Part shown: positions 1 through 64,000 of the stretch, piece after piece
How positions within the stretch are numbered: position 1 is the stretch's first letter
Layout: the number at the start of each line of letters is the position of its first letter
DNA from: a virus
Virus record (IMG/VR): IMGVR_UViG_3300023174_005338
Coordinates: 273,120 to 337,119 of that record
Length of the DNA: 64,000 nucleotides
Reading direction: 5' to 3' (one strand)
Notes under the pieces: generated by a model
What the model was told of the DNA's origin: nothing
The model's input: only the letters and a program-made list of their open reading frames with translations
Database searches by the model: none
Made by a program: the position numbers and the translations under genes

Positions 1-444
1 AAAAACATCAACTACATCGGCAACTGCTTTCCGCACAACTATGCCGATGCCGGTGATTCAGCACGTGGCATGATGACTCTGACGTGGGGTCAAGAACCTG
101 TGTTCCATGCCTGGCCCGGGCAACCTCTTTACAAGGTGCTGAAACTCAGCCAGGTCATAGATTCAGCTCCGTCATTGTTGGCCGCCAACATGCATGTGCG
201 TGTGGAACTGGACATTGATATTTCGTATGAAGAAGCCAATTTCATCAAAGACACCTTTGTCAAGGATTACGATCTCAGAGAGATGGCCTTGATTCCAGTA
301 AAGAGCACCGCAGTAGATGCCGACATGGCGCCCGGAGAAGTCAAATTCGAAAGTGTGGATCAGATTGTAACCGATCAGATCACCAACATTGAAAGCGAAT
401 TCTATGATCCTAAATTATTGTTGAGGATATATCAATCCTTATAA
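1..444 (+). CDS. 47: gp47-like recombination nuclease subunit (C-terminal part)
   Basis: The reading frame is open from base 1, so the gene starts outside the window; 147 codons remain. In T4-like phages gp47 is the SbcD/Mre11-type nuclease that pairs with the Rad50-like gp46 in recombination-dependent replication and host DNA degradation. The visible part begins with NYIGNCFPHNYADAGDSARG, which resembles the end of the phosphoesterase domain (YIG...G.A.D.RG) followed by the small C-terminal capping domain. The phosphoesterase metal ligands lie upstream and cannot be seen. Identity rests on this pattern plus the gp46 gene 4.3 kb downstream on the same strand; in T4 the two are near neighbours, here a cassette separates them. 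Confidence 0.75.
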   Translation, partial: KNINYIGNCFPHNYADAGDSARGMMTLTWGQEPVFHAWPGQPLYKVLKLSQVIDSAPSLLAANMHVRVELDIDISYEEANFIKDTFVKDYDLREMALIPVKSTAVDADMAPGEVKFESVDQIVTDQITNIESEFYDPKLLLRIYQSL

Positions 445-447
445 ATA
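440..447 (+). promoter_or_regulatory. Late promoter of the metabolic cassette
   Basis: TATAAATA is the exact T4 late-promoter consensus. It overlaps the stop codon of gene 47 and lies 38 bases before the start of the ANL-ligase gene. No Shine-Dalgarno sequence is evident before that start. If active, it would let the cassette be expressed late, independently of the recombination genes around it. Confidence 0.5.
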
Positions 448-485
448 TTGGATTGTTGTAGCATCTTACATTTATTTTCATTACT

Positions 486-2012
486 ATGAGTCAACAAGTT
501 CTCTCTCGGCATCTTTTGTGTCCCGATTTGAAATTTTATCAACACAATTTCGACACCAACCAAACTGCGGTCTTTGACTACGACCAGTTCAGCCGCATGG
601 TAGATTATTGGAAATTTATGTTGGTTGAAAAATACAATGTTCAACACGGGCAAACCGTGATGATTGAATTTAATCTCACCAACATATACTATTTTACAGC
701 TATTTTTGCGGCCTGGGAACTGGGTCTCGTGCTCATAGTTGATTGGATTCATGCGTACAGCGAACAGGAATGTCACGGAAAAAGTTTTACCATACACGGA
801 CAAATAGATCACGCCATAGTTTACAGTGAACAACTAAATCCCAACAACAAGAAATTTTATCTAGAATGGGATGTGTATCGCACTCGTTTACACTGTCGTA
901 ATGTCATAACCGAAATAGATTTTAATAATTATGAAATTAAGGATCACAGTAAATTTGCGGAAATAGCTGAAACCGTTTACGCCAGGCCTGACAGCCAGGC
1001 CATTTGGACCGCAACCAGTGGTAGCACAGGCGATCCTAAACAACAACGCATAGACCACAGATCAGTGTTTCTACAGGCCAAACGATTAATCAATCACCTG
1101 AATTTTAAACCAGAGCAATCGGTACTTCATACTCACAATGTGCATCACGGTGCTAGTGCTTGCTATCATTTTTTACCCAGTCTGATGACTTCTACCAACC
1201 ATTATGTTATGAATTACGAGCATTGGAACGACACTCACAACAAACAATTGGCAGACTTTATTGAAAGTAGAAAGATAAACAAAATATTTTTGTACACGCC
1301 CGACAAGATCTTGGCTTATCTAAACTCTACTGATCCACTCCAGCATGAAGTAGAAATTACTACCTTGTATTTTTGCACCAAAGAAATTGTAAATTTAGCC
1401 AAAGAAAAAAATATCAAAGGCATTTATAGTGTGTTTGGTGACACAACCATTGCCTATGGGTTTTTGGTCAAGGTCGTAGATTTGCAACAGTCGTTAAACA
1501 CTTATGAACCCAGTTGTATAGGACCGCAACTAGACGATTTTTTTGATTTCAAGATTCAAGATGGTCATCTTTACATTCGAAGCAGTGGCTTAGGCAAAAC
1601 AGAGTGGCAGACCAGTAAAGACAATTTTGAACTGAAAGATAACAAATATTATTTCCTAGGGCGCGGAACCGATTACCGCATCAACGATGAATGGATCAAT
1701 CACAACGAAATTGAAAGCAGGATCAATGAACTGTTTACTATCGATCAAAAAGAAGGTGCTACCATAGTAATTGACAACGAAGAACAACAGGTTTATTTGG
1801 CTATATGGATTGAAAATCCGCAAGCCGAACTTGAATTTGATCGTTGGTTAGCACAACGTTATAAAACTGTGACTATCACAAAACGAGCACGAGACTTAAA
1901 CAAAAACGAATTCCTAGGGTCGAGAAAAGTCAGTCGGCAACTATTAAAGGAATACTTTAGATCCAAAGTCCAACGAATTTACAGTTTCACTGATCCTTGG
2001 ATATTATCTTAA
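486..2012 (+). CDS. ANL-superfamily adenylating enzyme (acyl/aryl-CoA ligase-like)
   Basis: A 508-residue AMP-forming ligase. The nucleotide-binding signature TSGSTGDPK lies near residues 176-184. Later motifs are recognisable: an A5-like FGDTT, an A7/A8 region GRGTDYRINDEWINHNEIE, and a C-terminal GSRKVSRQLL matching the A10 block, whose lysine (about residue 481) would catalyse adenylate formation. The enzyme therefore looks complete. Family members activate carboxylic acids as acyl-AMP and pass them to CoA or a carrier; the substrate cannot be read here. No carrier-protein domain is attached. It is first in a same-strand cassette with a solute-binding protein and a Rieske oxygenase, so an aromatic or related acid is a reasonable but unproven substrate. 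Highly unusual cargo for a T4-like phage. Confidence 0.8.
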   Translation: MSQQVLSRHLLCPDLKFYQHNFDTNQTAVFDYDQFSRMVDYWKFMLVEKYNVQHGQTVMIEFNLTNIYYFTAIFAAWELGLVLIVDWIHAYSEQECHGKSFTIHGQIDHAIVYSEQLNPNNKKFYLEWDVYRTRLHCRNVITEIDFNNYEIKDHSKFAEIAETVYARPDSQAIWTATSGSTGDPKQQRIDHRSVFLQAKRLINHLNFKPEQSVLHTHNVHHGASACYHFLPSLMTSTNHYVMNYEHWNDTHNKQLADFIESRKINKIFLYTPDKILAYLNSTDPLQHEVEITTLYFCTKEIVNLAKEKNIKGIYSVFGDTTIAYGFLVKVVDLQQSLNTYEPSCIGPQLDDFFDFKIQDGHLYIRSSGLGKTEWQTSKDNFELKDNKYYFLGRGTDYRINDEWINHNEIESRINELFTIDQKEGATIVIDNEEQQVYLAIWIENPQAELEFDRWLAQRYKTVTITKRARDLNKNEFLGSRKVSRQLLKEYFRSKVQRIYSFTDPWILS

Positions 2013-2047
2013 AATTATGAATACATTTGTTATCAAGGAAATTTAAA

Positions 2048-3025
2048 ATGACATTTATTACCAAAATTTTTGACGGCTCACAATCAGTAATAAAATTGTT
2101 GCTTGCAATTTTGTTGACGTGGGCAATTCCATCGTGGTCTGCAACATATCCATCGAAACCAGTGAAAATTATCATCAGCTTGCCGATAGGCAGTGGTCCA
2201 GATGCACAATTACGACGGGTGGCAGAAATACTGTCAGAAAAATGGAACCAACCTGTGGTTGTAGAAAATCGACCCGGAGCATCTGGAATAGTGGCCATGA
2301 ATCAAGTGGTAAATGAACCTGCCGATGGATATACATTAGGACTGTTTCACATGGGAGATATTGTGCCATTTCCTATTTTATACAACAACAACAAAGCTCT
2401 AGACAACCTAGTAGTACTGGCTCCATTTTTTACAGCAGACATGGCATTGTTTGTTAGCACCGGTGTTAAAAATCTTGAAGAGCTCAAACAACTTTTAAAA
2501 AGAAATCCCAATTATGGTTCCTGGGGAATAGGAAGCATACAGCATGTTGTCGGTGCAGAGTTTGTTAGTTTGTATGTTGATAATGCCACCCATATTCCTT
2601 ATCGAGACGGTAACTTGTTCACCGATGTAAGCACCAAAACATTGAGCTTTGGTTTTACTAGTCTGGGGTCTGGCAATGCTATGTATCGTGCTAACAAGAT
2701 TCATTATTTGGCCATTGCTACTGACCAACGGCACAAACAATTTCCTGATGTCCCGACTATTAGAGAACTAACTGGTAAAAAAATTGTGGCTCAGAGCTGG
2801 CTAGCATTCTTCGTAAAAAAAGGAATTCCTGATCCAGTCCGTCAACAAATAGAAAAAGATCTACGTGTAGCTATTGCAGATCAAAGAATGCAAGATTTTT
2901 TACTTGAAAATTATTTTATACCTCTCAACAACACAAGTTTAAATCAGTTTGTAAAACAAATTGAGCACGAACGTTCGGTTTACAAAAACAATCTTCAACG
3001 ACACAAAATCAGTCTTACGCAATGA
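2048..3025 (+). CDS. Bug/TctC-family periplasmic solute-binding protein
   Basis: 325 residues from the ATG at 2048, preceded by AAGGA at suitable distance; a TTG at 2027 is possible but less likely. Residues 1-30 form a signal peptide (hydrophobic LLLAILLTWAIP, then WSA). The mature N-terminus YPSKPVKIIISLPIG and the following VVENRPGASG are hallmarks of the Bug family, the extracytoplasmic binding proteins of tripartite tricarboxylate transporters, which bind carboxylates. No membrane subunits (TctA/TctB) are present, so it would have to serve a host transporter, much as phage-encoded PstS is thought to in cyanophages. Its stop overlaps the next start (ATGA), implying translational coupling. 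The family is greatly expanded in Burkholderiales, which hints at the host. Confidence 0.9.
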   Translation: MTFITKIFDGSQSVIKLLLAILLTWAIPSWSATYPSKPVKIIISLPIGSGPDAQLRRVAEILSEKWNQPVVVENRPGASGIVAMNQVVNEPADGYTLGLFHMGDIVPFPILYNNNKALDNLVVLAPFFTADMALFVSTGVKNLEELKQLLKRNPNYGSWGIGSIQHVVGAEFVSLYVDNATHIPYRDGNLFTDVSTKTLSFGFTSLGSGNAMYRANKIHYLAIATDQRHKQFPDVPTIRELTGKKIVAQSWLAFFVKKGIPDPVRQQIEKDLRVAIADQRMQDFLLENYFIPLNNTSLNQFVKQIEHERSVYKNNLQRHKISLTQ

Positions 3026-4290
3026 CCCATTACTGGCCCGATCAAAACACCAGCAGAATTCCCTATTGGGCCTATACCGACACTGATGTATATCAGCAAG
3101 AATTACAAAAAATTTGGTATGGACCGCATTGGTGTTATGTTGGGCTTGAATGCGAAATACCCAACACGAATGATTTCAAACTCGGCTGGGTAGGAGAGCG
3201 CGAAGTAATAGTTACTAGAGATCTAGATGGCATCCATGTGGTAGAAAATCGGTGCGCTCACAGAGGTGTTCGTTTTTGTCAAAAACAAACAGGAAATACC
3301 GAGAAATTTGTGTGTGCATATCATCAATGGAGGTACAATCTCAAGGGAGATCTTGTCAGTGTACCTTTTGAAAAAGGCGCACCCAAAAATGGAGAAATCT
3401 GTGGAGGCATGCCAGATAATTTTGACAAGCATAATCATGGGCTGGTAAAATTGCATGTGGCTGTTTTGCACGGAGTGATATTTGCCACGTTTGATGACAG
3501 TGTGTGTGGCATAGAACAATATTTAGGACCCGAAATACTGCCTTGGTTTGAAAGAACATTCAAAGGTCGGACACTGAAATTGCTAGGACATAATCGTCAA
3601 GAAATCAAAGGCAATTGGAAATTGATGATGGAAAACATCAAAGATCCTTATCACCCTGGTTTATTGCACACATGGTTTGTGACTTTTGGTTTGTTCAGGG
3701 CCGATCAATCCACAAGCAGAATGGTCATTGACAAAGAAGGACGTCATGCAGTCATGTTGAATCGTCGCAATCGTGGAATAGCCAACGAAGTAACCAAAGG
3801 AGTTGAATCGTTCAAGCCCAAAATGCAGTTGAACGATACTAGATTATTAGACATAGTCGAAGAGCCATGGTGGACTGTGCCAGACCCCAATGACCCCAAA
3901 CAACCCATCAACCCTACAAACTGCATGCAAACAATTTTTCCTAGCCTGATAATTCAACAACAGATCAACAGCATGAGCACACGACATATTGTGCCTCGCG
4001 GTCCCGGGTGTTTTGAATTTACCTGGACCCATTTTGCTTTTTCAGACGACTCAGAGGACATGATTCAACGCAGACTTAGACAAGCAAATCTTTTTGGACC
4101 AGCCGGATTTGTCAGCGCCGACGATGGTGAAGTGTTGGAGTTATCACAGCAAGGTTTTAATCAATGGCGCACAGATGGAGAATTACTGGTAGAATTAGGT
4201 GGGCCAGATTCTGGACAAACTACCGAGCACATGGTCACAGAAACTCTGATCAGGGGCATGTATAGATACTACAGAAAAATAATGGCATGA
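3022..4290 (+). CDS. Rieske aromatic-ring-hydroxylating oxygenase, alpha subunit
   Basis: 422 residues. The Rieske [2Fe-2S] ligands are C78-A-H80 and C98-A-Y-H101 (spacing as in ring-hydroxylating oxygenases). The catalytic domain carries NWKLMMENIKDPYHPGLLH: D208, H211 and H216 are the bridging aspartate and two iron ligands, and an acidic SADDGE near residue 366 could supply the carboxylate ligand. Length and the small partner gene resemble salicylate 5-hydroxylase-type enzymes (NagG/NagH) within the anthranilate/salicylate group; the exact substrate is inference. All metal ligands are intact. Ferredoxin and reductase are not in the window and would come from the host or elsewhere. It overlaps its neighbours by four bases at both ends. 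Confidence 0.92.
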   Translation: MTHYWPDQNTSRIPYWAYTDTDVYQQELQKIWYGPHWCYVGLECEIPNTNDFKLGWVGEREVIVTRDLDGIHVVENRCAHRGVRFCQKQTGNTEKFVCAYHQWRYNLKGDLVSVPFEKGAPKNGEICGGMPDNFDKHNHGLVKLHVAVLHGVIFATFDDSVCGIEQYLGPEILPWFERTFKGRTLKLLGHNRQEIKGNWKLMMENIKDPYHPGLLHTWFVTFGLFRADQSTSRMVIDKEGRHAVMLNRRNRGIANEVTKGVESFKPKMQLNDTRLLDIVEEPWWTVPDPNDPKQPINPTNCMQTIFPSLIIQQQINSMSTRHIVPRGPGCFEFTWTHFAFSDDSEDMIQRRLRQANLFGPAGFVSADDGEVLELSQQGFNQWRTDGELLVELGGPDSGQTTEHMVTETLIRGMYRYYRKIMA

Positions 4291-4760
4291 AGGATCTGGA
4301 ACTTAAATTTCAAATTGATCAACTAAATGCCTGCTATGGCGATGCGTTGGATCGACATGATTACAACACATGGATGAATTTTTTTGAAGAAGAATGTTTG
4401 TATTTGGTGCAAAGTCGAGAAAATTTTGATCGCAACTTGCCTCTTGCATTGATACGATTGGAAAGCCATCGTATGATGCAAGATCGAGTTTATGGTTGCA
4501 TGGACACAATTTTTCATCAAGAATATTATCAGCGTCATATAATTTCAGGTTGTGTGATTAGCAAAATAGAAAATAACAAAATTTTTACTAGAACAAATTA
4601 CACAGTTTTTAGAACCAAACCCACAGAATCTTCAGAAGTATTCAATGTTGGGTGCTATCACGATGTCTGGTCGCAACGACACACCGGGCCAAAGTTGGCT
4701 GAACGCAAATGTGTTTACGACAGCGAAATGATTTTGAATGCGTTAATATATCCAATTTAA
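4287..4760 (+). CDS. Ring-hydroxylating oxygenase, beta subunit
   Basis: 157 residues, starting inside the stop codon of the alpha-subunit gene (ATGA). The N-terminal pattern (acidic/aromatic YGDALDRHDYNTWMNFFEEE) and the central arginine- and tyrosine-rich segment match the NTF2/SnoaL-like beta subunits that pair with Rieske alpha subunits in alpha3beta3 oxygenases. The beta subunit is structural and contributes to substrate selection. Immediate coupling to a complete alpha subunit supports the call more strongly than the sequence alone. It is the last gene of the cassette; gp46 follows after 37 bases. Confidence 0.85.
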   Translation: MKDLELKFQIDQLNACYGDALDRHDYNTWMNFFEEECLYLVQSRENFDRNLPLALIRLESHRMMQDRVYGCMDTIFHQEYYQRHIISGCVISKIENNKIFTRTNYTVFRTKPTESSEVFNVGCYHDVWSQRHTGPKLAERKCVYDSEMILNALIYPI

Positions 4761-4780
4761 TAGTTTTTTTTCACATTCAA

Positions 4781-4789
4781 TGTTATACT
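4781..4789 (+). promoter_or_regulatory. Extended -10 promoter candidate before gp46
   Basis: TGTTATACT fits an extended -10 element (TGnTATAaT with one mismatch) and follows a T-rich stretch. The gp46 ATG lies 8 bases further on, so transcription would start next to the start codon. It would allow gp46 to be expressed early despite the late-promoter cassette upstream. No convincing -35 hexamer was found. Confidence 0.4.
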
Positions 4790-4797
4790 GAAAAACA

Positions 4798-6561
4798 ATG
4801 ATTCAAATAAAAAATCTCACAGTAAAAAACTTTATGAGCGTGGGCAACGCCACGCAAGGCATCGACTTTGATCGACGCGACTTGACACTTGTGTTGGGCG
4901 AGAACTTGGATCTTGGTGGCGACGGAAGCCGCAACGGCACAGGTAAAACTACTATAATCAATGCTCTTAGCTACAGCTTGTATGGGCAAGCATTAAGTAA
5001 CATCCGCAAGGACAACTTAGTCAACAAAACCAACAACAAAAACATGTTGGTCAGTTTGGATTTCAGTGTGGACGGCAAAGATTACCGGATTGAACGAGGC
5101 CGTAAACCCAACCTGCTGAGATTCTTTGTAAACAATCAAGAGCAAGTGGTCACAGACGAAGCACAAGGCGACAGCCGAGAAACACAGGATGCCATTGAAC
5201 ATACCTTGGGCCTCAGTCACGACATGTTCAAACACATTCTGGCACTCAACACTTACACAGAACCGTTTCTGAGTCTCAAAGCCACAGATCAAAGAACCAT
5301 CATTGAACAACTCCTGGGCATAACCATGCTGAGCGAGCGTGCCGATCGAATCAAAGAACACAACAGATCCACCAAAGAAGCCATACAGCAAGAAGAATTC
5401 CGTATTCGAGCTGTTCAAGAAGCCAATAAAAGGATAGAAGAACAGATTGAGGCTTTACGACGTAGACAGACATTATGGGTGACTAAACATGAAGAAGAGA
5501 TTACCAAACTCGAAACCGCGCTCGAAGAACTCAAAAAGATTGACATTGAAGCCGAGATTGCGGCCCACAAGGCGCACAAAGTATGGGATCAGAAGCGCAA
5601 GGACCTTAACGACCTGGCTGGACAGATCTCCCGCACGAAGCTTGATAAGGACCGCGAGAACAAAAGCATTGAGAAGCTTGGCAAGGAGATTGCGACACTT
5701 GAAGATCACACATGTCACACTTGCGGGCAGGCTTTCCACGACCATAAGCACCAACAGGTCCTGGCGGGTAAGCAGGCTGATCTGGCAAGAGCGCGAGAAG
5801 CGTGCCAAGAACATACACAGCTCCTTTCAGAACTCGAGACTGCCCACACAGCCTTGGGCACGTTAGGGCGACCACCTGCTATGTTCTATGATAGTGAAGA
5901 GGATGCCATACAACATCGTAGCAGCATGGCTGCCTTGCAAACTCAATTGACAAACAAACAGGCCGAAACAGATCCCTACGGCGAGCAGATAGCGGACATG
6001 CAAGGTCAGGCTTTGCAGGTAGTAAGCTATGACACACTCAATGAGCTGACCAGACTTCAGGAACATCAAGACTTCTTGCTCAAACTTTTGACCAGCAAGG
6101 ATTCATTCATACGCAAAAAAATCATTGAACAGAATTTGAGTTATTTGAATGCCAGACTCACACACTACCTGGATAGGATTGGCCTGCCGCATACCGTGGT
6201 GTTCCAGAACGATTTGACTGTGAGCATCGAGGAGCTGGGTCGTGAGCTGGACTTTGACAATTTGAGTCGTGGCGAACGCAACAGATTGATCTTGAGCATG
6301 AGCTGGGCCTTTCGTGATGTGTTTGAAAGCCTATACCAGCCCATCAATGTGCTGTTCATAGACGAAATGATTGATTCGGGCCTGGACACACAGGGTGTAG
6401 AAAATGCTCTTGCGTTGCTGAAGCACATGAGCCGCGAACGGCACAAGAGTATTTGGTTGGTCAGCCACAGAGATGAGCTAGCCGGAAGAGTTGAAAACAT
6501 ACTCCGAGTGGTCAAAGAAGGCGGCTTTACCAGTTACAACACGGATGTAGAAATTGCGTAG
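4798..6561 (+). CDS. 46: gp46-like recombination endonuclease subunit (Rad50/SbcC-like ATPase)
   Basis: 587 residues with SMC-type architecture: Walker A GTGKTT (K50) in the N-terminal ATPase lobe, a coiled-coil region around residues 190-430 interrupted by the zinc-hook CHTC (C306, C309), and a C-terminal lobe with signature LSRGERNRL and Walker B VLFIDEMIDSG (D522/E523). In T4, gp46 with gp47 resects DNA ends for recombination-dependent replication and packaging, and degrades host DNA. Length is close to T4 gp46. It lies downstream of the metabolic cassette instead of next to gp47. Its stop overlaps the following radical SAM gene. Confidence 0.95.
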   Translation: MIQIKNLTVKNFMSVGNATQGIDFDRRDLTLVLGENLDLGGDGSRNGTGKTTIINALSYSLYGQALSNIRKDNLVNKTNNKNMLVSLDFSVDGKDYRIERGRKPNLLRFFVNNQEQVVTDEAQGDSRETQDAIEHTLGLSHDMFKHILALNTYTEPFLSLKATDQRTIIEQLLGITMLSERADRIKEHNRSTKEAIQQEEFRIRAVQEANKRIEEQIEALRRRQTLWVTKHEEEITKLETALEELKKIDIEAEIAAHKAHKVWDQKRKDLNDLAGQISRTKLDKDRENKSIEKLGKEIATLEDHTCHTCGQAFHDHKHQQVLAGKQADLARAREACQEHTQLLSELETAHTALGTLGRPPAMFYDSEEDAIQHRSSMAALQTQLTNKQAETDPYGEQIADMQGQALQVVSYDTLNELTRLQEHQDFLLKLLTSKDSFIRKKIIEQNLSYLNARLTHYLDRIGLPHTVVFQNDLTVSIEELGRELDFDNLSRGERNRLILSMSWAFRDVFESLYQPINVLFIDEMIDSGLDTQGVENALALLKHMSRERHKSIWLVSHRDELAGRVENILRVVKEGGFTSYNTDVEIA

Positions 6562-7420
6562 AATACGAGTCTTACACATTGAACCCACCGACGTTTGTCA
6601 GGCTGCATGCCCGTTGTGTGCCCGAGAGACTGACCCAAACTTTAATAAAAGTTTAAAGCATCATCTCAGAGTAGAGCACATACAAAAACATTTTTCAGAA
6701 CAAGTAATTTCCAAACTGGATAAAATGTTCATGTGTGGCAATTATGGTGATCCGGCTGCAGGCTACTATACCATGGACATCTACAACCACTTTAGAAAAG
6801 TCAATCCAGAAATTGTGTTGGGTATGAACACCAATGGTGCTGTGCAAAGCACGTTCTTTTGGCATGCGTTGGGACGATTGTTCAATCAGCCCAAAGATTA
6901 TTGTGTGTTTAGCATAGACGGATTAGAGGATACCAATCACGTTTATCGTAAAAATGTCAATTGGGCCAAGCTAATGAGCAACGTTCAAGCCTACATTGCC
7001 GCAGGTGGAAGTGCCCATTGGGACATGCTGGTGTACAAACACAATCAACATCAAGTGGATGCTTGCCAGCAACTGGCTCGTGACATGGGATTCAAGTGGT
7101 TCCGTGCCAAGGTCAGCAAGCGTGGATTCACTGATCATTTAGAATTTCCCATCGGGTGGCAACCGCCTGCGGTCAAGGCGGGGCCCATCAAATGCCATGT
7201 GATTAATGAAAAAAGCATGTACATTGATGCGCAAGGTCGTGCCAGTGCCTGTTGCTGGCTTGGTGCCACGCAACAAGATTTTGTCAAAGATGATTTGGCA
7301 ACTGTAAAATTAACTTGGAAAACAGACACACCCAATCCGGTGTGTGTCAGTGCTTGTTCCACAAACAAAAATAAAACCGTATTCCAAGACCAATGGCAAC
7401 GCGAGGTACAACTGTGTTAG
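6554..7420 (+). CDS. Radical SAM protein (first of a tandem pair)
   Basis: 288 residues beginning at TTG; an in-frame stop lies two codons upstream and the next ATG falls after the cluster motif, so TTG is forced. The motif CQAACPLC (CX3CX2C) binds the [4Fe-4S] cluster that cleaves S-adenosylmethionine. A second cysteine-rich part at the C-terminus (MYIDAQGRASACCW, then CVSACS) looks like a SPASM/twitch auxiliary-cluster domain. Such proteins modify peptides or small molecules; the substrate is unknown. The start overlaps the end of gp46 by eight bases and the end overlaps the next radical SAM gene by 28 bases, so the three are probably co-translated. Confidence 0.8.
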   Translation: MRRIRVLHIEPTDVCQAACPLCARETDPNFNKSLKHHLRVEHIQKHFSEQVISKLDKMFMCGNYGDPAAGYYTMDIYNHFRKVNPEIVLGMNTNGAVQSTFFWHALGRLFNQPKDYCVFSIDGLEDTNHVYRKNVNWAKLMSNVQAYIAAGGSAHWDMLVYKHNQHQVDACQQLARDMGFKWFRAKVSKRGFTDHLEFPIGWQPPAVKAGPIKCHVINEKSMYIDAQGRASACCWLGATQQDFVKDDLATVKLTWKTDTPNPVCVSACSTNKNKTVFQDQWQREVQLC

Positions 7421-8424
7421 CCACCTGGCATTTTCATATCGAAATCAGTTCAAAGTGTACCCTGCGTTGCCCACGCTGTGCCAGACAAGAGGTTCCCGAC
7501 AGTTTAGTAAACACTGAACTGGATTTAGAATTTTTTAAAAGAAACTTTACCGCAGAGTTTGTTCTTGACAATGTAGAAAAGATCACATTTTGTGGTGACG
7601 ACGGTGATCCTATCTATGCTCACGACCTTATACCAGTGATTCAATACATCAAGTCAATCAAACCTGTTGAGATTGTAGTTGTCACAAATGGATCACACAA
7701 GAAACCAGAATGGTGGCGTGAACTTGGTGGCGTGCTTAGTGAGCAAGATACTGTACACTTTAGCATCGACGGTTGGGACTACCCAAGCAACAATCTGTAT
7801 CGTGTCAACAGTGATTTCAACAGTATTGTCGACGGAATCACTGCACTACGATCAACCTCTGAGTGCCACCTTGTGTGGGCTGCCATTGTCTTTGGGTTCA
7901 ATGAACACCAACTGGGCGCTATGAAAAATCATGCACGTTTGCTAGATATGGATGTATTTCAACTTACCAAGAGCACCAAGTTTGGCTCCGTTTATCTCTC
8001 CTACGGTCCAATCGATGAGCTAGAGCCCAGCCGGCCGTTTGTCAGCAGTTCACACAGATTTGAGAGAGATGTTACACCGATAAGCTCGCGTGGACTCAAT
8101 TCACAGACAAACACCAAGAACATACAATTATACAAATCTGCTGTAGAGATCAACGGTGTAAAACCCCTGTGTGAAATTGGCAACAAAGGACTTTATATTG
8201 ACGCCCAAGGTAGATTATTCCCTTGCTGTTGGGTAGCAAACCGCTACAGTCACAATTCAGAATGGAAAGCTATTGCTAACAAATTTGATTTGAATCGTCG
8301 CACACTGGCCGACGCTGTAACTGACGATTTTTGGTCAACAACATTTAAAACCTTTGGGTGGCAAGAGTGCCAGACTAAGTGTGTAGCGAGCAGGGTAAAT
8401 GAAAAATATGCAACTGAGTGGTAA
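7393..8424 (+). CDS. Radical SAM protein (second of a tandem pair)
   Basis: 343 residues. The N-terminal CTLRCPRC is a radical SAM CX3CX2C motif. The C-terminal half contains LYIDAQGRLFPCCW, closely matching the equivalent segment of the preceding gene, so the two are probably diverged duplicates with SPASM/twitch-type auxiliary sites. The middle part, including FCGDDGDPIYAHDLIPVIQYI and FSIDGWD, follows the usual radical SAM barrel pattern. It overlaps the upstream gene by 28 bases. No candidate peptide substrate with a clear leader was recognised nearby. Function is unassigned beyond the enzyme class. Confidence 0.8.
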   Translation: MATRGTTVLATWHFHIEISSKCTLRCPRCARQEVPDSLVNTELDLEFFKRNFTAEFVLDNVEKITFCGDDGDPIYAHDLIPVIQYIKSIKPVEIVVVTNGSHKKPEWWRELGGVLSEQDTVHFSIDGWDYPSNNLYRVNSDFNSIVDGITALRSTSECHLVWAAIVFGFNEHQLGAMKNHARLLDMDVFQLTKSTKFGSVYLSYGPIDELEPSRPFVSSSHRFERDVTPISSRGLNSQTNTKNIQLYKSAVEINGVKPLCEIGNKGLYIDAQGRLFPCCWVANRYSHNSEWKAIANKFDLNRRTLADAVTDDFWSTTFKTFGWQECQTKCVASRVNEKYATEW

Positions 8425-8442
8425 AATGATAAATTATAGTCC

Positions 8443-8871
8443 ATGGTATGGCTGTACGAAAACACTCCGATTGAACAACTACCCGAAGACTGTGTTGGTT
8501 TTGTTTATTTGATCACAAATAACGTTACCGGCAGAAAGTACATTGGAAAAAAATTAGCAAAGTTTAGCAAGACCTCATATCGAGTAGTAAAATTAAAGAA
8601 CGGCTACAAGAAACGTAAAAAGATAAGAAGCAAAATAGATTCAGACTGGCAACTATACTATGGCAGCAACGATCAACTCAACCGAGACATTGCAGAGCTG
8701 GGCTCAGACAACTTCACAAGAGAAATATTGTTTTATTGCCGATCAAAAGCAGAATGCAGTTATGTTGAAGCACGCGAACAATTCAATCATAAAGTATTGG
8801 AATCAGATGACTACTACAATGGACAGATTGTTTGCCGTATACACGGAAGTCATATAAAAAACAAAATTTAA
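8443..8871 (+). CDS. GIY-YIG-type endonuclease (Seg-like)
   Basis: 142 residues. GFVYLITNNVTGRKYIGKK is a GIY-YIG nuclease signature in the form FVY-X10-KYIG, followed by a lysine/arginine-rich stretch and DNFTREIL, typical of the end of the fold. T4-like phages carry many freestanding homing endonucleases of this class, and some short versions are conserved phage nucleases of unknown role. It lies just upstream of the 395-base gene-free region that looks like a structured RNA, which could mean a former intron/nuclease pair; that link is speculative. No second DNA-binding module is visible. Confidence 0.7.
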   Translation: MVWLYENTPIEQLPEDCVGFVYLITNNVTGRKYIGKKLAKFSKTSYRVVKLKNGYKKRKKIRSKIDSDWQLYYGSNDQLNRDIAELGSDNFTREILFYCRSKAECSYVEAREQFNHKVLESDDYYNGQIVCRIHGSHIKNKI

Positions 8872-8873
8872 AC

Positions 8874-8887
8874 TTAGATAGGCAACA
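8874..8887 (+). repeat. 14-base element shared with the gp32 leader
   Basis: TTAGATAGGCAACA occurs here and again at 63868-63881 before gene 32. Its core AGGCAAC recurs exactly 100 bases downstream at 8980-8986 within the candidate RNA. Confidence 0.7.
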
Positions 8888-9267
8888 ACATGACTCTGCG
8901 GTAGGACTACCTACCCCCATTGAGGAACGGTGAGATACCCGGTCCAGATTCTTGGGTGTCAAAGGCAATTGCTAACTTAAGGCAACAAATGGTTTGAGCT
9001 CTGTGAAAAAGACACAACTCATGCTCATAGGACTTGGTTCTTCTCGGGTCACTAGGGTTCCGTTGATATGTGAAGCTTGAGTAGGGGGTACCGGTCAACC
9101 GCCTCCGCGTCGCGAGACAATCTCATTAGAAACGAAGTGACTGCTCCGACTCGGATAATGCGGCCTTTTTCACCCGGCAACGGGTGAATTGTGACCACAT
9201 GATCTGGATAATACGGAAAAAGAAATCATTGATGAGCGACAGCGAATCAATAGATCTCTAAGAGATC
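8874..9267 (+). ncRNA. Candidate structured RNA in a gene-free interval
   Basis: About 395 bases without a credible gene. Nested complementary segments suggest a folded plus-strand RNA: 8912-8918 with 9084-9090 (TACCCCC/GGGGGTA), 8926-8930 with 9060-9064, 8937-8941 with 9045-9049, and 8995-8999 with 9023-9027. A downstream domain includes a perfect 8-bp hairpin with a GCAA tetraloop (9169-9188), a TCCG/CGGA hairpin (9145-9155) and perfect hairpins at 9228-9251 and 9252-9268. GNRA loops are strand-specific and favour the plus strand. The 5' edge has an element shared with the gp32 leader. It does not match tRNA, tmRNA or group I intron core motifs that I can recognise. Confidence 0.45.
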
Positions 9268-9603
9268 TCAGAACTGATCAGGAAAGTCTCGGAAAAGTGC
9301 GTGCTGAATGTTGCCACTCACAAACTGATTAAAACTTTTGTGTTTGGTTTCTAGTTCACCTTCAAGTGGTGCGACTCTTCGGAATGCCGCGTCCATTTGA
9401 CCCATGTCCTTGAATTCCATTAGTATCATGAATTCAGGCATGTCTGCAATACTACGAAAACCCATCTTGCATCTAGTGATTCTATATGATTCCATTTTTC
9501 CTTCTGAGATCAAATGATCAAAGAAACTTTTCATTCCGTTGACCCAGTCCAGGTCTGAGATATTGCCTTCTTTGTCTGCCCAAATTGTATATAAGTCTGC
9601 CAT
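9268..9603 (-). CDS. DUF6614-like small protein
   Basis: 111 residues. The sequence (DLYTIWADKEG near the start, a central ESYRITRCKMGF and the end FRDFPDQF) looks like the DUF6614 family of small alpha/beta proteins of unknown function found in proteobacteria and phages; this recognition is from memory of the pattern. It is the last gene of a five-gene minus-strand run, its start touching the stop of the gene before it. A perfect hairpin at 9252-9268 abuts its stop codon. No catalytic motif is obvious. Confidence 0.6.
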   Translation of the reverse strand: MADLYTIWADKEGNISDLDWVNGMKSFFDHLISEGKMESYRITRCKMGFRSIADMPEFMILMEFKDMGQMDAAFRRVAPLEGELETKHKSFNQFVSGNIQHALFRDFPDQF

Positions 9604-10037
9604 TATTGTATAGGTCCTAAAATTTCAAAGCCTTCGAGGCCTTGTTTGTACAAGTGTGCTTGATCCAAGTACAAGTAGCTAAAACCGCGATCTCTGTAGA
9701 TAGCACATTCGGTCTTCAAACTCTCAACCCCGAGTCTAGTTTTTGGATTGTGATATGTCCACGCAAACTGACTGGCCAATACATTTTTATCATTCAGCCG
9801 CTTCATCAAACTAAAAGCCACCAGCTCATTGTGCTCTTTGTAGCCGATTACATCGGTCATGGCATCGGTGAACTGGCTGTCAAACAAGGGCATGACGCTG
9901 GCAAAGTGTTTGTAGATGCAGTAGGTCCTGTAGATGTCTTTGAGCTGTGCGATGTTGGGCTCACGTAGATATTCCCAGGCCACTGTGGCCTTGTAGGTGG
10001 TTTTTCTCAAATCAATTCTAGCAAACTGATAGGTCAT
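9603..10037 (-). CDS. Unknown protein, possibly GNAT-like acetyl/aminoacyl transferase
   Basis: 144 residues. The central and C-terminal parts (EHNELVAFSLMKRL, then SLKTECAIYRDRGFSYLYLDQAHLYKQ) resemble the second half of GNAT-fold proteins such as arginyl-tRNA-protein transferases, where a helix is followed by a YLYLG-type strand. No acetyl-CoA pyrophosphate loop can be confirmed, so the assignment is weak. Its start overlaps the preceding gene's stop by four bases, and its own stop touches the following start, showing tight coupling within the gp26 cluster. Confidence 0.55.
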   Translation of the reverse strand: MTYQFARIDLRKTTYKATVAWEYLREPNIAQLKDIYRTYCIYKHFASVMPLFDSQFTDAMTDVIGYKEHNELVAFSLMKRLNDKNVLASQFAWTYHNPKTRLGVESLKTECAIYRDRGFSYLYLDQAHLYKQGLEGFEILGPIQ

Positions 10038-10537
10038 GTTCTGGGATCCTGTCTGTGCTGGAATAGTTCTTGCAGGTAATTTTCAGGCCAGGTCGCGTAA
10101 AATCCCTGACGTGCCATTGACCGTGCTTTTTGATCCAGGTCACTGAGACTCTGTACCAAGGCCAAGGCATAGGTACCTTGATTCATGCTCACGCCGTTGA
10201 CCATTTCTGGCAAGCCCGGATGATCCTCCAAGGCCAACAAGTCTTGGTTCAATAAAAATTCTTGGTTGGCCGAGTCAATGTGAACATGAAACTGCTCGGC
10301 AGTATAAGCTGTTGATTCATATACAAAAATTATGACACTTTTGGCAATGCCAGTCTGCGACACGACTTTCAAATCAAAATAAGGATTCATGCCCAGCCTG
10401 ACTTCAAAGTCACGATCCAGCCGTGCCCGGCGGGCATACGGACACGGAGCCCAGCCGCCCAGGGCCGGATGTGGAACCTCCACAAACGTGGCCATCCAGC
10501 GTTCAATGTCATAGGTAACAGTTTCTAAATTTAACAT
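10034..10537 (-). CDS. Conserved phage protein of unknown function
   Basis: 167 residues, unrecognised. The N-terminal part ERWMATFVEVPHPALGGWAPCPYARRARL contains a CPYA segment that might bind a metal or cofactor; the rest is a mixed alpha/beta pattern ending in a basic/aromatic tail. It sits between the gp51-like gene (three bases away) and the GNAT-like gene (four-base overlap), so it is co-expressed with baseplate-hub genes. Whether it is virion-associated or enzymatic cannot be said from sequence. Confidence 0.6.
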   Translation of the reverse strand: MLNLETVTYDIERWMATFVEVPHPALGGWAPCPYARRARLDRDFEVRLGMNPYFDLKVVSQTGIAKSVIIFVYESTAYTAEQFHVHIDSANQEFLLNQDLLALEDHPGLPEMVNGVSMNQGTYALALVQSLSDLDQKARSMARQGFYATWPENYLQELFQHRQDPRT

Positions 10538-10540
10538 TTT

Positions 10541-10717
10541 TTAAAAGAAAGGCAGGCCCGTCTTCTTTGTGGTTTCTAAGTTTTCTTTGATCAAGTTGCT
10601 GATAGTGTTGCGCTCTTGTACACTGAGATGTAGAGCTTGATCGTAGCTGATGCCGCCACGCATGTACCAGGCCACTTTGATCGCTTCTTGTCTTATGTCC
10701 TGTGTTTCTTTGTCCAT
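10541..10717 (-). CDS. 51: gp51-like baseplate hub assembly protein
   Basis: 58 residues from the ATG at 10717; an in-frame TTG at 10753 (just after the gp26 stop) or an ATG at 10831 inside gp26 are alternative starts. The core KVAWYMRGGISYDQALHLS followed by ERNTISNLIKENLETTKKTG matches the small gp51-type protein of T4-like phages, which acts catalytically in baseplate hub assembly. Position right after the gp26-like gene agrees with the T4 order 26-51. The family assignment is from pattern memory and the protein is short. Confidence 0.6.
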   Translation of the reverse strand: MDKETQDIRQEAIKVAWYMRGGISYDQALHLSVQERNTISNLIKENLETTKKTGLPFF

Positions 10718-10755
10718 CTGATCCACGACTTTGGAAATCTGGTCAGAGTCCAAGA

Positions 10756-11589
10756 CTAAGAGGCGGGCACGAAAAAACTGGCCATGTCCAAGGTCAACAC
10801 CTGCTCGTACTGGTGTTTGCAGGCCGTGCATTCCAGGTTGAGTGGTTGAAGTTCGCTTTGTTCACGCAGTCGCAACACATGATCACGTATCTGATTGAAC
10901 AGATCTCGATCGCAGTTTTTCAGGAATTCTTCAATGAAAGCTGGTTCTCGGACCAGGGCCTGTGGAGTTTTAATTGTGACAATGCTGATGGCCAGGCTTC
11001 GCACAGTGATTTCAGTCAGCTGTCTGAATGCTTGGTTAAGGGCAGCCATCTTGTCGGCTTCAGATATTGTGCTGTCAGGTATGACCTGCAACAGTTTTTG
11101 TTGTTCGTACTGCAATGCACTGTTGTCATTGAGATTTTTATAGCTCAACGGACGGAAATAGATCTCCAAATCGCCGTGTGCAATGTGTGCCGCGTAGTCA
11201 GGCGCTCGCAGGGCATCCAACATGGTTCTTAAATCTATGGTGCGTTCTGACGTGTCGTTACAGGCCGGGCACGTGGTTGCAAACTCCATGTCATGTCCGT
11301 AGCTGGCTATGCGTATGGCTATAAGGATGGTGTCTAGATCAATACCGGGCACTGCCCAGGCATCTCGGATGTTTGGCACACAGCTCTGTATCACGTTGAC
11401 AGTGGCCTGTCCGTTGAACAAGGCATCTGGTGTGCGATAGGTAATTTCGTCTATGGCAGTCATGGGATACACTGGCAATTCACCATTGGCTGGCATGTTT
11501 AACGTGCCAGCAGGATAGTTCTGCCCGCCACTGGGCAACTTTATGTAGATGCTGGGTTGTCGGAAATACTGACTTAAAGGATTGCTCAT
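10756..11589 (-). CDS. 26: gp26-like baseplate hub protein
   Basis: 277 residues. The order of features fits the T4 baseplate protein family of gp26: an N-terminal beta segment (IYIKLPSGGQNYP), then TYRTPDALFNGQATVNVIQSCVPN, a zinc-ribbon-like CPAC near residue 104, a helical middle, and a second CTAC near residue 256 that would complete a four-cysteine metal site. T4 gp26 is part of the baseplate hub. It heads the minus-strand cluster and starts 44 bases from the divergent tape-measure gene. It is longer than T4 gp26 (208 residues). Confidence 0.7.
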   Translation of the reverse strand: MSNPLSQYFRQPSIYIKLPSGGQNYPAGTLNMPANGELPVYPMTAIDEITYRTPDALFNGQATVNVIQSCVPNIRDAWAVPGIDLDTILIAIRIASYGHDMEFATTCPACNDTSERTIDLRTMLDALRAPDYAAHIAHGDLEIYFRPLSYKNLNDNSALQYEQQKLLQVIPDSTISEADKMAALNQAFRQLTEITVRSLAISIVTIKTPQALVREPAFIEEFLKNCDRDLFNQIRDHVLRLREQSELQPLNLECTACKHQYEQVLTLDMASFFVPAS

Positions 11590-11597
11590 TTTACCAC

Positions 11598-11605
11598 CAT
11601 AAATA
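11598..11605 (+). promoter_or_regulatory. Late promoter before tape-measure/muralytic gene
   Basis: CATAAATA, T4-like late promoter element, 27 bases before the ATG at 11633. Confidence 0.5.
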
Positions 11606-11632
11606 TTGTGCTAATACTTATACGTGGAAAAC

Positions 11633-13702
11633 ATGGACCCAAATGAATTACAAGCCGTATCCGAAGCCCTAGAACAACTGCGCCAAGGCGGTACTATTTC
11701 GGCCGAAACCTTGGCCAAACTGGGCGGAACCACGCAGAGTGTCAACAAGGCCCTAGAAGGTTACACCAAACGACTGCTGGGCGCGACCTCGGCCATAGGT
11801 GGCATGGCCAAGCAAGTGGCCGACGGCGAAGGCAGTTTCAAATCTCTAGGTGGTGCTATTTCGGGATTGACCGGCGTGGTTGGAAAACTGGCCAGTGCCA
11901 TACCCTTGGTTGGTGGTGCAGCCAAGGCTCTGGCCGAAGGTGTAGGCGAAGCGGCCAAGTTTGTGCTGGATCAGTTGGATGTCATGGCCAAGAACTACCA
12001 AACTCTGGGCGACGCCAGCGCCACTGCTGCTGACGGGGTAGACGGATTATTACGCCAGTTCAATCAGATGGGCAACTACAGCCTACCGGCTTTTGCCAAA
12101 GCAGTAAAGGCCAACACTCAAGGACTGGCAGCACTTAGTGGAACAGCTGCCCTGGGTGCCGAAGAGCTCAGCAAAGTGTCCGGAGTATTGACCACCGGCG
12201 ACACTGCCAGAAAGTTTTTAAAACTGGGCATAGGATTAGATGCTGTGGGAGATGCCACAGCACAGTACCTAGCTGACAGTGCCAGATATGGCATTACTCA
12301 AGGCGCTACTACGGAACAATTGACCAAAAAAACACAAGACTACATTGTAGAAGTCGACAAGATAGCCCGACTCACAGGACAGACACGAGAACAACAACAA
12401 CGAGAAGCACAGAAAAGTCTAGTGGATGCTAGATTCCGCGCCAAGCTGGCAGAAATGACAGCCAATGGACAAAAGGATCAAGCAGACCAGTTGAGATTGT
12501 ACGTAGACGGGCTGGGCGGAGCTGCTGGAGATGCTGCCCGTGCCTTGGTCACAGGAATTCCGTTGACCAAAGAGGCTGCAGAAGCCAACTTGTTTACCGG
12601 TGATGCCCTTAGACAAAATACACAAGATATCATAGCAGGAAACAAAAGATCTGTGCAGGCCATAGCCGACACTGAAGAAGCCATGTCAAGAGGAGCAGAC
12701 ACATTTGGCACTCTAGCTCAATACGGCAAAGATTTAGGCGGCCTCACTGTGCAGAGCTTGGATGCCAAGGCCAGAATACAAAACAAAACATCCTTGCAAC
12801 GTCAGCAAGAAATTTCAGACGCCCAAGAAAAAACAGCCAATGCAGCAGGCAAGGCCACAGAAGAGTTTACAGACGCACAGTTGGCCACAGCCGGCGCCAG
12901 CAAAAATCTACAAAGCCTGGGCTTTAGTCTAGCTACCTATGCCGTGCCCGCAGTCAACAAGTTTGCCTCGGCATTGGAATCAGTTACCGGCAGCATGAAC
13001 AAGTATCTTGGAGTAGGCGGCACCAAATCAACTCCTGCTGGTGTGGATCGTGGTGCTGCCGGCGGACCCAGAGCTGCCATGGGCGGTGTGGTTCCGGGTA
13101 GATCGGTAACCATTGGTGATCAAACTAGAACTGGAGGCGACCGCAACTGGCGCAATAACAATCCAGGCAATATTGAATATGGACCATTTGCCATCAAATA
13201 TGGTGCCATTGGCAGCGACGGCAGATTTGCCATATTCCCCACAGAAGAACAAGGTCGCATGGCACAAGATGCCTTGCTCAAAAGCAAAAACTATGCCAAC
13301 TTGAGCCTGGCAGATGCTGTCAAACGTTATGCTCCATCCAACGAAAACGACCCCAAATCATATGCTCGCCAGATAATGGCTCAGACTGGCATTGACCAAA
13401 ACATGCGATATGCTGATCTCACTCCAGAACAACAAAGTCGAGTATTGGATGCCATGAAACGCATCGAAGGCGGACGAGCCGGTACAATCAGTGGACCTTC
13501 GGGCAATTATTCCAGTACCATGTCTGGGGTCAATCCACCATCGGCCGGTGTCACCACACAAGCACAAGCTGATGCCAATTCTGAAGAAGTTAGGTCCGTT
13601 AATCCGCTGAACAAAATGGTCACTCTGTTGACCGAATTGGTAAGAACCGAGCAACAGGCCACGGCCTATCAACGACAAATATTACAGAATAGCAAGGCAT
13701 AG
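11633..13702 (+). CDS. Tail tape-measure-like protein with muralytic domain
   Basis: 689 residues from ATG 11633 (GGAA just upstream); a GTG at 11624 is possible. Residues 1-100 are helical and glycine/alanine rich with a hydrophobic stretch, like tape-measure proteins; the middle is a long helical region. Around residues 500-620 lies a domain starting RNWRNNNPGNIEYG with DGRFAIFPTEEQG and YAPSNENDPKSYARQ, the pattern of phage peptidoglycan-degrading virion domains (NNNPGN type). The protein probably combines tail-length or hub function with local cell-wall opening. It could replace T4 gp5/gp29 functions; which one is not decidable. It reads into the portal gene. Confidence 0.65.
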   Translation: MDPNELQAVSEALEQLRQGGTISAETLAKLGGTTQSVNKALEGYTKRLLGATSAIGGMAKQVADGEGSFKSLGGAISGLTGVVGKLASAIPLVGGAAKALAEGVGEAAKFVLDQLDVMAKNYQTLGDASATAADGVDGLLRQFNQMGNYSLPAFAKAVKANTQGLAALSGTAALGAEELSKVSGVLTTGDTARKFLKLGIGLDAVGDATAQYLADSARYGITQGATTEQLTKKTQDYIVEVDKIARLTGQTREQQQREAQKSLVDARFRAKLAEMTANGQKDQADQLRLYVDGLGGAAGDAARALVTGIPLTKEAAEANLFTGDALRQNTQDIIAGNKRSVQAIADTEEAMSRGADTFGTLAQYGKDLGGLTVQSLDAKARIQNKTSLQRQQEISDAQEKTANAAGKATEEFTDAQLATAGASKNLQSLGFSLATYAVPAVNKFASALESVTGSMNKYLGVGGTKSTPAGVDRGAAGGPRAAMGGVVPGRSVTIGDQTRTGGDRNWRNNNPGNIEYGPFAIKYGAIGSDGRFAIFPTEEQGRMAQDALLKSKNYANLSLADAVKRYAPSNENDPKSYARQIMAQTGIDQNMRYADLTPEQQSRVLDAMKRIEGGRAGTISGPSGNYSSTMSGVNPPSAGVTTQAQADANSEEVRSVNPLNKMVTLLTELVRTEQQATAYQRQILQNSKA

Positions 13703-13704
13703 CC

Positions 13705-13712
13705 GCTAAATA
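13705..13712 (+). promoter_or_regulatory. Late promoter directly before portal gene
   Basis: GCTAAATA with only seven bases to the portal ATG. Transcription from a T4-type late promoter would begin at or next to the start codon, and no ribosome-binding site fits in the gap. Confidence 0.5.
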
Positions 13713-13719
13713 TACTACC

Positions 13720-15543
13720 ATGGCAGACAACGACAACAACCGCAAGCGCGGCTGGAAAAAGTACTTTAGAGTAGCCAACACCGGCGGACAGCTCAGTCCA
13801 ATTTCAGGACAAAATCAATTTGGCCTGCCCAACTATCCCAGACAAACCGGTGTAGGATACTCAGACGGCACTGGAACACCCAATGACTTTGCGTTTCGCA
13901 ACTATGCGTCACGCCTGCCCGAAGTATATTCGGGTCATCCCAACCGTATTGAACGCTACAATCAGTATGAAAACATGGACTGCGATTCGGAAGTCAATGC
14001 CTGTTTAGATATCATAGCTGAATTCTCGACGCAGATAAATCCTGACAACAAAACGCCGTTTGACATTGTGTTCAACGACAAGCCCACTGATCACGAAGTG
14101 GAAATCATCAAAAAACAACTGCAACAGTGGACCAAGTTAAATCAGCTGGATCAGCGCATATTCAAACTGTTCCGCAACACCATCAAGTATGGCGATCAGG
14201 TGTTTGTGCGCGACCCAGAAACCTTTGAAATGATGTGGGTGGACATGGTCAAAGTGGCACGTGTGATCGTCAACGAAAGCGAAGGCAAGCGCCCTGAACA
14301 GTACATCATACGCGACATAAATCCCAATTTCCAAAACATGAGCGTGGCACAAAAGACCACAAGTGACTACTATGTGAGTCGTGCCACAGGTGTAGCAGGT
14401 CAAAACAACTATACCGCACCCAATGGTGGTGGCTATGGTGGCGCAGGTGGCGGCACTGGCAACAGCAGATTCACACAGGCCATGAATGAAACCTGTATTG
14501 ATGCACGGCACGTGGTGCATTTGAGCTTGAACGAAGGCTTGGATTTCTTTTGGCCGTTTGGACAAAGTATCCTGGAAAACATATTCAAAGTGTTCAAACA
14601 AAAAGAACTGCTGGAAGATTCAGTGCTGATCTATCGTGTGCAACGTGCTCCAGAGCGCAGAATCTTCAAAATTGACGTGGGCAACATGCCCAGCCACATG
14701 GCCATGCAGTTTGTGGAACGGGTCAAAAACGAAATGCATCAGCGTCGTATTCCTACCAACACCGGCGGTGGTGCCAACATGATGGATGCCAGTTATAATC
14801 CGTTGAGCATCAACGAAGACTACTTTTTTCCTGTAGGCGAAGGTGGTCGCGGATCTGACGTGACCACTCTGCCGGGTGGCTCAAACCTGGGCGAAATTGA
14901 CGATTTGAAATACTTCAACAACAAGATGGCCCGCGGTCTGCGTGTGCCTTCAAGCTATCTGCCCACTGGCCCCGACGACTCTGATCGTGCCATGAACGAT
15001 GGACGTGTGGGCACAGCACTCATACAAGAATACCGATTTAACCAATACTGTATGCGTCTGCAACGTGCCATAATGCAGAAGTTGGACGACGAGTTCAAGA
15101 TGTTCCTACGCTGGAGAGGATTCAACATCGATGCAGGTCTGTTTGCTATCACGTTCTGCGAGCCGCAGAATTTTGCATCGTATCGTCAAAGCGAGTTGGA
15201 CACCAGTCGCATAGCTTCGTTCTCACAACTGGAACCCATGCCCTACATGAGCAAACGCTTTATGATGAAACGCTATCTGGGCCTCAGCGACGAAGAGATC
15301 CTGGAAAACGAGCAAATGTGGCAAGAAGAACGCGACGAGCCCGAACTCAGCACCACACAAGGTCAAGATCTGCGAAGCATTGGTATCACTCCAGCCGGCC
15401 TTGAGCAAGACATTGCCACCGGACAAGAACTAGCCGGCGCTGAAACAGGCGTAGAAGCTGGCGCCCCACAGGGCGGTGTTGCACCAGTCACAGCGCCAGG
15501 CACAGCGGCTCCGGCCGGTGCTCCTCCAATACCCACAATCTAA
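13720..15543 (+). CDS. 20: Portal vertex protein gp20
   Basis: 607 residues, close to other T4-like portals (T4 gp20 is 524). Recognisable blocks include RIERYNQYENMDCDSEVNACLDIIAEF near residue 80, the long central stem helices, YNPLSINEDYFFPVGEGGRGSDVTTLPGG and the following DDLKYFNNKMARGLRVPSSYLP, all diagnostic for gp20. It forms the dodecameric portal that nucleates head assembly and docks the terminase. A proline/alanine-rich tail (about residues 560-607) and a glycine-rich loop near residue 235 are extra. It opens the head operon. Confidence 0.97.
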   Translation: MADNDNNRKRGWKKYFRVANTGGQLSPISGQNQFGLPNYPRQTGVGYSDGTGTPNDFAFRNYASRLPEVYSGHPNRIERYNQYENMDCDSEVNACLDIIAEFSTQINPDNKTPFDIVFNDKPTDHEVEIIKKQLQQWTKLNQLDQRIFKLFRNTIKYGDQVFVRDPETFEMMWVDMVKVARVIVNESEGKRPEQYIIRDINPNFQNMSVAQKTTSDYYVSRATGVAGQNNYTAPNGGGYGGAGGGTGNSRFTQAMNETCIDARHVVHLSLNEGLDFFWPFGQSILENIFKVFKQKELLEDSVLIYRVQRAPERRIFKIDVGNMPSHMAMQFVERVKNEMHQRRIPTNTGGGANMMDASYNPLSINEDYFFPVGEGGRGSDVTTLPGGSNLGEIDDLKYFNNKMARGLRVPSSYLPTGPDDSDRAMNDGRVGTALIQEYRFNQYCMRLQRAIMQKLDDEFKMFLRWRGFNIDAGLFAITFCEPQNFASYRQSELDTSRIASFSQLEPMPYMSKRFMMKRYLGLSDEEILENEQMWQEERDEPELSTTQGQDLRSIGITPAGLEQDIATGQELAGAETGVEAGAPQGGVAPVTAPGTAAPAGAPPIPTI

Positions 15544-15549
15544 TAAATA
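15542..15549 (+). promoter_or_regulatory. Late promoter before small head-cluster gene
   Basis: AATAAATA overlapping the portal stop region, five bases before the next ATG (15555). Confidence 0.45.
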
Positions 15550-15554
15550 CTGAC

Positions 15555-15776
15555 ATGATACTCAAAGAAATCTACGAACGTAGTCCCGAAGCTTATCAGG
15601 ATGTGAGCCAAGACAACAGCCAACCCAGACTGGGTGATCTGCGTAAAACACGCCTGACCCTGCGCCAGCTCAACAAACTGCGCCAGATGAACGACGTAAG
15701 AACCTACGAATACAAAGAAAAACTCAAGCAGGTCAAGAAGCAATACGCACCACCGGCTGCCCCGCCAGCACTGTAA
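15555..15776 (+). CDS. Small conserved head-cluster protein
   Basis: 73 residues, charged and helical: LGDLRKTRLTLRQLNKLRQMNDVRTYEYKEKLKQVKKQY followed by a proline/alanine tail. Short proteins of this type sit between gp20 and the prohead core gene in many marine T4-like phages. No T4 functional counterpart is certain; a role in prohead core assembly is inferred from position only. A late promoter lies five bases before the start. Confidence 0.7.
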   Translation: MILKEIYERSPEAYQDVSQDNSQPRLGDLRKTRLTLRQLNKLRQMNDVRTYEYKEKLKQVKKQYAPPAAPPAL

Positions 15777-15875
15777 CAAAAAAGTCAAAAAACACCCAGT
15801 TTTCCACCTCAAAACTACTAATATTACTTGTTAATAGTAAATATCTAACGAGCCATAACCTACGAAGGAGATAAT

Positions 15876-16736
15876 ATGACATCGAAATTTGAACAGTTGA
15901 TCGAATACGTGATCAACGACGAAGAGGCGAAAGCCAAAGAACTTTTCCACGATATCGTGGTAGAAAAGTCACGTGAAATCTACGAAAACCTCATGAGCGA
16001 AGAAGAGCTTGATGAAGCCGAGTCCACAGACAAAGAAGACGAAAAAGCTGAAAAAGCCGGCGAAAAAGTCACCAAGGACATCGAATACGACGACAAAAAA
16101 GATCGTAAAGAGCGCATGGACGAGGAAGAAGACGAAGAGATGGATGAAGGCATGATGGGCGGCGACGCCAGTGATGACTTGATCGACGACGTTGAAGCCG
16201 AAGAAACCGGCATGGAAATGGCCGAAGGCGAAGGCGAAGAAGATTTGGAAGATCGCGTAGTTGACTTGGAAGACAAGCTCGACGAACTCATGGCCGAATT
16301 TGAATCACTTATGGGTGACAACGGCGACTCAGTAGGTGACGAAATGGGCGGTGACGACTTAGAAATGGACGACACAGAAACAGCCGATTTTGACATGGGC
16401 GACGGTGAAGAAGAAGAGTCTGATTCAGAAGAAATTGAAATGGGCATGATGGAAGCTATTAACCTAGCCAAAGCTCCTGCTCCTGTAACGTCTGAGCCAG
16501 CCGGTACTAACACCAAAAGCACAAACGCCAACAACAGTGGCGCCAAAGGTGCAATGGCACACCCTGTAAAAATGACAGGTGACACAGCAGAAGGTCGCCC
16601 AGCTCCTAAAGCTGGTGAGTTGATCGGTAAAGTGCAAAACAGCGTAGGCGGTGACAAGAAAATGACACCGGCTACCAAGCCACATCTTGCACAAGCCACT
16701 GGTGTAAACACAAAAACTCCATTTCCCAAGGCATAA
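15876..16736 (+). CDS. 67: gp67-like prohead core protein
   Basis: 286 residues from an ATG with a strong AAGGAG site. The first 40 residues (FEQLIEYVINDEEAKAKELFHDIVVEKSREIYENLM) resemble the start of T4 gp67, and the rest is extremely acidic (long runs of D/E with G and M) as in that core protein. A less acidic, K/A/P-rich tail follows from about residue 190. It is longer than T4 gp67 (80 residues) and may combine several core functions. gp67 is part of the scaffold core and is cut by gp21. Position between portal and protease agrees with T4. Confidence 0.75.
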   Translation: MTSKFEQLIEYVINDEEAKAKELFHDIVVEKSREIYENLMSEEELDEAESTDKEDEKAEKAGEKVTKDIEYDDKKDRKERMDEEEDEEMDEGMMGGDASDDLIDDVEAEETGMEMAEGEGEEDLEDRVVDLEDKLDELMAEFESLMGDNGDSVGDEMGGDDLEMDDTETADFDMGDGEEEESDSEEIEMGMMEAINLAKAPAPVTSEPAGTNTKSTNANNSGAKGAMAHPVKMTGDTAEGRPAPKAGELIGKVQNSVGGDKKMTPATKPHLAQATGVNTKTPFPKA

Positions 16737-16745
16737 TAGTTAGAT

Positions 16746-17384
16746 ATGGCTCGCTATCTAAGAGAACATCTAAGCTTCACTCAGGCAAGAGCAGAAATCT
16801 TGCTTGAGGAAGCTGCGGATGGATCTGGCAAGAACCTGTACCTCAAAGGCATCTGCATTGAGGGCGGTGTTCGCAACGCCAACGAACGAGTATATCCTGT
16901 CAACGAAATAGCCAAGGCAGTAGACACCATCAACGAACAGATCAAGACTGGTCACAGTGTCCTGGGTGAAGTAGATCACCCCGAAGACTTGAAGATCAAT
17001 CTGGATCGTGTTAGTCACATGATCTGCAATATGTGGATGGATGGCCCTGCTGGATATGGAAAATTAAAGATATTGCCCACACCCATGGGCGAGCTGGTCA
17101 AAACCATGCTCACTAGCGGTGTGAAATTAGGTGTTAGCAGTCGTGGCAGCGGTAACGTCAACGACGCCAACGGACATGTCAGTGATTTTGAAATTGTCAC
17201 TGTAGATGTGGTCGCTCAGCCCAGCGCTCCCAATGCATATCCCACAGCAATCTACGAAGGCCTGTTAAATCATGCCGGCGGAGCCAGACTGTTGGAAATG
17301 TTCAAGGACCCAGCCAAGAGCGGCAAAGCACAGAGATACGTAAAAAGCGAAGTAATGCGCCTGATACGTGGTCTCAAAATCTAG
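16746..17384 (+). CDS. 21: Prohead core protease gp21
   Basis: 212 residues, same length as T4 gp21. The conserved GEVDHPE supplies the catalytic histidine (about residue 79), GVSSRGSG the catalytic serine (about residue 138), and DFEIVTVDVVAQPSAPNA the third conserved block of the herpesvirus-like protease fold. The enzyme cleaves scaffold, core and capsid proteins after short (I/L)xE motifs during maturation and processes itself. Ten bases separate it from the core gene and eleven from gp22. Confidence 0.96.
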   Translation: MARYLREHLSFTQARAEILLEEAADGSGKNLYLKGICIEGGVRNANERVYPVNEIAKAVDTINEQIKTGHSVLGEVDHPEDLKINLDRVSHMICNMWMDGPAGYGKLKILPTPMGELVKTMLTSGVKLGVSSRGSGNVNDANGHVSDFEIVTVDVVAQPSAPNAYPTAIYEGLLNHAGGARLLEMFKDPAKSGKAQRYVKSEVMRLIRGLKI

Positions 17385-17395
17385 GAGAAATAAGC

Positions 17396-18496
17396 ATGCA
17401 AGATGCTATTAAACCGTTACTAGATAGCGAACTATTAAGCGAAGAAGCTCAGCAAGAAATCACTGAGGCTTGGGAAACCAAGTTAAATGAAGCCCGCGAA
17501 CAAGTACGTGCAGAACTCCGCGAAGAGTTTGCACAACGCTATGAGCATGACAAACAAGTGATGGTGGAAGCCCTGGATCGTATGGTAACAGAAGGTCTCA
17601 CCGCAGAAGTCCAAGCAGTGCAAGCCGAAAAGCAAGCACTGGCCGAAGACCGTGTCAAATTCCAAGCTCGTATCAAAGAAGATGCTACCAAGTTTAACAA
17701 CTTCATGATCACCAAATTAGCTGAAGAAATTGGCGAACTGCGCCGAGATCGCAAGACACACAACGAAGGAATAGAGAAGTTAGAATCATTCGTTGTTCAC
17801 GCTCTTGCACGCGAGATTCAAGAATTTGCCGAAGACAAACAAGATGTGGTCAACACAAAAGTGCGTCTAGTGGCCGAAGCTCGCACCAAGTTGGAACAAT
17901 TGAAAAGCCGTTTCGTCGCAGAATCAGCCCGTAAAATGTCCAACGCTGTTAGCCAACATCTCAAGGCTGAACTCAACCAACTCAAAGAAGATATCCAAGT
18001 TGCTCGCGAGAACAATTTTGGACGCAGAATCTTTGAAGCATACGCCACTGAATTTGGTGCAACTCATCTCAATGAGAAAGCCGAAGTGCGTAAACTACAT
18101 GACATCATTGCAAGCAAAGATGCCAAGTTGGCTGAAGCCGTCCAATTCACCCAGAAAGCCAAAGTTCTGGTTGAATCAAAAGAACGCGAGATCCGCATGA
18201 TACGTGAATCCAATCAACGCGAAAGCGCCATGGAAGAACTGCTCGCTCCTCTCAATGAAGAGAAGCGCGAAATCATGAAGAACTTGCTCGAAAGCGTACA
18301 GACAAGTCGTTTGTCCAATGCTTTTGAAAAGTATCTACCAGCTGTACTAGCCGAAGGTACTGTGAAAGCCCGTAAAGTGATCACAGAAACTGTTAGCGTG
18401 GCCACTGGCGATAAATCTGCCCGCAGTCCAGATGCAGATCAAGCGGCTGACAATGTCAGCAACGTGATCGATCTCAAGCGTTTGGCAGGGCTGTAA
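17396..18496 (+). CDS. 22: Prohead scaffolding core protein gp22
   Basis: 366 residues, almost entirely charged coiled-coil helix (long stretches of E, K, R, A, L), as expected for the major scaffold gp22. Its place between gp21 and gp23 is invariant in T4-like phages. Several (L/I)xE sites for the prohead protease can be seen. The scaffold directs head shape and is degraded to peptides on maturation. An AGGAG site overlapping the gp21 stop precedes the ATG. Confidence 0.93.
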   Translation: MQDAIKPLLDSELLSEEAQQEITEAWETKLNEAREQVRAELREEFAQRYEHDKQVMVEALDRMVTEGLTAEVQAVQAEKQALAEDRVKFQARIKEDATKFNNFMITKLAEEIGELRRDRKTHNEGIEKLESFVVHALAREIQEFAEDKQDVVNTKVRLVAEARTKLEQLKSRFVAESARKMSNAVSQHLKAELNQLKEDIQVARENNFGRRIFEAYATEFGATHLNEKAEVRKLHDIIASKDAKLAEAVQFTQKAKVLVESKEREIRMIRESNQRESAMEELLAPLNEEKREIMKNLLESVQTSRLSNAFEKYLPAVLAEGTVKARKVITETVSVATGDKSARSPDADQAADNVSNVIDLKRLAGL

Positions 18497-18523
18497 CCCA
18501 AGACATAATAAAAGGAGACTTAA

Positions 18524-19720
18524 ATGTCACAAGAATTATTAGAAGGCCGTTGGGACGAAACCAAAGATGCACTCTTGGAAGGTTTATCCGGATCCAAGCG
18601 TAGCTCAATGAGTGTAATCCTTGAAAATACCAAGAAGTACTTGCGTGAGAACGCTTCTTCTGGTTCCACAGTATCTGGCAACATCGCTACATTAAACCGT
18701 GTGATTCTGCCAGTGATCCGTCGTGTTATGCCAACCGTTATCGCTAACGAGTTGGTTGGTGTTCAACCAATGACAGGTCCTGTAGGTCAAATCCACACAT
18801 TACGTGTTCGCTATGCACAGAGCTTGAATGACACATCAGCAGCCGCCACAAGCGTTGCAGCTGGTTCTGAAGCTTTGAGCCCATTCACAATCGCTACAGC
18901 TTACTCTACTGTACCTCAAGCTACCGCAACAGCTACAGGTTACACAGGTAACAACACAGCGACCATGGAAGGCACAGGCGGTAAGCAAATTTCCGTACAG
19001 ATCTTGAAGCAAGCTGTTGAAGCTAAGACACGCAAACTCCAAGCTCGTTGGACATTTGAATCTGCACAAGACGCACAAGCCATGCATGGCATTGACGTTG
19101 AAGCAGAAATCATGGCTGCTCTTGCACAAGAGATCACAGCTGAGATCGACCAAGAAATCCTGTTGAGCTTGAGCACATTGGCTGCTACAGAGTTTACATA
19201 CAACCAAGCTACTGTGTCTGGTACAGCAACATTCGTTGGTGATGAGCATGCCGCTTTGGCAGTGTTGATCAACCGCGTTGCTAACTTGATCGCTCAGCGT
19301 ACACGTCGTGGCGCTGGTAACTTTGCTGTTGTATCTCCAGCAAGTTTGACAGTGTTGCAATCTGCAACAACATCAGCTTTTGCTCGCACAACAGAAGGCA
19401 CATTTGAAGCACCCACAAACACCAAGTTTGTTGGTACACTCAATGGCGCAATGCGTGTGTTCTGCAACAGCTACGCCGCTGACACAGCTAGTGTGTTGGT
19501 AGGTTATAAGGGTACGAGCGAGGCAGATGCTGCCGCGTTCTATTGCCCATATATTCCTTTAATGAGCAGCGGTGTTGTTCTTGATCCATCAACATTCGAA
19601 CCAGTCGTATCATTTATGACGAGATATGGCTTCGTAGAATTGACAAATACTGCAAGTTCCTTCGGTAACGCTGCAGATTATGTGGGAGAAATAGCAGTAC
19701 AAAATTTATCATTCTCATGA
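18524..19720 (+). CDS. 23: Major capsid protein gp23
   Basis: 398 residues with a strong AAGGAG site. The segments TLNRVILPVIRRVMPTVIAN and ELVGVQPMTGPVGQIHTLR are diagnostic of gp23. It is notably shorter than T4 gp23 (521), so insertions in the T4 protein are absent. Likely prohead-protease sites are VILE (ending at residue 34) and LRE (ending at 42), giving a mature protein near 360 residues. Base use differs visibly from neighbours (many GCT, GTT and ACA codons), typical of a highly expressed gene. A terminator follows. Confidence 0.96.
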   Translation: MSQELLEGRWDETKDALLEGLSGSKRSSMSVILENTKKYLRENASSGSTVSGNIATLNRVILPVIRRVMPTVIANELVGVQPMTGPVGQIHTLRVRYAQSLNDTSAAATSVAAGSEALSPFTIATAYSTVPQATATATGYTGNNTATMEGTGGKQISVQILKQAVEAKTRKLQARWTFESAQDAQAMHGIDVEAEIMAALAQEITAEIDQEILLSLSTLAATEFTYNQATVSGTATFVGDEHAALAVLINRVANLIAQRTRRGAGNFAVVSPASLTVLQSATTSAFARTTEGTFEAPTNTKFVGTLNGAMRVFCNSYAADTASVLVGYKGTSEADAAAFYCPYIPLMSSGVVLDPSTFEPVVSFMTRYGFVELTNTASSFGNAADYVGEIAVQNLSFS

Positions 19721-19772
19721 TCAAATCAGTACTACATTTCTAAATGTAAAATTCTCAGGGATGGGAAGCAGA

Positions 19773-19795
19773 AAAGCGCCGAAAGGCGCTTTTTT
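19773..19795 (+). terminator. Intrinsic terminator after gp23
   Basis: Perfect 8-bp stem AAAGCGCC/GGCGCTTT closed by a GAAA tetraloop and followed by a T run. It ends the head operon. Confidence 0.9.
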
Positions 19796-19829
19796 GTTGA
19801 TTACAAGTTTAGGTAAAAGTGAGGTTTAT

Positions 19830-19837
19830 CATAAATA
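19830..19837 (+). promoter_or_regulatory. Late promoter before HNH endonuclease gene
   Basis: CATAAATA, five bases before the ATG at 19843. Confidence 0.5.
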
Positions 19838-19842
19838 ATATT

Positions 19843-20601
19843 ATGAACAAATACAAAACTTGGTATAACAACATTACTGAAAACGCCAAAACTCGTATAT
19901 CGGATGGATATACGGAACGGCATCACATTATCCCTCGAAGCCTAGGCGGATCTGACAGTAAAGAAAACTTAGTTGATCTCACAGCCAGAGAACATTTCAT
20001 ATGTCATTGGTTACTGATTAAAATGCATACTGGCGAATCAAAAGCTAAAATGATTTATGCTCTAAATGGTATGAAACGAAATGGCAGATTTAACGAAAGA
20101 TATGAAACCAAAATAACAAGTAGAGTTTATGAAAAGCTCAAACAAGAATTTTCTCTTATACACTCTGCCAACATGAAAGGTCGCACTGCCCACAATAAAG
20201 GTGTTCCTGCCACAGAAGAACAAAAAGAAAAAAATAGGCTGGCCGCAAAAGGTAGGAAGATGAGTCCAGAATCAATCGCGAAAGGTGTAGCCAAGCGCCG
20301 CGGACAAAAAAGAACAGAAGAGCAAAAGGCAAAAATTGCAAAATCAGTAAAAGAAGCACTTGCTAAAAACCCAAGAGGCCCAATGAGCGATGAACATAAG
20401 TTAAAAAGGTCATTAGCATCATTGGGTAAACCAAAGCCAGCTGGGCATACTGAAAGAAGACTTGCGACTCTTGCCAAGCAGTTGGCAGAAGGCACGCATT
20501 ATAGTCAACAAAAAAAGACCTGTCCACACTGCGGAGTAGTTGCAAGTAAAGGTCCTTACACAAGGTATCACGGACCTCACTGCCAGGCCCTCAAACCTTA
20601 A
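19843..20601 (+). CDS. HNH homing endonuclease with NUMOD3 repeats
   Basis: 252 residues from ATG 19843; a GTG at 19819 lies upstream of the late promoter and is less likely. HHIIPRSLGGSDSKENLVDLT, then EHFICHWLL, forms an HNH nuclease core. It is followed by NUMOD3-type DNA-binding segments (HNKGVPATEEQKEKNRLA, KRTEEQKAKIAKSVKEA) and a C-terminal CPHCG...HGPHC zinc-finger-like end. It is freestanding, placed just after the gp23 terminator, a typical position for mobile endonucleases near conserved capsid genes. It meets the minus-strand glycosyltransferase tail to tail, with a four-base overlap of stop codons. Confidence 0.9.
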   Translation: MNKYKTWYNNITENAKTRISDGYTERHHIIPRSLGGSDSKENLVDLTAREHFICHWLLIKMHTGESKAKMIYALNGMKRNGRFNERYETKITSRVYEKLKQEFSLIHSANMKGRTAHNKGVPATEEQKEKNRLAAKGRKMSPESIAKGVAKRRGQKRTEEQKAKIAKSVKEALAKNPRGPMSDEHKLKRSLASLGKPKPAGHTERRLATLAKQLAEGTHYSQQKKTCPHCGVVASKGPYTRYHGPHCQALKP

Positions 20602-21764
20602 ACCTTGAACCAGCCCAGGTACTGATGTATACGATCTGTGACCGACGCCCAGTCACCCATGGCAGGTTGACGGAACAGTCGGGCAGTGGTATACCATGGA
20701 CTGCTGTCACGATCCAGCAACCAACGCCAATCCAAGGCAAATTGACTCAGCATGACCCAGACCGGACGACCCAGAGCACCAGCCAAGTGTGCCACAGCAG
20801 TGTCTACCGCAAGTACCACATCCATGTGCATGATCAAGGCCGCCGAGTCTGCAAAACTTTGTATGGCACCCGGGTAGGCCTTGACGCCGGCAGACAACAA
20901 CTCAGCTTCTTCCTCTGCGGTGCAATCAACCTGTAGGTTGACCCACTCGTAGTGGGGATTTCTTTTTATCAATGACAACATTTCGCCAAAGGGCATGGCC
21001 TTGTGTCGATTGATCCAGGTATCTCTGCGACCCGACCAACAAAATCCCACACGCAGGCGTGTTTTTGGACCCAACTGTTGTTGCCAGGCCTGTTGCAATT
21101 TGGCATCAGCGGTTAGATAGTACTGTACACTGGCAAGATTTTCCAGGGTCGATCCAACGATGCCTGGGATACTCATGATAGGAGTCCAATAGTCAAATGC
21201 CGGCAATGTTTCACCAAATGCAACAATGGTCTTGATTTCTGGACTTTGAAACAACGGTATCAACAATTTGTCAACAACCAACACAGACTGTGCACCTCTT
21301 GCGGTAATGTCGGTTACAAATCTCACAAACTGTATGTTATCGCCATGCCCCTGCTCGCCAATGATCAACACGGTTTTGCCCGTGATGTCCTGGCCAGTCC
21401 AACGCGGCTGATCAAATTTTGGCAGTGTGCCAGCTAGATGTTCGTAGTTCCAGCGTGTTTCGTACTGCGGCCAACCACGGGCATAATCACCCATCAACAG
21501 ATAGGCCACGGCCAAATTAAATGGAGCGGTAGGATGGCCTGGAGCCAACTGCATGCTTCGTTGCAAAAACGGAACAGCACCTGCAGGATCACCGCACTCG
21601 CGTAGCACATTGCCATAGTTGTTGAATGCACTGGCCGAATTTCTATCTTGAATCAAGGCCTGTGCATAGTATTGTAGAGCCAGTTCGGGGGTGTTGTTTT
21701 CCCGGGCTTGATTGCCTAACGCTATGAGTTCTTCTGTGTGCATGGTTCTATTTAATTTGTGCAT
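20598..21764 (-). CDS. TPR protein with heptosyltransferase-like glycosyltransferase domain
   Basis: 388 residues, with GGAG four bases before the ATG. Residues 10-110 contain tetratricopeptide repeats (ALQYYAQALIQDRNSASAFNNYGNVLRE type). From about residue 130 follows a GT-B-like domain: GKTVLIIGEQGHGDNIQFVRF, then VGFCWSGR, and a C-terminal VLAVDTAVAHLAGALGRPVWVML, the nucleotide-sugar site pattern of GT9/TPR-glycosyltransferases. It probably glycosylates a phage structural protein, or modifies host surface glycans, given its place beside the fibre genes. It is the only minus-strand gene between gp23 and the fibres. Confidence 0.85.
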   Translation of the reverse strand: MHKLNRTMHTEELIALGNQARENNTPELALQYYAQALIQDRNSASAFNNYGNVLRECGDPAGAVPFLQRSMQLAPGHPTAPFNLAVAYLLMGDYARGWPQYETRWNYEHLAGTLPKFDQPRWTGQDITGKTVLIIGEQGHGDNIQFVRFVTDITARGAQSVLVVDKLLIPLFQSPEIKTIVAFGETLPAFDYWTPIMSIPGIVGSTLENLASVQYYLTADAKLQQAWQQQLGPKTRLRVGFCWSGRRDTWINRHKAMPFGEMLSLIKRNPHYEWVNLQVDCTAEEEAELLSAGVKAYPGAIQSFADSAALIMHMDVVLAVDTAVAHLAGALGRPVWVMLSQFALDWRWLLDRDSSPWYTTARLFRQPAMGDWASVTDRIHQYLGWFKV

Positions 21765-21788
21765 AGATCTCCAAAATATTTGTTGTTG

Positions 21789-21796
21789 AATAAATA
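21789..21796 (+). promoter_or_regulatory. Late promoter with long leader
   Basis: AATAAATA, 91 bases before the ATG at 21888. The leader holds a strong AAGGAG ribosome-binding site. Confidence 0.45.
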
Positions 21797-21887
21797 CTTG
21801 TCAACGCAATCCTGCGTTTTATGCGGCTCTAACCCAGCCGCGTAGTCGCTAGAACCGACATTGGGCTTCTTTAAGGAGAAAACAAAA

Positions 21888-22679
21888 ATGGGACGTCCTC
21901 TCAAAATTAAAAAAATTATCGAAACTGGTTATAATTCTACTACCGGTGCAAACCCTGGTGTTGACATCGGTTTCAATGCACTAACTAGTTTGACAGCACC
22001 TGTGTACCCTAGTCCTGTATGGGATTCGGCCACAGAATATCTAGGCGTGGTTGGCGGAGCTCAGCCTCCTACCGTGGCCAGCACCAACTATCCTATCGTC
22101 AAGTGCCGTGTGTTTGTCACAGGTTTTGCCGAAGCAGATGGTCAAATTATTCGTCAAAAAGGCGCACACAAGTTCTTGGTAGCAGATACAACCAGCAGAA
22201 CAGCACTGGTGGCCAATCAGGCCTATCGCATTACTACAGTAGGCAACACAGACTGGGCCAGCTATGGTGCTCCCAACGCACAGATTGGCACAATCTTCAC
22301 AGCCACAGCGGCCTTGGGCAATACAGGCACAGGTCGTGTCAACGCGGTTGGCATCTGTGTGTTGGCCAACGATTTGAGCCCCACAGCCGGCAACATGAGC
22401 ATCAGCTACTTTGATAATTCATCCACCGAAGTTGCAATCAGCAAGCTAACCAACAAGTTCTTGCAGAATTTCAACGGCGGCGAAGCTGGTGGCAATGCCG
22501 ATACTGGCAACGTTTGGGATTACACACAAGTGGTCAACAACGTTACCTATGCTGCCAACTTCTTCAGCGACGAAGGGGTCACAGCCAAATCGGGTGCAGA
22601 AGTTGACACCTGGGCAGGCACCAGCCAGCTCAGCAGCGGCAACTTGGATCTTGCTATTGTAGAAAACTACAATACTTAA
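21888..22679 (+). CDS. Virion structural protein, unknown role
   Basis: 263 residues from ATG 21888, chosen because AAGGAG lies just before it. The start MGRPLKIKKI is basic and is followed by a beta-rich, threonine/alanine/glycine-rich body with no catalytic motif. A strong ribosome site, a late promoter and a terminator directly after the gene make it a single, highly expressed late unit. A capsid decoration or abundant tail protein would fit; this is inference from context. It is not recognised as a known T4 protein. Confidence 0.6.
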   Translation: MGRPLKIKKIIETGYNSTTGANPGVDIGFNALTSLTAPVYPSPVWDSATEYLGVVGGAQPPTVASTNYPIVKCRVFVTGFAEADGQIIRQKGAHKFLVADTTSRTALVANQAYRITTVGNTDWASYGAPNAQIGTIFTATAALGNTGTGRVNAVGICVLANDLSPTAGNMSISYFDNSSTEVAISKLTNKFLQNFNGGEAGGNADTGNVWDYTQVVNNVTYAANFFSDEGVTAKSGAEVDTWAGTSQLSSGNLDLAIVENYNT

Positions 22680-22697
22680 TTTTTTTGTAGCCAACCC

Positions 22698-22731
22698 AAA
22701 ATCCCCACAATAAGTACTGTGGGGATTTTTT
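22698..22731 (+). terminator. Terminator whose 3' arm holds the next gene's ribosome site
   Basis: A 12-bp stem AAAATCCCCACA/TGTGGGGATTTT with an eight-base loop and T run. The ATG of the next gene is at 22732, directly after the T run; the GGGGA in the 3' arm is the only Shine-Dalgarno-like sequence at the right distance. Confidence 0.8.
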
Positions 22732-23319
22732 ATGAGCACAGCATTTGTATTGGGCAACGGTGTCAGCCGCAGAGACGTCAGCGTGGTAACTCTGGCCAGG
22801 TGCGGCCGCATCTACGGGTGCAATGCTCTGTATCGAGAACACACTCCGGATGTGTTGGTCTCAACCGACAGACCCATAGCCGAACACATACAAAAAAGTG
22901 GGTACAGTGCCCAACACGAGTTTTACACACGCAGACCCTTGCCCGATCTGGGAGCTCGAATTGTGCCCAAGCCCTATTTTGGCTACAGTAGTGGACCCAT
23001 AGCCCTGGGCCTGGCAGCCATGCAAGGCAATGACTTGATCTACATGCTGGGCTATGACATGGGCCCCAGTGCCACCAACACCATCAACAATTTGTATGCT
23101 GGTACCGAATTCTACAAACCTATCACAGCCTCGCCCACTTTTACCGGCAACTGGCTCAAACAACTTGTACAGGTGATTACCGATCACAAAAACACGCAGT
23201 TTGTACGGGTCACTGGGCCTACCACAGCACGTCTAGCCGAGCTGGAAGCCCTGCGCAATCTAGAACACCTGGACATGCACATGTTTTTAGACCGCATAAA
23301 TAATCAAAAGGATCTATAA
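22732..23319 (+). CDS. Unknown protein, possibly glycosyltransferase-related
   Basis: 195 residues. TAFVLGNGVSRRDV and YMLGYDMGP resemble the nucleotide-binding start and the 'FLLGYD' strand of DUF115/GT42-like glycosyltransferase folds, as in phage proteins near fibres. A related FLLGYN strand occurs in the gene at 33673, so there may be two such proteins flanking the fibre module. Catalytic residues cannot be confirmed. The start codon directly follows a terminator hairpin. Confidence 0.55.
   Translation: MSTAFVLGNGVSRRDVSVVTLARCGRIYGCNALYREHTPDVLVSTDRPIAEHIQKSGYSAQHEFYTRRPLPDLGARIVPKPYFGYSSGPIALGLAAMQGNDLIYMLGYDMGPSATNTINNLYAGTEFYKPITASPTFTGNWLKQLVQVITDHKNTQFVRVTGPTTARLAELEALRNLEHLDMHMFLDRINNQKDL
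23295..23302 (+). promoter_or_regulatory. Late promoter before fibre module
   Basis: CATAAATA inside the end of the preceding gene, 17 bases before the ATG at 23320, with AAAAGGA between. Confidence 0.5.
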
Positions 23320-23928
23320 ATGACCACGAGTTACAAAACTGTCAACGGCGATTATACCATCACCTGCAATGAAGGCCTTGGTATTTTCACGGTTAATGCA
23401 GCCAATTTGATATTCAACGGCAATATCACTCAAAGCGGAAACACCACCATTGTTGATCCGTTTTTGGTAGTGGCAGCCAACAACACCGGTACAATCACAG
23501 ACATGGGTGTGCTGGCACAAACCGGTCCAACAACCTTTGCTGGTCTGCGCTTTGATGTTACTGCCAATGCCTGGCAGATCAGCAACAGTGTCAACGGATC
23601 CGGCGGCGCCATTGCCAGTTATGCCAACATATTGACCACAGTTACCGCAGTGGCAGTTGGGGGCTCTAACACACAGATACAGTTCAACGATTCAGGTGCT
23701 TTTGGAGCATCGGCCAATTTGTCGTTTAACAAAGCCACTAATCGACTGTTTTTGGGTGGACATCAAGTTTTTGCCAACACAGTCGCTCCGGCCAATGTGG
23801 CCAATGCTGTGGCACTGTACAGCAATGCAGTCAGCAGCGGCGGCACAGGATTGTATTTTACATCGGCCGCGGCCAACGACGAACTGGTCAGCAAAAGTGC
23901 AGCCATAGTATTTGCAATCATATTTTAA
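23320..23928 (+). CDS. Tail-fibre-associated protein
   Basis: 202 residues, beta-rich and asparagine/threonine/alanine-rich. The segment GGSNTQIQFNDSGAFGASANLSFN recurs in modified form in the fibres at 24682, 25973 and 31355, so this gene shares a modular domain with them. TMD-like stretches are absent. It probably forms part of a distal fibre or an adhesin assembly. It is first in a run of closely spaced fibre genes. Confidence 0.65.
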   Translation: MTTSYKTVNGDYTITCNEGLGIFTVNAANLIFNGNITQSGNTTIVDPFLVVAANNTGTITDMGVLAQTGPTTFAGLRFDVTANAWQISNSVNGSGGAIASYANILTTVTAVAVGGSNTQIQFNDSGAFGASANLSFNKATNRLFLGGHQVFANTVAPANVANAVALYSNAVSSGGTGLYFTSAAANDELVSKSAAIVFAIIF

Positions 23929-23937
23929 GGAACATAA

Positions 23938-24255
23938 ATGACAATAACAACACAGGTAATTTCTAACACAGTGGTAGGCAACACAGTTTATACCAGCGGC
24001 GGAAACACTGCTATCACCTGGATGAGTCTCAACAACTGGGGCCCAGCCAACGTGACTGCCAATGTGTTTGTAGTGCCTAACGGCAATACCGCAACAACCA
24101 GCAATCAGATTTTGTATGCATTGCCATTGGCCAGTGGTGACACCTATCAACTATATGCTGCTGGAGAAAAATTATTGTTGGGCTCCGGCGACTTTGTGCG
24201 AGTCATAACTTCGGCTAACACAGTGACCGCGGTAACTTCGTATACCTCGATTTAA
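23938..24255 (+). CDS. Small fibre-cluster beta protein
   Basis: 105 residues, all-beta pattern with N/T/A bias (WMSLNNWGPANVTANVFVVP). It resembles in style the 97-residue protein at 51975, also at the head of a fibre-related run, so both may belong to the same small structural family. The next gene begins in its stop codon (TAATG). No function known. Confidence 0.6.
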   Translation: MTITTQVISNTVVGNTVYTSGGNTAITWMSLNNWGPANVTANVFVVPNGNTATTSNQILYALPLASGDTYQLYAAGEKLLLGSGDFVRVITSANTVTAVTSYTSI

Positions 24256-24653
24256 TGGGATATTTTGTAAAAAATCGGCAGTTGCAGAGCGGCAGTTCTG
24301 GGGTGGTTCTTCCCTCTGGCGACAGCGCCCAGCGTCCACAAAATCCAGCATTTGGACTCATACGCTACAACACCGATTCGTCGGGCTTTGTGGAGTTTTT
24401 CAACGGCACCGAATTTGTGGCCCTGAGCTCAGGAGACGTTCAATACACTGTGGACAATTTTGTTGGCAACGGAGTGCAAACAGACTTTACCATGAGCGTG
24501 GCCGAAAGCACAGCCACACAGATCATGGTATATGTGGGATCAATCTATCAAGAACCCACCACGGCCTACACAGTCAACGGCTCAGTGACCTTATCTTTTA
24601 CCAGCGCACCTCCAAACACAGTACCAATCAACGTGATACACACCAGCTCTTGA
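24255..24653 (+). CDS. Short tail-fibre protein with two shared modules
   Basis: 132 residues made of two modules that also occur in the larger fibres: an N-terminal AQRPQNPAFGLIRYNT...FFNGTEF unit, matched by AQRPSVGVTGMLRFNT in the fibre at 25973, and a C-terminal unit VGNGVQTDFTMSV...SIYQEPTTAYTV...LSFTSAPP, matched in the fibres at 24682 and 25973. The gene therefore looks like a detached fibre segment. A role as a short fibre or adapter is possible. Confidence 0.65.
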   Translation: MGYFVKNRQLQSGSSGVVLPSGDSAQRPQNPAFGLIRYNTDSSGFVEFFNGTEFVALSSGDVQYTVDNFVGNGVQTDFTMSVAESTATQIMVYVGSIYQEPTTAYTVNGSVTLSFTSAPPNTVPINVIHTSS

Positions 24654-24655
24654 CC

Positions 24656-24663
24656 GATAAATA
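24656..24663 (+). promoter_or_regulatory. Late promoter before fibre gene
   Basis: GATAAATA just after the previous stop, 18 bases before ATG 24682, with AAGGA between. Confidence 0.5.
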
Positions 24664-24681
24664 CCTTGACAAGGACCATCT

Positions 24682-25722
24682 ATGGCAGTTAATTTAGTCA
24701 AAGGGCAAATACTTTCCAGCATTCTTGAACGCGATGGCATTGACATCAGCATAGCCAATGCCAATGTGGGTATCAATACCAATTCGCCCACAGTCAGACT
24801 TGAAGTAGTTGGCAACGTAATAGTTGGAAATTTCAGCACAGCTGGCAATGTGGCCACAGGAAATCTGCTTACCAATAACCTGCTGTATGCCAATGGCACA
24901 CCTTGGGATCTACAACAGCCAGCAGGCAACAACACAGAAATACAATTCAACAACAACAGCCAATTTGGCGCCAGTGCCAACTTGACCTTTGATACCACGG
25001 CCAACTTGCTGACAGTAAATGCCACGGCCAACATAGCCAATCTCAATGTTGCTGGTAACACAAGCGTGGGCGGTAACATCACAGGTGGCAATTTACTGAC
25101 CAATGGCAATGTCAGTGCCACTGGCAACGTTACTGGCAATTATTTCTTTGGTACATTTGTTGGTAACATATCGGGCAATTTAACGGTACCTGGATCTAGC
25201 ACACAGGTTATCTACAACTACAACGGAAACGCCGCAGCAAGCCCGGGGTTTACCTTTGACCAATCCTCAAATGCCGTGGTGGTTACCGGCAACGTGACAG
25301 CTGGCAATGTAAACACAGTTGGCAATGTCACAACTGGTAATTTAAACACAGTTGGCAATGTCACGGCTGGCAATGTCTTGGTTGGAAATATTCTTGTTCC
25401 TGCTGTGGGCAACATCAGTGCCGGTAACGTAAACATCAATAATCTGTCAGATCCAGCGGCCAATCAAGATGCAGCCACCAAATACTATGTAGACCAAAGT
25501 ATAAGCAATACAGCAGTTACCAATCAAATCTTGTACGGCAACAATGTGGCCACCACATTTACCTTAAATCGGAGTACCACCACAGCTGCGGTCTTGATCA
25601 TGCTCAACGGTATCACACAAGTGCCAGATCAGTCCTATGCCATGGTTCCTAGCCCTAGCACCAATTTGGTGTTTTCAGAAGCTCCTGAAACAGGCGATGT
25701 CATAGACATTAGATTCCTGTAA
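24682..25722 (+). CDS. Repetitive tail fibre protein
   Basis: 346 residues. Short N-terminal helix, then repeats based on GNVTxGN(L/V)xTxGNV that suggest a beta-helical or triple-stranded shaft, a QFNNNSQFGASANLTF module, then AATKYYVDQSI and a terminal module ending EAPETGDVIDIRFL that is repeated in other fibres here. The 'KYYVD' segment is frequent in phage fibres as a shaft-to-tip transition. No chaperone domain. Probably part of the host-recognition apparatus. Confidence 0.75.
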   Translation: MAVNLVKGQILSSILERDGIDISIANANVGINTNSPTVRLEVVGNVIVGNFSTAGNVATGNLLTNNLLYANGTPWDLQQPAGNNTEIQFNNNSQFGASANLTFDTTANLLTVNATANIANLNVAGNTSVGGNITGGNLLTNGNVSATGNVTGNYFFGTFVGNISGNLTVPGSSTQVIYNYNGNAAASPGFTFDQSSNAVVVTGNVTAGNVNTVGNVTTGNLNTVGNVTAGNVLVGNILVPAVGNISAGNVNINNLSDPAANQDAATKYYVDQSISNTAVTNQILYGNNVATTFTLNRSTTTAAVLIMLNGITQVPDQSYAMVPSPSTNLVFSEAPETGDVIDIRFL

Positions 25723-25758
25723 AAATATCCCTGCTACGTCACGGATTTTTTGCTGAGA

Positions 25759-25766
25759 AATAAATA
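25759..25766 (+). promoter_or_regulatory. Late promoter before giant fibre gene
   Basis: AATAAATA at the start of a 250-base intergenic leader. A second, weaker TAAATA lies near 25873. The leader otherwise holds only short hairpins. Confidence 0.45.
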
Positions 25767-25917
25767 CAGTATCCTTCCAACAGACCACTGCTGTCTACCC
25801 AGCAACACCGTCTCTCCAGAGCGAATAGCTCCAAAAAATCGTGTTGCAATATCCAAAATATCCGGACTCTGGTAAATACATCATAGCCCGTGAATTTTCA
25901 CGAGCTTAAAATTTAAG

Positions 25918-25940
25918 GTTGATGACATTGAGTCATCAAC
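25918..25940 (+). promoter_or_regulatory. Perfect hairpin in giant-fibre leader
   Basis: GTTGATGAC/GTCATCAAC, nine perfect pairs around a five-base loop, 32 bases before the fibre ATG. No T run follows, so it is more likely an mRNA 5' structure than a terminator. Confidence 0.55.
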
Positions 25941-25972
25941 AGTGTTGTAAAAAGGCAATCGGAGATAAAAAA

Positions 25973-28900
25973 ATGCCAGTCACACGAATTAATAACAATC
26001 AAGTCACAGACGCTTCAGCAGGCAATACCATTGTTGGTATCAACGCAGGCACCAAACTGCAAAATTACTCGATCACTGCTACCAAGATCGCCAACAACTT
26101 GACCTATGGTTCGGATTTGACTATCACAGGTAATTTGACCGTCCAAGGCAATACCACAGCCATTGACACCACGACAACTACCATTGAAGATCCGTTGTTG
26201 TTGTTGGCCTCAACACAAACAGGAGCCCCATCAGTAGACATTGGTTATATTGGCGAGCGCGGCACCAGCGAAAATATTGCATTTGTATGGGACGAAAGTG
26301 CCAGCGAATTTGTTACGGCTTTTACCAGCACAACTGATTCCAACACAACCATAACTATCACCAGCTATGCCAATGCTCGCGTGGGCAACATGGTAGTAGG
26401 TGGCACTACCAGTTTATCTGGCAACGTGATTGGCACAGCAAACTTCACAGGCAACGTTAATGCAGGCAACGTGAGTGCAGTTGGCACTATGAGAGCTGCT
26501 TCAACTGTGGGCGGTGTGATAACCGGTTCGAGTGCAAGTGTCACAGGTGGAGTCACTGCCGCATCGGTTGCAGGTGGAGTCATTACAGGTACAAGTACAA
26601 GTGTCACTGGCACACAAACAGCTGCGAGTACAGTGGGTGGAGTCATAACTGGCACAAGCGCAAGTGTCACAGGTGGAGTCACTGCCGCATCAGTGGCAGG
26701 TGGCGTTATCACCGGAACTTCTACTTCAGTAACAGGAACACAAACCGCCGCCTCAACAGTGGGTGGCGTCATAACCGGTTCGAGTGCAAGTGTCACAGGT
26801 GGAGTCACTGCCGCATCGGTTGCAGGTGGCGTTATCACCGGAACTTCTACTTCTGTAACTGGCACACAAACTGCTGCTTCGACAGTGGGTGGTGTAATCA
26901 CCGGAACTTCTACTTCTGTAACTGGCACACAAACCGCCGCCTCAACAGTGGGTGGTGTTATTACTGGTTCCAATGTCAGTGTCTCTGGCAACGTTGTTGC
27001 TGCAGGGAACGTAAGTGCCGCTTGGTTGATTGGTAACATACAAGGTTCAGTGACATCACCTGGTGCCAACACACAGATCTTGTTCAACGACAGCGGAGTG
27101 GCCAATGCCACTGGCGGATTCACATTCAACAAAACATCAAACTTGGTCACTGTAGGTGGCAACGTCAACGCAACCAATTTCAATGGCAATGTGTTTGGCA
27201 CAAGTGTCAGTGCAAGTGGTACGGTAACAGCTGCCTCAACTGTGGGTGGAGTTATCACAGGTACATCAACTTCTGTAACTGGCACACAAACTGCTGCTAG
27301 TACAGTGGGCGGTGTGATTACAGGTTCAAGTTCAAGTGTCACAGGAACACAAACAGCTGCCTCAACAGTGGGTGGCGTAATCACCGGAAGTTCTACTTCC
27401 GTAACTGGTAGTCAAACAGCTGCCTCCACAGTGGGCGGCGTAATCACTGGATCAAGTGTCAGTGTCACAGGCACAGCCACTGCGGCCTCAACTGCGGGCG
27501 GTGTGATCACTGGATCAACCATCAGTACCACAGGCAACATCACAGGTCCCAATGTCAATGCAGCACAACTTTACAATGCCACTGCGGTCACGGTCAAAGC
27601 CGGCACAGGCAACATTAATCTTGATACCACTTCAGGCAACATCGTGGTCAACAATACCTACATCAACGGTGTACAATTAAACCCAGTACAGAACTCGGAC
27701 GTGGCATCTAAGTATTATGTTGACCTCCAGGCTTCAACAGCATTGACCTTCCACTCAGCAGTGCAAGCGGCCACCACAACGACCCTGGCCACAACCACGG
27801 GTGGTACTATAACCTACGCACAACCCAATGGTGTTGCCAATGGCGTTGGTGCTACGTTAACTACAACTGGCTCGTTCAACCTCATCGACACAGCCAACGT
27901 TCAAACCGTGGGCACAAGAATCTTGGTCAAGAACGAAGGCAATGGTGTATTCAACGGCGTTTACACCTGGAGCAATGCCACAGTGATCACACGTGCCACA
28001 GATGCTGACGTTTACGGACCCAACGATGCAGAAGAGCTCAGCCTCAACGACTATTTCTTTGTGGCTGGCGGCAACGTCAACGTGGGATCTGCCTGGGTGG
28101 TTGATGCTCCACAAGGAGTCATCACATTTGGCACTAGCAACATCCAATTTGCCCAGTTCAGCCAAGCCCAGATTTATTCAGCCAATACCTCAGCTGGTTT
28201 GAGCCTAATAGGCACAGTGTTCTCAGCCAAGGTCGACAACAATACCACGGCCTTTGACGGACAAGGCAATATTTCAGTCAAAGCTGGCGCAAACCTGACC
28301 ACACCCAACATTGGTGCTGCCACAGGTACAAGTTTAAGCGTCACTGGCACAGTCACAGCCGCATCAACCGTGGGTGGAGTCATAACTGGCACAAGCGCAA
28401 GTGTCACAGGTGGCGTCACAGCCGCATCGGTGGCAGGTGGTGTGATAACAGGTACAAGTACAAGTGTCACTGGCACACAAACAGCTGCGAGTACAGTGGG
28501 TGGAGTCATAACTGGCACAAGCGCAAGTGTCACAGGTGGAGTCACTGCCGCATCAGTGGCAGGTGGCGTTATAACAGGTACATCAACAAGTGTCACTGGC
28601 TCACAAACAGCAGCCTCAACAGTGGGTGGTGTGATTACGGGTACAAGCGTCAGCGTTTCTGGCAACGTAACAGCTGGCAACACCAACAGCAACTTGTATG
28701 GAACCACAGTCAGTGCCAGTGGCACTGTGACTGCTGCTAGTACTGTGGGTGGAGTAATCACAGGAACTTCTACGTCTGTAACCGGCACACAAACTGCCGC
28801 GAGTACAGTGGGTGGTGTAATTACTGGATCAAGTGTGTCAGTCACAGGTGGTGTAACAGCCGCTTCAGTGGCAGGTGGAGTGATCACTGGCACAAGTACC

Positions 28901-31276
28901 AGCGTAACTGGCACACAAACAGCGGCATCTACAGTGGGTGGTGTCATAACAGGAACATCTGCTTCATTGAGTGGTAACGTCACTGGTGGCAACATCCTAA
29001 CCAGCGGCAACGTAAGTGCCACAGGCAATGTCACAGGTGCTTGGTTGATTGGTAACATACAAGGATCGGTCACATCTCCTGGTGCCAATACCCAGATTTT
29101 GTTCAACGACAGCGGTGTAGCCAATGCCACAGCAGGATTCACGTTTAACAAGACCTCAAACTTGGTCACTGTGGGTGGCAATGTCAATGCCACCAATTTC
29201 AATGGCAATGTGTTTGGCACCTCAGTCAGTGCTAGTGGCACAGTTACAGCCGCGTCTACGGTGGGCGGAGTCATAACCGGATCAAGTGCTAGTGTAACAG
29301 GTACTGTGACTGCTGCATCAACAGTGGGTGGTGTGATTACCGGATCAACAGCCAGCCTTAGTGGCAATATAACTGGAGCCAATCTCATACTGTCATCGGG
29401 CTTTGTAGATGGTCCAGCCGCAGGCAGGATCACCATCAATGGAAGAGACTTTGATACAGACTTTGCTGTGGATGGCAATACTGCAGCCAACGTGTTCTAT
29501 GTGGATGCCGGCACAGGCACAGCCAGCTTTGGCAACAGCACACAGGTCACCAATGCATTGGTATCTTTCCAGAGCACAAACTCAATCCGGACGCCAGTAG
29601 GCAACACAGCACAGCGTCCAAGTGTGGGTGTCACAGGTATGTTGCGTTTCAATACCACTACCAACGCTGTGGAAGTCTATGACAACAGTCAATGGACCTC
29701 GGTGGGTGTTCCAGTGTTCACAGTGATAGCTGACCAACAGTTTGCGGGTGATGGCAGCACAGTAGCATTTACACTGGGCAGCACACAGACAACCAACAGT
29801 TGTATTGTTTCGATCAACGGTGTGGTACAGATTCCAACCCTGGCCTATGCAGTAGCAGGCACCAATCCAACCTGCGTGCTCACATTCACAGAAGCTCCGG
29901 CTGCTGGTGACGTGATTGATGTGCGCCAGATCACCACAACAACCACAGTTACTCAGATCAGCAATAGCAGCGGCAATGCTGCGGTCTCAACCAGTCCTAG
30001 CTCTGCACAGGTCAATGTCACTGGAGACCTCAGTGTCAGTGGAAGTATCTTGGGTGGTAATATCAACAGCACTGCTATCACCAATGGCACATCAAACATG
30101 TCAGTGGTCAGCAGTGGTGGCAACATACGTGGCAACGTGGGCGGCACCACAGTCATGACCATAAGCCCAGGTCTAGTAGACATTGTGGGCGACTTGACTG
30201 TGTCGGGCAATGCCACACTCAGCGGCAACATCCTGGGCGATCGTGTACAGAATGGTACAACCAGCATTGACATCCAAACACCCAATGGCAATGCCAACAT
30301 CAGTATTGCTGGCACAAGCAACGTGGCTGTGTTTACCACCACTGGTGTAAGTGTCGCTGGCAACGTTTCGGCTGGCAATGTTCTAATCAGTGGCAATATT
30401 GTTGACACAAATGCGTTAAGCATTATTACAGGTAGCAACGGTAACATTGCTTTGGCACCCAATGGCTCAGGCATAGTCACAGTGAGTTCTGCTTTGAGTG
30501 CCACCGGCAACATCACAGGTGGCAATCTTAGATTGGGATCGGGCAGCAATGCGGTATTGGATTTTGCCAGCGCCAATCTGCACATAACAAACAACAATGC
30601 CAGTGGCAATATCACTTTGTTTACCAATTTTGGTGGCAGTGGTGTTGTTGAGGTCTTCAAAGTACTTGGCACAGGCACACAGGGGGTGTTTACCAATGGA
30701 GATATTACACTCAGTGGCAACATCAGTGACACTGGTGCACTTAACATTAACACAGGCAGCAACGGTAACCTGACTCTTAATGCTGGCAGTGGTAGTATTA
30801 TAATCAACAGTGGCATCCTCAACGGTCAAGCCAATGCCACAGGCAATATTGGTAGCGCCACCAGTTATTTCAACACCATATTTGCCAAAGCCACTTCAGC
30901 ACAGTACGCTGACTTGGCCGAGAAATACACCGCAGACGCAGAATATGCACCGGGTACAGTGGTACAGTTTGGTGGCTCAGCTGAAGTTACCTTGTGTGTC
31001 GACGATGGCTGTGCAAGAGTGGCAGGTGTAGTTTCTACCAACCCCAGCTACAGAATGAACGATGGCTTGCAAAGTGCGCATACTGCCATGGTAGCACTCA
31101 CTGGTCGTGTGCCTACAAGCGTAACTGGCACAGTGCGCAAAGGTGACATGATGGTGTCAGCTGGCAACGGCACAGCAAGAGCTGAAGCCAATCCACAGGT
31201 AGGAACAGTGATTGGCAAAGCCCTGGCTGACAGCGAAGGCGATGCAGTTATAGAAGTAGTAGTCGGCCGCGTTTAA
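25973..31276 (+). CDS. Giant repetitive tail fibre / adhesin
   Basis: 1767 residues from ATG 25973 with GGAG upstream; the open frame extends 18 codons further but lacks a good ribosome site. Residues 1-180 are an attachment-like region. Two long blocks (about residues 165-520 and 780-1140) are built from near-identical 20-residue units of the type AASTVGGVITGTSTSVTGTQT, separated by a KYYVD-containing segment. After that come RPSVGVTGMLRFNT and EAPAAGDVIDVR modules and a C-terminal domain (QYADLAEKYTADAEYAPGT onward) shared with the fibre at 31355. The repeats predict an elongated beta-structured shaft. Nearly identical DNA repeats make the gene prone to recombination and assembly error. Confidence 0.85.
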   Translation: MPVTRINNNQVTDASAGNTIVGINAGTKLQNYSITATKIANNLTYGSDLTITGNLTVQGNTTAIDTTTTTIEDPLLLLASTQTGAPSVDIGYIGERGTSENIAFVWDESASEFVTAFTSTTDSNTTITITSYANARVGNMVVGGTTSLSGNVIGTANFTGNVNAGNVSAVGTMRAASTVGGVITGSSASVTGGVTAASVAGGVITGTSTSVTGTQTAASTVGGVITGTSASVTGGVTAASVAGGVITGTSTSVTGTQTAASTVGGVITGSSASVTGGVTAASVAGGVITGTSTSVTGTQTAASTVGGVITGTSTSVTGTQTAASTVGGVITGSNVSVSGNVVAAGNVSAAWLIGNIQGSVTSPGANTQILFNDSGVANATGGFTFNKTSNLVTVGGNVNATNFNGNVFGTSVSASGTVTAASTVGGVITGTSTSVTGTQTAASTVGGVITGSSSSVTGTQTAASTVGGVITGSSTSVTGSQTAASTVGGVITGSSVSVTGTATAASTAGGVITGSTISTTGNITGPNVNAAQLYNATAVTVKAGTGNINLDTTSGNIVVNNTYINGVQLNPVQNSDVASKYYVDLQASTALTFHSAVQAATTTTLATTTGGTITYAQPNGVANGVGATLTTTGSFNLIDTANVQTVGTRILVKNEGNGVFNGVYTWSNATVITRATDADVYGPNDAEELSLNDYFFVAGGNVNVGSAWVVDAPQGVITFGTSNIQFAQFSQAQIYSANTSAGLSLIGTVFSAKVDNNTTAFDGQGNISVKAGANLTTPNIGAATGTSLSVTGTVTAASTVGGVITGTSASVTGGVTAASVAGGVITGTSTSVTGTQTAASTVGGVITGTSASVTGGVTAASVAGGVITGTSTSVTGSQTAASTVGGVITGTSVSVSGNVTAGNTNSNLYGTTVSASGTVTAASTVGGVITGTSTSVTGTQTAASTVGGVITGSSVSVTGGVTAASVAGGVITGTSTSVTGTQTAASTVGGVITGTSASLSGNVTGGNILTSGNVSATGNVTGAWLIGNIQGSVTSPGANTQILFNDSGVANATAGFTFNKTSNLVTVGGNVNATNFNGNVFGTSVSASGTVTAASTVGGVITGSSASVTGTVTAASTVGGVITGSTASLSGNITGANLILSSGFVDGPAAGRITINGRDFDTDFAVDGNTAANVFYVDAGTGTASFGNSTQVTNALVSFQSTNSIRTPVGNTAQRPSVGVTGMLRFNTTTNAVEVYDNSQWTSVGVPVFTVIADQQFAGDGSTVAFTLGSTQTTNSCIVSINGVVQIPTLAYAVAGTNPTCVLTFTEAPAAGDVIDVRQITTTTTVTQISNSSGNAAVSTSPSSAQVNVTGDLSVSGSILGGNINSTAITNGTSNMSVVSSGGNIRGNVGGTTVMTISPGLVDIVGDLTVSGNATLSGNILGDRVQNGTTSIDIQTPNGNANISIAGTSNVAVFTTTGVSVAGNVSAGNVLISGNIVDTNALSIITGSNGNIALAPNGSGIVTVSSALSATGNITGGNLRLGSGSNAVLDFASANLHITNNNASGNITLFTNFGGSGVVEVFKVLGTGTQGVFTNGDITLSGNISDTGALNINTGSNGNLTLNAGSGSIIINSGILNGQANATGNIGSATSYFNTIFAKATSAQYADLAEKYTADAEYAPGTVVQFGGSAEVTLCVDDGCARVAGVVSTNPSYRMNDGLQSAHTAMVALTGRVPTSVTGTVRKGDMMVSAGNGTARAEANPQVGTVIGKALADSEGDAVIEVVVGRV
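26500..27500 (+). repeat. Fibre shaft repeat block 1
   Basis: Tandem ~60-base units encoding variants of STVGGVITGTSTSVTGTQTAA. Units differ mostly at third codon positions. A related block lies at 28320-29360. Confidence 0.85.
26585..26709 (+). repeat. 125-base exact direct repeat, copy 1
   Basis: By direct base comparison this segment is identical to 28448-28572, 1863 bases downstream in the same gene. Confidence 0.9.
28320..29360 (+). repeat. Fibre shaft repeat block 2
   Basis: Second block of the same ~60-base units, separated from block 1 by a non-repetitive segment of about 0.8 kb. Confidence 0.85.
28448..28572 (+). repeat. 125-base exact direct repeat, copy 2
   Basis: Identical to 26585-26709. 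Confidence 0.9.
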
Positions 31277-31292
31277 TAGCTTAAAGCTGTGA

Positions 31293-31324
31293 AAAATAGG
31301 ACTGGTCACAGTCCTATTTTTTTT
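31293..31324 (+). terminator. Terminator after giant fibre
   Basis: Perfect 12-bp stem AAAATAGGACTG/CAGTCCTATTTT with a four-base loop and eight Ts, followed two bases later by a late promoter. Confidence 0.92.
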
Positions 31325-31325
31325 G

Positions 31326-31333
31326 GCTAAATA
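31326..31333 (+). promoter_or_regulatory. Late promoter before second large fibre
   Basis: GCTAAATA directly after the terminator, 21 bases before ATG 31355. Confidence 0.5.
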
Positions 31334-31354
31334 TTAAACATTAATGGAACTACA

Positions 31355-33673
31355 ATGGGATTAACCAAACCGCGTGCCGCGCAGATATTTAATTTAGATT
31401 ACAAACAAAGTACGCGAGTCGTTACCGCCACCAACATCACCTTGAGTGGCGGTGCCCCTAACAGTGTAGATGGCATAAATCTCAGCTTGAATGACCGTGT
31501 GCTGGTAACAGGTCAAACAGCAGGCAGCCAAAACGGACTTTACCTGGTGACCACACTGGGTTCTGGTAGTAACGGAACCTGGGCTAGAACCAGCGACGGC
31601 AACGAAAACGGCGAAATTGAAGCTGGCATGATTGTCATGGTCACCGAAGGCATCATCTATGCCGACACACAGTGGAAACTGATCACCGACGATCCTATAG
31701 TGATTGGCACCACGGCCCTGACGTTTACGCAAAACTACATGGCCAACTCAATATCGAGCGGTACATCAAACGTGGTGGTTGGTAGTAATGCCAATGTGAC
31801 CATCAGTTCAGCAGGCACCGCCAATGTGTTGACTGTAAGTTCAACAGGTACAGTTACATCGGGCACAGGATCAGTTACCGGAAATATCACAGGTGGTAAT
31901 ATCCTAACTGGTGGCCAGGTAAGTGCCACAGGTAACATCACTGCCAACTACTTTTTGGGCAACGTGGCCTGTGCTTCGGGCATATTTTCATCCAGAATAT
32001 TCAACGGTACTAGTGAAGCCAACATTGGAGCATCGGGTGGCAATGCCAACATCAGCATAGGTGGCACATCAAACGTGGCAGTATTTGCCACCACAGGTCA
32101 ATTCGTAACTGGACTGATTAGTGCCACAGGCAACATTACAGGTGGTAACGTTTTGAGCGGAGCCAACATCAATGCTACTACTTACACAGGAACTACAGTT
32201 TCAGCCACAGCCAACATCACTGGCGGCAACGTATTAACCGGGGGGATCGCAAGTGCCACAGGCAACATCACAGGCGGCAATATTCGCACAGCCGGCACGG
32301 TTTCGGCCACAGGCTGTGTTTATGGTATTGAACTTTATTCAACTCAAAGCAGCGGAGATGAAGGTGGCCAGTTAAATCTAGCATTGGCCGCCACAAATAC
32401 AACGTTGTCAACTTCGGTGGCCATAGATATTTTTCAAAACCGAGTAAGGATTTTTGAAACTGGCGGAACCAACCGTGGTGGATATTTTGATCTGTCAACC
32501 TGTAATGCTGGTGTTGGCACTAACTTTGCAGCTGGTGGTGGCGGGGGCGGAACTCCTGGAGGAGCCAACACACAAGTTCAATATAATAATTTAGGGGCTT
32601 TTGGCGCCAGTGCAGCCTTTACCTTCAACAATGTATCTAATGCTGTGGTTGTTACTGGCAATATCACCGGCGGTAACTTATTGACTGCTGGTTTAATTAG
32701 TGCCACTGGCAATATCACCGGCGGCAACATCTTGGGCGGAGCCAATGTCAATGCAACCACGCATACAGGAACCAGTGTAAGTGTAAGTGGTGGTGTAACC
32801 GCTGCTAGTGTGGCTGGTGGTGTGATCACAGGAACATCAACATCGGTAAGTGGAGGAGTTACAGCCGCATCAGTAAGTGGTGGTGTGATCACAGGCTCAA
32901 GTGTCAGCGTGTCTGGAACTGTGACAGGTGCAAGTTTGGCTGGAACCATAACTACTGCCAGCCAAACAAATATCACCGCTGTTGGCACATTGGGCAGTTT
33001 GAGTGTGACAGCCAACACAACTGTTGGTAACTTATTGACCGGAGGTTTGATTTCGGCCACAGGCAACATCAGCGGGGGTAATTTTAATATTACAGGTAAC
33101 ATTGTTGACACAGGTGCATTGGCCATCATCACCAGCTCCAACGGTAACATTACCTTGTCACCCAATGGCACCGGCGTAATCGTAGTCAACACCGATATTA
33201 GAAATGGTCAAGCCAATGCCACAGGTAACATTGGTAGTGCTACAAACTACTTCAATACTGTGTTTGCCAAAGCCACTAGTGCTCAATATGCCGACTTGGC
33301 AGAAATGTATGCCAGTGACCAGCCGTATTCTCCTGGCACCGTAGTAGAATTTGGAGGATCTGCAGAAATCACACAATCTACCCAAAGTCATAACACACGT
33401 GTGACTGGTATAGTATCCACCAATCCTAGTTACTTGATGAATGCCACACTCACGGGCGATCATGTGTTGCCAGTGGCCTTGGTGGGACGAGTCCCTTGTC
33501 AGGTTGTTGGAACCATTGTCAAAGGCGATCGCCTGGTGGCCAGCGACAAGCCCGGTGTTGCCACAGCCCTGGATGGGGCCAAGTATCAGCCGGCTTGCAT
33601 TATTGGTAAGGCCTTGGAAAACTATGATTCTACAGAAGTTGGAACCATAGAAGTGGCCGTGGGCAGGACCTGA
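31355..33673 (+). CDS. Large repetitive tail fibre
   Basis: 772 residues. The N-terminal NLSLNDRVLVTGQTAGSQNG module (a 'supplied by another gene' version of RILVKNEGNGVFNG in the giant fibre) is followed by GNITGGN-type repeats, a glycine-rich hinge near residue 405, a few VTAASVAGGVITG units, and a C-terminal domain (QYADLAEMYASDQPYSPGT onward) that is a clear paralogue of the giant fibre's end. A shared C-terminal domain on two fibres suggests a common folding, cleavage or trimerisation function. Its stop overlaps the next start (TGATG). Confidence 0.85.
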   Translation: MGLTKPRAAQIFNLDYKQSTRVVTATNITLSGGAPNSVDGINLSLNDRVLVTGQTAGSQNGLYLVTTLGSGSNGTWARTSDGNENGEIEAGMIVMVTEGIIYADTQWKLITDDPIVIGTTALTFTQNYMANSISSGTSNVVVGSNANVTISSAGTANVLTVSSTGTVTSGTGSVTGNITGGNILTGGQVSATGNITANYFLGNVACASGIFSSRIFNGTSEANIGASGGNANISIGGTSNVAVFATTGQFVTGLISATGNITGGNVLSGANINATTYTGTTVSATANITGGNVLTGGIASATGNITGGNIRTAGTVSATGCVYGIELYSTQSSGDEGGQLNLALAATNTTLSTSVAIDIFQNRVRIFETGGTNRGGYFDLSTCNAGVGTNFAAGGGGGGTPGGANTQVQYNNLGAFGASAAFTFNNVSNAVVVTGNITGGNLLTAGLISATGNITGGNILGGANVNATTHTGTSVSVSGGVTAASVAGGVITGTSTSVSGGVTAASVSGGVITGSSVSVSGTVTGASLAGTITTASQTNITAVGTLGSLSVTANTTVGNLLTGGLISATGNISGGNFNITGNIVDTGALAIITSSNGNITLSPNGTGVIVVNTDIRNGQANATGNIGSATNYFNTVFAKATSAQYADLAEMYASDQPYSPGTVVEFGGSAEITQSTQSHNTRVTGIVSTNPSYLMNATLTGDHVLPVALVGRVPCQVVGTIVKGDRLVASDKPGVATALDGAKYQPACIIGKALENYDSTEVGTIEVAVGRT

Positions 33674-34335
33674 TGCAAGCCCGATATCGCACAGACTACG
33701 CTGGCGAATTTGTCATACTAGAAACACGCTGGACCGGTGGCCGTAAAACTGAAAACAGAGAGTGGATTGCTAATCCCATTGAAAATCATCATATCTCGGG
33801 CCGGGCTGCTTGTATTGGCAGCGATCTAGATATCTGGCAGTTTGATCATTGTCGACTGCAACGACATCGTGGTGGTTTGCTGGGTTCAAAAAAATTGCAG
33901 ACCTATGGCACCGGTGCTATAGCTCAACAGATGCGCTTGGATTTTACTGTGGCTACCAGTCAGTCTGATCTGGACCTGATCATGGCACAGCAATATCAAA
34001 CTCAAAATATCGTTTACACCAGCCCTCGTCATTGCATCCTAAATCCGGGCGAATTTTATTTAATTCCCTACAGGCCTAGGATTACCGACATGGCCACCAT
34101 CATATATCTGGCCGCATTCGATGGTCACAAAGAAATATTTTTATTGGGCTACAATGACGAACTGCCAGGCGGCCACAACGAATGGGTACAGCAGATCTCC
34201 AAGATATTTGAAGCCTACAGTGGTGTTAAATTTTATTTGATAGGTCAAAAAACACGCATGCCAGATGTCTGGTTGAATTGTGCCAATGTGCAAAACATGA
34301 CTTATCGCGACTTCATTGGCTACTGCGATTGTTGA
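33673..34335 (+). CDS. Unknown protein, possibly glycosyltransferase-related
   Basis: 220 residues starting one base before the end of the fibre stop. The sequence DGHKEIFLLGYNDELPGGHNEW resembles the 'FLLGYD' strand of DUF115/sialyltransferase-like folds, and a basic/aromatic N-terminal half precedes it. It may be functionally related to the gene at 22732, at the other side of the fibre module. Tight coupling to a fibre suggests fibre modification or assembly. It overlaps the convergent Nudix gene by 16 bases. Confidence 0.55.
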   Translation: MQARYRTDYAGEFVILETRWTGGRKTENREWIANPIENHHISGRAACIGSDLDIWQFDHCRLQRHRGGLLGSKKLQTYGTGAIAQQMRLDFTVATSQSDLDLIMAQQYQTQNIVYTSPRHCILNPGEFYLIPYRPRITDMATIIYLAAFDGHKEIFLLGYNDELPGGHNEWVQQISKIFEAYSGVKFYLIGQKTRMPDVWLNCANVQNMTYRDFIGYCDC

Positions 34336-34760
34336 ACCGTGGCCTCAATGGTCATTATTTTACTTTGCACTGCTTGAAAATTCACGGTTGACCAAAGTCC
34401 TGGGTGCATGGGTCTAGGCCAGGTTCCAGAATCAATCCAGGCATAACCCAGATGCTCGCTGTTGAGTGTAGGTTGGAATTCCTGATCGACCACACAGAAA
34501 AAAGTGTGATATTCAAATCCCGCATCGGCGGTGGTGAATTTTTCCAAAGGTATCAGTCTGAAATAGTCGGGCACAAAGCCCATTTCTTCACGGCATTCGC
34601 GATTCATAGCTGCCAAAAGAGTTTCTCCGTGTTCCACACGACCGCCAGGAAGACCCCAGCTGCCTGGATGCTTAGGATCACTGCGCATTAGATATAGATA
34701 GCGTTGAGTGTTTATGGCATAGAACCATACACCCACAGCAGTTACAGTACTAGACTCCAT
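34320..34760 (-). CDS. Nudix hydrolase
   Basis: 146 residues with a perfect Nudix box GX5EX7REUXEEXGU: GRVEHGE, seven residues, RECREEMGF (about residues 40-62). The preceding SWGLPGGRVEHGE supports the call. Such enzymes cleave nucleoside diphosphates linked to a second moiety (nucleotide sugars, ADP-ribose, dinucleotides, capped RNA). The substrate is unclear; proximity to possible glycosyltransferases makes nucleotide sugars plausible. It overlaps the end of the gp15-like gene by 19 bases, so the two are probably co-transcribed. Confidence 0.9.
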   Translation of the reverse strand: MESSTVTAVGVWFYAINTQRYLYLMRSDPKHPGSWGLPGGRVEHGETLLAAMNRECREEMGFVPDYFRLIPLEKFTTADAGFEYHTFFCVVDQEFQPTLNSEHLGYAWIDSGTWPRPMHPGLWSTVNFQAVQSKIMTIEATVQQSQ

Positions 34761-36118
34761 TCGCCTCCGGGATAAAGACCCTGATATGATTTGATCCAGG
34801 CACTGCCAGTCCAGCGATATTGTAGCTCTGTGGTGAGATTGGTGACATACTGTATATTATCTGGACTTGATGCCGAGTCAAAACTTATTTGCCACCGTGA
34901 GCCATCGTATTCCACTATGTCATTGGCCTGGGCCACCAAAGGTTGTCCGCTCACACCTTCCCAGGCGTCAGGATTGGTCAAGCCAGGATTGTTGTAGTTG
35001 CCGGTGGCCTGCGTGAACAAATAACGCTGACCTGCGGCGGCCGCTGGTAGTCCAAATCCCGGACCACTGATCAAGGGATCGATCACGGCCGTGATAGGTG
35101 CCAGGGTATTGGGTGGCACAGTGCCTTCGTTGACCGTGAACAACAGGAATCGGTCATCGGTTGGATCATAGGCCACTGTTCCGGTGATTTCGGTGCCATC
35201 TGGTTGTTCCAGGGTGATGTAACTGATACCCGGACGCAGAGTGCCATACAAGTTGACCACACTTTGCCACAACAAATTGCTGGAAGGACTGTCGGGCGGG
35301 GTCAAACTAGCATTGGGTTCGTCTACGACCTGTTGTTTTCTCAAGGCCTGTAGTTTGTTGTCGATCAGCAACACTTGATACCCGTATGGAGTAAATCTTT
35401 GTCGTGTGCCCAGCAGGAGGTCACTGTTGGTCAGGCTTTCAGCCAAGTCACCTTGCACGTCATACACACTGGCAATGATACGTTCAATCACACCCAGTTT
35501 TTTGACCTTGGCCGGAGGAGTTATCCACATGGGCAAGGTAAACGACAAAGTGGCTATGTCAATGGGGTTGTCGGCGTTTACAGGAATAGTTCGACTGCTC
35601 CAGCGCACATCTTTGAGATACAGCACTGTCAAACTGGTCCAGTCTATGTAGTTGTCGGTGCTTTGAATTTCCAGACCCGGATTGAACAAGGTCAGGATTT
35701 GTTCCAACAACTGCATTTTTTGATTGGTGTTTGATGTCCAGATATCCAGGTTTATGGTCATCTCATAGGGCACAGGCATGGCACGCTCAATGGTAAATGC
35801 ATTGCCCTGCGTGGTTTCGTAAGTGTCAGTGTCAGCATCATAGGTTCGTTGTCGCACCTGTATGTTGTTGACAAAGTAAGGTTCTTGCATTCTAGGACGA
35901 TCATACTTGAGATCCGTGACGTAAAATGTCATCAAGGGCGTTGCTGGCATGTCGTTGGCCGAGTTGTTTTGCAAGATAGTTTGGGCCTGTCGACTGGCAT
36001 CACCGTAGCGCACAGGCACACGTACCAGAGTGTCTACGTCTGAACCAGGTCCTTGTCCAGCCTGGTTGGCACCATACTCCACATCAAAATTAGAAAATAC
36101 TCGCGCAAACTGCAACAA
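34742..36118 (-). CDS. 15: gp15-like tail sheath stabilizer / tail terminator
   Basis: 458 residues. The first 230 residues follow T4 gp15: FSNFDVEYG...LVRVPVRYGDASR, then TFYVTDLKYDRPRMQEPYF, MPVPYEMTINLDIWTSN and MQLLEQILTLFNPGLEIQ, ending in a WITPPAKVKK segment. gp15 caps the tail tube and sheath and joins the head. The extra ~200 residues at the C-terminus (domains with TGTVAYDPTDDRFLLFTV and QYRWTGSAWI) are not in T4 and look like added decoration domains. It follows gp14 in the same minus-strand operon. Confidence 0.8.
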   Translation of the reverse strand: MLQFARVFSNFDVEYGANQAGQGPGSDVDTLVRVPVRYGDASRQAQTILQNNSANDMPATPLMTFYVTDLKYDRPRMQEPYFVNNIQVRQRTYDADTDTYETTQGNAFTIERAMPVPYEMTINLDIWTSNTNQKMQLLEQILTLFNPGLEIQSTDNYIDWTSLTVLYLKDVRWSSRTIPVNADNPIDIATLSFTLPMWITPPAKVKKLGVIERIIASVYDVQGDLAESLTNSDLLLGTRQRFTPYGYQVLLIDNKLQALRKQQVVDEPNASLTPPDSPSSNLLWQSVVNLYGTLRPGISYITLEQPDGTEITGTVAYDPTDDRFLLFTVNEGTVPPNTLAPITAVIDPLISGPGFGLPAAAAGQRYLFTQATGNYNNPGLTNPDAWEGVSGQPLVAQANDIVEYDGSRWQISFDSASSPDNIQYVTNLTTELQYRWTGSAWIKSYQGLYPGGEWSLVL

Positions 36119-36159
36119 GAAGCGACGGATTTGAGCGTCGTAGAAAAATTGAGCGATGA

Positions 36160-37512
36160 TTATCTCCCTGGAGGTCTTGGGTTGGGTGGTGTAATATTGC
36201 CACCTTGGTCACCGTTGTCGGCTTGTATTTCCAGGATCTTGCTCAAACTCTGGCGGCTTGGAATGTTTCCAATGTCTGTGGTAGGAACTGTGTAGGTGTT
36301 GTTGACAAAGCTGGCACGCTGAGTCAAGGCCTGGGTGGCATAGTCTAAGTCAGTCCTTACATTGTCAGTGATGGCCAGCCAAGCCTGTCCGTTGTAACGG
36401 AACAAGCGATTGGGGAAATAATCCAGTCTCAGACAGTAATCTCCCAAGATCGGTGTGGGAGGAAATTGTGTGCCAGGCGTGACCGGAAGACCATTGGGTG
36501 CATGAGTTGATCCGGTGAGGTACCCTTGTGCATAGCCGAAGCCGTTGGGTGTGATTCCTTCTCCGGTTTGTGTGCCATCCACGGTGTTAGTAGTGTTGTC
36601 AGCAGTGAGTCCGGCACTGGCAGGTTCACCATTGGGCCCGGTGGGCAGGATGTAAAATTTAACGTTATCATAGCCCGAAAGTGGAACTTCTTCATAGGCC
36701 TGTGTGAGTATGGCATCGTTGATGGCCAAGTCTTTGGGTCGTGTGCTTTGCTTGTCACCCACGGTGTTGGGCGTGGTGATTACCGCCCAGTATGCGGTGT
36801 TTGAGATGTCTGTGCCAGGTGGTACATTCTGTGCGGCCTGATAATAGGTGCCGCCGTTGTTGACTATTTCGCCTGCAGGATAAAAGTTGCCAGGATCCCA
36901 GATGTTTTCAGGCATGAATGGTTGATCAATGATTTGGCTGTATTCTTGTGCATTGACCATGGGCGTGGCCTTGATGCGCCACAGGTGTGGTTGCCAGGTC
37001 TGGCTGAATCCTTCGCTGGCAAAATTGCCATCTTGTATCACATAGTATCTGGCCAGGCTCTTGACCAAGGTGGTATCCAGGGGATGATAATCTCGAAGAT
37101 TGGGTATTTCAATTACATCGCCACTCATGAGCTTGCGACCCAGGGTGTCTATCATGTCGTTGTAGTGGAAGGTGATAAACAAGGTATCACCGTTGAGAAA
37201 CAGGCCAAACTGCGTAAGGTCAAAATCTATGTCTTGGGTTCTATAAACACCGCGCATGACAAACACATCAGGAGCATACACTCGATCGCGGTTTTCCAAC
37301 AACAGGAGATCTTCGATAAAAAGTGGATTGGTACTGTTGTAGTTGGGTATAGTGGCATCATTGTTGCCGTTGTCGGTGCCAGCACCCTGCGGACCAAGAT
37401 ATTTGTGCACCAGGATATCAATGCCGCCCACAGTGAACATTTCACTGATGTTGCGATCAAGATATTGGTAATCGTAGGTTCGATTGGGGCGATAAAGGCT
37501 CAAGCGTGGCAT
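36160..37512 (-). CDS. 14: gp14-like neck protein
   Basis: 450 residues from the ATG at 37512, chosen because a late promoter lies seven bases upstream; the frame stays open to 37767 but that extension is low-complexity and antisense to another gene. The core ILVHKYLGP, DLLLLENRDRVYAPDVFVMRGVYR, FGLFLNGDTLFITFHYND and GDVIEIPNLRDYHPLD matches the neck protein gp14 of T4-like phages, which with gp13 and gp15 forms the head-tail connection. About 200 C-terminal residues are additional and include a YPAGEIVNNGGTYYQA carbohydrate-binding-like motif. Confidence 0.8.
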   Translation of the reverse strand: MPRLSLYRPNRTYDYQYLDRNISEMFTVGGIDILVHKYLGPQGAGTDNGNNDATIPNYNSTNPLFIEDLLLLENRDRVYAPDVFVMRGVYRTQDIDFDLTQFGLFLNGDTLFITFHYNDMIDTLGRKLMSGDVIEIPNLRDYHPLDTTLVKSLARYYVIQDGNFASEGFSQTWQPHLWRIKATPMVNAQEYSQIIDQPFMPENIWDPGNFYPAGEIVNNGGTYYQAAQNVPPGTDISNTAYWAVITTPNTVGDKQSTRPKDLAINDAILTQAYEEVPLSGYDNVKFYILPTGPNGEPASAGLTADNTTNTVDGTQTGEGITPNGFGYAQGYLTGSTHAPNGLPVTPGTQFPPTPILGDYCLRLDYFPNRLFRYNGQAWLAITDNVRTDLDYATQALTQRASFVNNTYTVPTTDIGNIPSRQSLSKILEIQADNGDQGGNITPPNPRPPGR

Positions 37513-37519
37513 AGTCTTG

Positions 37520-37527
37520 TATTTATG
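37520..37527 (-). promoter_or_regulatory. Late promoter of gp14-gp15 operon
   Basis: CATAAATA on the minus strand, seven bases before the gp14 ATG. It lies beside a divergent early-type promoter. Confidence 0.5.
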
Positions 37528-37534
37528 GGGCAAA

Positions 37535-37563
37535 TTGACTTGACATGCCAAAGCAGTTATAAT
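37535..37563 (+). promoter_or_regulatory. Sigma-70-type early promoter
   Basis: TTGACT, 17 bases, TATAAT. The next ATG (37571) is seven bases after the -10, so the transcript would start at the start codon. Confidence 0.75.
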
Positions 37564-37570
37564 TACAAGC

Positions 37571-37825
37571 ATGGATGAACTACTAGAACGTCTGGACCAA
37601 ATTGAGCGCAAAATACCACAGATCCGCAACAAAGTGGCCCGCAGAGATCTAATGAAAATGCTCAAAAACATTGATGCGGCCATTAATGAGATCAGCCGCG
37701 AAAGTGTAGAGTGTCGTAGATTGCATAAAGAAACCCTGCGCCACAAGGAATTGGTCCAGCAGGTCAAAACATTGATTGCTAATCTGGAGCAACACCTAAC
37801 ATTTGCGGCCTTATTAAACGGTTGA
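37571..37825 (+). CDS. Small coiled-coil protein, early-type
   Basis: 84 residues, nearly all helix with heptad-like leucines (LLERLDQIERKIPQIRNKV...LVQQVKTLIANLEQHL). Not recognised. It is the only gene here preceded by a near-consensus sigma-70 promoter with the start codon at the expected +1, so it should be expressed right after infection by host RNA polymerase. Early small phage proteins of this kind often bind host factors; that is inference. Confidence 0.65.
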   Translation: MDELLERLDQIERKIPQIRNKVARRDLMKMLKNIDAAINEISRESVECRRLHKETLRHKELVQQVKTLIANLEQHLTFAALLNG

Positions 37826-37850
37826 CCAAAAATGAGTCACATGTTATAAT
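37822..37850 (+). promoter_or_regulatory. Sigma-70-type promoter with extended -10
   Basis: TTGACC, 17 bases, TATAAT, with TG before the -10. It overlaps the end of the previous gene and lies 23 bases before ATG 37874, with AGGAG in between. Confidence 0.75.
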
Positions 37851-37873
37851 AATCAAATAACCTAGGAGAACCC

Positions 37874-39019
37874 ATGAACGCACGAGCCGCAACTGTGATC
37901 AAACCTTTGAATCCCAAAGGCGCTGAAACCAAATATGTTGGGCACGAACCCGACTGGAAATTCCAACCCACAGAAGATAATCGCATCAGTGCATTCAGCA
38001 AGGCCTTTGCCTGGTACAACTATCACTATGGCAAAAAAGATGCCAAGGACATGCTGTGTCAGTATCTGGACGTCAATCACCGAAGCAAGGATGCCAAACT
38101 CATGCGTGGCATTCCGGACAGCCAGATTCGTTTGACCCCGGCCTGGGTGTGCAGGATGACCTTGATGGGTCTGACGCTCAACGAGCATGAACAATGTATC
38201 ATTGACGAACAGATCGCCACGATGCTGAAAATCAAACAAGAAGTCAAAAAGGTCATTGATGAAGCCGAAGTGGCTGTGGCAAAACTGACCATACAGGATC
38301 ATCTGCGTGAGAAAGTGTCCGAGTGTGCTGGCGAGCTAGAAGGCATGTTTGATGACTTTATCTCAGCTGGCGCCAAGATGACGGCGGACTGGAAACCCAT
38401 TGCTCAGATCCGTGGCATGAACATCAGTCCCAACATGGTGGGCACCATTGCTGATGTGTGGAAAAAGAAGTTGGCTGAATTTGAGGAAGTGCTAGAAGGA
38501 ACCGATGCTGACTTGGCTGAAGGTTACAGTCATTTAAACAAAAATCAAATCAAACAGTGCATCAAATTCATTGAACAGGTCATTGCTGACTGTGGCAACT
38601 ATGTGCAGATCAAAAAAGTGGAACGCAAACCTAGGGCCAAGAAAGCGGTTAGCCCTGAAAAACTATCAGCCAAGTTCAAGTACATGAAAGACTTTGCCGA
38701 GCTTAAACTGACCAGCATAGCACCTGCACAATTGGTCAATGCCAGCGAAGCTTGGTTGTACGACACCAAGAAACGCAAGTTGATCCATGTGATGTGTGAC
38801 AGTCACTTGGGTTCGTTCAGTGTCAAAGGATCGGCCATTGTGGGTTTTGACACCATGCAAACTGTACAAAAAACTCTACGCAAGCCTGTAGAACAGCTCA
38901 AAGAGCTATTAAGTGGTGGCAAACCCGCGGCTCGTAAGGTGTTCAAAGATATCCGAGCCACAGAAACCAAGTACAACGGGCGTGGCAACGAGAATCTGAT
39001 CATATTGCGGAGTTGGTAA
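37874..39019 (+). CDS. Conserved phage protein of unknown function, early-type
   Basis: 381 residues, unrecognised. The middle is helical and charged (residues 110-250), ending in a basic RKPRAKKAVSPEKLSAKFKYMKDF linker; the C-terminal part (ASEAWLYDTKKRKLIHVM...FSVKGSAIVGFD) has a beta pattern. Its own sigma-70 promoter places it among early genes although it sits between neck genes 14 and 13. The size and basic linker suggest a nucleic-acid-binding role, without proof. Confidence 0.65.
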   Translation: MNARAATVIKPLNPKGAETKYVGHEPDWKFQPTEDNRISAFSKAFAWYNYHYGKKDAKDMLCQYLDVNHRSKDAKLMRGIPDSQIRLTPAWVCRMTLMGLTLNEHEQCIIDEQIATMLKIKQEVKKVIDEAEVAVAKLTIQDHLREKVSECAGELEGMFDDFISAGAKMTADWKPIAQIRGMNISPNMVGTIADVWKKKLAEFEEVLEGTDADLAEGYSHLNKNQIKQCIKFIEQVIADCGNYVQIKKVERKPRAKKAVSPEKLSAKFKYMKDFAELKLTSIAPAQLVNASEAWLYDTKKRKLIHVMCDSHLGSFSVKGSAIVGFDTMQTVQKTLRKPVEQLKELLSGGKPAARKVFKDIRATETKYNGRGNENLIILRSW

Positions 39020-39021
39020 AT

Positions 39022-39042
39022 ATAGGAACACGGAGTTCCTAT
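39022..39042 (+). promoter_or_regulatory. Start-codon hairpin of gp13
   Basis: ATAGGAAC/GTTCCTAT, eight perfect pairs with loop ACGGA; the A and T of the gp13 ATG are the last two stem bases and the GGAG ribosome site lies in the loop. A GGTAAATA late-like element (39015-39022) precedes it. Confidence 0.6.
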
Positions 39043-39811
39043 GGCACTAGAAAGTCAATCCAGCACTGAAACATTAAAACAAGAACTTATAGATTATGTG
39101 CGCCTGCAATTGGGCGATCAAATCGTCGATATCGAGCTGGATGCCGAACACTACGAAGCTGCTTATCAACGCACCATTGGTGTTTACCGTCAACGGGCAC
39201 AAAATGCCTATGAAGAAAGCTACAGTTTCTTAGAGCTTGTGACCAACGTCAACATCTATGACTTGCCACAAGAAGTGATTACCGTGCGTCAAATATTCCG
39301 CAGAACTTTTGGCGATAGCACAGGACCGTTTGCATCAAATTTTGACCCATTCAGCCAAGCCAGTCTCAATGTGTATTTGATGAATTTCAATGTGGCTGGT
39401 GGACTTGCTACCTACGATTTCTACAGTCAATATGTGGAACAGGCCGGCCGCATGTTTGGTGCCTACATGAACTACACCTGGAATCCTGTGACCAAGAAAC
39501 TGCAATTGATCCGCGACCCCAAGGGCACCGGCGAAAATGTGCTGTTATGGACCTACAATCTCAAACCCGAATTCAATCTGCTGAGAGATTATCAAATCCA
39601 ACAATGGATCCGCGACTACATGGTTGCGGCCTGCAAGATGATCATTGGTGAGGCACGTGAAAAATTTGGACAGTATGCGGGCCCACAAGGCGGCAGCCAA
39701 CTCAACGGAACTGCCATGAAGGGCGAAGCACAGGCCCAAATGGACAGCCTGATCGAACAGCTCAAACTCTATGTAGACGGCAGTCAGCCCATAACCTGGG
39801 TCATAGGTTAA
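39041..39811 (+). CDS. 13: Neck protein gp13
   Basis: 256 residues (T4 gp13 is 309). The order LKQELIDYVRLQLGDQIVDIELDAEHYEAAYQRTI, NIYDLPQEVITVRQIFRR, MFGAYMNYTWNP and NVLLWTYNLKPEF followed by IQQWIRDYMVAACKMIIGEAREKFG is characteristic of gp13, the head-completion/neck protein that closes the portal after packaging. It lies opposite in strand to gp14 and gp15, an unusual split of the neck genes. Its ATG is in a perfect hairpin. Confidence 0.9.
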   Translation: MALESQSSTETLKQELIDYVRLQLGDQIVDIELDAEHYEAAYQRTIGVYRQRAQNAYEESYSFLELVTNVNIYDLPQEVITVRQIFRRTFGDSTGPFASNFDPFSQASLNVYLMNFNVAGGLATYDFYSQYVEQAGRMFGAYMNYTWNPVTKKLQLIRDPKGTGENVLLWTYNLKPEFNLLRDYQIQQWIRDYMVAACKMIIGEAREKFGQYAGPQGGSQLNGTAMKGEAQAQMDSLIEQLKLYVDGSQPITWVIG

Positions 39812-39835
39812 TCACCATAGACTAAAACCAAAATA

Positions 39836-39855
39836 CATGCTATAATCATAGCATG
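39836..39855 (+). promoter_or_regulatory. Palindromic operator-like site over -10 and start codon
   Basis: CATGCTAT-AATC-ATAGCATG is a perfect 8-bp inverted repeat. It contains TATAAT (39841-39846) with upstream TG, and its right arm includes the ATG at 39853. A weak -35 (TAGACT) stands 17 bases upstream. Confidence 0.6.
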
Positions 39856-40377
39856 AGCACCAGTTTAATGATCGACATAGAAGGCCTGGCCACTGGACCA
39901 GATGCCACCATCTTGACCATAGCGGCCCAGAGCTTTGATCCATTTGGAACAGGTTACTATGACCGTTGCTACTATGCCAGGATCACTCTGGAAAGCCAGG
40001 AAAATCGCGCCATTGAACAAGGCACTGTAGATTGGTGGGCAACGCAGAAGGAAGCACAGGTCGAAGCCTTCATGGAAGAAGGCCGTGTGCCGTTGGACCA
40101 AGCACTTGATAGCTTGTACAAGTTAGCCTGGCAACACAAGTTTATATTTGCAAACGGTCCCACCTATGACATGAATATTCTGGAGCATGCCTACAAGAGT
40201 TACAACAAGGCCCTGCCTTGGCAGTTCTACAATGTGCGTGATGCCAGAACCATCTATAGTTTATGGCCTGGGCTACCTCGCCCTGCTACCAGCCATCATG
40301 CTCTTGAAGACTGCCGTAGACAGATTGACATGTTGCAGGCCACACTTAGACATTTGAACGTTAAGGAGATGAGATGA
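39853..40377 (+). CDS. dexA: DEDD-type 3'-5' exonuclease (DexA-like)
   Basis: 174 residues. MIDIEG (D8, E10), NGPTYDMNILEHAY (aspartate near 102) and SHHALEDCRRQ (H and D near 149-153) give the DEDDh active site; the family includes T4 DexA and Rv2179c-like exoribonucleases. It is shorter than T4 DexA (227). Such an enzyme trims single strands during DNA turnover or degrades RNA. The promoter's -10 overlaps a palindrome covering the start codon, so autoregulation or repression is possible. Its stop overlaps the start of gene 1. Confidence 0.85.
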   Translation: MSTSLMIDIEGLATGPDATILTIAAQSFDPFGTGYYDRCYYARITLESQENRAIEQGTVDWWATQKEAQVEAFMEEGRVPLDQALDSLYKLAWQHKFIFANGPTYDMNILEHAYKSYNKALPWQFYNVRDARTIYSLWPGLPRPATSHHALEDCRRQIDMLQATLRHLNVKEMR

Positions 40378-41036
40378 TCATTGGCGTATGCGGACTTATA
40401 GGTGCCGGCAAAGACACCATTGCAGACTATCTGGTAAACATACATCAGTTCAGACGTGAAAGTTTTGCCAACACTTTGAAAGATGCTGTGGCCAATGTGT
40501 TTGGATGGGATCGCGAACTGCTGGAAGGACGCACACGGCACAGCCGAGAATGGCGCGAACAAGTGGATCCTTGGTGGGCCGAACGCTTGGGCATGCCCGA
40601 TCTTACTCCAAGATGGGTGCTACAATATTGGGGCACCGAAGTGGTGCGTAGAGGATTTCACGACGATACCTGGATAGCCAGCCTAGAAAATCGCCTGCGA
40701 AAAACCACAGATGATGTGGTCATTAGCGATTGCAGATTTTCCAACGAAATTGATGCCATTAAAAGAGCCGGCGGCGTGGTTATTAGGGTGGTTCGAGGTC
40801 CAGAGCCCAAATGGTACCCGCTAGCTGAATCTGTAAACGCAGGACCCACAAACATCACCTGGTCATTGAGCAAAGATCAATTGGCCAAATACAAAGTTCA
40901 TGCCAGTGAAACTGCTTGGATTGGCACTGAGTTTGATGCTGTGTTAGACAACAACAGCACCATGGATCATTTGTACAGCCAACTCACAGGTCTGGTTCAA
41001 GATCTCCAGGCCTCCAAACCAGGTCCGACCTGTTGA
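40374..41036 (+). CDS. 1: Deoxynucleoside monophosphate kinase gp1
   Basis: 220 residues (T4 gp1 is 241). The N-terminal P-loop GLIGAGKDT has its lysine at residue 13, and the FANTLKDAV, GWDRELLEG and WWAERLG segments match phage dNMP kinases. It phosphorylates dTMP, dGMP (and modified dCMP in T4) to diphosphates for replication. The DVVISDCRFSNEIDAIKRAGG segment is the typical Walker B-like region. Its four-base overlap with the exonuclease gene suggests coupled recycling of nucleotides from degraded nucleic acid. Confidence 0.93.
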   Translation: MIIGVCGLIGAGKDTIADYLVNIHQFRRESFANTLKDAVANVFGWDRELLEGRTRHSREWREQVDPWWAERLGMPDLTPRWVLQYWGTEVVRRGFHDDTWIASLENRLRKTTDDVVISDCRFSNEIDAIKRAGGVVIRVVRGPEPKWYPLAESVNAGPTNITWSLSKDQLAKYKVHASETAWIGTEFDAVLDNNSTMDHLYSQLTGLVQDLQASKPGPTC

Positions 41037-41331
41037 TTTCTATCACACAATTCTGACAAATCGTTTTAAGATTTCTCAACGTGCTGTTGTTGAGATTGCC
41101 GTCTACATGATATACCACAAGCTGTGCTGAATACTTGGCACGAAACCCACAGCGATCACATGTGGGTTTTTTCTTATAGCCTGACAATTTCCAACGCGGA
41201 TCCGGCGGTCTTTTTTTCTTGGATTTATTCAAGCACACAGAGCACTTGCTGCGATAATATATCTTGTTGTATTTGTGATAGGCCACAGCACGTGGTCTTT
41301 GGCGACAATCTGGACATATAGGTCTATTCAT
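40984..41331 (-). CDS. HNH-like zinc-finger protein
   Basis: 115 residues, rich in K, R and C. Two cysteine pairs near the start (CPDC, CSVC) and CDRCGF later form zinc-binding knuckles; VVYHVDGNLNNSTLRNLKTICQNC is an HNH-type nuclease core (H, N, N). It may be a mobile endonuclease or a small DNA-binding protein conserved in marine T4-like phages. It overlaps the end of gene 1 by 53 bases, tail to tail. A late promoter stands five bases before its ATG, as for other endonucleases here. Confidence 0.7.
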   Translation of the reverse strand: MNRPICPDCRQRPRAVAYHKYNKIYYRSKCSVCLNKSKKKRPPDPRWKLSGYKKKPTCDRCGFRAKYSAQLVVYHVDGNLNNSTLRNLKTICQNCVIEINRSDLVWRPGDLEPDL

Positions 41332-41336
41332 AGCCG

Positions 41337-41344
41337 TATTTAGT
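41337..41344 (-). promoter_or_regulatory. Late promoter of HNH-like gene
   Basis: ACTAAATA on the minus strand, five bases before its ATG. Confidence 0.45.
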
Positions 41345-41395
41345 ACACGGACCTACATATAGGCGTCAACAACCGCCGGGTTTTTTGGTTTCGCC

Positions 41396-41403
41396 GATAA
41401 ATA
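41396..41403 (+). promoter_or_regulatory. Late promoter of tail sheath gene
   Basis: GATAAATA, 27 bases before ATG 41431 with AAAGGA between. Confidence 0.55.
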
Positions 41404-41430
41404 TCTTTAATTAATAAAAAGGAATTAGTC

Positions 41431-44400
41431 ATGGCCTTACTATCCCCAGGTGTACAAGTCAGTGTAATTGACCAAAGCAATTACACGCCCGCCGCTGCCG
41501 GCTCAACCCCATTTATGCTTTTGGTTACTGCCGAGAACAAAATATCCGGCGCTGGCACTGGCATAGCTCCCGGAACCTTGGCTGCAAATGCCAACAAACT
41601 TTACTTAATGACCAGCCAACGAGATTTGCTCAGCACGTTTGGTGTGCCATTTTTCTACAATACCACAGCTGGAACGCCCATCAACGGTTACGAGTTAAAC
41701 GAATACGGATTATTGGCTGCTTATTCGGCCCTGGGTGTGACCAACCTGGCTTATGTCATGCGAGCCGATATTGATTTAGCGGCCCTTACAGCCACACTGA
41801 ATCGTCCAGTGGGTGCGCCGGCCAATGGCACATATTGGTTTGACACTACCAACAGTACATTTGGCATCAATGAATGGAATATCTCCACATCAGAATTTAC
41901 CAAAAAAACTCCCAGCGTAATCACCGACACTGTGTATTTAGAAACACTCAGCACAGTACCTTTGTCCAGTTATGGCAGCATTGGTGACTATGCAGTCACT
42001 GCCACAAGCACGTTCAATCCTATCTACTACAAACGCGGCGGTCCTACCACAGCGCAAGCACCCGGCTGGTTACAAGACGGCGCCAGCGCCGGTGTCTTGT
42101 ACAATACCTGGGTACTTGTAGGCAGCGACGAATGGAAAACAGCCTGGCCTACTATCCAAGGAACCTTGGCTCCAACCAGTTTAACTGCGGGCAATAGTTT
42201 TGCCATCAATGATGTCACAATCACAGTGGCCGCAAGCCCCAACAACACAGTGCTGTACACAGCTGGCCTGATCAACGCGGCTCTCAATGCCAGTGGTGTT
42301 TACGCTGCCAACATTGGCGGAAAACTCACACTGTATGCAGACAGCACAGCCACCAATGATGGCAGCACAGAAGGCACTGGAGTGATTGCCATCAACAACG
42401 TTTCTGGCACACCCTTGGCCACCTTAGGCATCACCGCTGGTCAATATGCTGCTCCTGCCTATTTCCATGGTGCCAGTTATCAAGCACCAAGATGGCGTAG
42501 CACCGACACACAACCGGAACCCACTGGCAGCGTGTTTCAACAGACCAATGCTGTCAATCAAGGCATGCTGATACAGGTCAAACGCTATGATGCCACTCTA
42601 GGCACTTTTGTATTGCAGGCATGTCCAGTGTTTTTCAATGATGCCGCAGCAATTTATGGCTTGGATCCGATCAACGGTGGACAAAGCATTCCTGCAGGAA
42701 CAACTTATGCACAGATTGATCCACTGAGAAATGAGACTGGTGGATTTGAAATTCTTGAAAGAGTTGCTACCGGAGCCACAGTGGTCACCGGACTTGTGAC
42801 AAATCCAGTGTTTGTAAATGGATCAACATTCCGGATCTCAGCAACTGAACCAGAGACTCCAAATTATATCATCCCGTCGGTGTTGGCTACCATAAACGGT
42901 ACCACAGCTGCAGATTTTGTAGCTGCTGTGAGCGCTGCTGCTATTCCCAACGTAAGCGCCGAAGTCAACTCGGCCGGCGCCATAGTGTTTACACATGCCA
43001 CCGGAGGTGACATATCATTGAAAGAAGGCACCAACACACCTCTAGCTGATGCAGGATTCACCGCATCTACACCCGGATGCAGATTTGACTATTCTGACGA
43101 TGGATTATTGCTCAGCAACTGGGTTGGTTCACCAACGTTTACCTACACAGCTAGTGCCAGCACACCCAACATAGATCCTGCCAACGGCACCTACTGGTAT
43201 TACAGTGATGCTACCACGGTAGACATCATGATTCAAAACAATGGTATCTGGAACGGCTATCAGAATGTCACCAACGATGTGCGTGGATTTAACCTCAGCC
43301 TCACCAATGAAGCTGGTCCTATTTTCAGTACCACAGCGCCTACCACGCAGACCGATGCAGCTGAAAGTCCCTTGGTGCTTGGCGACCTTTGGATTGACAC
43401 CAGTGATCTAGAAAACTATCCTTTGATCAATCGCTGGCAAAATGTGGATGGTGAAAATCAATGGGTCCGCATCAACAACACTGATCAGACCACTATCAAT
43501 GGTGTGCTGTTTGCTGATGCACGTTGGGCACCCAATGGCACCACCAATCCCATCACTGATCCTATTCCTCCCATAGCCACTGGTAGCACTCCATTGATTA
43601 CCAGCAATTATGTGGATCTTGATGCCCCTGATCCAGAACTGTATCCCGAAGGTATCTTGTTGTTTAACACACGGCGTAGTGGTTTCAATGTGAAATCGTT
43701 CCAGGTCAATTACTTCAATGCTCAAGACTATCCATCACCTGCGGTATTGCCTAGTCAGACCGATGCCTGGGTCACAGCTTCGGCCAATCGCAACGATGGT
43801 AGTCCCAACATGGGCCGCCATGCACAACGCTATCTCATTGTGCAGGCACTGAGAGTGGCCATTGATACCAGCACACAGATCCGTGAAAATCAAGCACAGT
43901 TTAACTTGATCACTTGTGTACAGTATCCAGAATTGGCACCCAACATGGTGGTACTCAACAACGATCGTGGCGAAACTGCGTTCAGCTTGGTAGATACGCC
44001 ATTGCGCCTGACTCCGCAAGAGATTGTTACCTGGGCCACCAACAACAATGGACTGGGTCTCAGCACCGGAGACGGAAACTTGGCTGGCGGCGATGCATAC
44101 GCAGCCTCATTCTATCCCAGCTGTACCACCACAGACCTCACAGGAAACGTAGTGGTCACAGCACCAAGTCACATGATGTTGCGCACCATAATCCGCAGTG
44201 ACGCCGTGGCCTATCCATGGTTTGCACCAGCCGGCCTGCGCCGTGGTGTGGTAGACAATGCGTTGCAAATTGGTTATCTACAAGCCCAGACTGGTGAGTT
44301 TGAACCCTTGGGTGTGAACCAAGGACTACGTGATGTGTTGTATTCTAACAATGTTAACCCAATCACGTTTATTCCAGGCACGGGCATTACCAACTTTGGT

Positions 44401-44760
44401 AACCATACCTTGCAAGGCACGGCCACAGCATTGGATCGTATCAACGTGGCACGTTTGGTGGCCTTTATACGCGGTCGTCTTGAAATCATTGGCAACCAAT
44501 ACTTGTTTGAACCCAACGACACGATCACTAGAGCTGCAATTACCAACCAGATCACTGCACTCATGGTTGACCTGGTCAACAAGCGTGGCTTGTATGATTA
44601 CTTGGTGGTGTGTGACTTGACCAACAATACTCCAACCACCATTGATCGCAACGAACTGTATGTGGACATAGCCATTGAACCAGTCAAGGCCGTGGAGTTT
44701 ATCTACATACCAATGCGTATTCAAAACACAGGAACCATTGCGGCACAGGCGGCAGCGTAA
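41431..44760 (+). CDS. 18: Tail sheath protein gp18 (very long)
   Basis: 1109 residues, well above T4 gp18 (659). The N-terminus SPGVQVSVIDQSNY and the C-terminal part (MMLRTIIRSDAVAYPWFAPAGLRRGVVDNA, then LFEPNDTITRAAITNQI and a final FIYIPMRIQNTG) are the conserved sheath core that forms the contractile lattice. The additional ~450 residues lie in the middle (about residues 120-760) and consist of several beta domains, including two copies of a TLAPTSLTAGNSFAINDVTITV/TFRISAT-type module, which would project outward from the tail. Surface additions may shield or bind. Strong ribosome site and own late promoter. Confidence 0.93.
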   Translation: MALLSPGVQVSVIDQSNYTPAAAGSTPFMLLVTAENKISGAGTGIAPGTLAANANKLYLMTSQRDLLSTFGVPFFYNTTAGTPINGYELNEYGLLAAYSALGVTNLAYVMRADIDLAALTATLNRPVGAPANGTYWFDTTNSTFGINEWNISTSEFTKKTPSVITDTVYLETLSTVPLSSYGSIGDYAVTATSTFNPIYYKRGGPTTAQAPGWLQDGASAGVLYNTWVLVGSDEWKTAWPTIQGTLAPTSLTAGNSFAINDVTITVAASPNNTVLYTAGLINAALNASGVYAANIGGKLTLYADSTATNDGSTEGTGVIAINNVSGTPLATLGITAGQYAAPAYFHGASYQAPRWRSTDTQPEPTGSVFQQTNAVNQGMLIQVKRYDATLGTFVLQACPVFFNDAAAIYGLDPINGGQSIPAGTTYAQIDPLRNETGGFEILERVATGATVVTGLVTNPVFVNGSTFRISATEPETPNYIIPSVLATINGTTAADFVAAVSAAAIPNVSAEVNSAGAIVFTHATGGDISLKEGTNTPLADAGFTASTPGCRFDYSDDGLLLSNWVGSPTFTYTASASTPNIDPANGTYWYYSDATTVDIMIQNNGIWNGYQNVTNDVRGFNLSLTNEAGPIFSTTAPTTQTDAAESPLVLGDLWIDTSDLENYPLINRWQNVDGENQWVRINNTDQTTINGVLFADARWAPNGTTNPITDPIPPIATGSTPLITSNYVDLDAPDPELYPEGILLFNTRRSGFNVKSFQVNYFNAQDYPSPAVLPSQTDAWVTASANRNDGSPNMGRHAQRYLIVQALRVAIDTSTQIRENQAQFNLITCVQYPELAPNMVVLNNDRGETAFSLVDTPLRLTPQEIVTWATNNNGLGLSTGDGNLAGGDAYAASFYPSCTTTDLTGNVVVTAPSHMMLRTIIRSDAVAYPWFAPAGLRRGVVDNALQIGYLQAQTGEFEPLGVNQGLRDVLYSNNVNPITFIPGTGITNFGNHTLQGTATALDRINVARLVAFIRGRLEIIGNQYLFEPNDTITRAAITNQITALMVDLVNKRGLYDYLVVCDLTNNTPTTIDRNELYVDIAIEPVKAVEFIYIPMRIQNTGTIAAQAAA

Positions 44761-44766
44761 AGCACA

Positions 44767-44794
44767 CAGGCAAATTTCACCATAAATTTGCCTG
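44767..44794 (+). promoter_or_regulatory. Perfect hairpin between gp18 and gp19
   Basis: CAGGCAAATTT/AAATTTGCCTG, 11 perfect pairs with a six-base loop and no T run. Possibly an mRNA processing or stability element between sheath and tube genes. Confidence 0.6.
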
Positions 44795-44804
44795 GCTTGC
44801 ATGC

Positions 44805-44812
44805 CATAAATA
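44805..44812 (+). promoter_or_regulatory. Late promoter of tail tube gene
   Basis: CATAAATA, 24 bases before ATG 44837. Confidence 0.5.
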
Positions 44813-44836
44813 AACACATACTAGGATGATACTCAA

Positions 44837-45463
44837 ATGACAACAGCCTCACTTACCAAACTAACAGTACCACTGGCCAGCGATCAAAGCACATCGGCAC
44901 AAGGTTTGCTGATGCCAAAACTCAAGTATCGCTTCCGCGTTACTTTTTTGAATCTGGGTGTTACCCAGCCCACAACAGAACTGACCAAACAGGTCATGGA
45001 TTTTACACGTCCACAGGTCACGTTTGACAACATTGACCTGCCCATCTACAACAGCACCATACGTTTGGCCGGCAAACATTCATGGACAGATATCACTTGT
45101 CAGGTGCGTGATGACGCAGCCGGCAATGTCAGCCGCTTGGTCGGTGAGCAACTGCAGAAACAGTTGGATTTCTTGGAACAAAGCAGTGCCGCTTCGGGCA
45201 TTGACTACAAGTTTACCACAGTGTTTGAAGTGTTAGATGGAGGCAATGGTGCCAATGCTCCTATTGCCCTTGAAACCTGGACCATCTTGGGTTGCTATCT
45301 ACAAGGGGTCAACTACAACGATGCCAACTACGGTTCTGGCACAGAGCCCATGACAGTGAGCATGACCATACGCTATGACAACGCCTTGCAGACCTTGACT
45401 GGTGCTGATGTGGGTGTTGGTGCGTCAATTCCGTTGACAGTCAACAACGTAGCCACAGGTTAA
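44837..45463 (+). CDS. 19: Tail tube protein gp19
   Basis: 208 residues (T4 gp19 is 163). PKLKYRFRVTFLNLG near the start, TRPQVTFDNIDLPIYNSTIRLAGKHSW in the middle and the later GVNYNDANYGSGTEPMTVSMTIRYDNALQ block are the tube fold of T4-like gp19. It polymerises inside the sheath. Adjacent to gp18 as in T4. Confidence 0.92.
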   Translation: MTTASLTKLTVPLASDQSTSAQGLLMPKLKYRFRVTFLNLGVTQPTTELTKQVMDFTRPQVTFDNIDLPIYNSTIRLAGKHSWTDITCQVRDDAAGNVSRLVGEQLQKQLDFLEQSSAASGIDYKFTTVFEVLDGGNGANAPIALETWTILGCYLQGVNYNDANYGSGTEPMTVSMTIRYDNALQTLTGADVGVGASIPLTVNNVATG

Positions 45464-45469
45464 TAGTCT

Positions 45470-46678
45470 ATGGCGTTTGGCCAAGACACTCTTCAACCGT
45501 TTCCTCCTGGCGAAGGTCTTCGCGATTATCGCCACGCGGAAAAAACTTTTCGAGCAGGCGGCTACGATCTCGCGCCTCGCAACAAGTTTTTATTTTATGT
45601 TTATTTCAACTTAAACACCAACATACCTGCAGTGGCCAACCTGACTTCGGGCGGCAAAAGCAGCACCATTGGACTCACAGTCAAAACAGCACAATTGCCC
45701 GGCTACACCATTGATGTGGCCACAATGAATCAGTACAATCGCAAACGGCTGGTCCAGACCAAGATCAACTACAATCCTGCTCAAATTGTGTTCAACGATG
45801 ATCACAGTGACCTGGTACGCAACATGTGGTATCAGTACTATCAGTACTACTACAGCGATCCGGTCTACAAATACGGCAACACACCCAATCAATCAGGAAC
45901 TCTGGGAGAAATCAGTAGCCTGCTCAGTGGATTCAGTTACAACAGCAACGACACCTATTCAGCCAGCAGACCTGTACAAAAATGGGGCCTCAATGGTCAA
46001 GGCTATGCCAATCCCAGTCTGCAGAGTCTGGCCAGCAGTTTGTTAACTGGCCCAGCCAGCGGACAAGAACCTTTCTTCAGAGACATCACCATCTACGGCA
46101 TGAGTCAAAAGACCTATGCTCAGTACACCATGATCAATCCGTTGATCACTGACTGGACTCATGACACCTATGACTATGGACAGGGCAACGGCATCATGAC
46201 TCATACCATGAGCATACGCTATGAAAATGTCAAGTACTATTCTGGTGCAGTGGGTGGCGCACAACCCAGTGATCCGGTCACAGGTTTTGCCAATCCTTCG
46301 CACTATGATGTGGCACCAAGCCCAATTGCTGTACCTGGCAGCACGGCCACAGTGGAAAGTCAAGGCTCTATACAACCCAGCCCCAATGGCAGCAAGCAAG
46401 ATCTACAGAGCCTGGCTCAAGGACAAAATACCTTGCAAAATGTACTGGGTGCTGTGGGACAAGCCTTGGTACCCTCGGCGGCCAGTTTCCTAAACGGTCA
46501 GTTGGCTGGTTCAGGTGCCTTGGGAGCAGCCTTGGTCACTGGCCTGGGTGTAGCAGCCGGTATTGGTGTGCCTGGCAGCATAGGTCAAGTGCCCAATGGA
46601 ACTGGTGGCATGAATTTTCCCACCCCCGCTGGTGTGGACGCCGCTACCAAACTTAGAAATCTCATCAGCGGAGGTTGA
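45470..46678 (+). CDS. gp19-like tube paralogue (gp48/gp54-type baseplate-tube protein)
   Basis: 402 residues. The first ~260 residues repeat the tube pattern: PRNKFLFYVYFNLN, VKTAQLPGYTIDVATMNQYNRKRLVQTKINYNPAQIVFNDDH, and GIMTHTMSIRYENVKYYSG. T4 gp48 and gp54 share the gp19 fold and start the tube on the baseplate, so this is likely one of them; which cannot be decided. The C-terminal ~140 residues are glycine/alanine-rich and flexible. Six bases separate it from gp19. Confidence 0.75.
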   Translation: MAFGQDTLQPFPPGEGLRDYRHAEKTFRAGGYDLAPRNKFLFYVYFNLNTNIPAVANLTSGGKSSTIGLTVKTAQLPGYTIDVATMNQYNRKRLVQTKINYNPAQIVFNDDHSDLVRNMWYQYYQYYYSDPVYKYGNTPNQSGTLGEISSLLSGFSYNSNDTYSASRPVQKWGLNGQGYANPSLQSLASSLLTGPASGQEPFFRDITIYGMSQKTYAQYTMINPLITDWTHDTYDYGQGNGIMTHTMSIRYENVKYYSGAVGGAQPSDPVTGFANPSHYDVAPSPIAVPGSTATVESQGSIQPSPNGSKQDLQSLAQGQNTLQNVLGAVGQALVPSAASFLNGQLAGSGALGAALVTGLGVAAGIGVPGSIGQVPNGTGGMNFPTPAGVDAATKLRNLISGG

Positions 46679-46680
46679 TC

Positions 46681-47040
46681 ATGGCGTCAGTAAATGCTAT
46701 CAATACCCGAACCGATCTCACAGTACAGATCTTTGACAGATTCTACGGCTATGAACAGCAGGTGCCGGTGGACGCTTATGATTCGGTATTGAGTTATTTT
46801 AAATCAGTTTTTCGATCAGCTACAGCCGCCGGCAACTTCACTGTGAGTTTGTTTCGAGTCAGTCAGCAATCTGGTATACCTGTGATGACCCTGTTGCAAC
46901 AGTTTCAAGGTCAAACTGCTCCACAAATAAATCTTACTTTGGCCTATTATCTCAACGGCATTAGAAGCTCCAGCACTTTGCTGGGTGTGAACACACCCAC
47001 CCAACCAAATTTCTACATAGCCAGAAACATCAGGATCTAG
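46681..47040 (+). CDS. Small virion-associated protein, unknown
   Basis: 119 residues from ATG 46681, two bases after the previous stop. Mixed alpha/beta with TVQIFDRFYGYEQQVPVDAYDSVLSYFKSVF and a C-terminal FYIARNIRI. Not recognised from T4. Lying between the tube paralogue and the head-completion gene gp4, it is probably a tail or baseplate component. Confidence 0.65.
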   Translation: MASVNAINTRTDLTVQIFDRFYGYEQQVPVDAYDSVLSYFKSVFRSATAAGNFTVSLFRVSQQSGIPVMTLLQQFQGQTAPQINLTLAYYLNGIRSSSTLLGVNTPTQPNFYIARNIRI

Positions 47041-47043
47041 ATC

Positions 47044-47487
47044 ATGCCCAATTTTCGTCAAGGCACATATCTGGTCAAAAACACGCAAAAGTATGTGGGC
47101 AAAGGCACACCCAGATACAGATCAGGATGGGAAATGACTTTTATGATGTTTCTCGACAGCAATGACAACATCGTGCAGTGGGCCAGTGAAAGCATCACCA
47201 TACCCTATAGAAATCCCATCACTGGCAAGCAGAGCATGTATGTGCCAGATTTTTTTGTGACCTATCGTGGACGTGACAACACAACTCGAGCAGAACTGAT
47301 AGAAATCAAGCCCAAAAAACAAAGCCTGATCGAAAGCCGAATGACGGATCGAGATCGTGCCATAGTAGCAGTCAACTACGCCAAATGGGCTGCAGCAACC
47401 AAATGGGCACGGCGCAACGGACTCACATTTAGAGTGATCAACGAAGATCAAATATTTCAACAGGGCAGCAAACGGACCGGTAAATAG
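47044..47487 (+). CDS. 4: Head completion protein gp4
   Basis: 147 residues (T4 gp4 is 150). NTQKYVGKGTPRYRSGWEMTFMMFLDSNDNIVQWASESITIPY, VPDFFVTYRG and ELIEIKPKKQ follow the conserved gp4 (gp50/65) family, which has an endonuclease-like PD-(D/E)XK core (D..F, E-I-K). In T4 it is needed to complete filled heads before tail joining. Three bases separate it from each neighbour, indicating one transcript. Confidence 0.92.
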   Translation: MPNFRQGTYLVKNTQKYVGKGTPRYRSGWEMTFMMFLDSNDNIVQWASESITIPYRNPITGKQSMYVPDFFVTYRGRDNTTRAELIEIKPKKQSLIESRMTDRDRAIVAVNYAKWAAATKWARRNGLTFRVINEDQIFQQGSKRTGK

Positions 47488-47490
47488 GTC

Positions 47491-47988
47491 ATGACCCGTA
47501 AATTAGAATCTCTTTTTGACTTTCCGCCCAGTGGTAGCGAAAGCGAAACCACTGAACCGGAAAGTATACCTGCGACTCAACTGCAACTCCGAGAAATAGA
47601 GACTACAATAGACAAAATTGATGCGGCTCTACCAGCAGTACGTGGACTAGAAGCGTCTGACACTGAAATGGACGATTTAGCTAACAAAGCTCAAGAAACC
47701 TTTGACAATTTAATGGACTTGGGTTTCAATGTAGACAGCAGATACAGTGCTGAAATATTTGCCGTGGCTGGAACCATGCTGGGCCATGCGCTCACAGCCA
47801 AGACAGCCAAACTCAACAAGAAGCTGAAAATGGTAGATCTACAGTTGAAAAAGATGAAAATGGATCAGGACCAAGCCAGCAAGGGCGGCGATCAAGCTGT
47901 GGAAACAGCACACGGACAAGTGCTGAGTCGCAACGATTTGTTGGAACGACTCATGAGTACAAGAGACCAAAACAATAACAAAGCATAA
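47491..47988 (+). CDS. 16: Terminase small subunit gp16
   Basis: 165 residues (T4 gp16 is 164). An acidic N-terminal arm with LFDFPP is followed by a helical central domain, SAEIFAVAGTMLGHALTAKTAKLNKKLKMVDLQLKKM, which matches the coiled-coil oligomerisation core of gp16, and a flexible C-terminal part. It regulates the large terminase and initiates packaging. It is about 11.5 kb from the large subunit genes, unlike T4 where 16 and 17 overlap. Confidence 0.75.
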   Translation: MTRKLESLFDFPPSGSESETTEPESIPATQLQLREIETTIDKIDAALPAVRGLEASDTEMDDLANKAQETFDNLMDLGFNVDSRYSAEIFAVAGTMLGHALTAKTAKLNKKLKMVDLQLKKMKMDQDQASKGGDQAVETAHGQVLSRNDLLERLMSTRDQNNNKA

Positions 47989-47991
47989 ATA
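47984..47991 (+). promoter_or_regulatory. Late promoter before internal-protein genes
   Basis: CATAAATA overlapping the gp16 stop, 18 bases before ATG 48010. Confidence 0.5.
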
Positions 47992-48009
47992 TCGTATAGG
48001 GATACAAAT

Positions 48010-48618
48010 ATGAAAAATTTTCAAGAATACCTGGCCGAAAGCCAAAGAACCTACAATTATCGCGTGAAAATCGTGGGTGATGTAGAACCTGCTTTTGTAA
48101 AGGCACTGGAAGAAAAGCTGAAACAGTTTGACCCAGTCAAGGTGTCGGCTGTGAAGAAAACTCCTATCCAGGCCAAGCCCGCAGACTTTCCTGCTGCCGC
48201 CAATGAAAGCGTCAGCTCCATGGATTGTGAATTCCGTTATCCAGCCATTGAGCCACAGATCCAACAGATTGCTCAACTCTTAGGACTTGATCCAAACCGT
48301 ATCCGTTTGTTGACCACACCCTATGAAGAAAGTGTAGATGTGGAACGTGAGCGTGTGGAAGAAGAAAACAAAGACCTGCTGACCGACACTGACTACCCTG
48401 CTCCCAACGCAGAACAAAAAGCACTCAGCAAAGATTATTCGGCACCATACGATGAGCATGCTGTGTTGAAGAATGCCTACCGCAGTGACTTTACTGTAGC
48501 CGGCGGCAAGACACCACCTGCCCGGACCACAAATGATTTACCAATGGGCACATCAAGCCCAATGACCAAAGTAAAACGCCCACCACGCCCTGCCACTGGT
48601 GCCAACCCAAGAGGATAA
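48010..48618 (+). CDS. Putative internal head protein with capsid-targeting N-terminus
   Basis: 202 residues. The start MKNFQEYLAES is strikingly like the capsid-targeting sequence of T4 internal proteins (MKTYQEFIAEA), with an LAE site where the gp21 prohead protease would cut after residue 9. The body has an ACT/ferredoxin-like beta-alpha pattern (YRVKIVGDVEPAFVKALEEKL) and a basic, disordered tail. It may be packaged into the head and injected; this is inference from the N-terminus. Confidence 0.65.
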   Translation: MKNFQEYLAESQRTYNYRVKIVGDVEPAFVKALEEKLKQFDPVKVSAVKKTPIQAKPADFPAAANESVSSMDCEFRYPAIEPQIQQIAQLLGLDPNRIRLLTTPYEESVDVERERVEEENKDLLTDTDYPAPNAEQKALSKDYSAPYDEHAVLKNAYRSDFTVAGGKTPPARTTNDLPMGTSSPMTKVKRPPRPATGANPRG

Positions 48619-48622
48619 CAGC

Positions 48623-50551
48623 ATGACATTTTTTTACGACCTAAACAAGAAGTTGGCTGACCTGGCCAAGAAACAAGACCTCAACGAGAGCGTTCAACCT
48701 GCTGTGGCCGAAGGCTCAACTGGAGACTATTCAGCCAAAAAGGCTGCGGCAGGCAAAGACATTGGCAAGCCAGGAAAAATGTTTAGCAAGATCGCAAAGA
48801 GTGCTGGCAAGCGTTATGGCAGCAAAGAAAGTGGCGAGCGAGTTGCCGGCGCTGTGTTGGCCAAACTGCGTGCCAAAGAAAGTGTAGAAGAGTCAGACAT
48901 GGATGAGAGTGCTCTACAAGCATACCTAGGCAAAAAGAAATATGGCGAGACCGGCATGAAGGCCCTGCAGAAGGCCGGACGTGAAGGTGCCAGCAAAGAG
49001 ACCATGGCTCGTATCCGTGCCAAGCACGACAAAATGGATGAAGAAATAGCCGACGAAGGCAACGCATTCACAGCCAAACTTAAAAGCACACCCAAGGGTG
49101 GCGAGTTTGAACTGGACGGCAAAAAATATCGAGACACCAGCAACATCGAAGAAAAGAAAGAAACCAAAAAATCACGCAGTGCTGGCACAGCATTTGATCC
49201 AGAAGTGGCCAAATCTATGTTTGCCAGCAAAGATGAACACCCAAGATATGATGTCAAAGACACGGGCTACAGCAAGCGTTATACAAGAAAAGAAGAGCCT
49301 GCGGCAGACAAGGATGATGCAGAAGTCAGTGATCAACCCAAGAAGAAAGGTCGCCCAAAATCTGCAAAACCAAAAGATCAAGAGACTGTGACCAAAGGAA
49401 GTTGGAAATATAAAATGGTCAATGGCAAGCGTGTGAAAAAAGAAAAGACCGACGAAGATCTTGACACTGATGGCGTCATGATGACACGTCCGTCAAATAT
49501 GAGCAGTGAAGGCATTGAAAGCATTGCCTTGGTAGACAAAGGTGAATATGACCGCGAAGGCGACATGGCCAAGGAACAGTTGCACACCATCAAACTGGCT
49601 GCACGAGAACTGGCCAGCATACTCAGCGATGATGAGAACCTGCCAGAGTGGGTTCAATCAAAGATCACCAAGGCCATGGACTACATTGACACAGCACGTG
49701 ACTACATGATAGCAACTAAGGCCGATGGTGACATGCAACCCGTGGCAGAAAAAGCCGTCAGTCAAGCACAACGCAGAGCCGCTGGCATAGCACATGCCGC
49801 TCAAAAGGGTGAGATACCCAAGAGTGAATTGCGTGGCGCATCAAAAGAAATGGCCAAGATGCCCAAAGGTGAACTGCACAAGTTTGCCGCGACCAAAGAA
49901 AAAGGTCTGCCAAAGAAAGTCAAAGAAGCCGGCAAACCCGATTTCCTGGATCTAGACAAAGATGGAAACAAAGCAGAACCCATGAAACAGGCTGCCAAAC
50001 AAGCCAAGAGCAAGACGAAAGATGAAGTTGAAGAAACAACCGTAGCCGGATCAGTGGCCACAGCACCCACTGGTGGTAAAGGCAAAGGTGGCATGCAGTT
50101 TGGCAAAGGTGTGTATGAAAGCATGGACTCCAAGTTCCGTCAAGCACTCACGGAAGGCATGAACATTAGTGTGAACATGAACACTGGACCAGATGGTCAG
50201 CCCAGCAAGAATATCACGGTCAGTGCCGACGGTGAAGATGCCGAAGCTTTGGCTGCATTGTTGAAGATGGCCGGCATCAGCGGTCACAGCGACAGTGAAA
50301 GTTGTGGCACCTGTGGCAAAGCACCCTGTGGTTGCGAAGAGCTGGATGAGAACAGCCCAGACTGGCCCACAAACACAGAAACGTCAGACAATGCCATGCA
50401 GTATTCAGGTGGCCTAAACGGTCCCAAGAGCACAGGGCAAACTACCGTTCCTGTCGTTGCCAGCCAACTACGTCGTCAAGTTTCAATGGAAGAGTCAGTA
50501 AAACTTGAGCGCGATTTGTTTAGACTTTATCAAAACTACAAAGCCCAATGA
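48623..50551 (+). CDS. Large charged virion protein, possibly internal
   Basis: 642 residues from ATG 48623 (the frame opens earlier inside the previous gene). Very rich in K, E, A and D and mostly disordered or helical, typical of packaged or scaffold-like phage proteins. Recognisable features: FLDLDKDGNKAEPMKQA, an acidic DxDxDG loop frequent in marine T4-like phage proteins; EALAALLKMAGISG; and a cysteine cluster CGTCGKAPCGC near residue 565. Numerous (L/I/V)xE sites might be cut by gp21. The next gene starts in its stop codon. Confidence 0.65.
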   Translation: MTFFYDLNKKLADLAKKQDLNESVQPAVAEGSTGDYSAKKAAAGKDIGKPGKMFSKIAKSAGKRYGSKESGERVAGAVLAKLRAKESVEESDMDESALQAYLGKKKYGETGMKALQKAGREGASKETMARIRAKHDKMDEEIADEGNAFTAKLKSTPKGGEFELDGKKYRDTSNIEEKKETKKSRSAGTAFDPEVAKSMFASKDEHPRYDVKDTGYSKRYTRKEEPAADKDDAEVSDQPKKKGRPKSAKPKDQETVTKGSWKYKMVNGKRVKKEKTDEDLDTDGVMMTRPSNMSSEGIESIALVDKGEYDREGDMAKEQLHTIKLAARELASILSDDENLPEWVQSKITKAMDYIDTARDYMIATKADGDMQPVAEKAVSQAQRRAAGIAHAAQKGEIPKSELRGASKEMAKMPKGELHKFAATKEKGLPKKVKEAGKPDFLDLDKDGNKAEPMKQAAKQAKSKTKDEVEETTVAGSVATAPTGGKGKGGMQFGKGVYESMDSKFRQALTEGMNISVNMNTGPDGQPSKNITVSADGEDAEALAALLKMAGISGHSDSESCGTCGKAPCGCEELDENSPDWPTNTETSDNAMQYSGGLNGPKSTGQTTVPVVASQLRRQVSMEESVKLERDLFRLYQNYKAQ

Positions 50552-51294
50552 AATCGTTAAAAGACTACATCACAGAAAGCGAACAATGGATGAACACACC
50601 TGCAGCAGGTGATGTCTTTGCGTTTGAACTGCCTGATGAAGTCTTGTGTGAGACCTACATCATTGAGGTGGCCGACGATTGTATCCTACTAGATTCTACA
50701 CCAGAGATCAATGCGGCCTTGAGTGAATGGGCCACTCTTGAAGACACCGACGAAGGCGATTCTGGTGTGATCATGGAAACCATGGGCTACGGAACATTGG
50801 TGGGCGAAGGTTCCATGAAAAAAGAAATGTATGCGTCTGCACTACGCATGAGTCTGGAACAGTTCAAAGACCGCTATGGTGACGAAGACTGGATTGAAGA
50901 TTTTTGGCGTACATCCACCGGTGAGCCAGAAATCTCAAAAGATGTGGATGAAGATCAAGATGCCGCTGTGGTAGCAGGCAAAGAAGCTGCCATTGATTCT
51001 GCACAACAACTGGCCACCGACGAAGCCAAGTATCAAGGCCGTGAGGTTCAGTTAAACAAAAAGATGCCAGGAGATCAGGCCAAATTTAAAGTCTATGTCA
51101 AAGATCCTGCCACAGGCAATGTTAAAAAAGTGAACTTTGGCCACGGCGGTAAGACGGCCAAGAGACTAGGTCAAAAAACCATGCGTATTAGAAAGTCTAA
51201 TCCTGCAGCTAGAAAAAGTTTTAGAGCAAGACATAACTGTGACAATCCGGGCAGCAAATTAAAAGCCAGATATTGGAGTTGTAAGAACTGGTGA
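50548..51294 (+). CDS. Putative internal head protein with capsid-targeting N-terminus
   Basis: 248 residues beginning MKSLKDYITESEQW, with ITE at residues 8-10 as a likely gp21 cleavage site, again like T4 internal proteins. The C-terminal 80 residues form a separate basic unit (KFKVYVKDPATGNVKKVNFGHGG, then RKSFRARHNCDNPGSKLKARYWSCKNW), common in marine phage proteins and with the look of a small nucleic-acid-binding or zinc domain. The ATG overlaps the preceding stop by four bases. Confidence 0.7.
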   Translation: MKSLKDYITESEQWMNTPAAGDVFAFELPDEVLCETYIIEVADDCILLDSTPEINAALSEWATLEDTDEGDSGVIMETMGYGTLVGEGSMKKEMYASALRMSLEQFKDRYGDEDWIEDFWRTSTGEPEISKDVDEDQDAAVVAGKEAAIDSAQQLATDEAKYQGREVQLNKKMPGDQAKFKVYVKDPATGNVKKVNFGHGGKTAKRLGQKTMRIRKSNPAARKSFRARHNCDNPGSKLKARYWSCKNW

Positions 51295-51308
51295 CGTCAA
51301 TAAGTCGT

Positions 51309-51316
51309 GCTAAATA
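51309..51316 (+). promoter_or_regulatory. Late promoter of GIY-YIG endonuclease gene
   Basis: GCTAAATA, four bases before ATG 51321. Confidence 0.5.
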
Positions 51317-51320
51317 GAGC

Positions 51321-51953
51321 ATGACGTCTATAATCTACAAAATCACAAATCAACTTACAAACAAGTCCTACATAGGTTGGACCAGTCAATCTTTTGATGC
51401 AAGATGGTGCCAACACAAAAAGCTGGCACAAAAAAATCAAGATAATCGACCATTTTACAATGCTATAAGAAAATATGGAATAGATTGCTGGACTCAAGAA
51501 ATTCTTGAAGAAGTGTGTGACAAAAATTTAGCAAAACAAAAAGAAATAGAATACATCAAACTGTTTGAATCCTATGACAAGGGATATAATGCAACCAGAG
51601 GAGGAGATGGCAACAACGACATAAAAATGTCAGCTGAATCTAATTTGGCTCGTAGCCTGGCACTTAAAGGAAAACCAAAAAATTACGTCCGAGCGCCAGG
51701 AAAAAAACAGTCAGCAGAAAGTCGTAAAAAGATATCTGATGCACACAAGGGCATGAAAAAACCCTGGGTAAAATGGACTCAAGAACAAATTGTTAAACGT
51801 GCTATGACACGCCGAGCCCTTAGTGAACAACAATACAATCAAATTCATGAGTTAAGAAAAACCGGTTTGAGAATTTGTGACATTGCAAAACAAGTTAATA
51901 CCAGTTCTGACCTAGTCAAAAAATGGCTCAACAAGTCTTGGAATTTGAGCTAA
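51321..51953 (+). CDS. GIY-YIG homing endonuclease with NUMOD and HTH
   Basis: 210 residues. IIYKITNQLTNKSYIGWT is a GIY-YIG nuclease start, with the catalytic arginine in FDARWCQH and the conserved glutamate in KQKEIEYI. A NUMOD3-like stretch (SAESRKKISDAHKGMKKPW) follows, then a C-terminal helix-turn-helix (LRICDIAKQVNTSSDLVKKWL). Freestanding, inserted between two structural genes. Lower GC and different codon use than its neighbours fit recent arrival. Confidence 0.9.
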   Translation: MTSIIYKITNQLTNKSYIGWTSQSFDARWCQHKKLAQKNQDNRPFYNAIRKYGIDCWTQEILEEVCDKNLAKQKEIEYIKLFESYDKGYNATRGGDGNNDIKMSAESNLARSLALKGKPKNYVRAPGKKQSAESRKKISDAHKGMKKPWVKWTQEQIVKRAMTRRALSEQQYNQIHELRKTGLRICDIAKQVNTSSDLVKKWLNKSWNLS

Positions 51954-51956
51954 ATA
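51949..51956 (+). promoter_or_regulatory. Late promoter after endonuclease gene
   Basis: GCTAAATA over the endonuclease stop, 18 bases before ATG 51975 with AAAAAGGG between; it restores expression of the downstream structural genes. Confidence 0.5.
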
Positions 51957-51974
51957 ACAAAAAGGGATTCTATA

Positions 51975-52268
51975 ATGGCCGCAAATGTATACACCACACT
52001 AGCTAACACAACTGTTTACACAGACAAACTACAGATTGCCACGGCTGCCAATGCAGTGACTTATCAGGTCTATGCCACAGCCTTGGGAAGCGCCGCCGCC
52101 ATTGGCAATATCTACACTGCACCAATCACGATTCCAGCCAACACAGTGTTTGAAGTGTATTCAGGTGCTGGAAACAAAGTCACAGTGGTAGGCTCGCCAT
52201 TTACAGCATTAGAATTGGGCACACAAAGTTCTGCACAATACAGCGTGTTCAACAGTGCGGGACAGTGA
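51975..52268 (+). CDS. Small beta-rich structural protein
   Basis: 97 residues, all-beta pattern (VTYQVYATALGS, IGNIYTAPITIPANTVFEVYSGAGNKVTVVG). Similar in style and position to the 105-residue protein at 23938. Probably a virion component. The next gene begins two bases after its stop. Confidence 0.6.
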   Translation: MAANVYTTLANTTVYTDKLQIATAANAVTYQVYATALGSAAAIGNIYTAPITIPANTVFEVYSGAGNKVTVVGSPFTALELGTQSSAQYSVFNSAGQ

Positions 52269-52270
52269 TC

Positions 52271-52642
52271 ATGCGTGCCCGGGAGTTCCTGGCTGAGAAA
52301 CGCACAGGTCAAATAGGCAATCGACGCCAGGCAGCCACAGTGGGTCTACACAAGTTCCGTGACACAGGTGGGTATGATCGTACCTATGAACTCAACCGTG
52401 TTATGATGGCCGTGGCCTGCGCAGATGGGCACACTCCCTTGGATATGGACACAGAAAGCTGGGCAGGCCGTTACAACACAGCACATCCTTATACCGATGT
52501 GGAAGATGCCATGTTACGCCAGGCCCTAAAAGCTACTGGCAGCGAACACAAAGATTTCAATCAAGGAGATCTGGACAGTGGTGAACTTGACAGCACCAAT
52601 GTGATCAGTCCTGTGAAATCCTTCAAAGGATACCCCAGATGA
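52271..52642 (+). CDS. MRAREF-type small protein 1 (putative packaged protein)
   Basis: 123 residues from ATG 52271. The N-terminus MRAREFLAEK carries an LAE site like the T4 capsid-targeting sequence, and the C-terminus ISPVKSFKGYPR is almost identical to the end of the next protein. The middle differs (GGYDRTYELNRVMMAVACADG). The pair looks like a duplicated set with conserved ends and diverged cores. Its end overlaps the next start (ATGA). Confidence 0.65.
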   Translation: MRAREFLAEKRTGQIGNRRQAATVGLHKFRDTGGYDRTYELNRVMMAVACADGHTPLDMDTESWAGRYNTAHPYTDVEDAMLRQALKATGSEHKDFNQGDLDSGELDSTNVISPVKSFKGYPR

Positions 52643-53031
52643 GAGCCCGAGAGTTCATCACAGAACAACATGATCTGCCACCTGAGATAGCCGATCCCTT
52701 GCGCTATACCTATATCCTGCCTGGACTCAGTGCCGCAGATCCCTACCGCAACTACAGATTTGGCGTGGCCATGGCCCGTGCCAGAAGTGATCGCGGAACA
52801 GATCACGACCAAATAGATCAATTTATGCCATCATGGCAACCAGAAACTGCTTTTGGTGAGCACGGTGTTATTTCAGGCTTTGATGCCAACGTGGATCCTG
52901 TGATTGACTTGGCCTTGAAAATGACCAAGACACCAGGCGGTAAAAAATTAGTCAGCTCGGCTGCCAGCCAAGAACCCGCCAGTGTGGACAAACAAAGTCC
53001 GATCAAAGCATTCAAAGGATATCCTAGATAA
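52639..53031 (+). CDS. MRAREF-type small protein 2 (putative packaged protein)
   Basis: 130 residues, MRAREFITEQ at the start (ITE cleavage-like site) and QSPIKAFKGYPR at the end. The central part has YRNYRFGVAMARARSD. Only the two ends are clearly shared with the preceding gene, suggesting that targeting signals are conserved while the payload varies. Unknown activity. Its stop touches the next start. Confidence 0.65.
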   Translation: MRAREFITEQHDLPPEIADPLRYTYILPGLSAADPYRNYRFGVAMARARSDRGTDHDQIDQFMPSWQPETAFGEHGVISGFDANVDPVIDLALKMTKTPGGKKLVSSAASQEPASVDKQSPIKAFKGYPR

Positions 53032-53330
53032 TGGCCAATCCGCCACCACCCTATGAAGATCTCACGGGCATAAGCCGTACAGTGATGAAGGACAACGCCC
53101 AGGAAACTGTGACCAACTACAACGGCAATGCCCGACCTGCGGAAATGACAGTGAACATCAATACCAATGAAATCTACATTGGCAATGCCACTGGAGCACT
53201 CACAAAAATCATGCAAGTTACCGGAGCCAACACCTTTTTGGGCAATGTGCGTGTGGCGAATAGCACTGCTGGACTCAATCAACTGTACTTTGACCCGGCC
53301 ACGGGTGAAATTGTCTACTACCAGCCCTGA
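53031..53330 (+). CDS. Small structural protein, fibre-related
   Basis: 99 residues. Proline-rich start (MANPPPPYEDLTG), then NARPAEMTVNINTNEIYIGNATGALTKI and a LYFDPATGEIVYY end, a beta pattern seen in small phage fibre or adapter proteins. Coupled to the MRAREF pair upstream by TAATG. Function not known. Confidence 0.6.
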   Translation: MANPPPPYEDLTGISRTVMKDNAQETVTNYNGNARPAEMTVNINTNEIYIGNATGALTKIMQVTGANTFLGNVRVANSTAGLNQLYFDPATGEIVYYQP

Positions 53331-53338
53331 GCTAAATA
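53331..53338 (+). promoter_or_regulatory. Late promoter
   Basis: GCTAAATA directly after the previous stop, 18 bases before ATG 53357. Confidence 0.5.
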
Positions 53339-53356
53339 CACTACGGAAACTATACT

Positions 53357-53761
53357 ATGAAAATCGCAGACATTTTACGCACACTGGCCGCCAATTTAGA
53401 TCATGCTCAAGGCGGAGCTCCAGATCCCAGAATACAAAATCCTGGTGCACTTATTGATGTTGATATTGTGGCCAACCCAGATGCAGAAAAACCCAGTCCA
53501 AACGGTGTCACAGCGTCGGGCAACGACAAAGAACCAGAAGAATTGTTCCTTCCACCCTTGCAACAAAAACAAGAGTTACTTAAAAAAGCCGTGGGTGTAG
53601 AAAATGTCTATGACGACGGCCGCCCAGGAGATGCCGGTGATGAAAACGCACAAGCACCCACTCCCGAAGAAGAAGATCTGCTAGACAAGATCAAGCGCAT
53701 GGCCGGTGTTCCTGTAGCCGCTGTCCAAGAACTCAGCAACGACGAAGTCTTTGACGACTAA
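53357..53761 (+). CDS. Acidic conserved phage protein
   Basis: 134 residues, acidic and proline-rich. Short helical start (MKIADILRTLAANLD), disordered middle, a conserved FLPPLQQKQELLKKAVGVENVYD and an end with LLDKIKRMAGVP. The last motif resembles L..LLKxAG(I/V) segments in the proteins at 48623 and 62024, so these may share a binding partner. Marine T4-like phages often carry such a gene beside structural genes. Confidence 0.65.
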   Translation: MKIADILRTLAANLDHAQGGAPDPRIQNPGALIDVDIVANPDAEKPSPNGVTASGNDKEPEELFLPPLQQKQELLKKAVGVENVYDDGRPGDAGDENAQAPTPEEEDLLDKIKRMAGVPVAAVQELSNDEVFDD

Positions 53762-53772
53762 GGGGCTCTAAC

Positions 53773-56700
53773 ATGAGCTTCATCCAAAATCTTTTTACCA
53801 GCCGTGACAACAATGCCAATGGCGCTTCTTATGTAGGTCAACAAGATCGCATCTGGTGGAATCCCGACACCAACGCTTTTTATTACAGCAATGGCAATAC
53901 TCCAGGTGGCATACCCATTGGCGCTGGTGGTGCAGGATCACCCGGAGGCCCAGTCAGCAGCATACAATACAACCTAGGTGGCGGCACCTTTGGTGGCACA
54001 GCCAATCTTGTTATTGATGGTGCTGGTCTCAGTGCTGTGGGCAACATCACAGCCGCATGGTTTATTGGCAATGTTTCAACCACGGGCAACATCACTGGCG
54101 GCAACATCTTGACCAACAACTACTTGTATGCTAATGGTCAAAGCATATTTGCCAACATACAACTCACAGGCAACATTGATCTGGGCAATCTCTACATCAC
54201 GGATCAGACCATATACGGAAAAAATCTCAATGCCAACATAGGTCTGAGTCCTGAAGGCGATGGTTGGGTAGTTGTGCCCAAGATTGACATCAGTGGCATG
54301 ACCGTGGCCAATACCGGCACAGCCGTACAGTTTGACACCGACGCTGGCATTGATCTACAGTTTGGTCCCGGCACCGGTGGCAACATACTCACAGCCGGAA
54401 CCATAAAACCCACCAGCAACAACCTGGCAGGCCTGGGAGCCGTGGGCAGTCGCTACACGGATCTATGGCTGGGGTCAGGCAACATCAACATCATTGATCA
54501 GACACTCAATCAAAATCAACAGATCTATGCCAATCAGGGCAATCTGATCATAGGCAATGCCTCGGGCTTGACCTTTGGAAACTTCCGTTTTTATGGCAAT
54601 GTCATGGCCCTGGGCAATGCCGCTGCCAACATTCAAATAGGCACAGCCAACGCCACTGGCTATGTGAACTTCAATCGTTCCATAGCGGTCATACCCTCGG
54701 GTAACGTGGGAGCCGCCAAGGTGTTTGAAGTGGCCCGAGATGGCCGCACAAAGATCTACGCATCGGATCCGATCCCCCTCAGTGACGCAGCTTTCCAGGT
54801 CATAGGAAGCAGTTCGGGCAACAGCCAGCCCAGAAACTTCACCGGCACCATGATGCAGGTCACCGGACAAGACGATGCCACCAACCGCATAACTTTTGAT
54901 GCGTTTGGTGTGGCCGGCAGCACCAATGCCTACAACGTGTTGGCTTCGCGTGTGGCACGTGGCACCGTGGATTCACCACAGCCCATACAAAGCAACGACA
55001 TCCTGTTCCGACTCAGCAGCCAAGGCTGGACCGGCAACAATGCCTATGCATCAGGTGTGGCCCGGCTCAGCTTCGGTGCCGCAGAGGCCTTTGCCAGCAA
55101 TGCCGCAGTGGGCACCTATGCCAACATACAGCTGGTGCCTGTTGGTAGCAATGTGATCAAAACCGTCACAGGATTCAGCGGCTCGGGTATCAACTTCCCC
55201 AATGCCATCTCTGGTGGCACTGGCAACCTGGGCATAACCTTCCAGGACGGCACGTTCCAGAACACAGCCTACTTGCCTTCTGGTGTTGTGAGCAGTCTCA
55301 CAGCCGGTGCTGGCATCAGCTTGTCGGGTCCTACCGGCGATATCACAGTGACCAACACCGGCATCCTGGGCGTGATTGGCACACCAAACCGTGTCACAGT
55401 GGCCAGCAACGTGGGCGGAGTAGTGACCCTGACCACGCCGCAGGATCTCAACACCACGGCCAACATGACTTTGTATAGTCTCACCGTCACAAACCTCAGC
55501 GTGACAGGCAATGTGTCAAATGTGATACCCAGCATAATTGATGGTCCTGTCGTCTTTGTGGCCAACACGGCCACAGTCTACAATGACATCAACACGTCAG
55601 GCCTGATCACCGGCAACATTGCCAACAGCACGTCAGCTGGCATACTATACAAAACGGCCACCAACACCTGGAACTTTGACTATGGCAACAGCTGGGGTAT
55701 TACAGCCAATACAGTTTATGGCAACTCGTCGTTTATCAACAATTTTGCGCATGTGGGCTATGCCAATGCCACAGTGGAATATGGCAATGCCACCATACAG
55801 GCCGACAGCAGTGTAGACAACTTCAGCCAGATTGTGCAACAAAACCACTTCCAAGGAGCCAACGCCAGTTCAGACTTTGTGGCCGTGGCCAACAACGGTG
55901 ACGAAAGCAACTTCTATATAGACCTAGGCATCAATTCCAATGTCTACAACAATGCCGACTATGCTGTGACCAAGGCCAATGATGGCTACCTATATGTCAA
56001 TGGTGGTAATTTGGTCATTGGCACACAAACTGCCAGCCGGGTCATCAACTTGTTTACTGGTGGCACCAGCAACACACAAAACTTTATCCGTGGCACTGTC
56101 AGTGACACCGGTCTCAGCATGGTGGGCAACGTCACAGCCAACAACTTGACGGGCAACACTTTATTCTCAACCGATGGCATCAGTGCTGCAGGCAACATTG
56201 CAGGCACCAACCTATCAGTCACAGGCATAGTAACTGGTTCAAGCATCACAGGCAGCGTGGTCAGTGCCACAGGCACTGTTACCGGCGGCAACTTGAGAAC
56301 TAGTGGCACTATTTCAGCCACAGGCAATATCATCACAGCAGCCAATCTGGTCACAGCCACCACAGTGATCAACAGTGGTGTCAGCACATCTGGCACGGTC
56401 ACAGCGGCCAACATCAACGGTGCAAATATAACAGCCTCGGGCACCATCAGTGCCATTGGTAATATTAGCACACCCAACTTGAATGCGTCCATAGCCATTG
56501 TTTCCACCCTGCTCAGCATCACCGGCAACATTGACGGCGGCAACCTACGCACATCAGGCATAATTTCCACCACAGGCAATGCCACATTTGGCAATGTGCA
56601 GACCACGGGCCGCGTATCGGTCACAGGCAACATCGACGGCGGCAACATAAGAACCGCAGGTATCATCACTGCCACGGGCAACATCAGCACCGCTGGATTC

Positions 56701-57429
56701 TTCATAGGCGACGGTGGATTCATCAGCAACATCACTACAGCAGTTCCGACCAAGATCGTCAATGGTACCAGCTGGGCCAACATAGCCGCATCAGGTGGTA
56801 ATCTGGTCATTGCCATAGCCGGCAACACCGTGCAGACTATCAGTGCAGGTGGAGCCAACATCACTGGTTATGCCAATGTTTCAGGCAACATCACAGGTGG
56901 TAACCTGGCCGTGAGTGGTATTAGTAACTTGAATAGCAATGCAAATGTCAAGATCACTGGCGGTAGCACAGGACAACTGTTGAGCACAGATGGTGCTGGA
57001 AATTTGTTCTGGATCAGTTCGGGCAATATCGCCCCAACATCGGGCACTTGGACACCCACTCTAGTTCCAGAAACTGGCTCTTACACATTAACCATCAACA
57101 ACACTTTTTATCAAAAGATTGGCGGCGTGGCCTTCTGCACATTTGACATCACCATTGCCAGTGTATCCACACCAAACGGCAATGTGATCATGGGTAACTT
57201 GCCGTTTACATCCGCAAGCACCGCGGCCACCACTGGATCACTGGCAGTGTCATTTTACACAGGCATGAACTCACCTACCAACGTTGTCTCGGGCACTGTT
57301 CCTGGATCAGCCAACACCGTGACCATGTATTGGCAAGGTTCTTCTGATACCAAAATGGATCCATTGACGCATAACAGGCTCAAGGCAACCACTCGATTGG
57401 TTGGATCAGTTTATTACGCAACAGTATAA
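53773..57429 (+). CDS. Large repetitive tail fibre with receptor-type tip
   Basis: 1218 residues. An N-terminal attachment region with RIWWNPDTNAFYYSNG, then GNITGGN-type shaft repeats in two blocks (about residues 85-200 and 770-1040), a long non-repetitive middle (SVDNFSQIVQQNHFQG, DFVAVANNGDESNFYID) and a C-terminal tip beginning GTWTPTLVPETG and containing YQKIGGVAFCTFDITI, a pattern common in receptor-binding ends. It lacks the QYADLAE C-terminal domain of the other two large fibres, so it probably serves a different fibre. Own ribosome site (AAGGGG). Confidence 0.8.
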   Translation: MSFIQNLFTSRDNNANGASYVGQQDRIWWNPDTNAFYYSNGNTPGGIPIGAGGAGSPGGPVSSIQYNLGGGTFGGTANLVIDGAGLSAVGNITAAWFIGNVSTTGNITGGNILTNNYLYANGQSIFANIQLTGNIDLGNLYITDQTIYGKNLNANIGLSPEGDGWVVVPKIDISGMTVANTGTAVQFDTDAGIDLQFGPGTGGNILTAGTIKPTSNNLAGLGAVGSRYTDLWLGSGNINIIDQTLNQNQQIYANQGNLIIGNASGLTFGNFRFYGNVMALGNAAANIQIGTANATGYVNFNRSIAVIPSGNVGAAKVFEVARDGRTKIYASDPIPLSDAAFQVIGSSSGNSQPRNFTGTMMQVTGQDDATNRITFDAFGVAGSTNAYNVLASRVARGTVDSPQPIQSNDILFRLSSQGWTGNNAYASGVARLSFGAAEAFASNAAVGTYANIQLVPVGSNVIKTVTGFSGSGINFPNAISGGTGNLGITFQDGTFQNTAYLPSGVVSSLTAGAGISLSGPTGDITVTNTGILGVIGTPNRVTVASNVGGVVTLTTPQDLNTTANMTLYSLTVTNLSVTGNVSNVIPSIIDGPVVFVANTATVYNDINTSGLITGNIANSTSAGILYKTATNTWNFDYGNSWGITANTVYGNSSFINNFAHVGYANATVEYGNATIQADSSVDNFSQIVQQNHFQGANASSDFVAVANNGDESNFYIDLGINSNVYNNADYAVTKANDGYLYVNGGNLVIGTQTASRVINLFTGGTSNTQNFIRGTVSDTGLSMVGNVTANNLTGNTLFSTDGISAAGNIAGTNLSVTGIVTGSSITGSVVSATGTVTGGNLRTSGTISATGNIITAANLVTATTVINSGVSTSGTVTAANINGANITASGTISAIGNISTPNLNASIAIVSTLLSITGNIDGGNLRTSGIISTTGNATFGNVQTTGRVSVTGNIDGGNIRTAGIITATGNISTAGFFIGDGGFISNITTAVPTKIVNGTSWANIAASGGNLVIAIAGNTVQTISAGGANITGYANVSGNITGGNLAVSGISNLNSNANVKITGGSTGQLLSTDGAGNLFWISSGNIAPTSGTWTPTLVPETGSYTLTINNTFYQKIGGVAFCTFDITIASVSTPNGNVIMGNLPFTSASTAATTGSLAVSFYTGMNSPTNVVSGTVPGSANTVTMYWQGSSDTKMDPLTHNRLKATTRLVGSVYYATV

Positions 57430-57438
57430 AAATATCAA

Positions 57439-58152
57439 ATGAAAAAATTACTCTTAGTATTACTATTCACACCACTCGCGGCCCTGGCACAGATCAATGC
57501 TCAATGTCCACAGTTCACAGTCAATGGCACACCCGAATATCAAGCCCAACCTGGCGATCAGGAACTTTGTAAACAAAACTATGCCGTGATCCATCGTTGC
57601 GGTGTCAAGGCTCCGGTGGCAGTGTTTGAACACTTGACCGTTGCGGCCATGACCGGTCCTGCTAAAAGAAAAGATGATTTCCGTCCAGATCCGCAAGTGC
57701 ATGAACAGTGCCGTGCCAGTCTAGCTGACTATGCCACCGTAGGAAAGACGCACGATCGTGGTCATATGAGTCCTGCTGCCAACAACAGTCAAAACGAACA
57801 AATCATGAGCGAAAGCTTCTACTTGAGCAACATGCTGGCACAAGTTGCCAACAACAATCGTGGTGCCTGGAGACTGTTAGAAGCCGCCGAACGCCAATGG
57901 GCCATGCAACCCGGCACAGATTTCTACATCATATCCGGAGGTATCTTTGATCCCGGTCATCCGGTCACAGGCAACGGCCTGGGCATACCCACTAGACTCT
58001 ACAAGATCATCATAGAAAAGAACAGCCGCCAGGTGCAGGCATACCTCATGCCCAACGCACCTATTAGCCCAGCTACCAGCTGGCCACAGTATCAGACCAC
58101 CATGACCGAAATCGAGCGTGCCACAGGCATGCGATTCAACCTGGGACAATGA
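57439..58152 (+). CDS. Secreted DNA/RNA non-specific endonuclease (NUC family)
   Basis: 237 residues. Residues 1-20 are a clear signal peptide (MKKLLLVLLFTPLAALAQ). KTHDRGHMSPAANNS contains the DRGH active-site motif with the catalytic histidine, and FYLSNMLAQVANNNRGAWRLLE supplies the metal-binding asparagine and the following conserved segment. Related enzymes degrade any DNA or RNA outside the cytoplasm. A phage copy could digest extracellular DNA, clear biofilm or damage DNA of competing phages in the periplasm. Signal peptides are uncommon on phage nucleases. The next gene starts in its stop codon. Confidence 0.9.
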   Translation: MKKLLLVLLFTPLAALAQINAQCPQFTVNGTPEYQAQPGDQELCKQNYAVIHRCGVKAPVAVFEHLTVAAMTGPAKRKDDFRPDPQVHEQCRASLADYATVGKTHDRGHMSPAANNSQNEQIMSESFYLSNMLAQVANNNRGAWRLLEAAERQWAMQPGTDFYIISGGIFDPGHPVTGNGLGIPTRLYKIIIEKNSRQVQAYLMPNAPISPATSWPQYQTTMTEIERATGMRFNLGQ

Positions 58153-58343
58153 GATTTAAAGAGTTTGGCAAAGGCGTGTACGGATCCAGCAAGCTGAAAC
58201 CCTTGTCCGGATCCAACATCAGCAAGACCGGCACACACGTGGCCCGTTTCCAACGTAACAAAAACATCCAACCTGGCACCGACCGCTGGTTCCGGTTATG
58301 GTTTGCCAAACCCGGCCTCACCGGCGAAAACCCCTATAAGTAG
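58149..58343 (+). CDS. Small basic protein, unknown
   Basis: 64 residues, strongly basic (MRFKEFGKGVYGSSKLKPLSG...VARFQRNKNIQPG). Starts by a four-base overlap with the nuclease stop and ends three bases before the radical SAM gene. The start MRFKEF is vaguely like the MRAREF proteins but lacks an xxE cleavage site. A DNA-binding role or a radical SAM substrate are possible; neither is supported by a motif. Confidence 0.5.
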   Translation: MRFKEFGKGVYGSSKLKPLSGSNISKTGTHVARFQRNKNIQPGTDRWFRLWFAKPGLTGENPYK

Positions 58344-58346
58344 TCC

Positions 58347-59483
58347 ATGAACTCATTTTATTGTGCGGCTCCCTGGCGAGGCCTGCACATCAATCCACGC
58401 GGTGATGTCAAACCCTGCTGTGCAGGAAATCCCAACATGCTGGGCAATTTAAACAACAAAACCATTGAAGAAATTATAAACGGGCCCAAGCTGAAAGAAA
58501 TCAGATCAGCATTGCGACAAGGCCAGTATCATGAATTTTGCCGAGGGTGCCAAGTACGGGAAGCTCATGGCGGCGACAGTGAACGGACTTGGCATAATAC
58601 CATAAATGATTCATTTGATTCCACACAAGCTGGATTAGAATACGAATATCCTACCCTGTTAGACATACGTTGGAACAGTACCTGTAATCTTAGTTGTAAC
58701 TATTGCGGCCCAGCAGACAGTTCAAAATGGGCTGCTTTGAAAAAAATGCCCATAAACAACAACACTAGAAATTATTATTTAGAAGTTTGTGAATTTATTG
58801 AAAACAACAATCAACATGTTAAAGAAGTTGCACTAGTTGGCGGAGAACCCCTGCTGTTGCCGGAAAACGAACGCCTGCTAGATGCAATACCCGCAGACAC
58901 TGTTATCACTGTTATTACCAATCTTAGTAATAATTTAGAAACAAATAAAGTTTTTCAAAAACTAGCACAACGTCCACGAGTGGGCTGGAGTATGAGTTTT
59001 GAAAATATAGGCCCAAAGTTTGAGTATGTGAGATATGGCGCCAACTGGGAATTACAGTTGCACAATCTTGATCTGGTCCAGTCTCTAATTCGTGATCGAG
59101 GACATTGGGGCGGCATACATGCAGTGTACAATCTTTACAATGCCACGCACTTGGTTGAATTTAAAAACTTTGCTCACGAACGCGGATTATCTATCAAATG
59201 GCAACCATTGGGTACACCGTCGGCATTGGATACAAAAAACTATGGACAAGAAATTGCTGTGATGGCCGCTACAGAAATTCAACGCATGTTTGACACTTGC
59301 AACATAGACGATGAAGAACGTGTGTTGTTTGGCACAGCACTTGCACACTATCAATCGATTGTTGATACCAAGCCAGAAAAATTAGAAGAATTAAAACGTT
59401 TTGTTGATGAAATTGAACAATACCATCCAGATCAACAAGGAAAGTTTCATGAACTATGGCCAGAAATAAGTAGTTTACTATGA
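58347..59483 (+). CDS. Radical SAM protein with N-terminal SPASM/twitch-like part
   Basis: 378 residues. The N-terminus FYCAAPWRGLHINPRGDVKPCCAG, followed by FCRGCQ, resembles an auxiliary-cluster (twitch/SPASM) domain, here placed first. The radical SAM motif CNLSCNYC (CX3CX2C) comes at about residue 110, with GGEPLLLPENERLLD after it. This domain order is seen in marine phage radical SAM proteins. Substrate unknown. It is tightly flanked by a small basic protein and the terminase gene (four-base overlap). Confidence 0.85.
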   Translation: MNSFYCAAPWRGLHINPRGDVKPCCAGNPNMLGNLNNKTIEEIINGPKLKEIRSALRQGQYHEFCRGCQVREAHGGDSERTWHNTINDSFDSTQAGLEYEYPTLLDIRWNSTCNLSCNYCGPADSSKWAALKKMPINNNTRNYYLEVCEFIENNNQHVKEVALVGGEPLLLPENERLLDAIPADTVITVITNLSNNLETNKVFQKLAQRPRVGWSMSFENIGPKFEYVRYGANWELQLHNLDLVQSLIRDRGHWGGIHAVYNLYNATHLVEFKNFAHERGLSIKWQPLGTPSALDTKNYGQEIAVMAATEIQRMFDTCNIDDEERVLFGTALAHYQSIVDTKPEKLEELKRFVDEIEQYHPDQQGKFHELWPEISSLL

Positions 59484-60415
59484 GTCAAACTGAATCAACT
59501 TTAGTCAAAGCACCGTATCGTCAACAACATTGGACCGATCAGCAGTTGGCTGAGTTTATGGCCTGTGCCGACCCTGTGACCGGGCCAGAATACTTTATGG
59601 ATCACTTCTTTCATATACAACATCCTACCCGAGGCAAAATGTTGTATCATCCATTTGACTATCAAAAGCGATTGATTAACACATACCACAATTACCGCTA
59701 TTCAATATCAATGATGCCGCGACAGACCGGTAAGAGTACCAGTGCCGCAGGATACCTGCTGTGGATGGCCATGTTCCGCCCTGATTCCACAATCCTGATC
59801 GCCGCACACAAATACACAGGCTCACAGGAGATCATGCAACGCATACGCTATGCCTATGAACTATGCCCGGATCATATTCGTGCTGGAGTAACATCATACA
59901 ACAAAGGCAACCTGGACTTTGAAAACGGATCACGCATAGTTTCAACCACCACAACAGAAAACACCGGTCGTGGTATGAGTATTACCTTGCTGTACTGCGA
60001 CGAGTTCGCATTCGTGCGACCCACCATAGCCCGCGAGTTCTGGACATCCATCAGCCCTACCTTGGCCACTGGTGGTAAAGCAATTATTACGTCAACACCC
60101 AACTCAGATGAAGATCAGTTTGCTCTGCTATGGAAAGGTGCCAACAAGACCGAAGATGCCTACGGCAATCCTACTGAGTTAGGAATAAACGGATTCCGGG
60201 CCTATAGATCATACTGGAATGAACATCCTGACAGAGATGAACGTTGGGCCGCTGAACAACGAGCGCAACTGGGCGAAGATCGTTTTCGACGAGAGATGGG
60301 CTGTCTAGCACCAGATTCGGTGCTGACCCTTAAAGATCGTTCTGGAAAAATATTTAAAAAAACTATCGATGAATTAAAAGAACTGCTGAGTTTATCATCA
60401 ATGACAACTAAATAA
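59480..60415 (+). CDS. 17: Terminase large subunit gp17, N-terminal half, fused to split-intein N fragment
   Basis: 311 residues: 274 of terminase ATPase and 37 of intein. The ATPase has Walker A MPRQTGKST (residues ~79-87), Walker B LLYCDEFAF (~171-179) and the coupling motif STPNSDE. The intein begins at C275 with CLAPDSVLTL, the block A pattern, and stops after 37 residues. Without splicing this half has no nuclease domain. With the fragment at 60937 it would yield a 521-residue gp17. The start overlaps the radical SAM stop. ATP-driven packaging motor of the phage. Confidence 0.93.
   Translation: MSQTESTLVKAPYRQQHWTDQQLAEFMACADPVTGPEYFMDHFFHIQHPTRGKMLYHPFDYQKRLINTYHNYRYSISMMPRQTGKSTSAAGYLLWMAMFRPDSTILIAAHKYTGSQEIMQRIRYAYELCPDHIRAGVTSYNKGNLDFENGSRIVSTTTTENTGRGMSITLLYCDEFAFVRPTIAREFWTSISPTLATGGKAIITSTPNSDEDQFALLWKGANKTEDAYGNPTELGINGFRAYRSYWNEHPDRDERWAAEQRAQLGEDRFRREMGCLAPDSVLTLKDRSGKIFKKTIDELKELLSLSSMTTK
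60302..60412 (+). other. Split intein, N-terminal fragment
   Basis: 37 codons starting with the splicing nucleophile Cys1. Only block A is present; blocks B, F and G are in the C fragment at 60937. This short-N split position is that of the AceL-TerL group of natural split inteins. Confidence 0.88.
60407..60414 (+). promoter_or_regulatory. Late promoter of intein-borne endonuclease gene
   Basis: ACTAAATA overlapping the stop of the gp17 N half, five bases before the endonuclease ATG (60420). Confidence 0.45.
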
Positions 60416-60419
60416 GTTT

Positions 60420-60959
60420 ATGAAAAAACATAAACATCATGTTATTCCTAAACACATGGGCGGATCTGACGACCCATCTAATCTAATAGAACTTACTGTA
60501 GAAGAACATGCAGAAGCACATCGATTATTATACGAAACACACGGACACACTCAAGACAAAGTAGCCTGGCTTGGACTTGCAGGCATCATGCCCTACGCTG
60601 AAATTATATACACTTTGCTATCAGAAGGCAAAAAAGGAAACAAAAATCCAATGTTTGGAAAGCCGGCACCCAACAGAGGTATTAAACGCCCAGGTGTAGG
60701 CGGCCGTAAAAAGGGCACTAAATGGTCAGCTGAAGAACGAGCAACCAAAGAAAAAATAAGATCTACTTCAGAATACAAAGAAAAAATGGCAACTGTATAT
60801 TCAGATCCGGTTCGAAATGCCAATATTAGTAAAAATAACAAGGGTAAAATTGGAGCCGCAACCGGTAAGGCTTGGTATAACAACGGCATTGAAGAAAAAT
60901 ATTTTGTAGTTGATCAACAACCTAAAGGATTCTTTCGTGGCAGACTTACTAGAAAATAA
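60420..60959 (+). CDS. HNH homing endonuclease between split-intein halves
   Basis: 179 residues. KHHVIPKHMGGSDDPSNLIELTVEEHAEAHRLL is an HNH nuclease core, followed by NUMOD3-type segments (KNPMFGKPAPNRGIKRPG, KWSAEERATKEKI) and a basic end. It lies exactly between the two terminase halves, the arrangement of 'fractured genes' in which a freestanding endonuclease sits between split-intein pieces and may mobilise them. Its end overlaps the C-terminal intein gene by 23 bases. Confidence 0.9.
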   Translation: MKKHKHHVIPKHMGGSDDPSNLIELTVEEHAEAHRLLYETHGHTQDKVAWLGLAGIMPYAEIIYTLLSEGKKGNKNPMFGKPAPNRGIKRPGVGGRKKGTKWSAEERATKEKIRSTSEYKEKMATVYSDPVRNANISKNNKGKIGAATGKAWYNNGIEEKYFVVDQQPKGFFRGRLTRK

Positions 60960-61269
60960 TTTAGGACTACAGGTACTAACCGATACTGGTTGGAGTGATT
61001 TTGAAGGATTGCTTGATAAAGGGTCAAAACAGATAGCCTTATTACAATTGACCAATGCCTCTATCAAAGCTACCTTGGATCATAAAATCTATACTGATAA
61101 ATTTGATATGATTCCGGTTAGTCAACTTCGAGTTGGTACACAAATATATACATCATCTGGATTACAAAAAGTAGTAAGTGTTACACTAGACAGTACTAGT
61201 ACTGTCTATGATTTGTTAAATGTAAAAAATAATCGCAGATTTTTTGCTAACGATATTTTAGTCTCAAAT
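60937..61269 (+). other. Split intein, C-terminal fragment
   Basis: 111 codons with block B (SIKATLDHKIYT), block F (VYDLLNVKNNRRFFANDI) and block G ending in SN before Cys +1. The penultimate residue is Ser, not His, as also seen in some active DnaE inteins. Confidence 0.88.
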
Positions 61270-62013
61270 TGTGAATTTATCATCAACGATGAAACCTTGA
61301 TAGCTCCAGCCAAGCTGATAGATCTACAGGGACACGAACCCTTGTATAAAACTGGCCAGGTACGCTGGTTTCAACGTCCCAGAAAAGATAGAACCTATGT
61401 GATAGCACTTGATCCCAGCCTGGGCACCGGTGGCGATCCAGCGGCCATACAGGTATACGAAGCAGAAACCACTGAACAAGTGGCCGAATGGCGACACAAC
61501 AGGACCACCATACCTGAACAGGTTCGCATCTTAGCCAGCATTTGTGCTCACATCAATGAAACTGTGCAGGATCCTCAACAGATCTACTACAGCATAGAAA
61601 ACAACACCATTGGCGAAGCAGCCTTGATCAGCATAGCTGAATACGGTGAAGAACGCATACAGGGCTATTTTCTCAGTGAGCCCGGCACGGGTGGCGGGCG
61701 TAGATATCGCAAAGGATTCAACACCACCAACAAGCCCAAACTGGCGGCCTGCAACAAGTTAAAATTGCTGGTAGAAACGGGCCGCATGAAAATCCGCAGC
61801 ACGGGCTTGGTTTCAGAGCTCAAAACCTTTGTGGCCTCAGGCATGGGCTATGCTGCCAAACCCGGCGAAACCGACGATCTTGTCATGAGCACAGTGCTGG
61901 CAGTGCGCATGCTACAACTGCTACAAACCTATGACAATGATATCAACAACCAGCTGAGAGATCACGGTGACGAAATCAAACCACCCTTGCCCTTCATAGC
62001 AGTCATGCGATAA
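60937..62013 (+). CDS. 17: Split-intein C fragment fused to terminase gp17 C-terminal half
   Basis: 358 residues from GTG 60937, chosen because AAGGA stands seven bases upstream; TTG 60910 is the only earlier start. Residues 1-111 are the intein C fragment, ending ...FFANDILVSN; residue 112 is Cys +1 of the extein. The 247-residue extein holds the gp17 nuclease/translocation domain: CEFIINDETLIAP, YVIALDPSLGTGGD, YYSIENNTIGEA and ETDDLVMS, with the acidic metal ligands in place. The join RREMG/CEFI restores the usual terminase sequence. Confidence 0.92.
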   Translation: MADLLENNLGLQVLTDTGWSDFEGLLDKGSKQIALLQLTNASIKATLDHKIYTDKFDMIPVSQLRVGTQIYTSSGLQKVVSVTLDSTSTVYDLLNVKNNRRFFANDILVSNCEFIINDETLIAPAKLIDLQGHEPLYKTGQVRWFQRPRKDRTYVIALDPSLGTGGDPAAIQVYEAETTEQVAEWRHNRTTIPEQVRILASICAHINETVQDPQQIYYSIENNTIGEAALISIAEYGEERIQGYFLSEPGTGGGRRYRKGFNTTNKPKLAACNKLKLLVETGRMKIRSTGLVSELKTFVASGMGYAAKPGETDDLVMSTVLAVRMLQLLQTYDNDINNQLRDHGDEIKPPLPFIAVMR

Positions 62014-62016
62014 ATA
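62009..62016 (+). promoter_or_regulatory. Late promoter
   Basis: GATAAATA overlapping the terminase stop, seven bases before ATG 62024. Confidence 0.5.
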
Positions 62017-62023
62017 ACTTACT

Positions 62024-63748
62024 ATGGCAGATATTACACCCGCTCGTAAATTGTTTGACCTTTTGATCAGCAGAGATTTTGACCCAGAAACCCTGGATTC
62101 CGCTGGCCGTCCAGCTGCAGACCCTGCCGAAGCAGAAATATTCAGCTTTGATTTCCGTGCCGAAAGTGGCCGAGATTATGGCACAGTGGTTATCATGCTC
62201 AGCGACACAGGAGATCTAGATGTGTACTGTGCGGACAACGTGGGTAGAACCATGGAAGGCTCAGACAAGGATGATTGGTTTGTTTTTCTTGAGCAACTGA
62301 AGAATTTTGCTGTTCGAACCAATCGACTGAATTTTGGTGTAAAAAATCTCAATCATTTAAGATACAGCATGCAAGGACAGGCTGCCATCAAGGAAGGCCT
62401 ATTTGAATCATGGTCTGGCAAACGAGACGTCAGTTGGAATGCTGGAGCCACAGAAAGCCGACTCATGATCAAACACAAACGGGTCATGGGCGAAGGTGAA
62501 GCCAGATTTCGTTGCATAGAAAGCCTGTTTATTGAAACAGCCGACGGTGAAAGATACAAACTGCCATTCCGCAACCTCACAGCCGGCAAGGCCATGTTGG
62601 AACATGTGCGTGCTGGTGGACGACCCTACGACGATCGTGGACAACACATTGCAGAAATGGTCACGGAATTAAATGTGCTCAGCAGATTCCGCAGAGCCAA
62701 CACAGGTAAATTATTAGAAGGCGACACTGCTGTGTTGGTTGAGAAGACCACGGCCTATTACGAAACACTGCGACACACATTGAAGAGCCTAGCCACACGT
62801 GGTGGTTATGGACGATATTTTGAAACTTGGAATCCAGTGGAGCTCACCGAAGAATCTGCCGTGATCGATGGACTCAAACATTTATTTGTAACACAGAGCA
62901 TTGACCAGCGCATTGAAGATGCACTGCCGTTGATCGCTAGAATTCAACAACAGGAAAACGCCATGAAAGAAACAGAAATATTTGAAGCCTGGGCTGAACA
63001 GCTCACAGAAGGAACCTGGCAAACACCAGACACACCAGAAAAGCAACAGAGATTGATCAAACTGTTGAGCACAGACTTGCCAGTGGGTGCTGATGCTACC
63101 AATGCCACAGAACAATTGTATGATCTCCTGGGCGATGACCAGTTGTTTGATCAACTGCAGGCCTTGGCTGACAGTGATGCCAACGCAGATGCACGCCAGG
63201 TCGTACTGAACCGCATGCAAGAACTGGATCAGGATCCAGATGTAATGAAAGTTATTACCAGCTTGAACATTGACGCTACAGCAGAAATGAATCCGCCTGA
63301 GCAGACTCCAGCAGATTTAGATGTTGACCAAGATATGAAAGAGGCAGTCAAAGATCCAGCGGATCAGACCGAAGATCCTGAAGGTACCAAACAACCAGCC
63401 TATCCTGAATATGATCAAGACTTGAGCAGTATCTTGAAACATGCAGGTGTGCCCGCCCAAGAACGACCAGCACCAGATTATGAACTGGAAGTGGCCGAAA
63501 CAGCCAATCCGGGTGTGACCCCAGCCGACATCGACGGCGTGCCCACAGAAGAATTGGATGAAGCAGATCGTTGCAACATGAGCGAAGCTGGTGAAAGTTG
63601 CCCAGTGCATGGACTCCGAGAGTGCGGCATGTACGAAGCTTCGGCTCTGCAAGGACAGTATGGACACAGTGGTAGAATGAAACCGGTGGCCGAAGACACT
63701 GGATTCTTGACTCGTCTCAAAGAACTTAGCGGTATGATCCGCAACTAA
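62024..63748 (+). CDS. Conserved T4-like structural protein, unknown role
   Basis: 574 residues. Residues 1-290 are a folded alpha/beta region (SFDFRAESGRDYGTVVIMLSDTGDLDVYC; YGRYFETWNPVELTEES), the rest is acidic and mostly disordered (EQTPADLDVDQDMKEAVKDPADQTEDPEG), with SILKHAGVPAQ and a cysteine/histidine cluster CNMSEAGESCPVHGLREC near residue 515. It ends FLTRLKELSGMIRN, a tail seen in many marine T4-like phage proteins. Probably virion-associated; function not known. Confidence 0.65.
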   Translation: MADITPARKLFDLLISRDFDPETLDSAGRPAADPAEAEIFSFDFRAESGRDYGTVVIMLSDTGDLDVYCADNVGRTMEGSDKDDWFVFLEQLKNFAVRTNRLNFGVKNLNHLRYSMQGQAAIKEGLFESWSGKRDVSWNAGATESRLMIKHKRVMGEGEARFRCIESLFIETADGERYKLPFRNLTAGKAMLEHVRAGGRPYDDRGQHIAEMVTELNVLSRFRRANTGKLLEGDTAVLVEKTTAYYETLRHTLKSLATRGGYGRYFETWNPVELTEESAVIDGLKHLFVTQSIDQRIEDALPLIARIQQQENAMKETEIFEAWAEQLTEGTWQTPDTPEKQQRLIKLLSTDLPVGADATNATEQLYDLLGDDQLFDQLQALADSDANADARQVVLNRMQELDQDPDVMKVITSLNIDATAEMNPPEQTPADLDVDQDMKEAVKDPADQTEDPEGTKQPAYPEYDQDLSSILKHAGVPAQERPAPDYELEVAETANPGVTPADIDGVPTEELDEADRCNMSEAGESCPVHGLRECGMYEASALQGQYGHSGRMKPVAEDTGFLTRLKELSGMIRN

Positions 63749-63771
63749 ATTTGTAATCTGAACAACCGCGT

Positions 63772-63779
63772 CATAAATA
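63772..63779 (+). promoter_or_regulatory. Late promoter candidate before terminator
   Basis: CATAAATA, 22 bases before a terminator hairpin. If active, its transcript would be cut short unless read through. Confidence 0.35.
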
Positions 63780-63800
63780 CTCTTGACGCTACTCAAACCA

Positions 63801-63834
63801 GCGTGTATACTTGCTAAAGTGTATGCGCTTTTTT
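63801..63834 (+). terminator. Terminator upstream of gene 32
   Basis: A 12-bp stem with a few G-T pairs (GCGTGTATACTT/AAGTGTATGCGC), GCTA loop and six Ts. It separates the late structural gene from gene 32. Confidence 0.8.
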
Positions 63835-63845
63835 GTCAGCATCAC

Positions 63846-63905
63846 AGGCAACGTAACATCTAAACATTTAGATAGGCAACACATAGTAAACTTTAGAAAG
63901 GCAAC
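63846..63905 (+). promoter_or_regulatory. Triple AGGCAAC repeat in gp32 leader
   Basis: AGGCAAC occurs at 63846, 63874 and 63899 between the terminator and the gp32 ATG; the last copy includes the ribosome site AAAGG. The middle copy is part of the 14-base element shared with 8874-8887. Confidence 0.6.
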
Positions 63906-63911
63906 TCAACT

Positions 63912-64000
63912 ATGGCATCATTAGCAGAAATTCGCGCAAGACTAGCCGCCAGCGAATCCAAACAAGGCGGAAACTCCACAGGCGGTGACAACTCGATTTA
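63912..64000 (+). CDS. 32: Single-stranded DNA-binding protein gp32 (N-terminal start)
   Basis: Only 29 codons are inside the window. MASLAEIRARLAASESKQGG matches the start of gp32 in marine T4-like phages: a short basic/helical N-terminus needed for cooperative binding (the LAST-type motif), then a Ser/Gly/Gln linker. The DNA-binding zinc domain is outside. AAAGG stands ten bases before the ATG, within a leader of repeated AGGCAAC elements, reminiscent of the autoregulated T4 gene 32 leader. Confidence 0.7.
   Translation, partial: MASLAEIRARLAASESKQGGNSTGGDNSI

Follow-up and report, generated by a model that had tools for sequence, protein, structure and literature searches.

The window analysed here comprises the final 64 kb (G000:C1:273120-337119) of a virus record of 337,119 bases. 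It begins within gp47, and four ORFs separate this gene from gp46. The features of the region are as follows.

1-444, plus strand: 3' part of gp47 (SbcD-like nuclease), the left wall of the cargo slot.
440-447, plus strand: TATAAATA motif, overlapping the gp47 stop.
486-2012, plus strand: ANL-superfamily adenylating enzyme, 508 aa (PF00501 AMP-binding, 43 bits).
2027-3025, plus strand: TctC/Bug periplasmic solute-binding protein with signal peptide, 332 aa from TTG (PF03401, 134 bits).
3022-4290, plus strand: Rieske non-heme iron oxygenase alpha subunit of the NagG type, 422 aa (Ring_hydroxyl_A 66 bits, Rieske 53 bits).
4287-4760, plus strand: Rieske oxygenase beta subunit of the NagH type, 157 aa (PF00866 Ring_hydroxyl_B, 50 bits).
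4798-6561, plus strand: gp46 (SbcC-like ATPase; PHROG 77, 3e-100), the right wall of the cargo slot.
6554-7420 and 7393-8424, plus strand: two tandem radical-SAM genes (Pfam), cargo located downstream, between gp46 and the SegE-like gene.
8443-8871, plus strand: SegE-like GIY-YIG endonuclease gene (PF19835, 117 bits).

The ORF list, Pfam, and PHROG agreed with the initial annotation in that all four cassette ORFs were present, intact, and located on the plus strand between gp47 and gp46, and the Pfam scores of all four products exceeded the cut-off. The ATGA overlaps described there were found at the TctC/alpha and alpha/beta boundaries; the ANL and TctC genes are separated by a gap of 14 bp and do not overlap. 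For TctC, the ATG at 2048 (residue 8), which lies behind AAGGAA, is a more likely start than the TTG at 2027. The full gp47 gene (L008:1550-2563) encodes 337 aa. The gp46 protein of the window is 52% identical to that of the Pseudomonas phage PA5oct group, and the radical-SAM pair 3' of gp46 was variable or missing at this place in related phages. The TATAAATA motif had been regarded as an element opening the cassette. As it occurred once in 64 kb against 0.89 copies expected from dinucleotide shuffles (i.e. at chance level), overlapped the gp47 stop, and was missing from most of the related gp47/gp46 junctions compared, it provides no evidence for a promoter. A late-promoter role was rejected on the basis of the shuffle count and the poor conservation at related junctions. 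A single copy was also seen 5' of the cassette in a related contig (L003) and was regarded as chance.

Among solved structures, the best match of the alpha subunit was NagG (627 bits versus 337 for the next alpha), to which it is 61% identical, compared with about 41% identity to TphA2. The best PDB match of the beta subunit in a profile search was NagH (7c8z_B, 182 bits). The proposed resemblance to salicylate 5-hydroxylase was thus borne out. The Rieske ligands C78/H80/C98/H101 were present as claimed and did not vary among 17 alphas of phage and bacterial origin, and the same was true for D208, H211, and H216. These latter three residues had been taken for the iron ligands, an assignment that held for H211 and H216 but not for D208, which is the bridging Asp. 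The third ligand is D368, as evident from an alignment with TphA2, the iron ligands of which are H210/H215/D356 (PMC9060491). The protein therefore combines a 2Cys-2His Rieske site, a bridging Asp, and a 2His-1Asp iron site, the set found in NagGH-type enzymes. R321 aligned with NagG R323 and was invariant in the 17 sequences, and NagG residues M257, Q316, and S367 were also kept in the phage alpha, the last two being important in NagG. In NagG, R323 is the proposed anchor for the carboxylate of the substrate (PMC9060491). Because R321 is conserved and the enzyme is related to NagG, an aryl carboxylate is the likely substrate, and a salicylate-like compound is the first candidate. The position of TphA2 S243, the second-carboxylate residue (PMC9060491), is occupied by M245 in the phage alpha, corresponding to NagG M257. 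Terephthalate specificity was rejected, because neither this serine nor T155 of the solute-binding protein TphC is conserved. Anthranilate 1,2-dioxygenase (AndAc/AndAd) was likewise rejected, as the scores fell below the equivalog cut-offs (NF041684, 358 versus 750 bits; NF041685, 115 versus 230). An AlphaFold model of alpha alone reached a pLDDT of 62 with a poor catalytic domain. A viral-structure search with this poor model yielded two weak matches without names, which were left out of the conclusions.

TctC scored 134 bits with its family model versus a cut-off of 27. Signal peptides were recognized by eye in the aligned phage TctC copies, which have LPxGSGPD in common as well as a GSW loop that does not vary. 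W166 of this loop occupies the position of TphC Q150, a residue forming the wall of the ligand pocket (PMC8556258). The TphC contact T155 is replaced by I171. In the ANL protein, the A3 motif (TSGSTGDPK, at residue 177) and the C-terminal catalytic lysine (Lys 481) that had been reported were both found, together with an AMP-binding domain. Its AlphaFold model had a pLDDT of 80.7, and the best PDB matches were all ANL enzymes; at 11-16% identity, they were a mixture of aryl-acid, amino-acid, and acyl enzymes, which the fold search does not separate. The ANL profile gave only weak partial matches in 6 of 7 tested bacterial genomes. Judged by its family, the protein is probably a CoA ligase.

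Possible partner proteins were searched for in the 337-kb record, which may itself be a fragment. A phage-encoded electron chain was rejected, as searches of the record with four families (Fer2, NAD_binding_1, Pyr_redox_2, and Rieske) found nothing but alpha itself. TctA was not found in it either. With no ferredoxin, reductase, or TctA in the record, host partners would be needed. A permease copy in the host is possible; in Comamonas, the permease genes tpiBA reside in an operon separate from tphC (PMC8556258).

The TctC-alpha-beta trio was found at the gp47/gp46 junction of three further IMG/VR contigs (L002, L003, and L004), which originate from three other metagenomes; of these, L004 contains the ANL gene as well. 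BLAST identities between the window and these contigs were 69-71% for alpha, 46-54% for beta, 53-55% for TctC, 62% for ANL (L004), 61-69% for gp46, and 75-77% for the C terminus of gp47. Thus, gp47 and gp46 flank the genes in four contigs, in agreement with the original claim of a real phage-borne metabolic cassette. In a tree of four phage and 80 Comamonadaceae-type bacterial alphas, calculated with a quick method and containing some long branches, the phage proteins formed one clade apart from the bacterial ones (SH-aLRT 92). The initial annotation had allowed for trees that would place the genes in a bacterial locus, with the phage flanks lacking in other assemblies; the opposite was observed, as the junction recurs and the phage alphas form a separate clade. 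The cassette genes have a GC content of 36-43% and a GC3 of 31-40% (31-42% in the other three contigs), whereas the GC3 of flanking phage genes is 54-55%. Because the bacterial alpha loci have a median GC of 66%, this shift points away from bacterial composition. The low GC fits a long residence in phages and transfer from phage to phage. Moreover, the nearly identical copies in L002 and L003 differ mainly by synonymous substitutions (synonymous/non-synonymous: alpha, 33/3; TctC, 22/4; beta, 9/5), corresponding to per-site ratios of 0.02, 0.05, and 0.13, respectively. Alpha, TctC, and beta are therefore under purifying selection. Metabolic genes with cellular relatives are flanked by phage genes here and reside in a phage genome, as expected of candidate auxiliary metabolic genes.

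The gp47/gp46 junction was surveyed in 84 sequences, comprising the window, the three contigs L002-L004, and the 80 nearest relatives by gp46 (L009-L088). It was empty in 22, filled in 60, and not judgeable in 2. In empty junctions, the gp47 stop and the gp46 start mostly overlap as ATGA. Filled slots span 0.5 to more than 4 kb, and many of them show the same kind of overlap between the stop of gp47 and their first cargo ORF. The cargo included genes for radical-SAM/SPASM proteins, sulfotransferase, epimerase, UDP-glucose dehydrogenase, SDR, methyltransferase, DUF6071, and GIY-YIG proteins as well as unidentified genes. On the gp46 tree, at least 19 changes in occupancy were counted, along with 6 changes of the ANL label and 3 of the alpha label. 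Alpha or beta was present in none of the 80 gp46 relatives, though the gp46 proteins of the nearest ones are 95% identical to that of the window. In L003 and L064, fragments of the gp46 start sit between two cargo blocks, and in L064 the gp46-start fragment is followed by a gp47-end fragment. These fragments are fossils of the recombination that stacked the cargo. The gp47/gp46 junction is newly recognized here as a general slot for varied cargo that has been repeatedly gained and lost.

A scan of IMG/VR with the ANL profile retrieved 16 loci, all of which lie in the gp47/gp46 slot where flanks are visible. The ANL relatives in the slot usually adjoin TctC, and the gene orders ANL-TctC, TctC-ANL, TctC-ANL-ANL, ANL-TctC-ANL, and ANL alone were observed. 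The TctC scan gave 19 loci, located in the slot wherever flanks are visible, with the exception of L200/L201, which lie elsewhere. The Rieske alpha-beta pair is rare, occurring in three IMG/VR contigs besides this record. This distribution indicates that TctC and the ligase make up the base module, to which the Rieske pair is a rare addition. We tentatively propose, as a hypothesis somewhat short of probable, that TctC and ANL form a phage-specific module for acid capture and activation, found almost nowhere but in the gp47/gp46 slot within a single group of giant phages, and that addition of the Rieske pair created an aromatic-acid pathway that evolved in viruses and was put together in a slot driven by recombination.

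Taken together, these data make it somewhat probable that the genes constitute an auxiliary metabolic cassette for acid capture by TctC, hydroxylation by the Rieske enzyme, and activation by ANL, carried in a slot with exchangeable content. The cassette would belong to a freshwater-type giant T4-like phage, which holds it in the gp47/gp46 slot on the same strand as both walls. In the periplasm, secreted TctC would bind a carboxylic acid for delivery to TctA/TctB-type permeases of the host, which would import it. Alpha-beta, using host ferredoxin and reductase, would hydroxylate an aryl carboxylate held by R321, and ANL, probably a CoA ligase, would adenylate this or a related acid. These enzymatic roles are predicted from family membership; the product of ANL and a single substrate shared by ANL and the oxygenase are the least certain parts. 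Points that count against this reading are the complete dependence on host partners, the two differences of TctC from the TphC pocket, the mixed structural matches of ANL, and the AndAc/AndAd scores below the cut-offs. With an oxygenase, TctC, and a ligase in a site where metabolic genes are swapped, the phage probably reshapes the aromatic-acid metabolism of its host, which may be of benefit during infection. The auxiliary aromatic-acid module originally suggested is supported in part, namely as a phage metabolic cassette with an oxygenase closest to NagGH among solved structures.

The same genes might serve tailoring rather than catabolism, with the slot representing a toolkit that modifies a small molecule, peptide, or glycan. 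TctC would then supply an acid, ANL would activate it for transfer, and the oxygenase would hydroxylate. This is suggested by the radical-SAM/SPASM, sulfotransferase, epimerase, UDP-glucose dehydrogenase, SDR, and methyltransferase genes among the cargo, by the lack of an oxygenase at most ANL plus TctC loci, and by a DUF6071-like gene preceding ANL plus TctC in L185/L186 and L195-L197. However, a carrier protein or acceptor is not recognizable in the slot, alpha-beta is nearest to a catabolic enzyme, and Bug-alpha-beta is found in bacteria too. We consider tailoring unlikely. Destruction of a host signal or siderophore precursor by the phage, e.g. of salicylate or anthranilate, would agree with the kinship to NagG and the conserved carboxylate Arg, but it leaves the secreted TctC and its pairing with ANL unexplained, and regulatory or siderophore genes were not seen nearby; such interference appears quite improbable. 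A similarly low probability is assigned to neutral or decaying hitch-hikers that recombination brought into a permissive site. Such genes would agree with the high turnover seen in the slot and with the fossil junctions in L003 and L064, and they are opposed by the complete set of intact catalytic residues and the strong synonymous excess. Recurrence in three contigs, a phage clade of its own, and purifying selection together render both decay and chimerism unlikely. Chimeric assembly or bacterial contamination, to which the low cassette GC3 might point, was rejected as hardly credible, because the identical junction was seen in three other metagenomes, the phage alphas cluster together, and the composition shifts away from bacteria.

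A ring-hydroxylating oxygenase that appears functional and is under selection can thus be carried by giant T4-like phages together with a dedicated capture protein. Between the genes for the two halves of one recombination nuclease, these phages keep a place where metabolic cargo has come, gone, and piled up repeatedly, so that phage metabolic genes can be found simply by reading the gp47/gp46 gap. The cassette provides a testable case of phages changing aromatic-acid turnover. The statement that no described T4-like phage is known to carry this set agreed with the searches: in 50,697 phage records, there was no match to alpha at 60% identity or above and none to ANL, and no PHROG covers any of the four cargo proteins. 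The alpha matches in these records were all below 30% identity and mostly stemmed from records named 'Acinetobacter phage MD-2021a', the annotations of which look bacterial. In the literature, covered incompletely, viral aromatic-degradation genes in general are reported, and neither the gene set nor the slot was found.

Of the known systems, NagGH from Ralstonia sp. U2 (PDB 7C8Z) is closest with regard to alpha identity, Rieske and iron ligands, the R323 equivalent, M257/Q316/S367, and the beta subunit. In contrast, the genes described here are phage genes with a predicted substrate, lack ferredoxin and reductase in the record, and adjoin TctC and ANL. The tph operon of Comamonas for terephthalate (TphC with TphA2/A3) has the same order of solute-binding protein, alpha, and beta, i.e. 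tphC-tphA2-tphA3 (PMC8556258), with the permease encoded elsewhere; it differs in the lower alpha identity, in the Met replacing TphA2 S243, and in the missing TphC contact T155. Two related Burkholderiales loci contain LysR, Bug, alpha, and beta in a row. The nearest cellular relatives are stand-alone alpha-beta pairs of Comamonadaceae (Ramlibacter, Polaromonas, and Hydrogenophaga; alpha 64-69%). Unlike the phage genes, these are chromosomal, at several loci near mutL and dedA, usually without an adjoining Bug gene and without ANL; ferredoxin or reductase was not recognizable beside them in loci inspected by eye. Virus-encoded genes for hydrocarbon or aromatic degradation, e.g. vHYDEG and ndoC in Phycodnaviridae, are cited in PMC13343209 and PMC12997795. 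They resemble the cassette as degradation genes in viruses, whereas here a complete alpha-beta pair is accompanied by a solute-binding protein and a ligase, all in a defined slot that is found repeatedly among phages. Finally, insertion of homing endonucleases or cargo into the T4-like core likewise takes place between conserved genes, and GIY-YIG genes are found in and near the slot. The gp47/gp46 slot differs in that enzymes of metabolism make up most of its cargo, which is often joined to gp47 by start-stop coupling and is stacked, with fossils left at the junctions.

Two fragments in the gp47/gp46 slot are fossils of stacking recombination. In L003, a contig with the TctC and Rieske genes in the slot, a gp46-start fragment of 32 codons (2597-2692) is flanked by two cargo blocks. 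The fragment in L064, a gp46 relative, is likewise flanked by two cargo blocks and consists of a 42-codon gp46 start fused in frame to a 132-codon 3' fragment of gp47 (5820-6344). Cluster C5 (L018, L023, L026, L028) and clusters C1, C4, and C9 recurred as slot cargo, and no Pfam match was found for them among the scanned representatives. Outside the slot, a TctC relative in L200/L201 lies in a gene run (6944-10661) with an epimerase-like ORF; an ORF starting MTTIIIPFPPGGGGNHLKN is a neighbor in the same run.

The interval between gp46 and the SegE-like gene is a second variable cargo place, occupied in the window by:

6554-8424, two tandem radical-SAM genes

In the related phage contigs L003, L179, L183, and L188, SegE immediately follows gp46. 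The window protein encoded at 8443-8871 matched Pfam SegE_GIY-YIG (7e-34) and several homing-endonuclease PHROGs. Given these matches, the NAD synthetase label of PHROG 447 is likely wrong. gp46 itself was longer by ~100 residues in L004 (11806-13881), L179, L185, and L191 (691-693 versus 587 amino acids), the added residues falling in the coiled-coil region.

In the bacterial loci L089-L168, a NagGH-like alpha-beta pair, apparently without its own reductase, stands alone and is conserved across Comamonadaceae; in the loci read, it lies near mutL and dedA genes.

Follow-up and report, generated by a model that had tools for sequence, protein, structure and literature searches.

A jumbo-phage Bug/TctC binding protein encoded beside a Rieske oxygenase and possibly serving aromatic acid uptake

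The gene at positions 2048–3025 of the 64,000-nucleotide stretch analysed here (the window), which forms the end of a 337,119-base T4-like jumbo phage record (G000), encodes a solute-binding protein of the Bug/TctC family, an orphan without a permease of its own; this assignment was confirmed by profile matching and by the fold of a structural model. The gene is the second of four in a cassette, in the order ANL enzyme, Bug, Rieske oxygenase alpha and oxygenase beta. The orphan Bug may feed a hydroxybenzoate-type acid to the TctAB permease of the host for hydroxylation by the phage oxygenase and further breakdown by the host, a reading that we hold to be evenly balanced between right and wrong.

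The Bug gene and its cassette

The cassette, its neighbours and the sites discussed below are as follows (all on the + strand):

1–444, +: 3′ end of a nuclease subunit resembling T4 gp47 (SbcD), flanking the cassette on the left (PHROG 100 SbcD-like, 4.3e-8)
486–2012, +: divergent 508-aa adenylate-forming enzyme (AMP-binding) of the ANL superfamily (PF00501, 3.5e-11)
2048–3025, +: Bug/TctC periplasmic solute-binding protein, 325 aa (PF03401, 7.2e-39; Bug fold; tree placement)
2048–2143, +: probable Sec signal peptide, residues 1–32, ending ...AIPSWSA/TYPSKP (sequence reading; low-confidence N-terminal helix in the model)
2522–2524, +: codon of Trp159, aligned to TphC pocket residue Q150 (Trp in 19 of 19 clade members)
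3022–4290, +: alpha subunit of a Rieske ring-hydroxylating oxygenase of the salicylate 5-hydroxylase (NagG) family (PF00355, 4.6e-14; PF00848, 7.3e-18)
4287–4760, +: oxygenase beta subunit, NagH-like (PF00866, 3.2e-13; best PDB match 7c8z chain B, 126 bits)
4798–6561, +: nuclease subunit resembling T4 gp46 (SbcC), flanking the cassette on the right (PHROG 77 SbcC-like, 3e-100)

The Bug reading frame runs from an ATG at 2048 to a stop codon at 3023–3025, the coordinates given in the initial annotation being correct, and a Shine-Dalgarno-like AAGGAA lies at 2035–2040, seven bases 5′ of the ATG. The presence of a Bug/TctC protein on phage DNA, claimed there, was borne out by the Pfam TctC profile (134 bits against a curated cut-off of 27) and by an AlphaFold model built on a 16-row alignment of the window and fetched loci (pLDDT 85, pTM 0.79). 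Bug/TTT binding proteins made up all of the 17 best PDB chains for this model, with TM-scores (normalized by target length) reaching 0.88; among them were BugD, TphC, TBP, Bug27, AdpC, and MatC, and the predicted fold was closest to BugD and TphC.

Two further claims of that annotation, a visible signal peptide and diagnostic Bug motifs, are less clear-cut. A signal peptide is plausible from the hydrophobic N-terminus and the likely cleavage site ...PSWSA/TYP, and canonical-looking signal peptides occur in the homologues from contigs L006, L007, and L239 (in L006, MKKQIFTALLSMCIAVSSAVA/FP); however, the n-region of the window copy is long, a crude heuristic did not flag it, and it is not textbook. 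The TctC domain is well matched, but the canonical ligand-loop motif PF.AGG..D (P-F-x-A-G-G-x-x-D) is degenerate, reading SLPIGSGPD, with the first G and the D retained and the F and second G substituted; in the related bacterial clade the loop reads GSGP[DE] or GGGPD.

Stop and start codons overlap at both the Bug/alpha and the alpha/beta junctions. In five phage records the slot between gp47 and gp46 held a Bug in all five, the oxygenase alpha-beta pair in four, and the ANL enzyme in three: L239 has the full four-gene cassette, L006 and L007 have Bug-alpha-beta without the ligase, and L292 has ligase-Bug without the oxygenase. Intact gp47-like homologues lie upstream of the cassette in L006 and L239. 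The ANL enzyme matched PF00501 at 43 bits (cut-off 29.9), and its homologue in the same slot of L239 is 62% identical, with a more distant one in L292. Among the Bugs of the window, L239, L006, and L007, identity was 53–57%, except for L006 and L007 (99%).

Several other features of these loci were recorded. In L007, three open reading frames (723–2600) separate gp47 from Bug where the ANL enzyme would otherwise lie, and the two of them that were compared with Pfam had no credible match. Two radical SAM proteins lie directly 3′ of gp46 in the window (6554–8424), and radical-SAM-like reading frames, recognized by eye, also follow gp46 in L006, L239, and L292. Some 400 bases (8872–9267) between a segE-like gene and the next reading frame of the window contain no obvious gene and had no Rfam match. 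More generally, Rfam and promoter/terminator scans gave nothing useful; a candidate T4-type late promoter, TATAAATA, at 440 upstream of the cassette, occurs in 14 copies in the record, about the number expected from composition, and was not taken as evidence.

The identity of the oxygenase to bacterial enzymes (60–66%, mainly from Comamonadaceae, in the comparison with GTDB species) and other bacteria-like genes in the record could suggest accidental cargo, that is, recently acquired host genes or a chimeric assembly without a phage function. However, the same slot is used in separately assembled contigs, the phage genes form their own clades, and GC content is uniform along G000, the cassette resembling the rest of the record. 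Additionally, selection is strongly purifying between L006 and L007, both for Bug (dN/dS 0.006/0.111, about 0.05) and for the oxygenase alpha subunit (0.003/0.140, about 0.02), and comparable to that on the replication gene gp46 (0.035/0.573). Because of the shared slot, the purifying selection and the even GC content, recent cargo or chimerism is very improbable, and the sequence comparisons already contradict it; the cassette is best read as having long been maintained by selection in a lineage of jumbo phages.

Ligand class and host

In an IQ-TREE phylogeny of Bugs (94 rows, 57 of them bacterial), the proteins of the window, L239, L006, and L007 formed one clade (100/96), which was joined by the jumbo-phage Bugs of L283 and L292 (100/100). 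The sister of this phage clade was a 13-member bacterial subfamily (99/94; sister support 100/92), and the window Bug is ∼33–37% identical to the nearest bacterial Bugs. The check proposed with the initial annotation, a family tree together with genomic neighbours, thus led to a bacterial subfamily located mostly in gentisate, hydroxybenzoate, and protocatechuate operons. Aromatic-ring catabolic genes, assigned at family level and most above NCBIfam cut-offs, lie near 10 of the 13 sister-clade Bugs as against ∼1 of 35 other Bugs, a contrast that is partly circular, as the aromatic markers were taken from the sister clade's own neighbourhoods; a second NCBIfam survey, covering 68 control neighbours, showed hardly any aromatic genes among the families listed. 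The neighbours of the sister-clade Bugs included:

L231, L232, L234: gentisate dioxygenase, maleylpyruvate/maleylacetoacetate isomerase, 3-hydroxybenzoate 6-monooxygenase
L235: MhpA-like hydroxylase
L236: 2-hydroxymuconic semialdehyde dehydrogenase, hydratase
L237, L249: protocatechuate 4,5-cleavage genes
L238: 3-oxoadipyl-CoA thiolase, transferase
L254, L256: 4-hydroxybenzoate 3-monooxygenase

Another member, L233, lies beside apparent sugar-acid genes. The best tree split the window-type Bugs from other phage Bugs, but a separate origin was not adopted, a single viral clade being unrejected (p-AU 0.185). No IMG/VR relatives were found for the Bug at G000:207.

The binding pocket points in the same direction as the neighbourhoods and does so independently of them. 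In TphC, Q150 makes the pocket narrower, to suit planar aromatic acids (PMC8556258); at the aligned position, all 19 members of the phage clade and its sister clade have Trp, compared with none of 75 other Bugs (0/44 bacterial, 0/31 phage). In the window Bug this residue, Trp159, is consistent with an aromatic-acid ligand; the key TphC ligand residue T155 is replaced by Ile.

The adjoining oxygenase belongs, by sequence comparison, to the salicylate 5-hydroxylase (NagGH) family. The best PDB match of its alpha subunit was NagG (7c8z, salicylate 5-hydroxylase; 555 bits), followed by terephthalate dioxygenase (300 bits), and residues C78/H80, C98/H101, D208, H211, H216, and D368 are found without variation in all seven phage and bacterial sequences compared; by analogy with naphthalene dioxygenase, these would be the Rieske C-x-H and C-x2-H ligands, the H-H-D iron site and the bridging Asp. 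The four phage alpha subunits formed one clade separate from the bacterial enzymes (SH-aLRT 99), and the alpha subunit scored below NCBIfam equivalog cut-offs (AndAc, 358 of 750 bits). AromaDeg groups the salicylate 5-hydroxylases in a family that acts on ortho- and para-substituted benzoates, in which several neighbouring clusters have yet to be assigned a substrate (PMC4250580); a substituted benzoate is therefore the probable substrate by family, with salicylate suggested by the best match only. Since the binding protein, through its clade and pocket Trp, and the oxygenase both point to aromatic compounds, the same ligand class is indicated by separate lines of evidence. The carboxylate ligand proposed in the initial annotation was too vague, as clade, pocket residue and adjoining enzyme all point to hydroxybenzoate-type aromatics.

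The use of the family as a host clue was also supported, the nearest bacterial relatives pointing to Burkholderiales. As to a possible scatter of relatives over unrelated phyla, the 80 best matches of the oxygenase among GTDB species genomes were nearly all from Burkholderiales, with two from Ferrovibrio, and the comparison of the Bug covered the Pseudomonadota. A Comamonadaceae-type member of the Burkholderiales is the most likely host. The G000 DNA polymerase finds its nearest relatives in jumbo phages, among them Sinorhizobium phage Phosso and Agrobacterium phage Atu_ph07. A transfer of Bug-alpha-beta as a block from bacteria is not evident: of 80 bacterial loci with a relative of the oxygenase, only three have a Bug directly beside it, and these three fall in other clades of the Bug tree.

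Possible roles of the cassette

The TctA permease was absent from G000 and from nine other jumbo-phage records (10/10) but present in all eight related bacteria tested, and so a borrowed host transporter, as the initial annotation had envisaged, is the natural reading. That annotation had treated the gene on its own, missing the cassette of oxygenase and adenylating enzyme and the fact that the protein is one of five Bugs encoded in G000. Searches of G000 found no Fer2 ferredoxin, no Rieske domain other than that of the cassette, and no aromatic ring-cleavage gene; without a ring-cleavage gene or Fer2 ferredoxin of the phage's own, the pathway would depend on the host.

We infer that the Bug would be exported to the host periplasm, where it would bind a hydroxybenzoate-type acid (e.g., salicylate, 3-hydroxybenzoate or gentisate), as suggested by the sister-clade operons, the pocket Trp and the adjoining oxygenase, and would pass it on to a TctAB permease of the host. 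Inside the cell, the phage alpha and beta subunits, together with host ferredoxin and reductase, would hydroxylate the acid, converting salicylate to gentisate if the reaction is that of NagGH, and ring cleavage by the host would yield central metabolites, presumably supplying the infection with carbon and energy. A possible task of the ANL enzyme, which some versions of the cassette lack, is to activate or trap the acid. Uptake followed by oxidation is favoured because of the distribution of TctA given above and the precedent of TphC. The best-known phage-encoded uptake proteins so far serve phosphate. Capture and oxidation of an aromatic acid by a phage would, if true, broaden the view of which nutrients viruses make their hosts use: a replicating virus may nourish its host with compounds of plant or pollutant type, and giant environmental phages would be tied to the turnover of aromatics from lignin and pollutants.

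The adenylating enzyme next to Bug permits another reading, in which the imported carboxylate, once activated by this enzyme, is built into something that the phage makes, such as a modification of nucleic acid, protein or a small molecule, and the oxygenase tailors the acid. The only two ANL enzymes detected in G000 and the only two PP-loop proteins found there (SGG[ST]DS-type; C1:206187–207329 and 210928–212256) directly adjoin four of the five Bugs, so that every adenylating-type reading frame of these two families found in the record lies beside a Bug (chance about 3e-7 by a simple count). Across phage Bugs outside a separate clade (Bug-126, described below), 19 of 23 have an adenylating-type neighbour; a PP-loop protein adjoins Bug in L280, L281, L282, L284, L285, L287, L288, L289, L290, and L291/L171, and does so twice in L144. 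Additionally, ligase-Bug pairs without an oxygenase occur in L292 and L283. Such a modification would, however, be one without a known target, and the cassettes of L006 and L007 combine Bug and oxygenase without a ligase. The PP-loop family had no Pfam match, and its identification as a putative ATP-pyrophosphatase-like carboxylate-adenylating enzyme comes from the motif, weak fold matches (carbapenam and beta-lactam synthetases, other PP-loop enzymes) and a low-confidence model. For the window cassette we regard import and activation toward a phage product as rather unlikely. Tentatively, and with more doubt than conviction, jumbo phages may possess a general system in which diversified Bugs are each paired with their own carboxylate-adenylating enzyme and work via host permeases; the window cassette would then be an aromatic version to which a Rieske oxygenase was added. 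The pairing of Bugs with adenylating-type genes offers a concrete handle on many unexplained jumbo-phage genes.

The Bug-126 clade is viral and comprises the G000 Bug at 126122 and 47 IMG/VR loci, which were fetched via that Bug and give no measure of prevalence. Its conserved trio (G000:C1:125260–127708, i.e., L019:5260–7708, and L139–L185) consists of a methyltransferase-like gene, a divergent phage-only Bug and a sulfotransferase-like gene, present in 47, 46 and 41 of the 47 loci, respectively, within the flanks fetched. Elsewhere, G000 encodes a full-length isocitrate lyase (C1:128987–130282, L019:8987–10282; NCBIfam 773 bits, cut-off 562), also present on one related contig, L142, and a DctP-type TRAP binding protein directly 3′ of a Bug (C1:208419–209366, L023:8919–9866; PF03480, 3e-54), apparently without a signal peptide.

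Roles in signalling are found among Bug proteins, and the window Bug could be a periplasmic sensor, decoy or blocker, involved in signalling or in an envelope change affecting other phages, instead of in uptake. The lack of a phage permease would fit such a role, as would the Bug-126 clade, with its methyltransferase-like and sulfotransferase-like neighbours and no activating enzyme; however, the start/stop overlap of Bug and oxygenase is kept in four phages, and both pocket and clade match proteins of aromatic operons, and we judge this role improbable.

Comparison with known systems

The window Bug has its fold and family in common with the terephthalate-binding Bugs TphC and TBP (PDB 7NDR, 7NDS, 8HKA). 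TphC, also an orphan, is encoded in a dioxygenase operon away from its permease (PMC8556258), and the cassette likewise places an orphan binding protein beside a two-subunit Rieske oxygenase. Q150 of TphC and Trp159 of the window Bug are both bulky residues at the same position (PMC8556258), but identity in the fold alignment is about 24%, with Trp for Gln and Ile for Thr155; moreover, unlike tph, the cassette is on a phage, its oxygenase is nearer to NagGH than to TphA2A3, and it has no reductase gene. NagG and NagH (PDB 7C8Z) were the best PDB matches of the two phage subunits (555 and 126 bits), whereas the phage sequences form a separate clade and the phage record has no Fer2 ferredoxin.

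Bug domains on phage DNA have been seen before: the database contains a PBP2_Bug_TTT domain containing protein from an uncultured Caudovirales phage (A0A6J5L7K0), and earlier papers mention tricarboxylate-transport (TTT) genes on contigs of viruses (PMC4164917, PMC8115048). In the open-access literature, phage Bugs and phage aromatic oxygenases were met in passing mentions only, and no paper was found that analyses phage Bugs, connects them with an oxygenase or a ligase, or proposes a ligand class for them.

The parallel with cyanophage PstS drawn in the initial annotation is apt, as both are phage-encoded periplasmic binding proteins presumed to feed a host permease, and the window Bug has no permease of its own in the phage record. 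It differs from PstS in protein family and presumed ligand class, in its coupling to a catabolic-type enzyme, and in having several paralogues in one genome. Bug domains on phage DNA and phage binding proteins for host uptake were thus already known; what appears new, from sequence comparison, is the link to an oxygenase and ligase together with the probable ligand class.

Follow-up and report, generated by a model that had tools for sequence, protein, structure and literature searches.

Among large non-coding RNAs of phages, two described families resemble in kind the RNA that we report here: GOLLD, a large structured phage and prophage RNA derived from lakes, whose 3' region is conserved and whose 5' region is less so, and ROOL, which is large, ornate and phage-encoded and has no known protein partner (PMC12286853). 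Further structured RNAs known from lakes or from T4-like phages of aquatic habitats, namely manA, wcaG and freshwater-2, are annotated as cis-regulatory leaders. A short repeated word that is read by one partner is a feature of duplicated-seed small RNAs and of type III antitoxin RNAs.

The window, i.e., the whole stretch of 64,000 nucleotides that was analysed, covers positions 273120–337119 of a 337,119-base virus record in IMG/VR. An initial sequence-only reading had pointed to a gene-free interval between convergent genes as the likely place of a large structured RNA, and both the interval (8872–9267, 396 bases with no plausible gene) and the convergent ORFs on its two sides were confirmed. 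The features of the locus, in window positions, are as follows.

8443–8871, plus strand: SegE-like GIY-YIG ORF (PF19835 SegE_GIY-YIG, E 7e-34); the RNA lies directly 3' and is co-oriented
8872–9268, plus strand: entire conserved non-coding RNA region (candidate extent, from nucleotide homologues)
8874–8887, plus strand: leader-like element TTAGATAGGCAACA, also in the gp32 leader; optional in homologues
8900–8915, plus strand: P1, variable hairpin with double changes in 7/7 pairs
8916–8956, plus strand: P2 (8916–8919/8953–8956) around P3 (8924–8930/8939–8945), from the 52-homologue fold
8971–8983, plus strand: P4, short hairpin with a conserved loop, from the 52-homologue fold
8995–9021, plus strand: P5, covarying hairpin; loop containing AAAAAGA in most members of groups A and B
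9028–9077, plus strand: P6 (9028–9037/9044–9054) and the nearly invariant P7 (9055–9063/9068–9077)
9079–9152, plus strand: P8, predicted long-range helix of GAGT (9079–9082) with ACTC (9149–9152), 99% paired
9084–9106, plus strand: P9, hairpin GGGGGTACCGGTCAACCGCCTCC, a core motif common to groups A and B
9109–9118, plus strand: P10, variable hairpin, from the 52-homologue fold
9153–9159, plus strand: 7-mer copy 1, GGATAAT, preceded by ACTC
9168–9189, plus strand: P11, hairpin between the 7-mer copies; GCAA loop here, other loops elsewhere
9206–9212, plus strand: 7-mer copy 2, GGATAAT, identical to copy 1 and preceded by ATCT
within 9228–9268, plus strand: P12 (9228–9233/9246–9251 with 9236–9237/9242–9243), strongly covarying, at the convergent junction
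within 9228–9268, plus strand: P13 (9252–9258/9262–9268), strongly covarying hairpin, at the convergent junction
9268–9603, minus strand: DUF6614 ORF (PF20319), the convergent neighbour

Directly before the SegE-like ORF, two radical SAM ORFs stand side by side, the first of which (6554–7420) scores below and the second (7393–8424) above the Pfam cut-off. A further interval of about 395 bases is present between long plus-strand ORFs at 41037–41430, and its sole overlap is with a 115-aa minus-strand ORF (40984–41331).

When the Rfam 15 covariance models were run on 8872–9267, none matched at gathering and only chance matches appeared up to E 10; the RNA matches no catalogued family. It resembles GOLLD and ROOL in kind, but by this covariance-model test it is not a member of either. 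GOLLD is often longer than 800 nt and often lies near tRNA islands, whereas the RNA of the window is about 350–400 nt and lies beside a SegE-like ORF where convergent genes meet, with no tRNA in the window according to ARAGORN. ROOL, which is also often found near tRNA islands, differs in position and fold, and tandem identical 7-mers have not been described in it. Among three related jumbo phages of similar size, the tRNA content differs sharply: ARAGORN runs on overlapping stretches gave 5 tRNAs for the record of the window and about 27 and 30 for the two others. Unlike the leaders manA, wcaG and freshwater-2, the RNA is located on the 3' side of genes, where two gene blocks converge; a freshwater-2 RNA (RF02980, 65.8 bits) is present in the same window at 21802–21890 on the plus strand, as the single Rfam hit of the window, and precedes an ORF without a PHROG match. 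It differs from duplicated-seed and type III antitoxin RNAs in that its word varies between relatives, in both copies together, and in that no toxin gene is adjacent. Models of group I and group II introns gave no match and the ORFs on both sides of the region are complete, and a tmRNA was recognised neither by ARAGORN nor by Rfam. In the literature that we searched, we found no description of this RNA; it may be listed, as an unnamed candidate, in a 2023 survey that collected possible structured RNAs from viral sequences.

Homologues of the RNA were found at the same genomic place in more than 230 phage loci of IMG/VR among the matches listed; some contigs occur in more than one of the three scans of IMG/VR. 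When listed loci were fetched via the two flanking proteins, 153 of 161 carried the RNA after an iterated profile search, and the other 8 were mostly cut contigs; a scan with an RNA pattern gave 118 new loci among the matches listed, and the RNA was present in all of them (118/118). In nearly all loci having upstream sequence, SegE precedes the RNA on the same strand, and the RNA usually starts no farther than about 15 bases from the point where the SegE match ends. The homologues form two main subgroups, A (including the RNA of the window) and B, which differ in the 5' domain and have the 3' domain in common, and a covariance model built on this common domain reaches remoter forms also. Seven of nine other large records contain a DNA match to the RNA of the window and the remaining two have divergent forms (loci L356 and L035); in the genomes tested, there is one copy per genome. 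Blastn with one group A and one group B query matched none of the 50,697 phage records of INPHARED, the covariance model R1 found nothing in the four cultured phages having the nearest SegE, and bacterial genomes scanned with a 17-base pattern gave chance matches only. We conclude that the family is carried by T4-like jumbo phages of fresh water, a group that is widespread in lake metagenomes.

In many of these phages, one or two extra ORFs of changing families (about 0.7–2.4 kb) flank the RNA. Long inserted ORFs are always on the plus strand between SegE and the RNA and always on the minus strand between the RNA and DUF6614, and the RNA marks the meeting point of rightward and leftward gene blocks. 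Because varied ORFs have been inserted without loss of the RNA, it belongs to no single gene. The interval between SegE and DUF6614 appears as a cargo site in loci such as L017, L109, L114, L360 and L380, on either side of the RNA, and several of the cargo ORFs begin with GCSFTAG-like SGNH hydrolase motifs.

The evidence for a structured RNA comes mainly from compensatory changes. In a tree-aware test (G-test with product correction, the null being substitutions replayed on the tree for random columns), 35 column pairs were significant in group A (121 sequences) and 32 in group B (58 sequences), and these were mostly Watson–Crick; when the alignments were folded, kept double changes were seen at 45 of the 85 pairs predicted for group A and at 47 of the 78 for group B. 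We also scored an 84-pair structure of group A on 52 diverse homologues: 98.5% of cells were paired compared with 87.0% after shuffling, double compensatory changes occurred at 44 of 84 pairs, and the covariation score was 0.343 against 0.122 after shuffling and at most 0.055 when partners were slid by one to three columns. Such covariation beyond phylogeny places the region among structured ncRNAs. Pairs of the G–U type greatly outnumbered A–C pairs (478 versus 19 in group A, 262 versus 41 in group B), which shows that the plus strand is the RNA strand; an RNA on the minus strand was rejected, its consensus fold being weaker and its G–U asymmetry wrong. No long reading frame is common to the homologues, which differ in the length of their longest stretch without a stop (median 44 aa on the plus and 60 aa on the minus strand), and a conserved ORF was rejected. 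The proposal of a large structured RNA has therefore gained firm ground from the covariation, the strand asymmetry and the lack of a shared long frame. Folding energy, which the sequence-only reading had also brought forward, was better than that of dinucleotide shuffles on both strands, with z of -2.69 on the plus strand (1/100 shuffles as good) and -2.19 on the minus strand, a modest difference that is suggestive only. On these comparative grounds the locus almost certainly encodes a structured RNA on the plus strand, and its conservation, fold and strand are established, as is its constant place where the rightward and leftward gene blocks meet.

The fold obtained from the alignments is a chain of local hairpins (8900–9106) followed by a 3' domain. 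The helix TACCCCC (8912–8918)/GGGGGTA (9084–9090), which had been proposed to enclose nested helices, is possible in the window sequence alone and was rejected: in the 52 homologues 76% of its cells were paired, the same as after shuffling, with zero double changes, and the GGGGG arm pairs locally with 9102–9106 in a hairpin showing GC to AU exchange (9084–9106). The proposed GCAA-capped hairpin was found to be present (9168–9176/9181–9189), as were further short hairpins; in group A the capping loop is mostly TGCATA, and in the RNA of the window it is GCAA. P8 is invariant and hence has no covariation support. Two other proposals concern short repeated words. AGGCAAC does occur at 8880 and 8980, but with 26 copies across the window the pair is not remarkable. 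The 14-mer TTAGATAGGCAACA is indeed common to the RNA region (8874) and the gp32 leader (63868). Because the similar TTTAGAAAGGCAAC lies at about 63890, immediately upstream of the likely gp32 start, the 14-mer is possibly a leader or ribosome-binding element of the phage; its version at the 5' end of the RNA is present in only about half of the group A homologues. Before the likely gp32 start (63914), TTTAGA(T/A)AGGCAAC is found twice (63868–63881 and about 63890–63903).

Another characteristic of the 3' domain is the tandem 7-mer, which is GGATAAT in both copies of the RNA of the window. At least 12 different 7-mers are present across the homologues (GGATAAT, AGATAAT, GGATGAT, GGATGAA, AGATGAA, AGATGAT, ACATGAA, GCATAAT, GGATGAG, AGATGAG, AGATCAA and AGACGAA), and the two copies match within each sequence. 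With a regular expression permitting disagreement, copy 1 equalled copy 2 in 196 of 196 distinct sequences. The aligned rows agreed in 58/58 cases for group B and 116/121 for group A; the 5 discordant rows differ solely at the last position, where gap columns were removed, and in the raw sequences of two of them (L022 and L031) the 7-mers agree. Parsimony counted 46 double versus 3 single changes; recombination of whole segments could inflate the number of independent double changes, but it does not account for the lack of discordant forms. Among the strongest non-Watson–Crick signals of the whole alignment are column pairs that join the copies. Copy 1 is preceded by CTC and copy 2 by TCT in nearly all of 179 rows; that these trinucleotides are constant and unlike each other speaks against gene conversion, because homogenisation would need to end precisely there. 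In related loci, in the region corresponding to about 9135–9215 of the window, both 7-mers stand inside a longer unit GTGAC-N8-xAYYY-7mer-R, and the bases preceding AYYY agree partly between the repeat copies, less strictly than the 7-mer. Several roles of the 7-mer were rejected: a sense codon plus stop codon, or a bypass like that of T4 gene 60, because AGATCAA and AGACGAA exist, the frame closes and the spacing is not kept in frame; a promoter, GGATAAT being present only three times in the window; and CsrA-type GGA binding, as variants without GGA occur.

Since the 7-mers change together, they must read something in common, and we regard one partner shared by both copies as probable from the alignments. 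In cis, we found no consistent complement of the 7-mer, and pairing of the 7-mers with each other or elsewhere in cis was rejected. An 11-nt complement able to pair with both copies is absent from the genome, the two further genomic sites whose flank is pyrimidine-matched both fall inside ORFs, no complement was found near phage gene starts, and the alignable regions of three genomes with different 7-mers contained no covarying complement. Residues of SegE and DUF6614 were unlinked to the switches of the 7-mer, the best column explaining at most 37%. A complementary target of a trans-acting antisense RNA was thus not found in the phage genomes, which were the genomes covered. The likeliest partner is a nucleic acid, bound by base pairing, that belongs to the host or to a phage region outside the alignments, and the alternative is a protein. 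The geometry of the 7-mer module is a prediction, because P8 beside copy 1 is invariant.

Our preferred reading, for which we estimate a probability of about 50%, is a trans-acting, ornate phage ncRNA of about 340–400 nt on the plus strand, belonging to a non-Rfam family and contacting one partner with two loops. The RNA would be transcribed as the 3'-terminal part of the rightward block, then matured, and would act in trans, which we somewhat favour over action as a 3' UTR element. It would consist of a subgroup-variable 5' domain and a kept 3' domain composed of P9 and a tandem reader module (ACTC-7mer, hairpin, ATCT-7mer), both 7-mers of which would bind the same partner. Action in cis, as the 3' UTR of the last gene of the rightward block that protects or terminates the transcript and ends with P12 and P13, appears rather unlikely. 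The RNA always ends the plus-strand block at the convergence point, and at the junction it has two perfect hairpins, P12 and P13, that covary; however, we found no T-run terminator on the plus strand in or after the region, the upstream gene swaps freely while the RNA stays, and a terminator or stabiliser could do without 300 nt of structure that is near-invariant and covarying and without tandem identical 7-mers.

By analogy with GOLLD and ROOL, the 7-mers might be inter-subunit contacts of an RNA-only homo-oligomer or cage, in keeping with a large, ornate, phage-encoded RNA that has, as in GOLLD, a conserved 3' and a variable 5' region, and with the self-complementary AUCURGAU (R = A or G) at copy 2, which is like symmetric kissing loops (PMC12286853). 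We consider this unlikely, as 7-mer positions 5 and 7 covary outside this palindrome, variants with GCAT or ACAT break it, there is no other cis complement, and the size is about half that of GOLLD. GIY-YIG endonucleases travel with group I introns, and the RNA is always beside SegE, so that a ribozyme or remnant intron travelling with the endonuclease gene might be supposed; it is very improbable, because neither an intron nor a ribozyme model of Rfam matched at gathering or up to E 10, the RNA interrupts no gene, and inspection by eye revealed no group I core. The fixed site, the single occurrence per genome and the tandem direct repeat would also suit a DNA element, such as an origin or a packaging or recombination site with hairpins formed in DNA, but G–U pairs are kept 25 times (group A) and 6 times (group B) more than A–C pairs, which only a plus-strand RNA explains, and this possibility is nearly negligible. 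Within the trans-acting reading, a more specific and doubtful proposal is that the 7-mers are a duplicated, exchangeable guide, switched in concert, that pairs with the same short sequence of the host or of a rival phage; to our knowledge, a guide RNA architecture of this duplicated-address kind has not been described before.

Annotation pipelines miss this RNA because it has no Rfam match and none among the 50,697 phage records. With it, phage biology gains a large RNA family beside GOLLD and ROOL. The concerted 7-mers make its function testable, because the true partner must distinguish natural variants, e.g., GGATAAT and AGATGAA, and these variants provide a built-in specificity control. 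If the guide proposal is true, the address would change as hosts or rivals change.

Follow-up and report, generated by a model that had tools for sequence, protein, structure and literature searches.

Head contents and injected proteins are mostly unknown for the giant T4-like phages because few have been cultured, and one locus of an uncultured member raises the question of whether such contents can be recognized by an N-terminal address. The window analysed here is a 64,000-nt stretch (positions 273,120 to 337,119) of the virus record IMGVR_UViG_3300023174_005338, and the interval under study (48010-53031) encodes four proteins, designated A–D, that begin with MKNFQEYLAES, MKSLKDYITES, MRAREFLAEK, and MRAREFITEQ, respectively. 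An earlier note had interpreted these as a family with T4-like capsid-targeting N-termini, cut by a gp21 protease of the same phage, and had predicted a set of packaged effectors. We consider it highly probable that A–D are internal head proteins with a T4-type capsid-targeting peptide and a predicted gp21 cut, that they are likelier to serve in assembly or DNA organisation than as effectors, and that the tag is modular, with the tagged enzymes of relatives being likely cargo.

All four N-termini are present as open reading frames (ORFs), and their occurrence is above chance. The pattern M[KR]x1-5[FYW][ILV]xE starts four of the 50 genes in the window, against 0.022 expected from the internal rate of the motif (binomial P ~8e-9; 0/2000 shuffles). 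Searched as a DNA pattern across nine related records (own record included), the short version of the tag was matched 29 times and its reversed form not once. When the search for the N-terminal pattern was extended to the whole record, as the earlier note had proposed, one further strict in-frame case (MRASEFIVE) and one relaxed case (MRYQEILE, starting a 356-aa protein at G000:C1:153159) were found; relaxed patterns (MxxxEIxE) were held separate from the main claim. By itself, (I/L/V)xE is a weak motif, and a screen of the N-terminal ends of every PA5oct virion protein for (I/L)xE was dropped because that motif on its own occurs too often. No cultured phage matched the region by megablast. 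The designation as one family stood only in part: C and D are paralogs, but outside the N-terminal peptide A, B, and C/D show no relationship to one another and constitute three families.

Besides a T4-type core, the genome encodes a prohead protease of the gp21 type, with PHROG matches for the portal and the head protease. The gp21 gene (16746-17384, +) does lie in the same phage, with matches to phrog_207 (E 4.5e-56) and PF03420 Peptidase_S77 (E 1e-25); the N-terminus of the protease itself, MARYLRE/H (the slash marks a predicted cut), fits the cleavage motif, and its N-terminal YLxE is conserved. Between the portal and gp21 is an acidic prohead core protein (15876-16736, +), gp67-like by position and composition, that ends in GVNTKTPFPKA, a conserved tail. 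A gp22-like scaffold (17396-18496, +), assigned by its position between gp21 and gp23, contains about 22 (I/L/V)xE sites. The major capsid protein gp23 (18524-19720, +; PF07068, E 1e-96) has a predicted cleavage at TKKYLRE42/NASSGSTVSGNIATLN, and this maturation site, Y-L-x-E/N here, is invariant as [YF]LxE/N in 60 distinct homologs. Within the interval under study, A is adjoined by an untagged 642-aa basic protein (48623-50551, +, with the ATG at about 48623) with several (I/L/V)xE sites, a DUF3008, and a gp23-arm-like segment, VEE/TTVAGSVATA; the PA5oct protein at the same position is found in virions. Two more untagged genes of the interval encode a GIY-YIG homing endonuclease (51321-51953) and a protein of 97 aa (51975-52268).

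Protein A (202 aa; 48010-48618, +) is the best documented of the four, through its ORF, a profile match to the virion structural protein phrog_14802 (E 2e-5), mass spectrometry (MS) of orthologs, and a structural model. Its membership of phrog_14802 is indicated by both the profile match and conserved gene order. The profile of A recovers the gene in six of seven cultured jumbo phages (with E of at most 6e-25), and the gene is syntenic and conserved across distant jumbo phages, with the orthologs following gp4 and a small protein. The orthologs CBB_210 and PA5oct EST35_0202 are 22–27% identical to A, and both are virion proteins, the former detected by MS with 13 unique peptides and 60.5% coverage (PMC5259590) and the latter by ESI-MS/MS. 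A is probably a conserved head component. In its putative targeting peptide and propeptide, MKNFQEYLAE/S (48010-48039, +), positions 2, 4, 7, 8, and 10 (and 11) are fixed among 105 distinct homologs, and 3, 5, 6, and 9 are variable. Genetic analysis of T4 IPIII assigned residues 4 and 7 to targeting and residues 8 and 10 to processing (PMC9026906); these are among the positions fixed in A, which supports the packaging and cleavage interpretation. After the tag helix, which could be simply part of the fold, the model suggests with moderate confidence an S6/ferredoxin-like beta-alpha-beta core. A function was sought from this fold, but the resemblance to ribosomal protein S6 (TM to query ~0.3) was too generic. 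A PDB sequence search with the profile of A gave nothing convincing.

Protein B (248 aa; 50548-51294, +) consists of the predicted targeting peptide, a unique middle, and a C-terminal phrog_7595 module (RHNCDNPG..KARYWSC). In its peptide, MKSLKDYITE/S (50548-50577, +), K2, L4, Y7, [ILM]8, and E10 are fixed in 19 distinct homologs. Proteins C (123 aa; 52271-52642, +) and D (130 aa; 52639-53031, +) share 27% identity and a common C-terminal tail; the ORF list starts C at a GTG (52265), but MRAREF has its ATG at 52271. The peptide of C, MRAREFLAE/K (52271-52297, +), has M1, R2, A3, E5, F6, [ILV]7, and E9 fixed in 71 distinct homologs, and the pattern is likewise fixed in 88 distinct homologs of D (MRAREFITE/Q; 52639-52665, +). 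The MRAxEF short form is very uniform, and some proteins retain MRAxE without the cut site. A few C/D homologs are without the tag. Homologs of B, C, or D, over the relevant region, were not found in virion-analysed phages. The C/D profile had no matches in the seven cultured jumbo phages, where the short-form pattern gave only five scattered matches with poorly tag-like peptides, and a PDB sequence search with this profile gave nothing convincing. D was present in all 81 loci with enough downstream sequence. Its predicted structure is mostly disordered with two helices and of low confidence (pLDDT 66), and assignment of a function from this fold was abandoned for that reason.

The tails of C (STNVISPVKSFKGYPR; 52592-52639, +) and D (SVDKQSPIKAFKGYPR; 52981-53028, +) carry the motif [ND][TKV]x[ST]P[ILVMF] near the C-terminus, which among 4700 ORFs is essentially confined to C/D and the acidic core protein. 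The PA5oct equivalent of the core protein, EST35_0151, ends with VDKESPLSKAPKK and is found in virions. The tail of C/D, which the core protein also bears, probably provides a second contact with the prohead core.

The strict further case in the record, MRASEFIVE, begins a fifth tagged protein of 62 aa (G000:C1:148624), which is basic (pI 10.5). After the cut site, its tagged homologs of 62–69 aa have sequences such as NASAGATGSGSIATV, the best of which match the N-arm of mature gp23 at 10–11 of 16 residues; judged by sequence, what follows the cut in this family is a copy of the mature gp23 arm. In relatives, the same tag is found on ten unrelated sequence clusters. The 9-residue form there starts GNAT acetyltransferases (Pfam match above cutoff), a T7 gp0.7-like kinase (phrog_15752 kinase, a weak profile match with E 7e-4 and no Pfam or PDB support), a ParB-like protein (weak profile match only), and small basic Cys proteins, all of which are likely delivered cargo and candidate effectors. 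That A–D have the same address as these candidate enzymes, and that tagged proteins are ejected in T4 (PMC9026906), would fit the prediction that the four are themselves a set of effectors, packaged, injected with the DNA, and acting on the host like T4 Alt and IPI. This reading is nevertheless improbable, given that profile searches detected no recognisable enzyme domain in A–D, that A is conserved and syntenic and D is found throughout the clade, unlike the poorly conserved internal proteins of T4, that D is mostly disordered in its model, and that the mature proteins are not basic (pI 4.9–6.5). We have accordingly dropped the term effector for A–D and apply it, as a candidate role, to the tagged proteins of relatives.

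The predicted cleavage raises a further alternative, in which the N-terminal peptide is solely a docking signal that stays uncleaved and (I/L/V)xE is incidental. The cleavage Glu, E10, is retained in the A orthologs of CBB, GAP32, and Vibrio 2.275; cleavage of A is not universal, since E10 is lost in those of PA5oct, Phosso, and XaC1 and replaced by D10 in two Erwinia phages. A strict N-terminus search in PA5oct returned a single small ORF of unknown function. It missed the A ortholog, and that miss revealed the loss of the cut site there: the ortholog begins with MKSFRDYYDAS, without (I/L)xE, yet is in virions. Such losses are what docking alone would allow, and in T4 Asp10 stops processing with targeting unaffected (PMC9026906). 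In the homolog alignments of all tagged families, however, the P1 Glu shows little or no variation and the P2 residue varies (105, 19, 71, and 88 distinct homologs of A, B, C, and D, respectively), and in the 62-aa family this site stands before the copy of the gp23 arm. We regard an uncleaved signal as quite improbable. Very improbable is a common N-terminus unrelated to the head, whether a translation-initiation or regulatory signature of late genes or a product of gene duplication, as the uniformity of MRAxEF and the MRAxE starts without a cut site might suggest, because conservation sits at amino-acid positions while codons vary, the mature parts are unrelated, the A orthologs are virion proteins, and the C/D tail is also on the core protein.

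The part of the earlier note concerning T4-type targeting N-termini and a predicted gp21 cut after (I/L/V)xE is thus upheld by conservation that matches IPIII genetics, the matching gp23 site, the A orthologs in virions of two relatives, and the tail shared by C/D and the core protein. For internal head proteins addressed in this way, the first 9–10 residues would fold into a short amphipathic helix that binds the prohead core by its hydrophobic face. By homology, gp21 in the same core would then cut after (I/L/V)xE, freeing the protein, which would stay with the DNA in the expanded head; C and D may make their second contact with the core through the tail. The address would be modular, being carried by the basic 62-aa protein here and by varied cargo in relatives. 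We lean slightly towards a broader proposal for a large group of uncultured jumbo phages, namely that a genome-readable, gp21-cut M[KR]xxEF[ILV]xE/ loads variable enzymes (acetyltransferases, T7 gp0.7-like kinase, ParB-like) and small basic Cys proteins into the head for delivery, that C-terminal tails (one as in the core protein, others Cys-rich or basic) act as second addresses or DNA anchors, and that one small family imitates the arm of mature gp23. If this reading of the address holds, the genome of each phage would supply a list of its cargo, whose members could be tested one at a time. Homologs of A with the docking residues but without the cleaved Glu would constitute a natural experiment separating targeting from processing, and the MRAxEF version would serve as a compact tag for loading phage heads in the laboratory.

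Among known systems, the phage described here can be compared with T4, since both have gp21, a gp22 or gp22-like protein, and gp23 in one genome and one address on unrelated proteins. The gp21-cut T4 proteins IPI, IPII, IPIII, and Alt resemble A and B in about 10 N-terminal residues, and the T4 criterion (hydrophobic residues at 4 and 7, (I/L)xE at 8–10) fits A and B exactly; C/D are one residue shorter, and C, D, and the fifth protein carry the 9-residue form MRAxEF[ILV]xE. T4 internal proteins are basic and A–D are not, a small basic mature protein being typical of IPI–IPIII but not strictly defining; T4 internal proteins are also hypervariable, whereas A and D are conserved, and unlike them C/D have a second, C-terminal tail in common with the core protein. 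Where T4 has Alt as cargo, the relatives of this phage have GNAT, kinase-like, and ParB-like proteins instead. The phrog_7595 module of marine phages resembles the C-terminal part of B; in the cultured phages HTVC008M, Melnitz-3, immuto_13-6C, and CRP-901 it is free-standing or on other N-terminal parts, with the exact tag in 0/4. The phiKZ-like SPN3US is also a jumbo phage with processed head proteins, including the ejection protein processing of gp245, and its head protease cuts after x-x-E; its motif is A-x-E and its propeptides mostly have 111–254 residues, two having 20–24 (PMC10052503), whereas a T4-type head and predicted propeptides of 9–10 residues characterize the present phage.

The record of this uncultured virus is 337,119 bases long, and its final 64 kb, the window, hold a T4-type head module consisting of a portal (13720, phrog_213), an acidic core protein (15876-16736), a gp21 protease (16746; phrog_207, Pfam Peptidase_S77), a gp22-like scaffold (17396) and gp23 (18524). 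That the same phage encodes gp21, as the earlier note stated, was thereby confirmed. About 30 kb beyond this module lie sheath, tube and gp4 and the genes A (48010-48618), B (50548-51294), C (52271-52642) and D (52639-53031). The closest cultured relatives by gp23 (60-65% identity) are jumbo phages of Vibrio, Sinorhizobium and Pseudomonas (PA5oct, MIJ3) and the RaK2-like group.

The four T4-like N-termini reported in the earlier note were all found in the window, and their start codons were checked. The T4 form, M[KR]x1-5[FYW][ILV]xE, begins 4 of 50 window genes, against 0.022 expected from the rate of the motif within the same proteins (P ~8e-9, which is indicative because the motif limits were fixed only once the four were known); shuffled N-termini never attained four motif-headed genes. 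Extending the search to the whole record with two DNA patterns, as had been proposed, yielded only one additional strict in-frame case, a 62-aa protein at G000:C1:148624 (record coordinates). Among ~158 fetched loci of relatives, the strict-motif ORFs all belong to the window's families, the exceptions being another protein, present in two copies, and a lone ORF. A DNA pattern for the 9-residue short form (MRAxEF[ILV]xE, the tag of C, D and the 62-aa protein) gave 29 matches in nine records, and its reversal gave 0.

The principle of such a tag is that of Black's T4 capsid-targeting sequence. When homologs were gathered by their mature part, the motif was kept in 147/147 homologs of A, 25/29 of B, 101/106 of C and 122/127 of D, although the N-terminus was part of the patterns used to retrieve some of the loci, which leaves a residual bias towards the motif. 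In A (105 distinct sequences), K2, F4, Y7, L8, E10 and S11 are virtually invariant, and positions 3, 5, 6 and 9 vary; B (19 distinct) conserves K2, L4, Y7, [ILM]8 and E10; and C and D (71 and 88 distinct) conserve R2, A3, E5, F6, [ILV]7 and E9, with position 8 free and, in C, also position 4. In T4 IPIII, residues 4 and 7 serve targeting and residues 8 and 10 processing, Asp10 blocks processing and leaves targeting intact, and gp21 cuts after L/I-x-E (review, PMC9026906). The conservation of the tag thus resembles that of a signal for targeting and cleavage, and its position-by-position fit to IPIII is the strongest single argument.

Protein A permits the two functions to be considered separately. 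In PA5oct, CBB, GAP32, Vibrio 2.275 and Erwinia/Xanthomonas phages, A likewise comes after sheath, tube, tube-like, gp4 and small-protein genes, in that order, and before additional virion genes; the A profile matches in 6/7 cultured jumbo genomes. A belongs to the virion in two distant relatives, as the PA5oct ortholog EST35_0202 is annotated, together with the next gene, as a structural protein by ESI-MS/MS, and CBB_210 was detected with 13 unique peptides at 60.5% coverage (PMC5259590 Table 4). The orthologs of CBB and GAP32 (MNKLQKILTE/L, the slash marking the predicted gp21 cut) and Vibrio 2.275 (MKDLNTILTE/S) retain hydrophobic residues at 4, 7 and 8 and Glu10. SNUABM_47 and Hallingskeid have Asp10, XaC1 has Ala10, Phosso has Ser10 and PA5oct has Tyr8 and Ala10, all five with hydrophobic 4 and 7 retained. 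The loss of Glu10 indicates that the predicted cleavage of A is lineage-specific, and PA5oct shows that A gets into the virion without a cut site. Judged by their sequences, the A orthologs would represent a natural separation of targeting from cleavage. For A alone, the N-terminal helix, which spans residues 4-11 in the predicted structure, may be mainly part of the fold.

The reading as a targeting and cleavage signal also involves predicted gp21 sites outside A-D. The predicted gp23 maturation site is TKKYLRE/NASSGST, in which Y/F-L-x-E is invariant among 60 distinct homologs with x variable, and gp21 itself begins MARYLxE/H in nearly all homologs. Homologs of the 62-aa protein read MRAxEF[IV]xE/NASAGATGSGSIATV. 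In the best cases 10-11/16 residues following the cut agree with the arm of mature gp23, so that the tag in this family precedes a copy of a natural gp21 product. The basic 62-aa gene immediately precedes a Dps/ferritin-like gene (PF00210, E 6e-21; phrog_3636, DNA binding protein; G000:C1:148624-149300, or 1501-2119 of fetched locus L005), a candidate DNA-protecting protein. The 642-aa protein adjoining A has an internal segment related to the gp23 arm, VEE/TTVAGSVATA, and the PA5oct protein at the equivalent position has VEE/TASAGASSAGGIASVA. Besides its segment resembling the arm of mature gp23, the 642-aa protein (48623-50551) contains DUF3008 and numerous (I/L/V)xE sites, and it may be a core protein that is processed into fragments.

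C and D end in SxEPxxVxxxSP[IV]xxFKGYPR. When the full set of 4700 ORFs from the jumbo loci was searched, [ND][TKV]x[ST]P[ILVMF] close to the C-terminus gave 218 matches (145 C/D, 71 core protein, 2 others), and the reversed motif gave 1. The sole PA5oct match is the core protein, with the segment present twice in one protein. The [ND]xx[ST]P tail of C and D recurs in the acidic core protein of the window and in its PA5oct equivalent. C and D therefore match T4 internal proteins at one end and their own prohead core at the other, and we infer that the tail contacts shell or core.

In related records, pattern searches and reading of the ORFs found the tag peptide heading unrelated proteins encoded at scattered positions. 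Without the N-terminal 12 residues, the tagged proteins fall into ten unrelated clusters, including the window's three. The putative cargo includes GNAT acetyltransferases (PF00583 above its cutoff in 2/4 homologous proteins), a ParB-like protein (E 1e-3), DUF6321 proteins and others, as well as a 213-aa protein, with tagged homologs in two more contigs, that matches phrog_15752 (annotated as a host-transcription-inhibiting protein kinase, which we read as T7 gp0.7; E 7e-4, residues 22-208). The GNAT protein has at its C-terminus a basic, Cys-containing module, which was traced to many environmental phage loci; among the 57 ORFs that contain it and are closed at the 5' end, the strict tag heads 21 and a relaxed one another 11, and the shortest (66-68 aa) are tag plus module alone. 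In the virus's own record this basic module (ENFADGK), joined to the packaging tag in other phages, ends an 1857-codon ORF (G000:C1:140100-145670, locus L449). The short form was absent from the cultured jumbo phages tested, so the expansion of the tag seems to belong to this uncultured group.

Several other window genes were recorded. A bacterial-type metabolic cluster (486-4760), all above Pfam cutoffs, comprises an AMP-binding enzyme (486-2012), a TctC tripartite tricarboxylate receptor (~2048-3025) and both subunits of a Rieske ring-hydroxylating dioxygenase (alpha, 3022-4290; beta, 4287-4760). Three radical SAM proteins, one with a SPASM domain and the first slightly below the Pfam cutoff, lie among phage genes (6554-8424 and 58347-59483). 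A GIY-YIG homing endonuclease with NUMOD3 (51321-51953) is inserted between B and C/D, and HNH-like ORFs slightly below the cutoff follow gp23 (19819-20601) and lie near the window end (60420-60959). A DNA/RNA non-specific endonuclease (57439-58152; PF01223, E 9e-38) has a signal-peptide-like N-terminus. A gene start similar to that of its gene follows the C/D pair in one relative's locus (L335), and two others (L110, L112) combine a signal-peptide-like start resembling that of the endonuclease with a C-terminal part like that of D, perhaps a recombination product.

In the mechanism we propose, the tag helix would dock on the prohead core, gp21 would cut the tag, and the tagged proteins would stay with the DNA in the head and be ejected. 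What the sequences themselves show is the tag and how it is conserved, the protease and a gp23 site that fits it, the common tail and the modular use; the presence of A in virions was shown by others in relatives. As far as our tools show, the 9-residue form, the second tail common with the core protein and the gp23-arm copy are new, as are the enzymes that carry the tag and how widely it occurs in uncultured jumbo phages; full-text searches on capsid targeting in jumbo phages found SPN3US and T4 papers only, most subscription journals being outside their scope.

The earlier note's prediction that A-D are effectors was not supported: a search for a recognisable enzyme domain in the four found none, their pI is 4.9-6.5 (neutral to acidic), and A and D are core genes. 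Loci of A with at least 5.2 kb downstream contain D in 81/81 cases, C in 67 and B in 20. On these grounds A-D are taken as internal head or core proteins; their injection into the host is possible, and the tagged proteins of relatives may be where the effectors are. The T4 internal proteins are small, basic and poorly conserved, whereas A-D are neutral to acidic, with A and D core genes of their clade.
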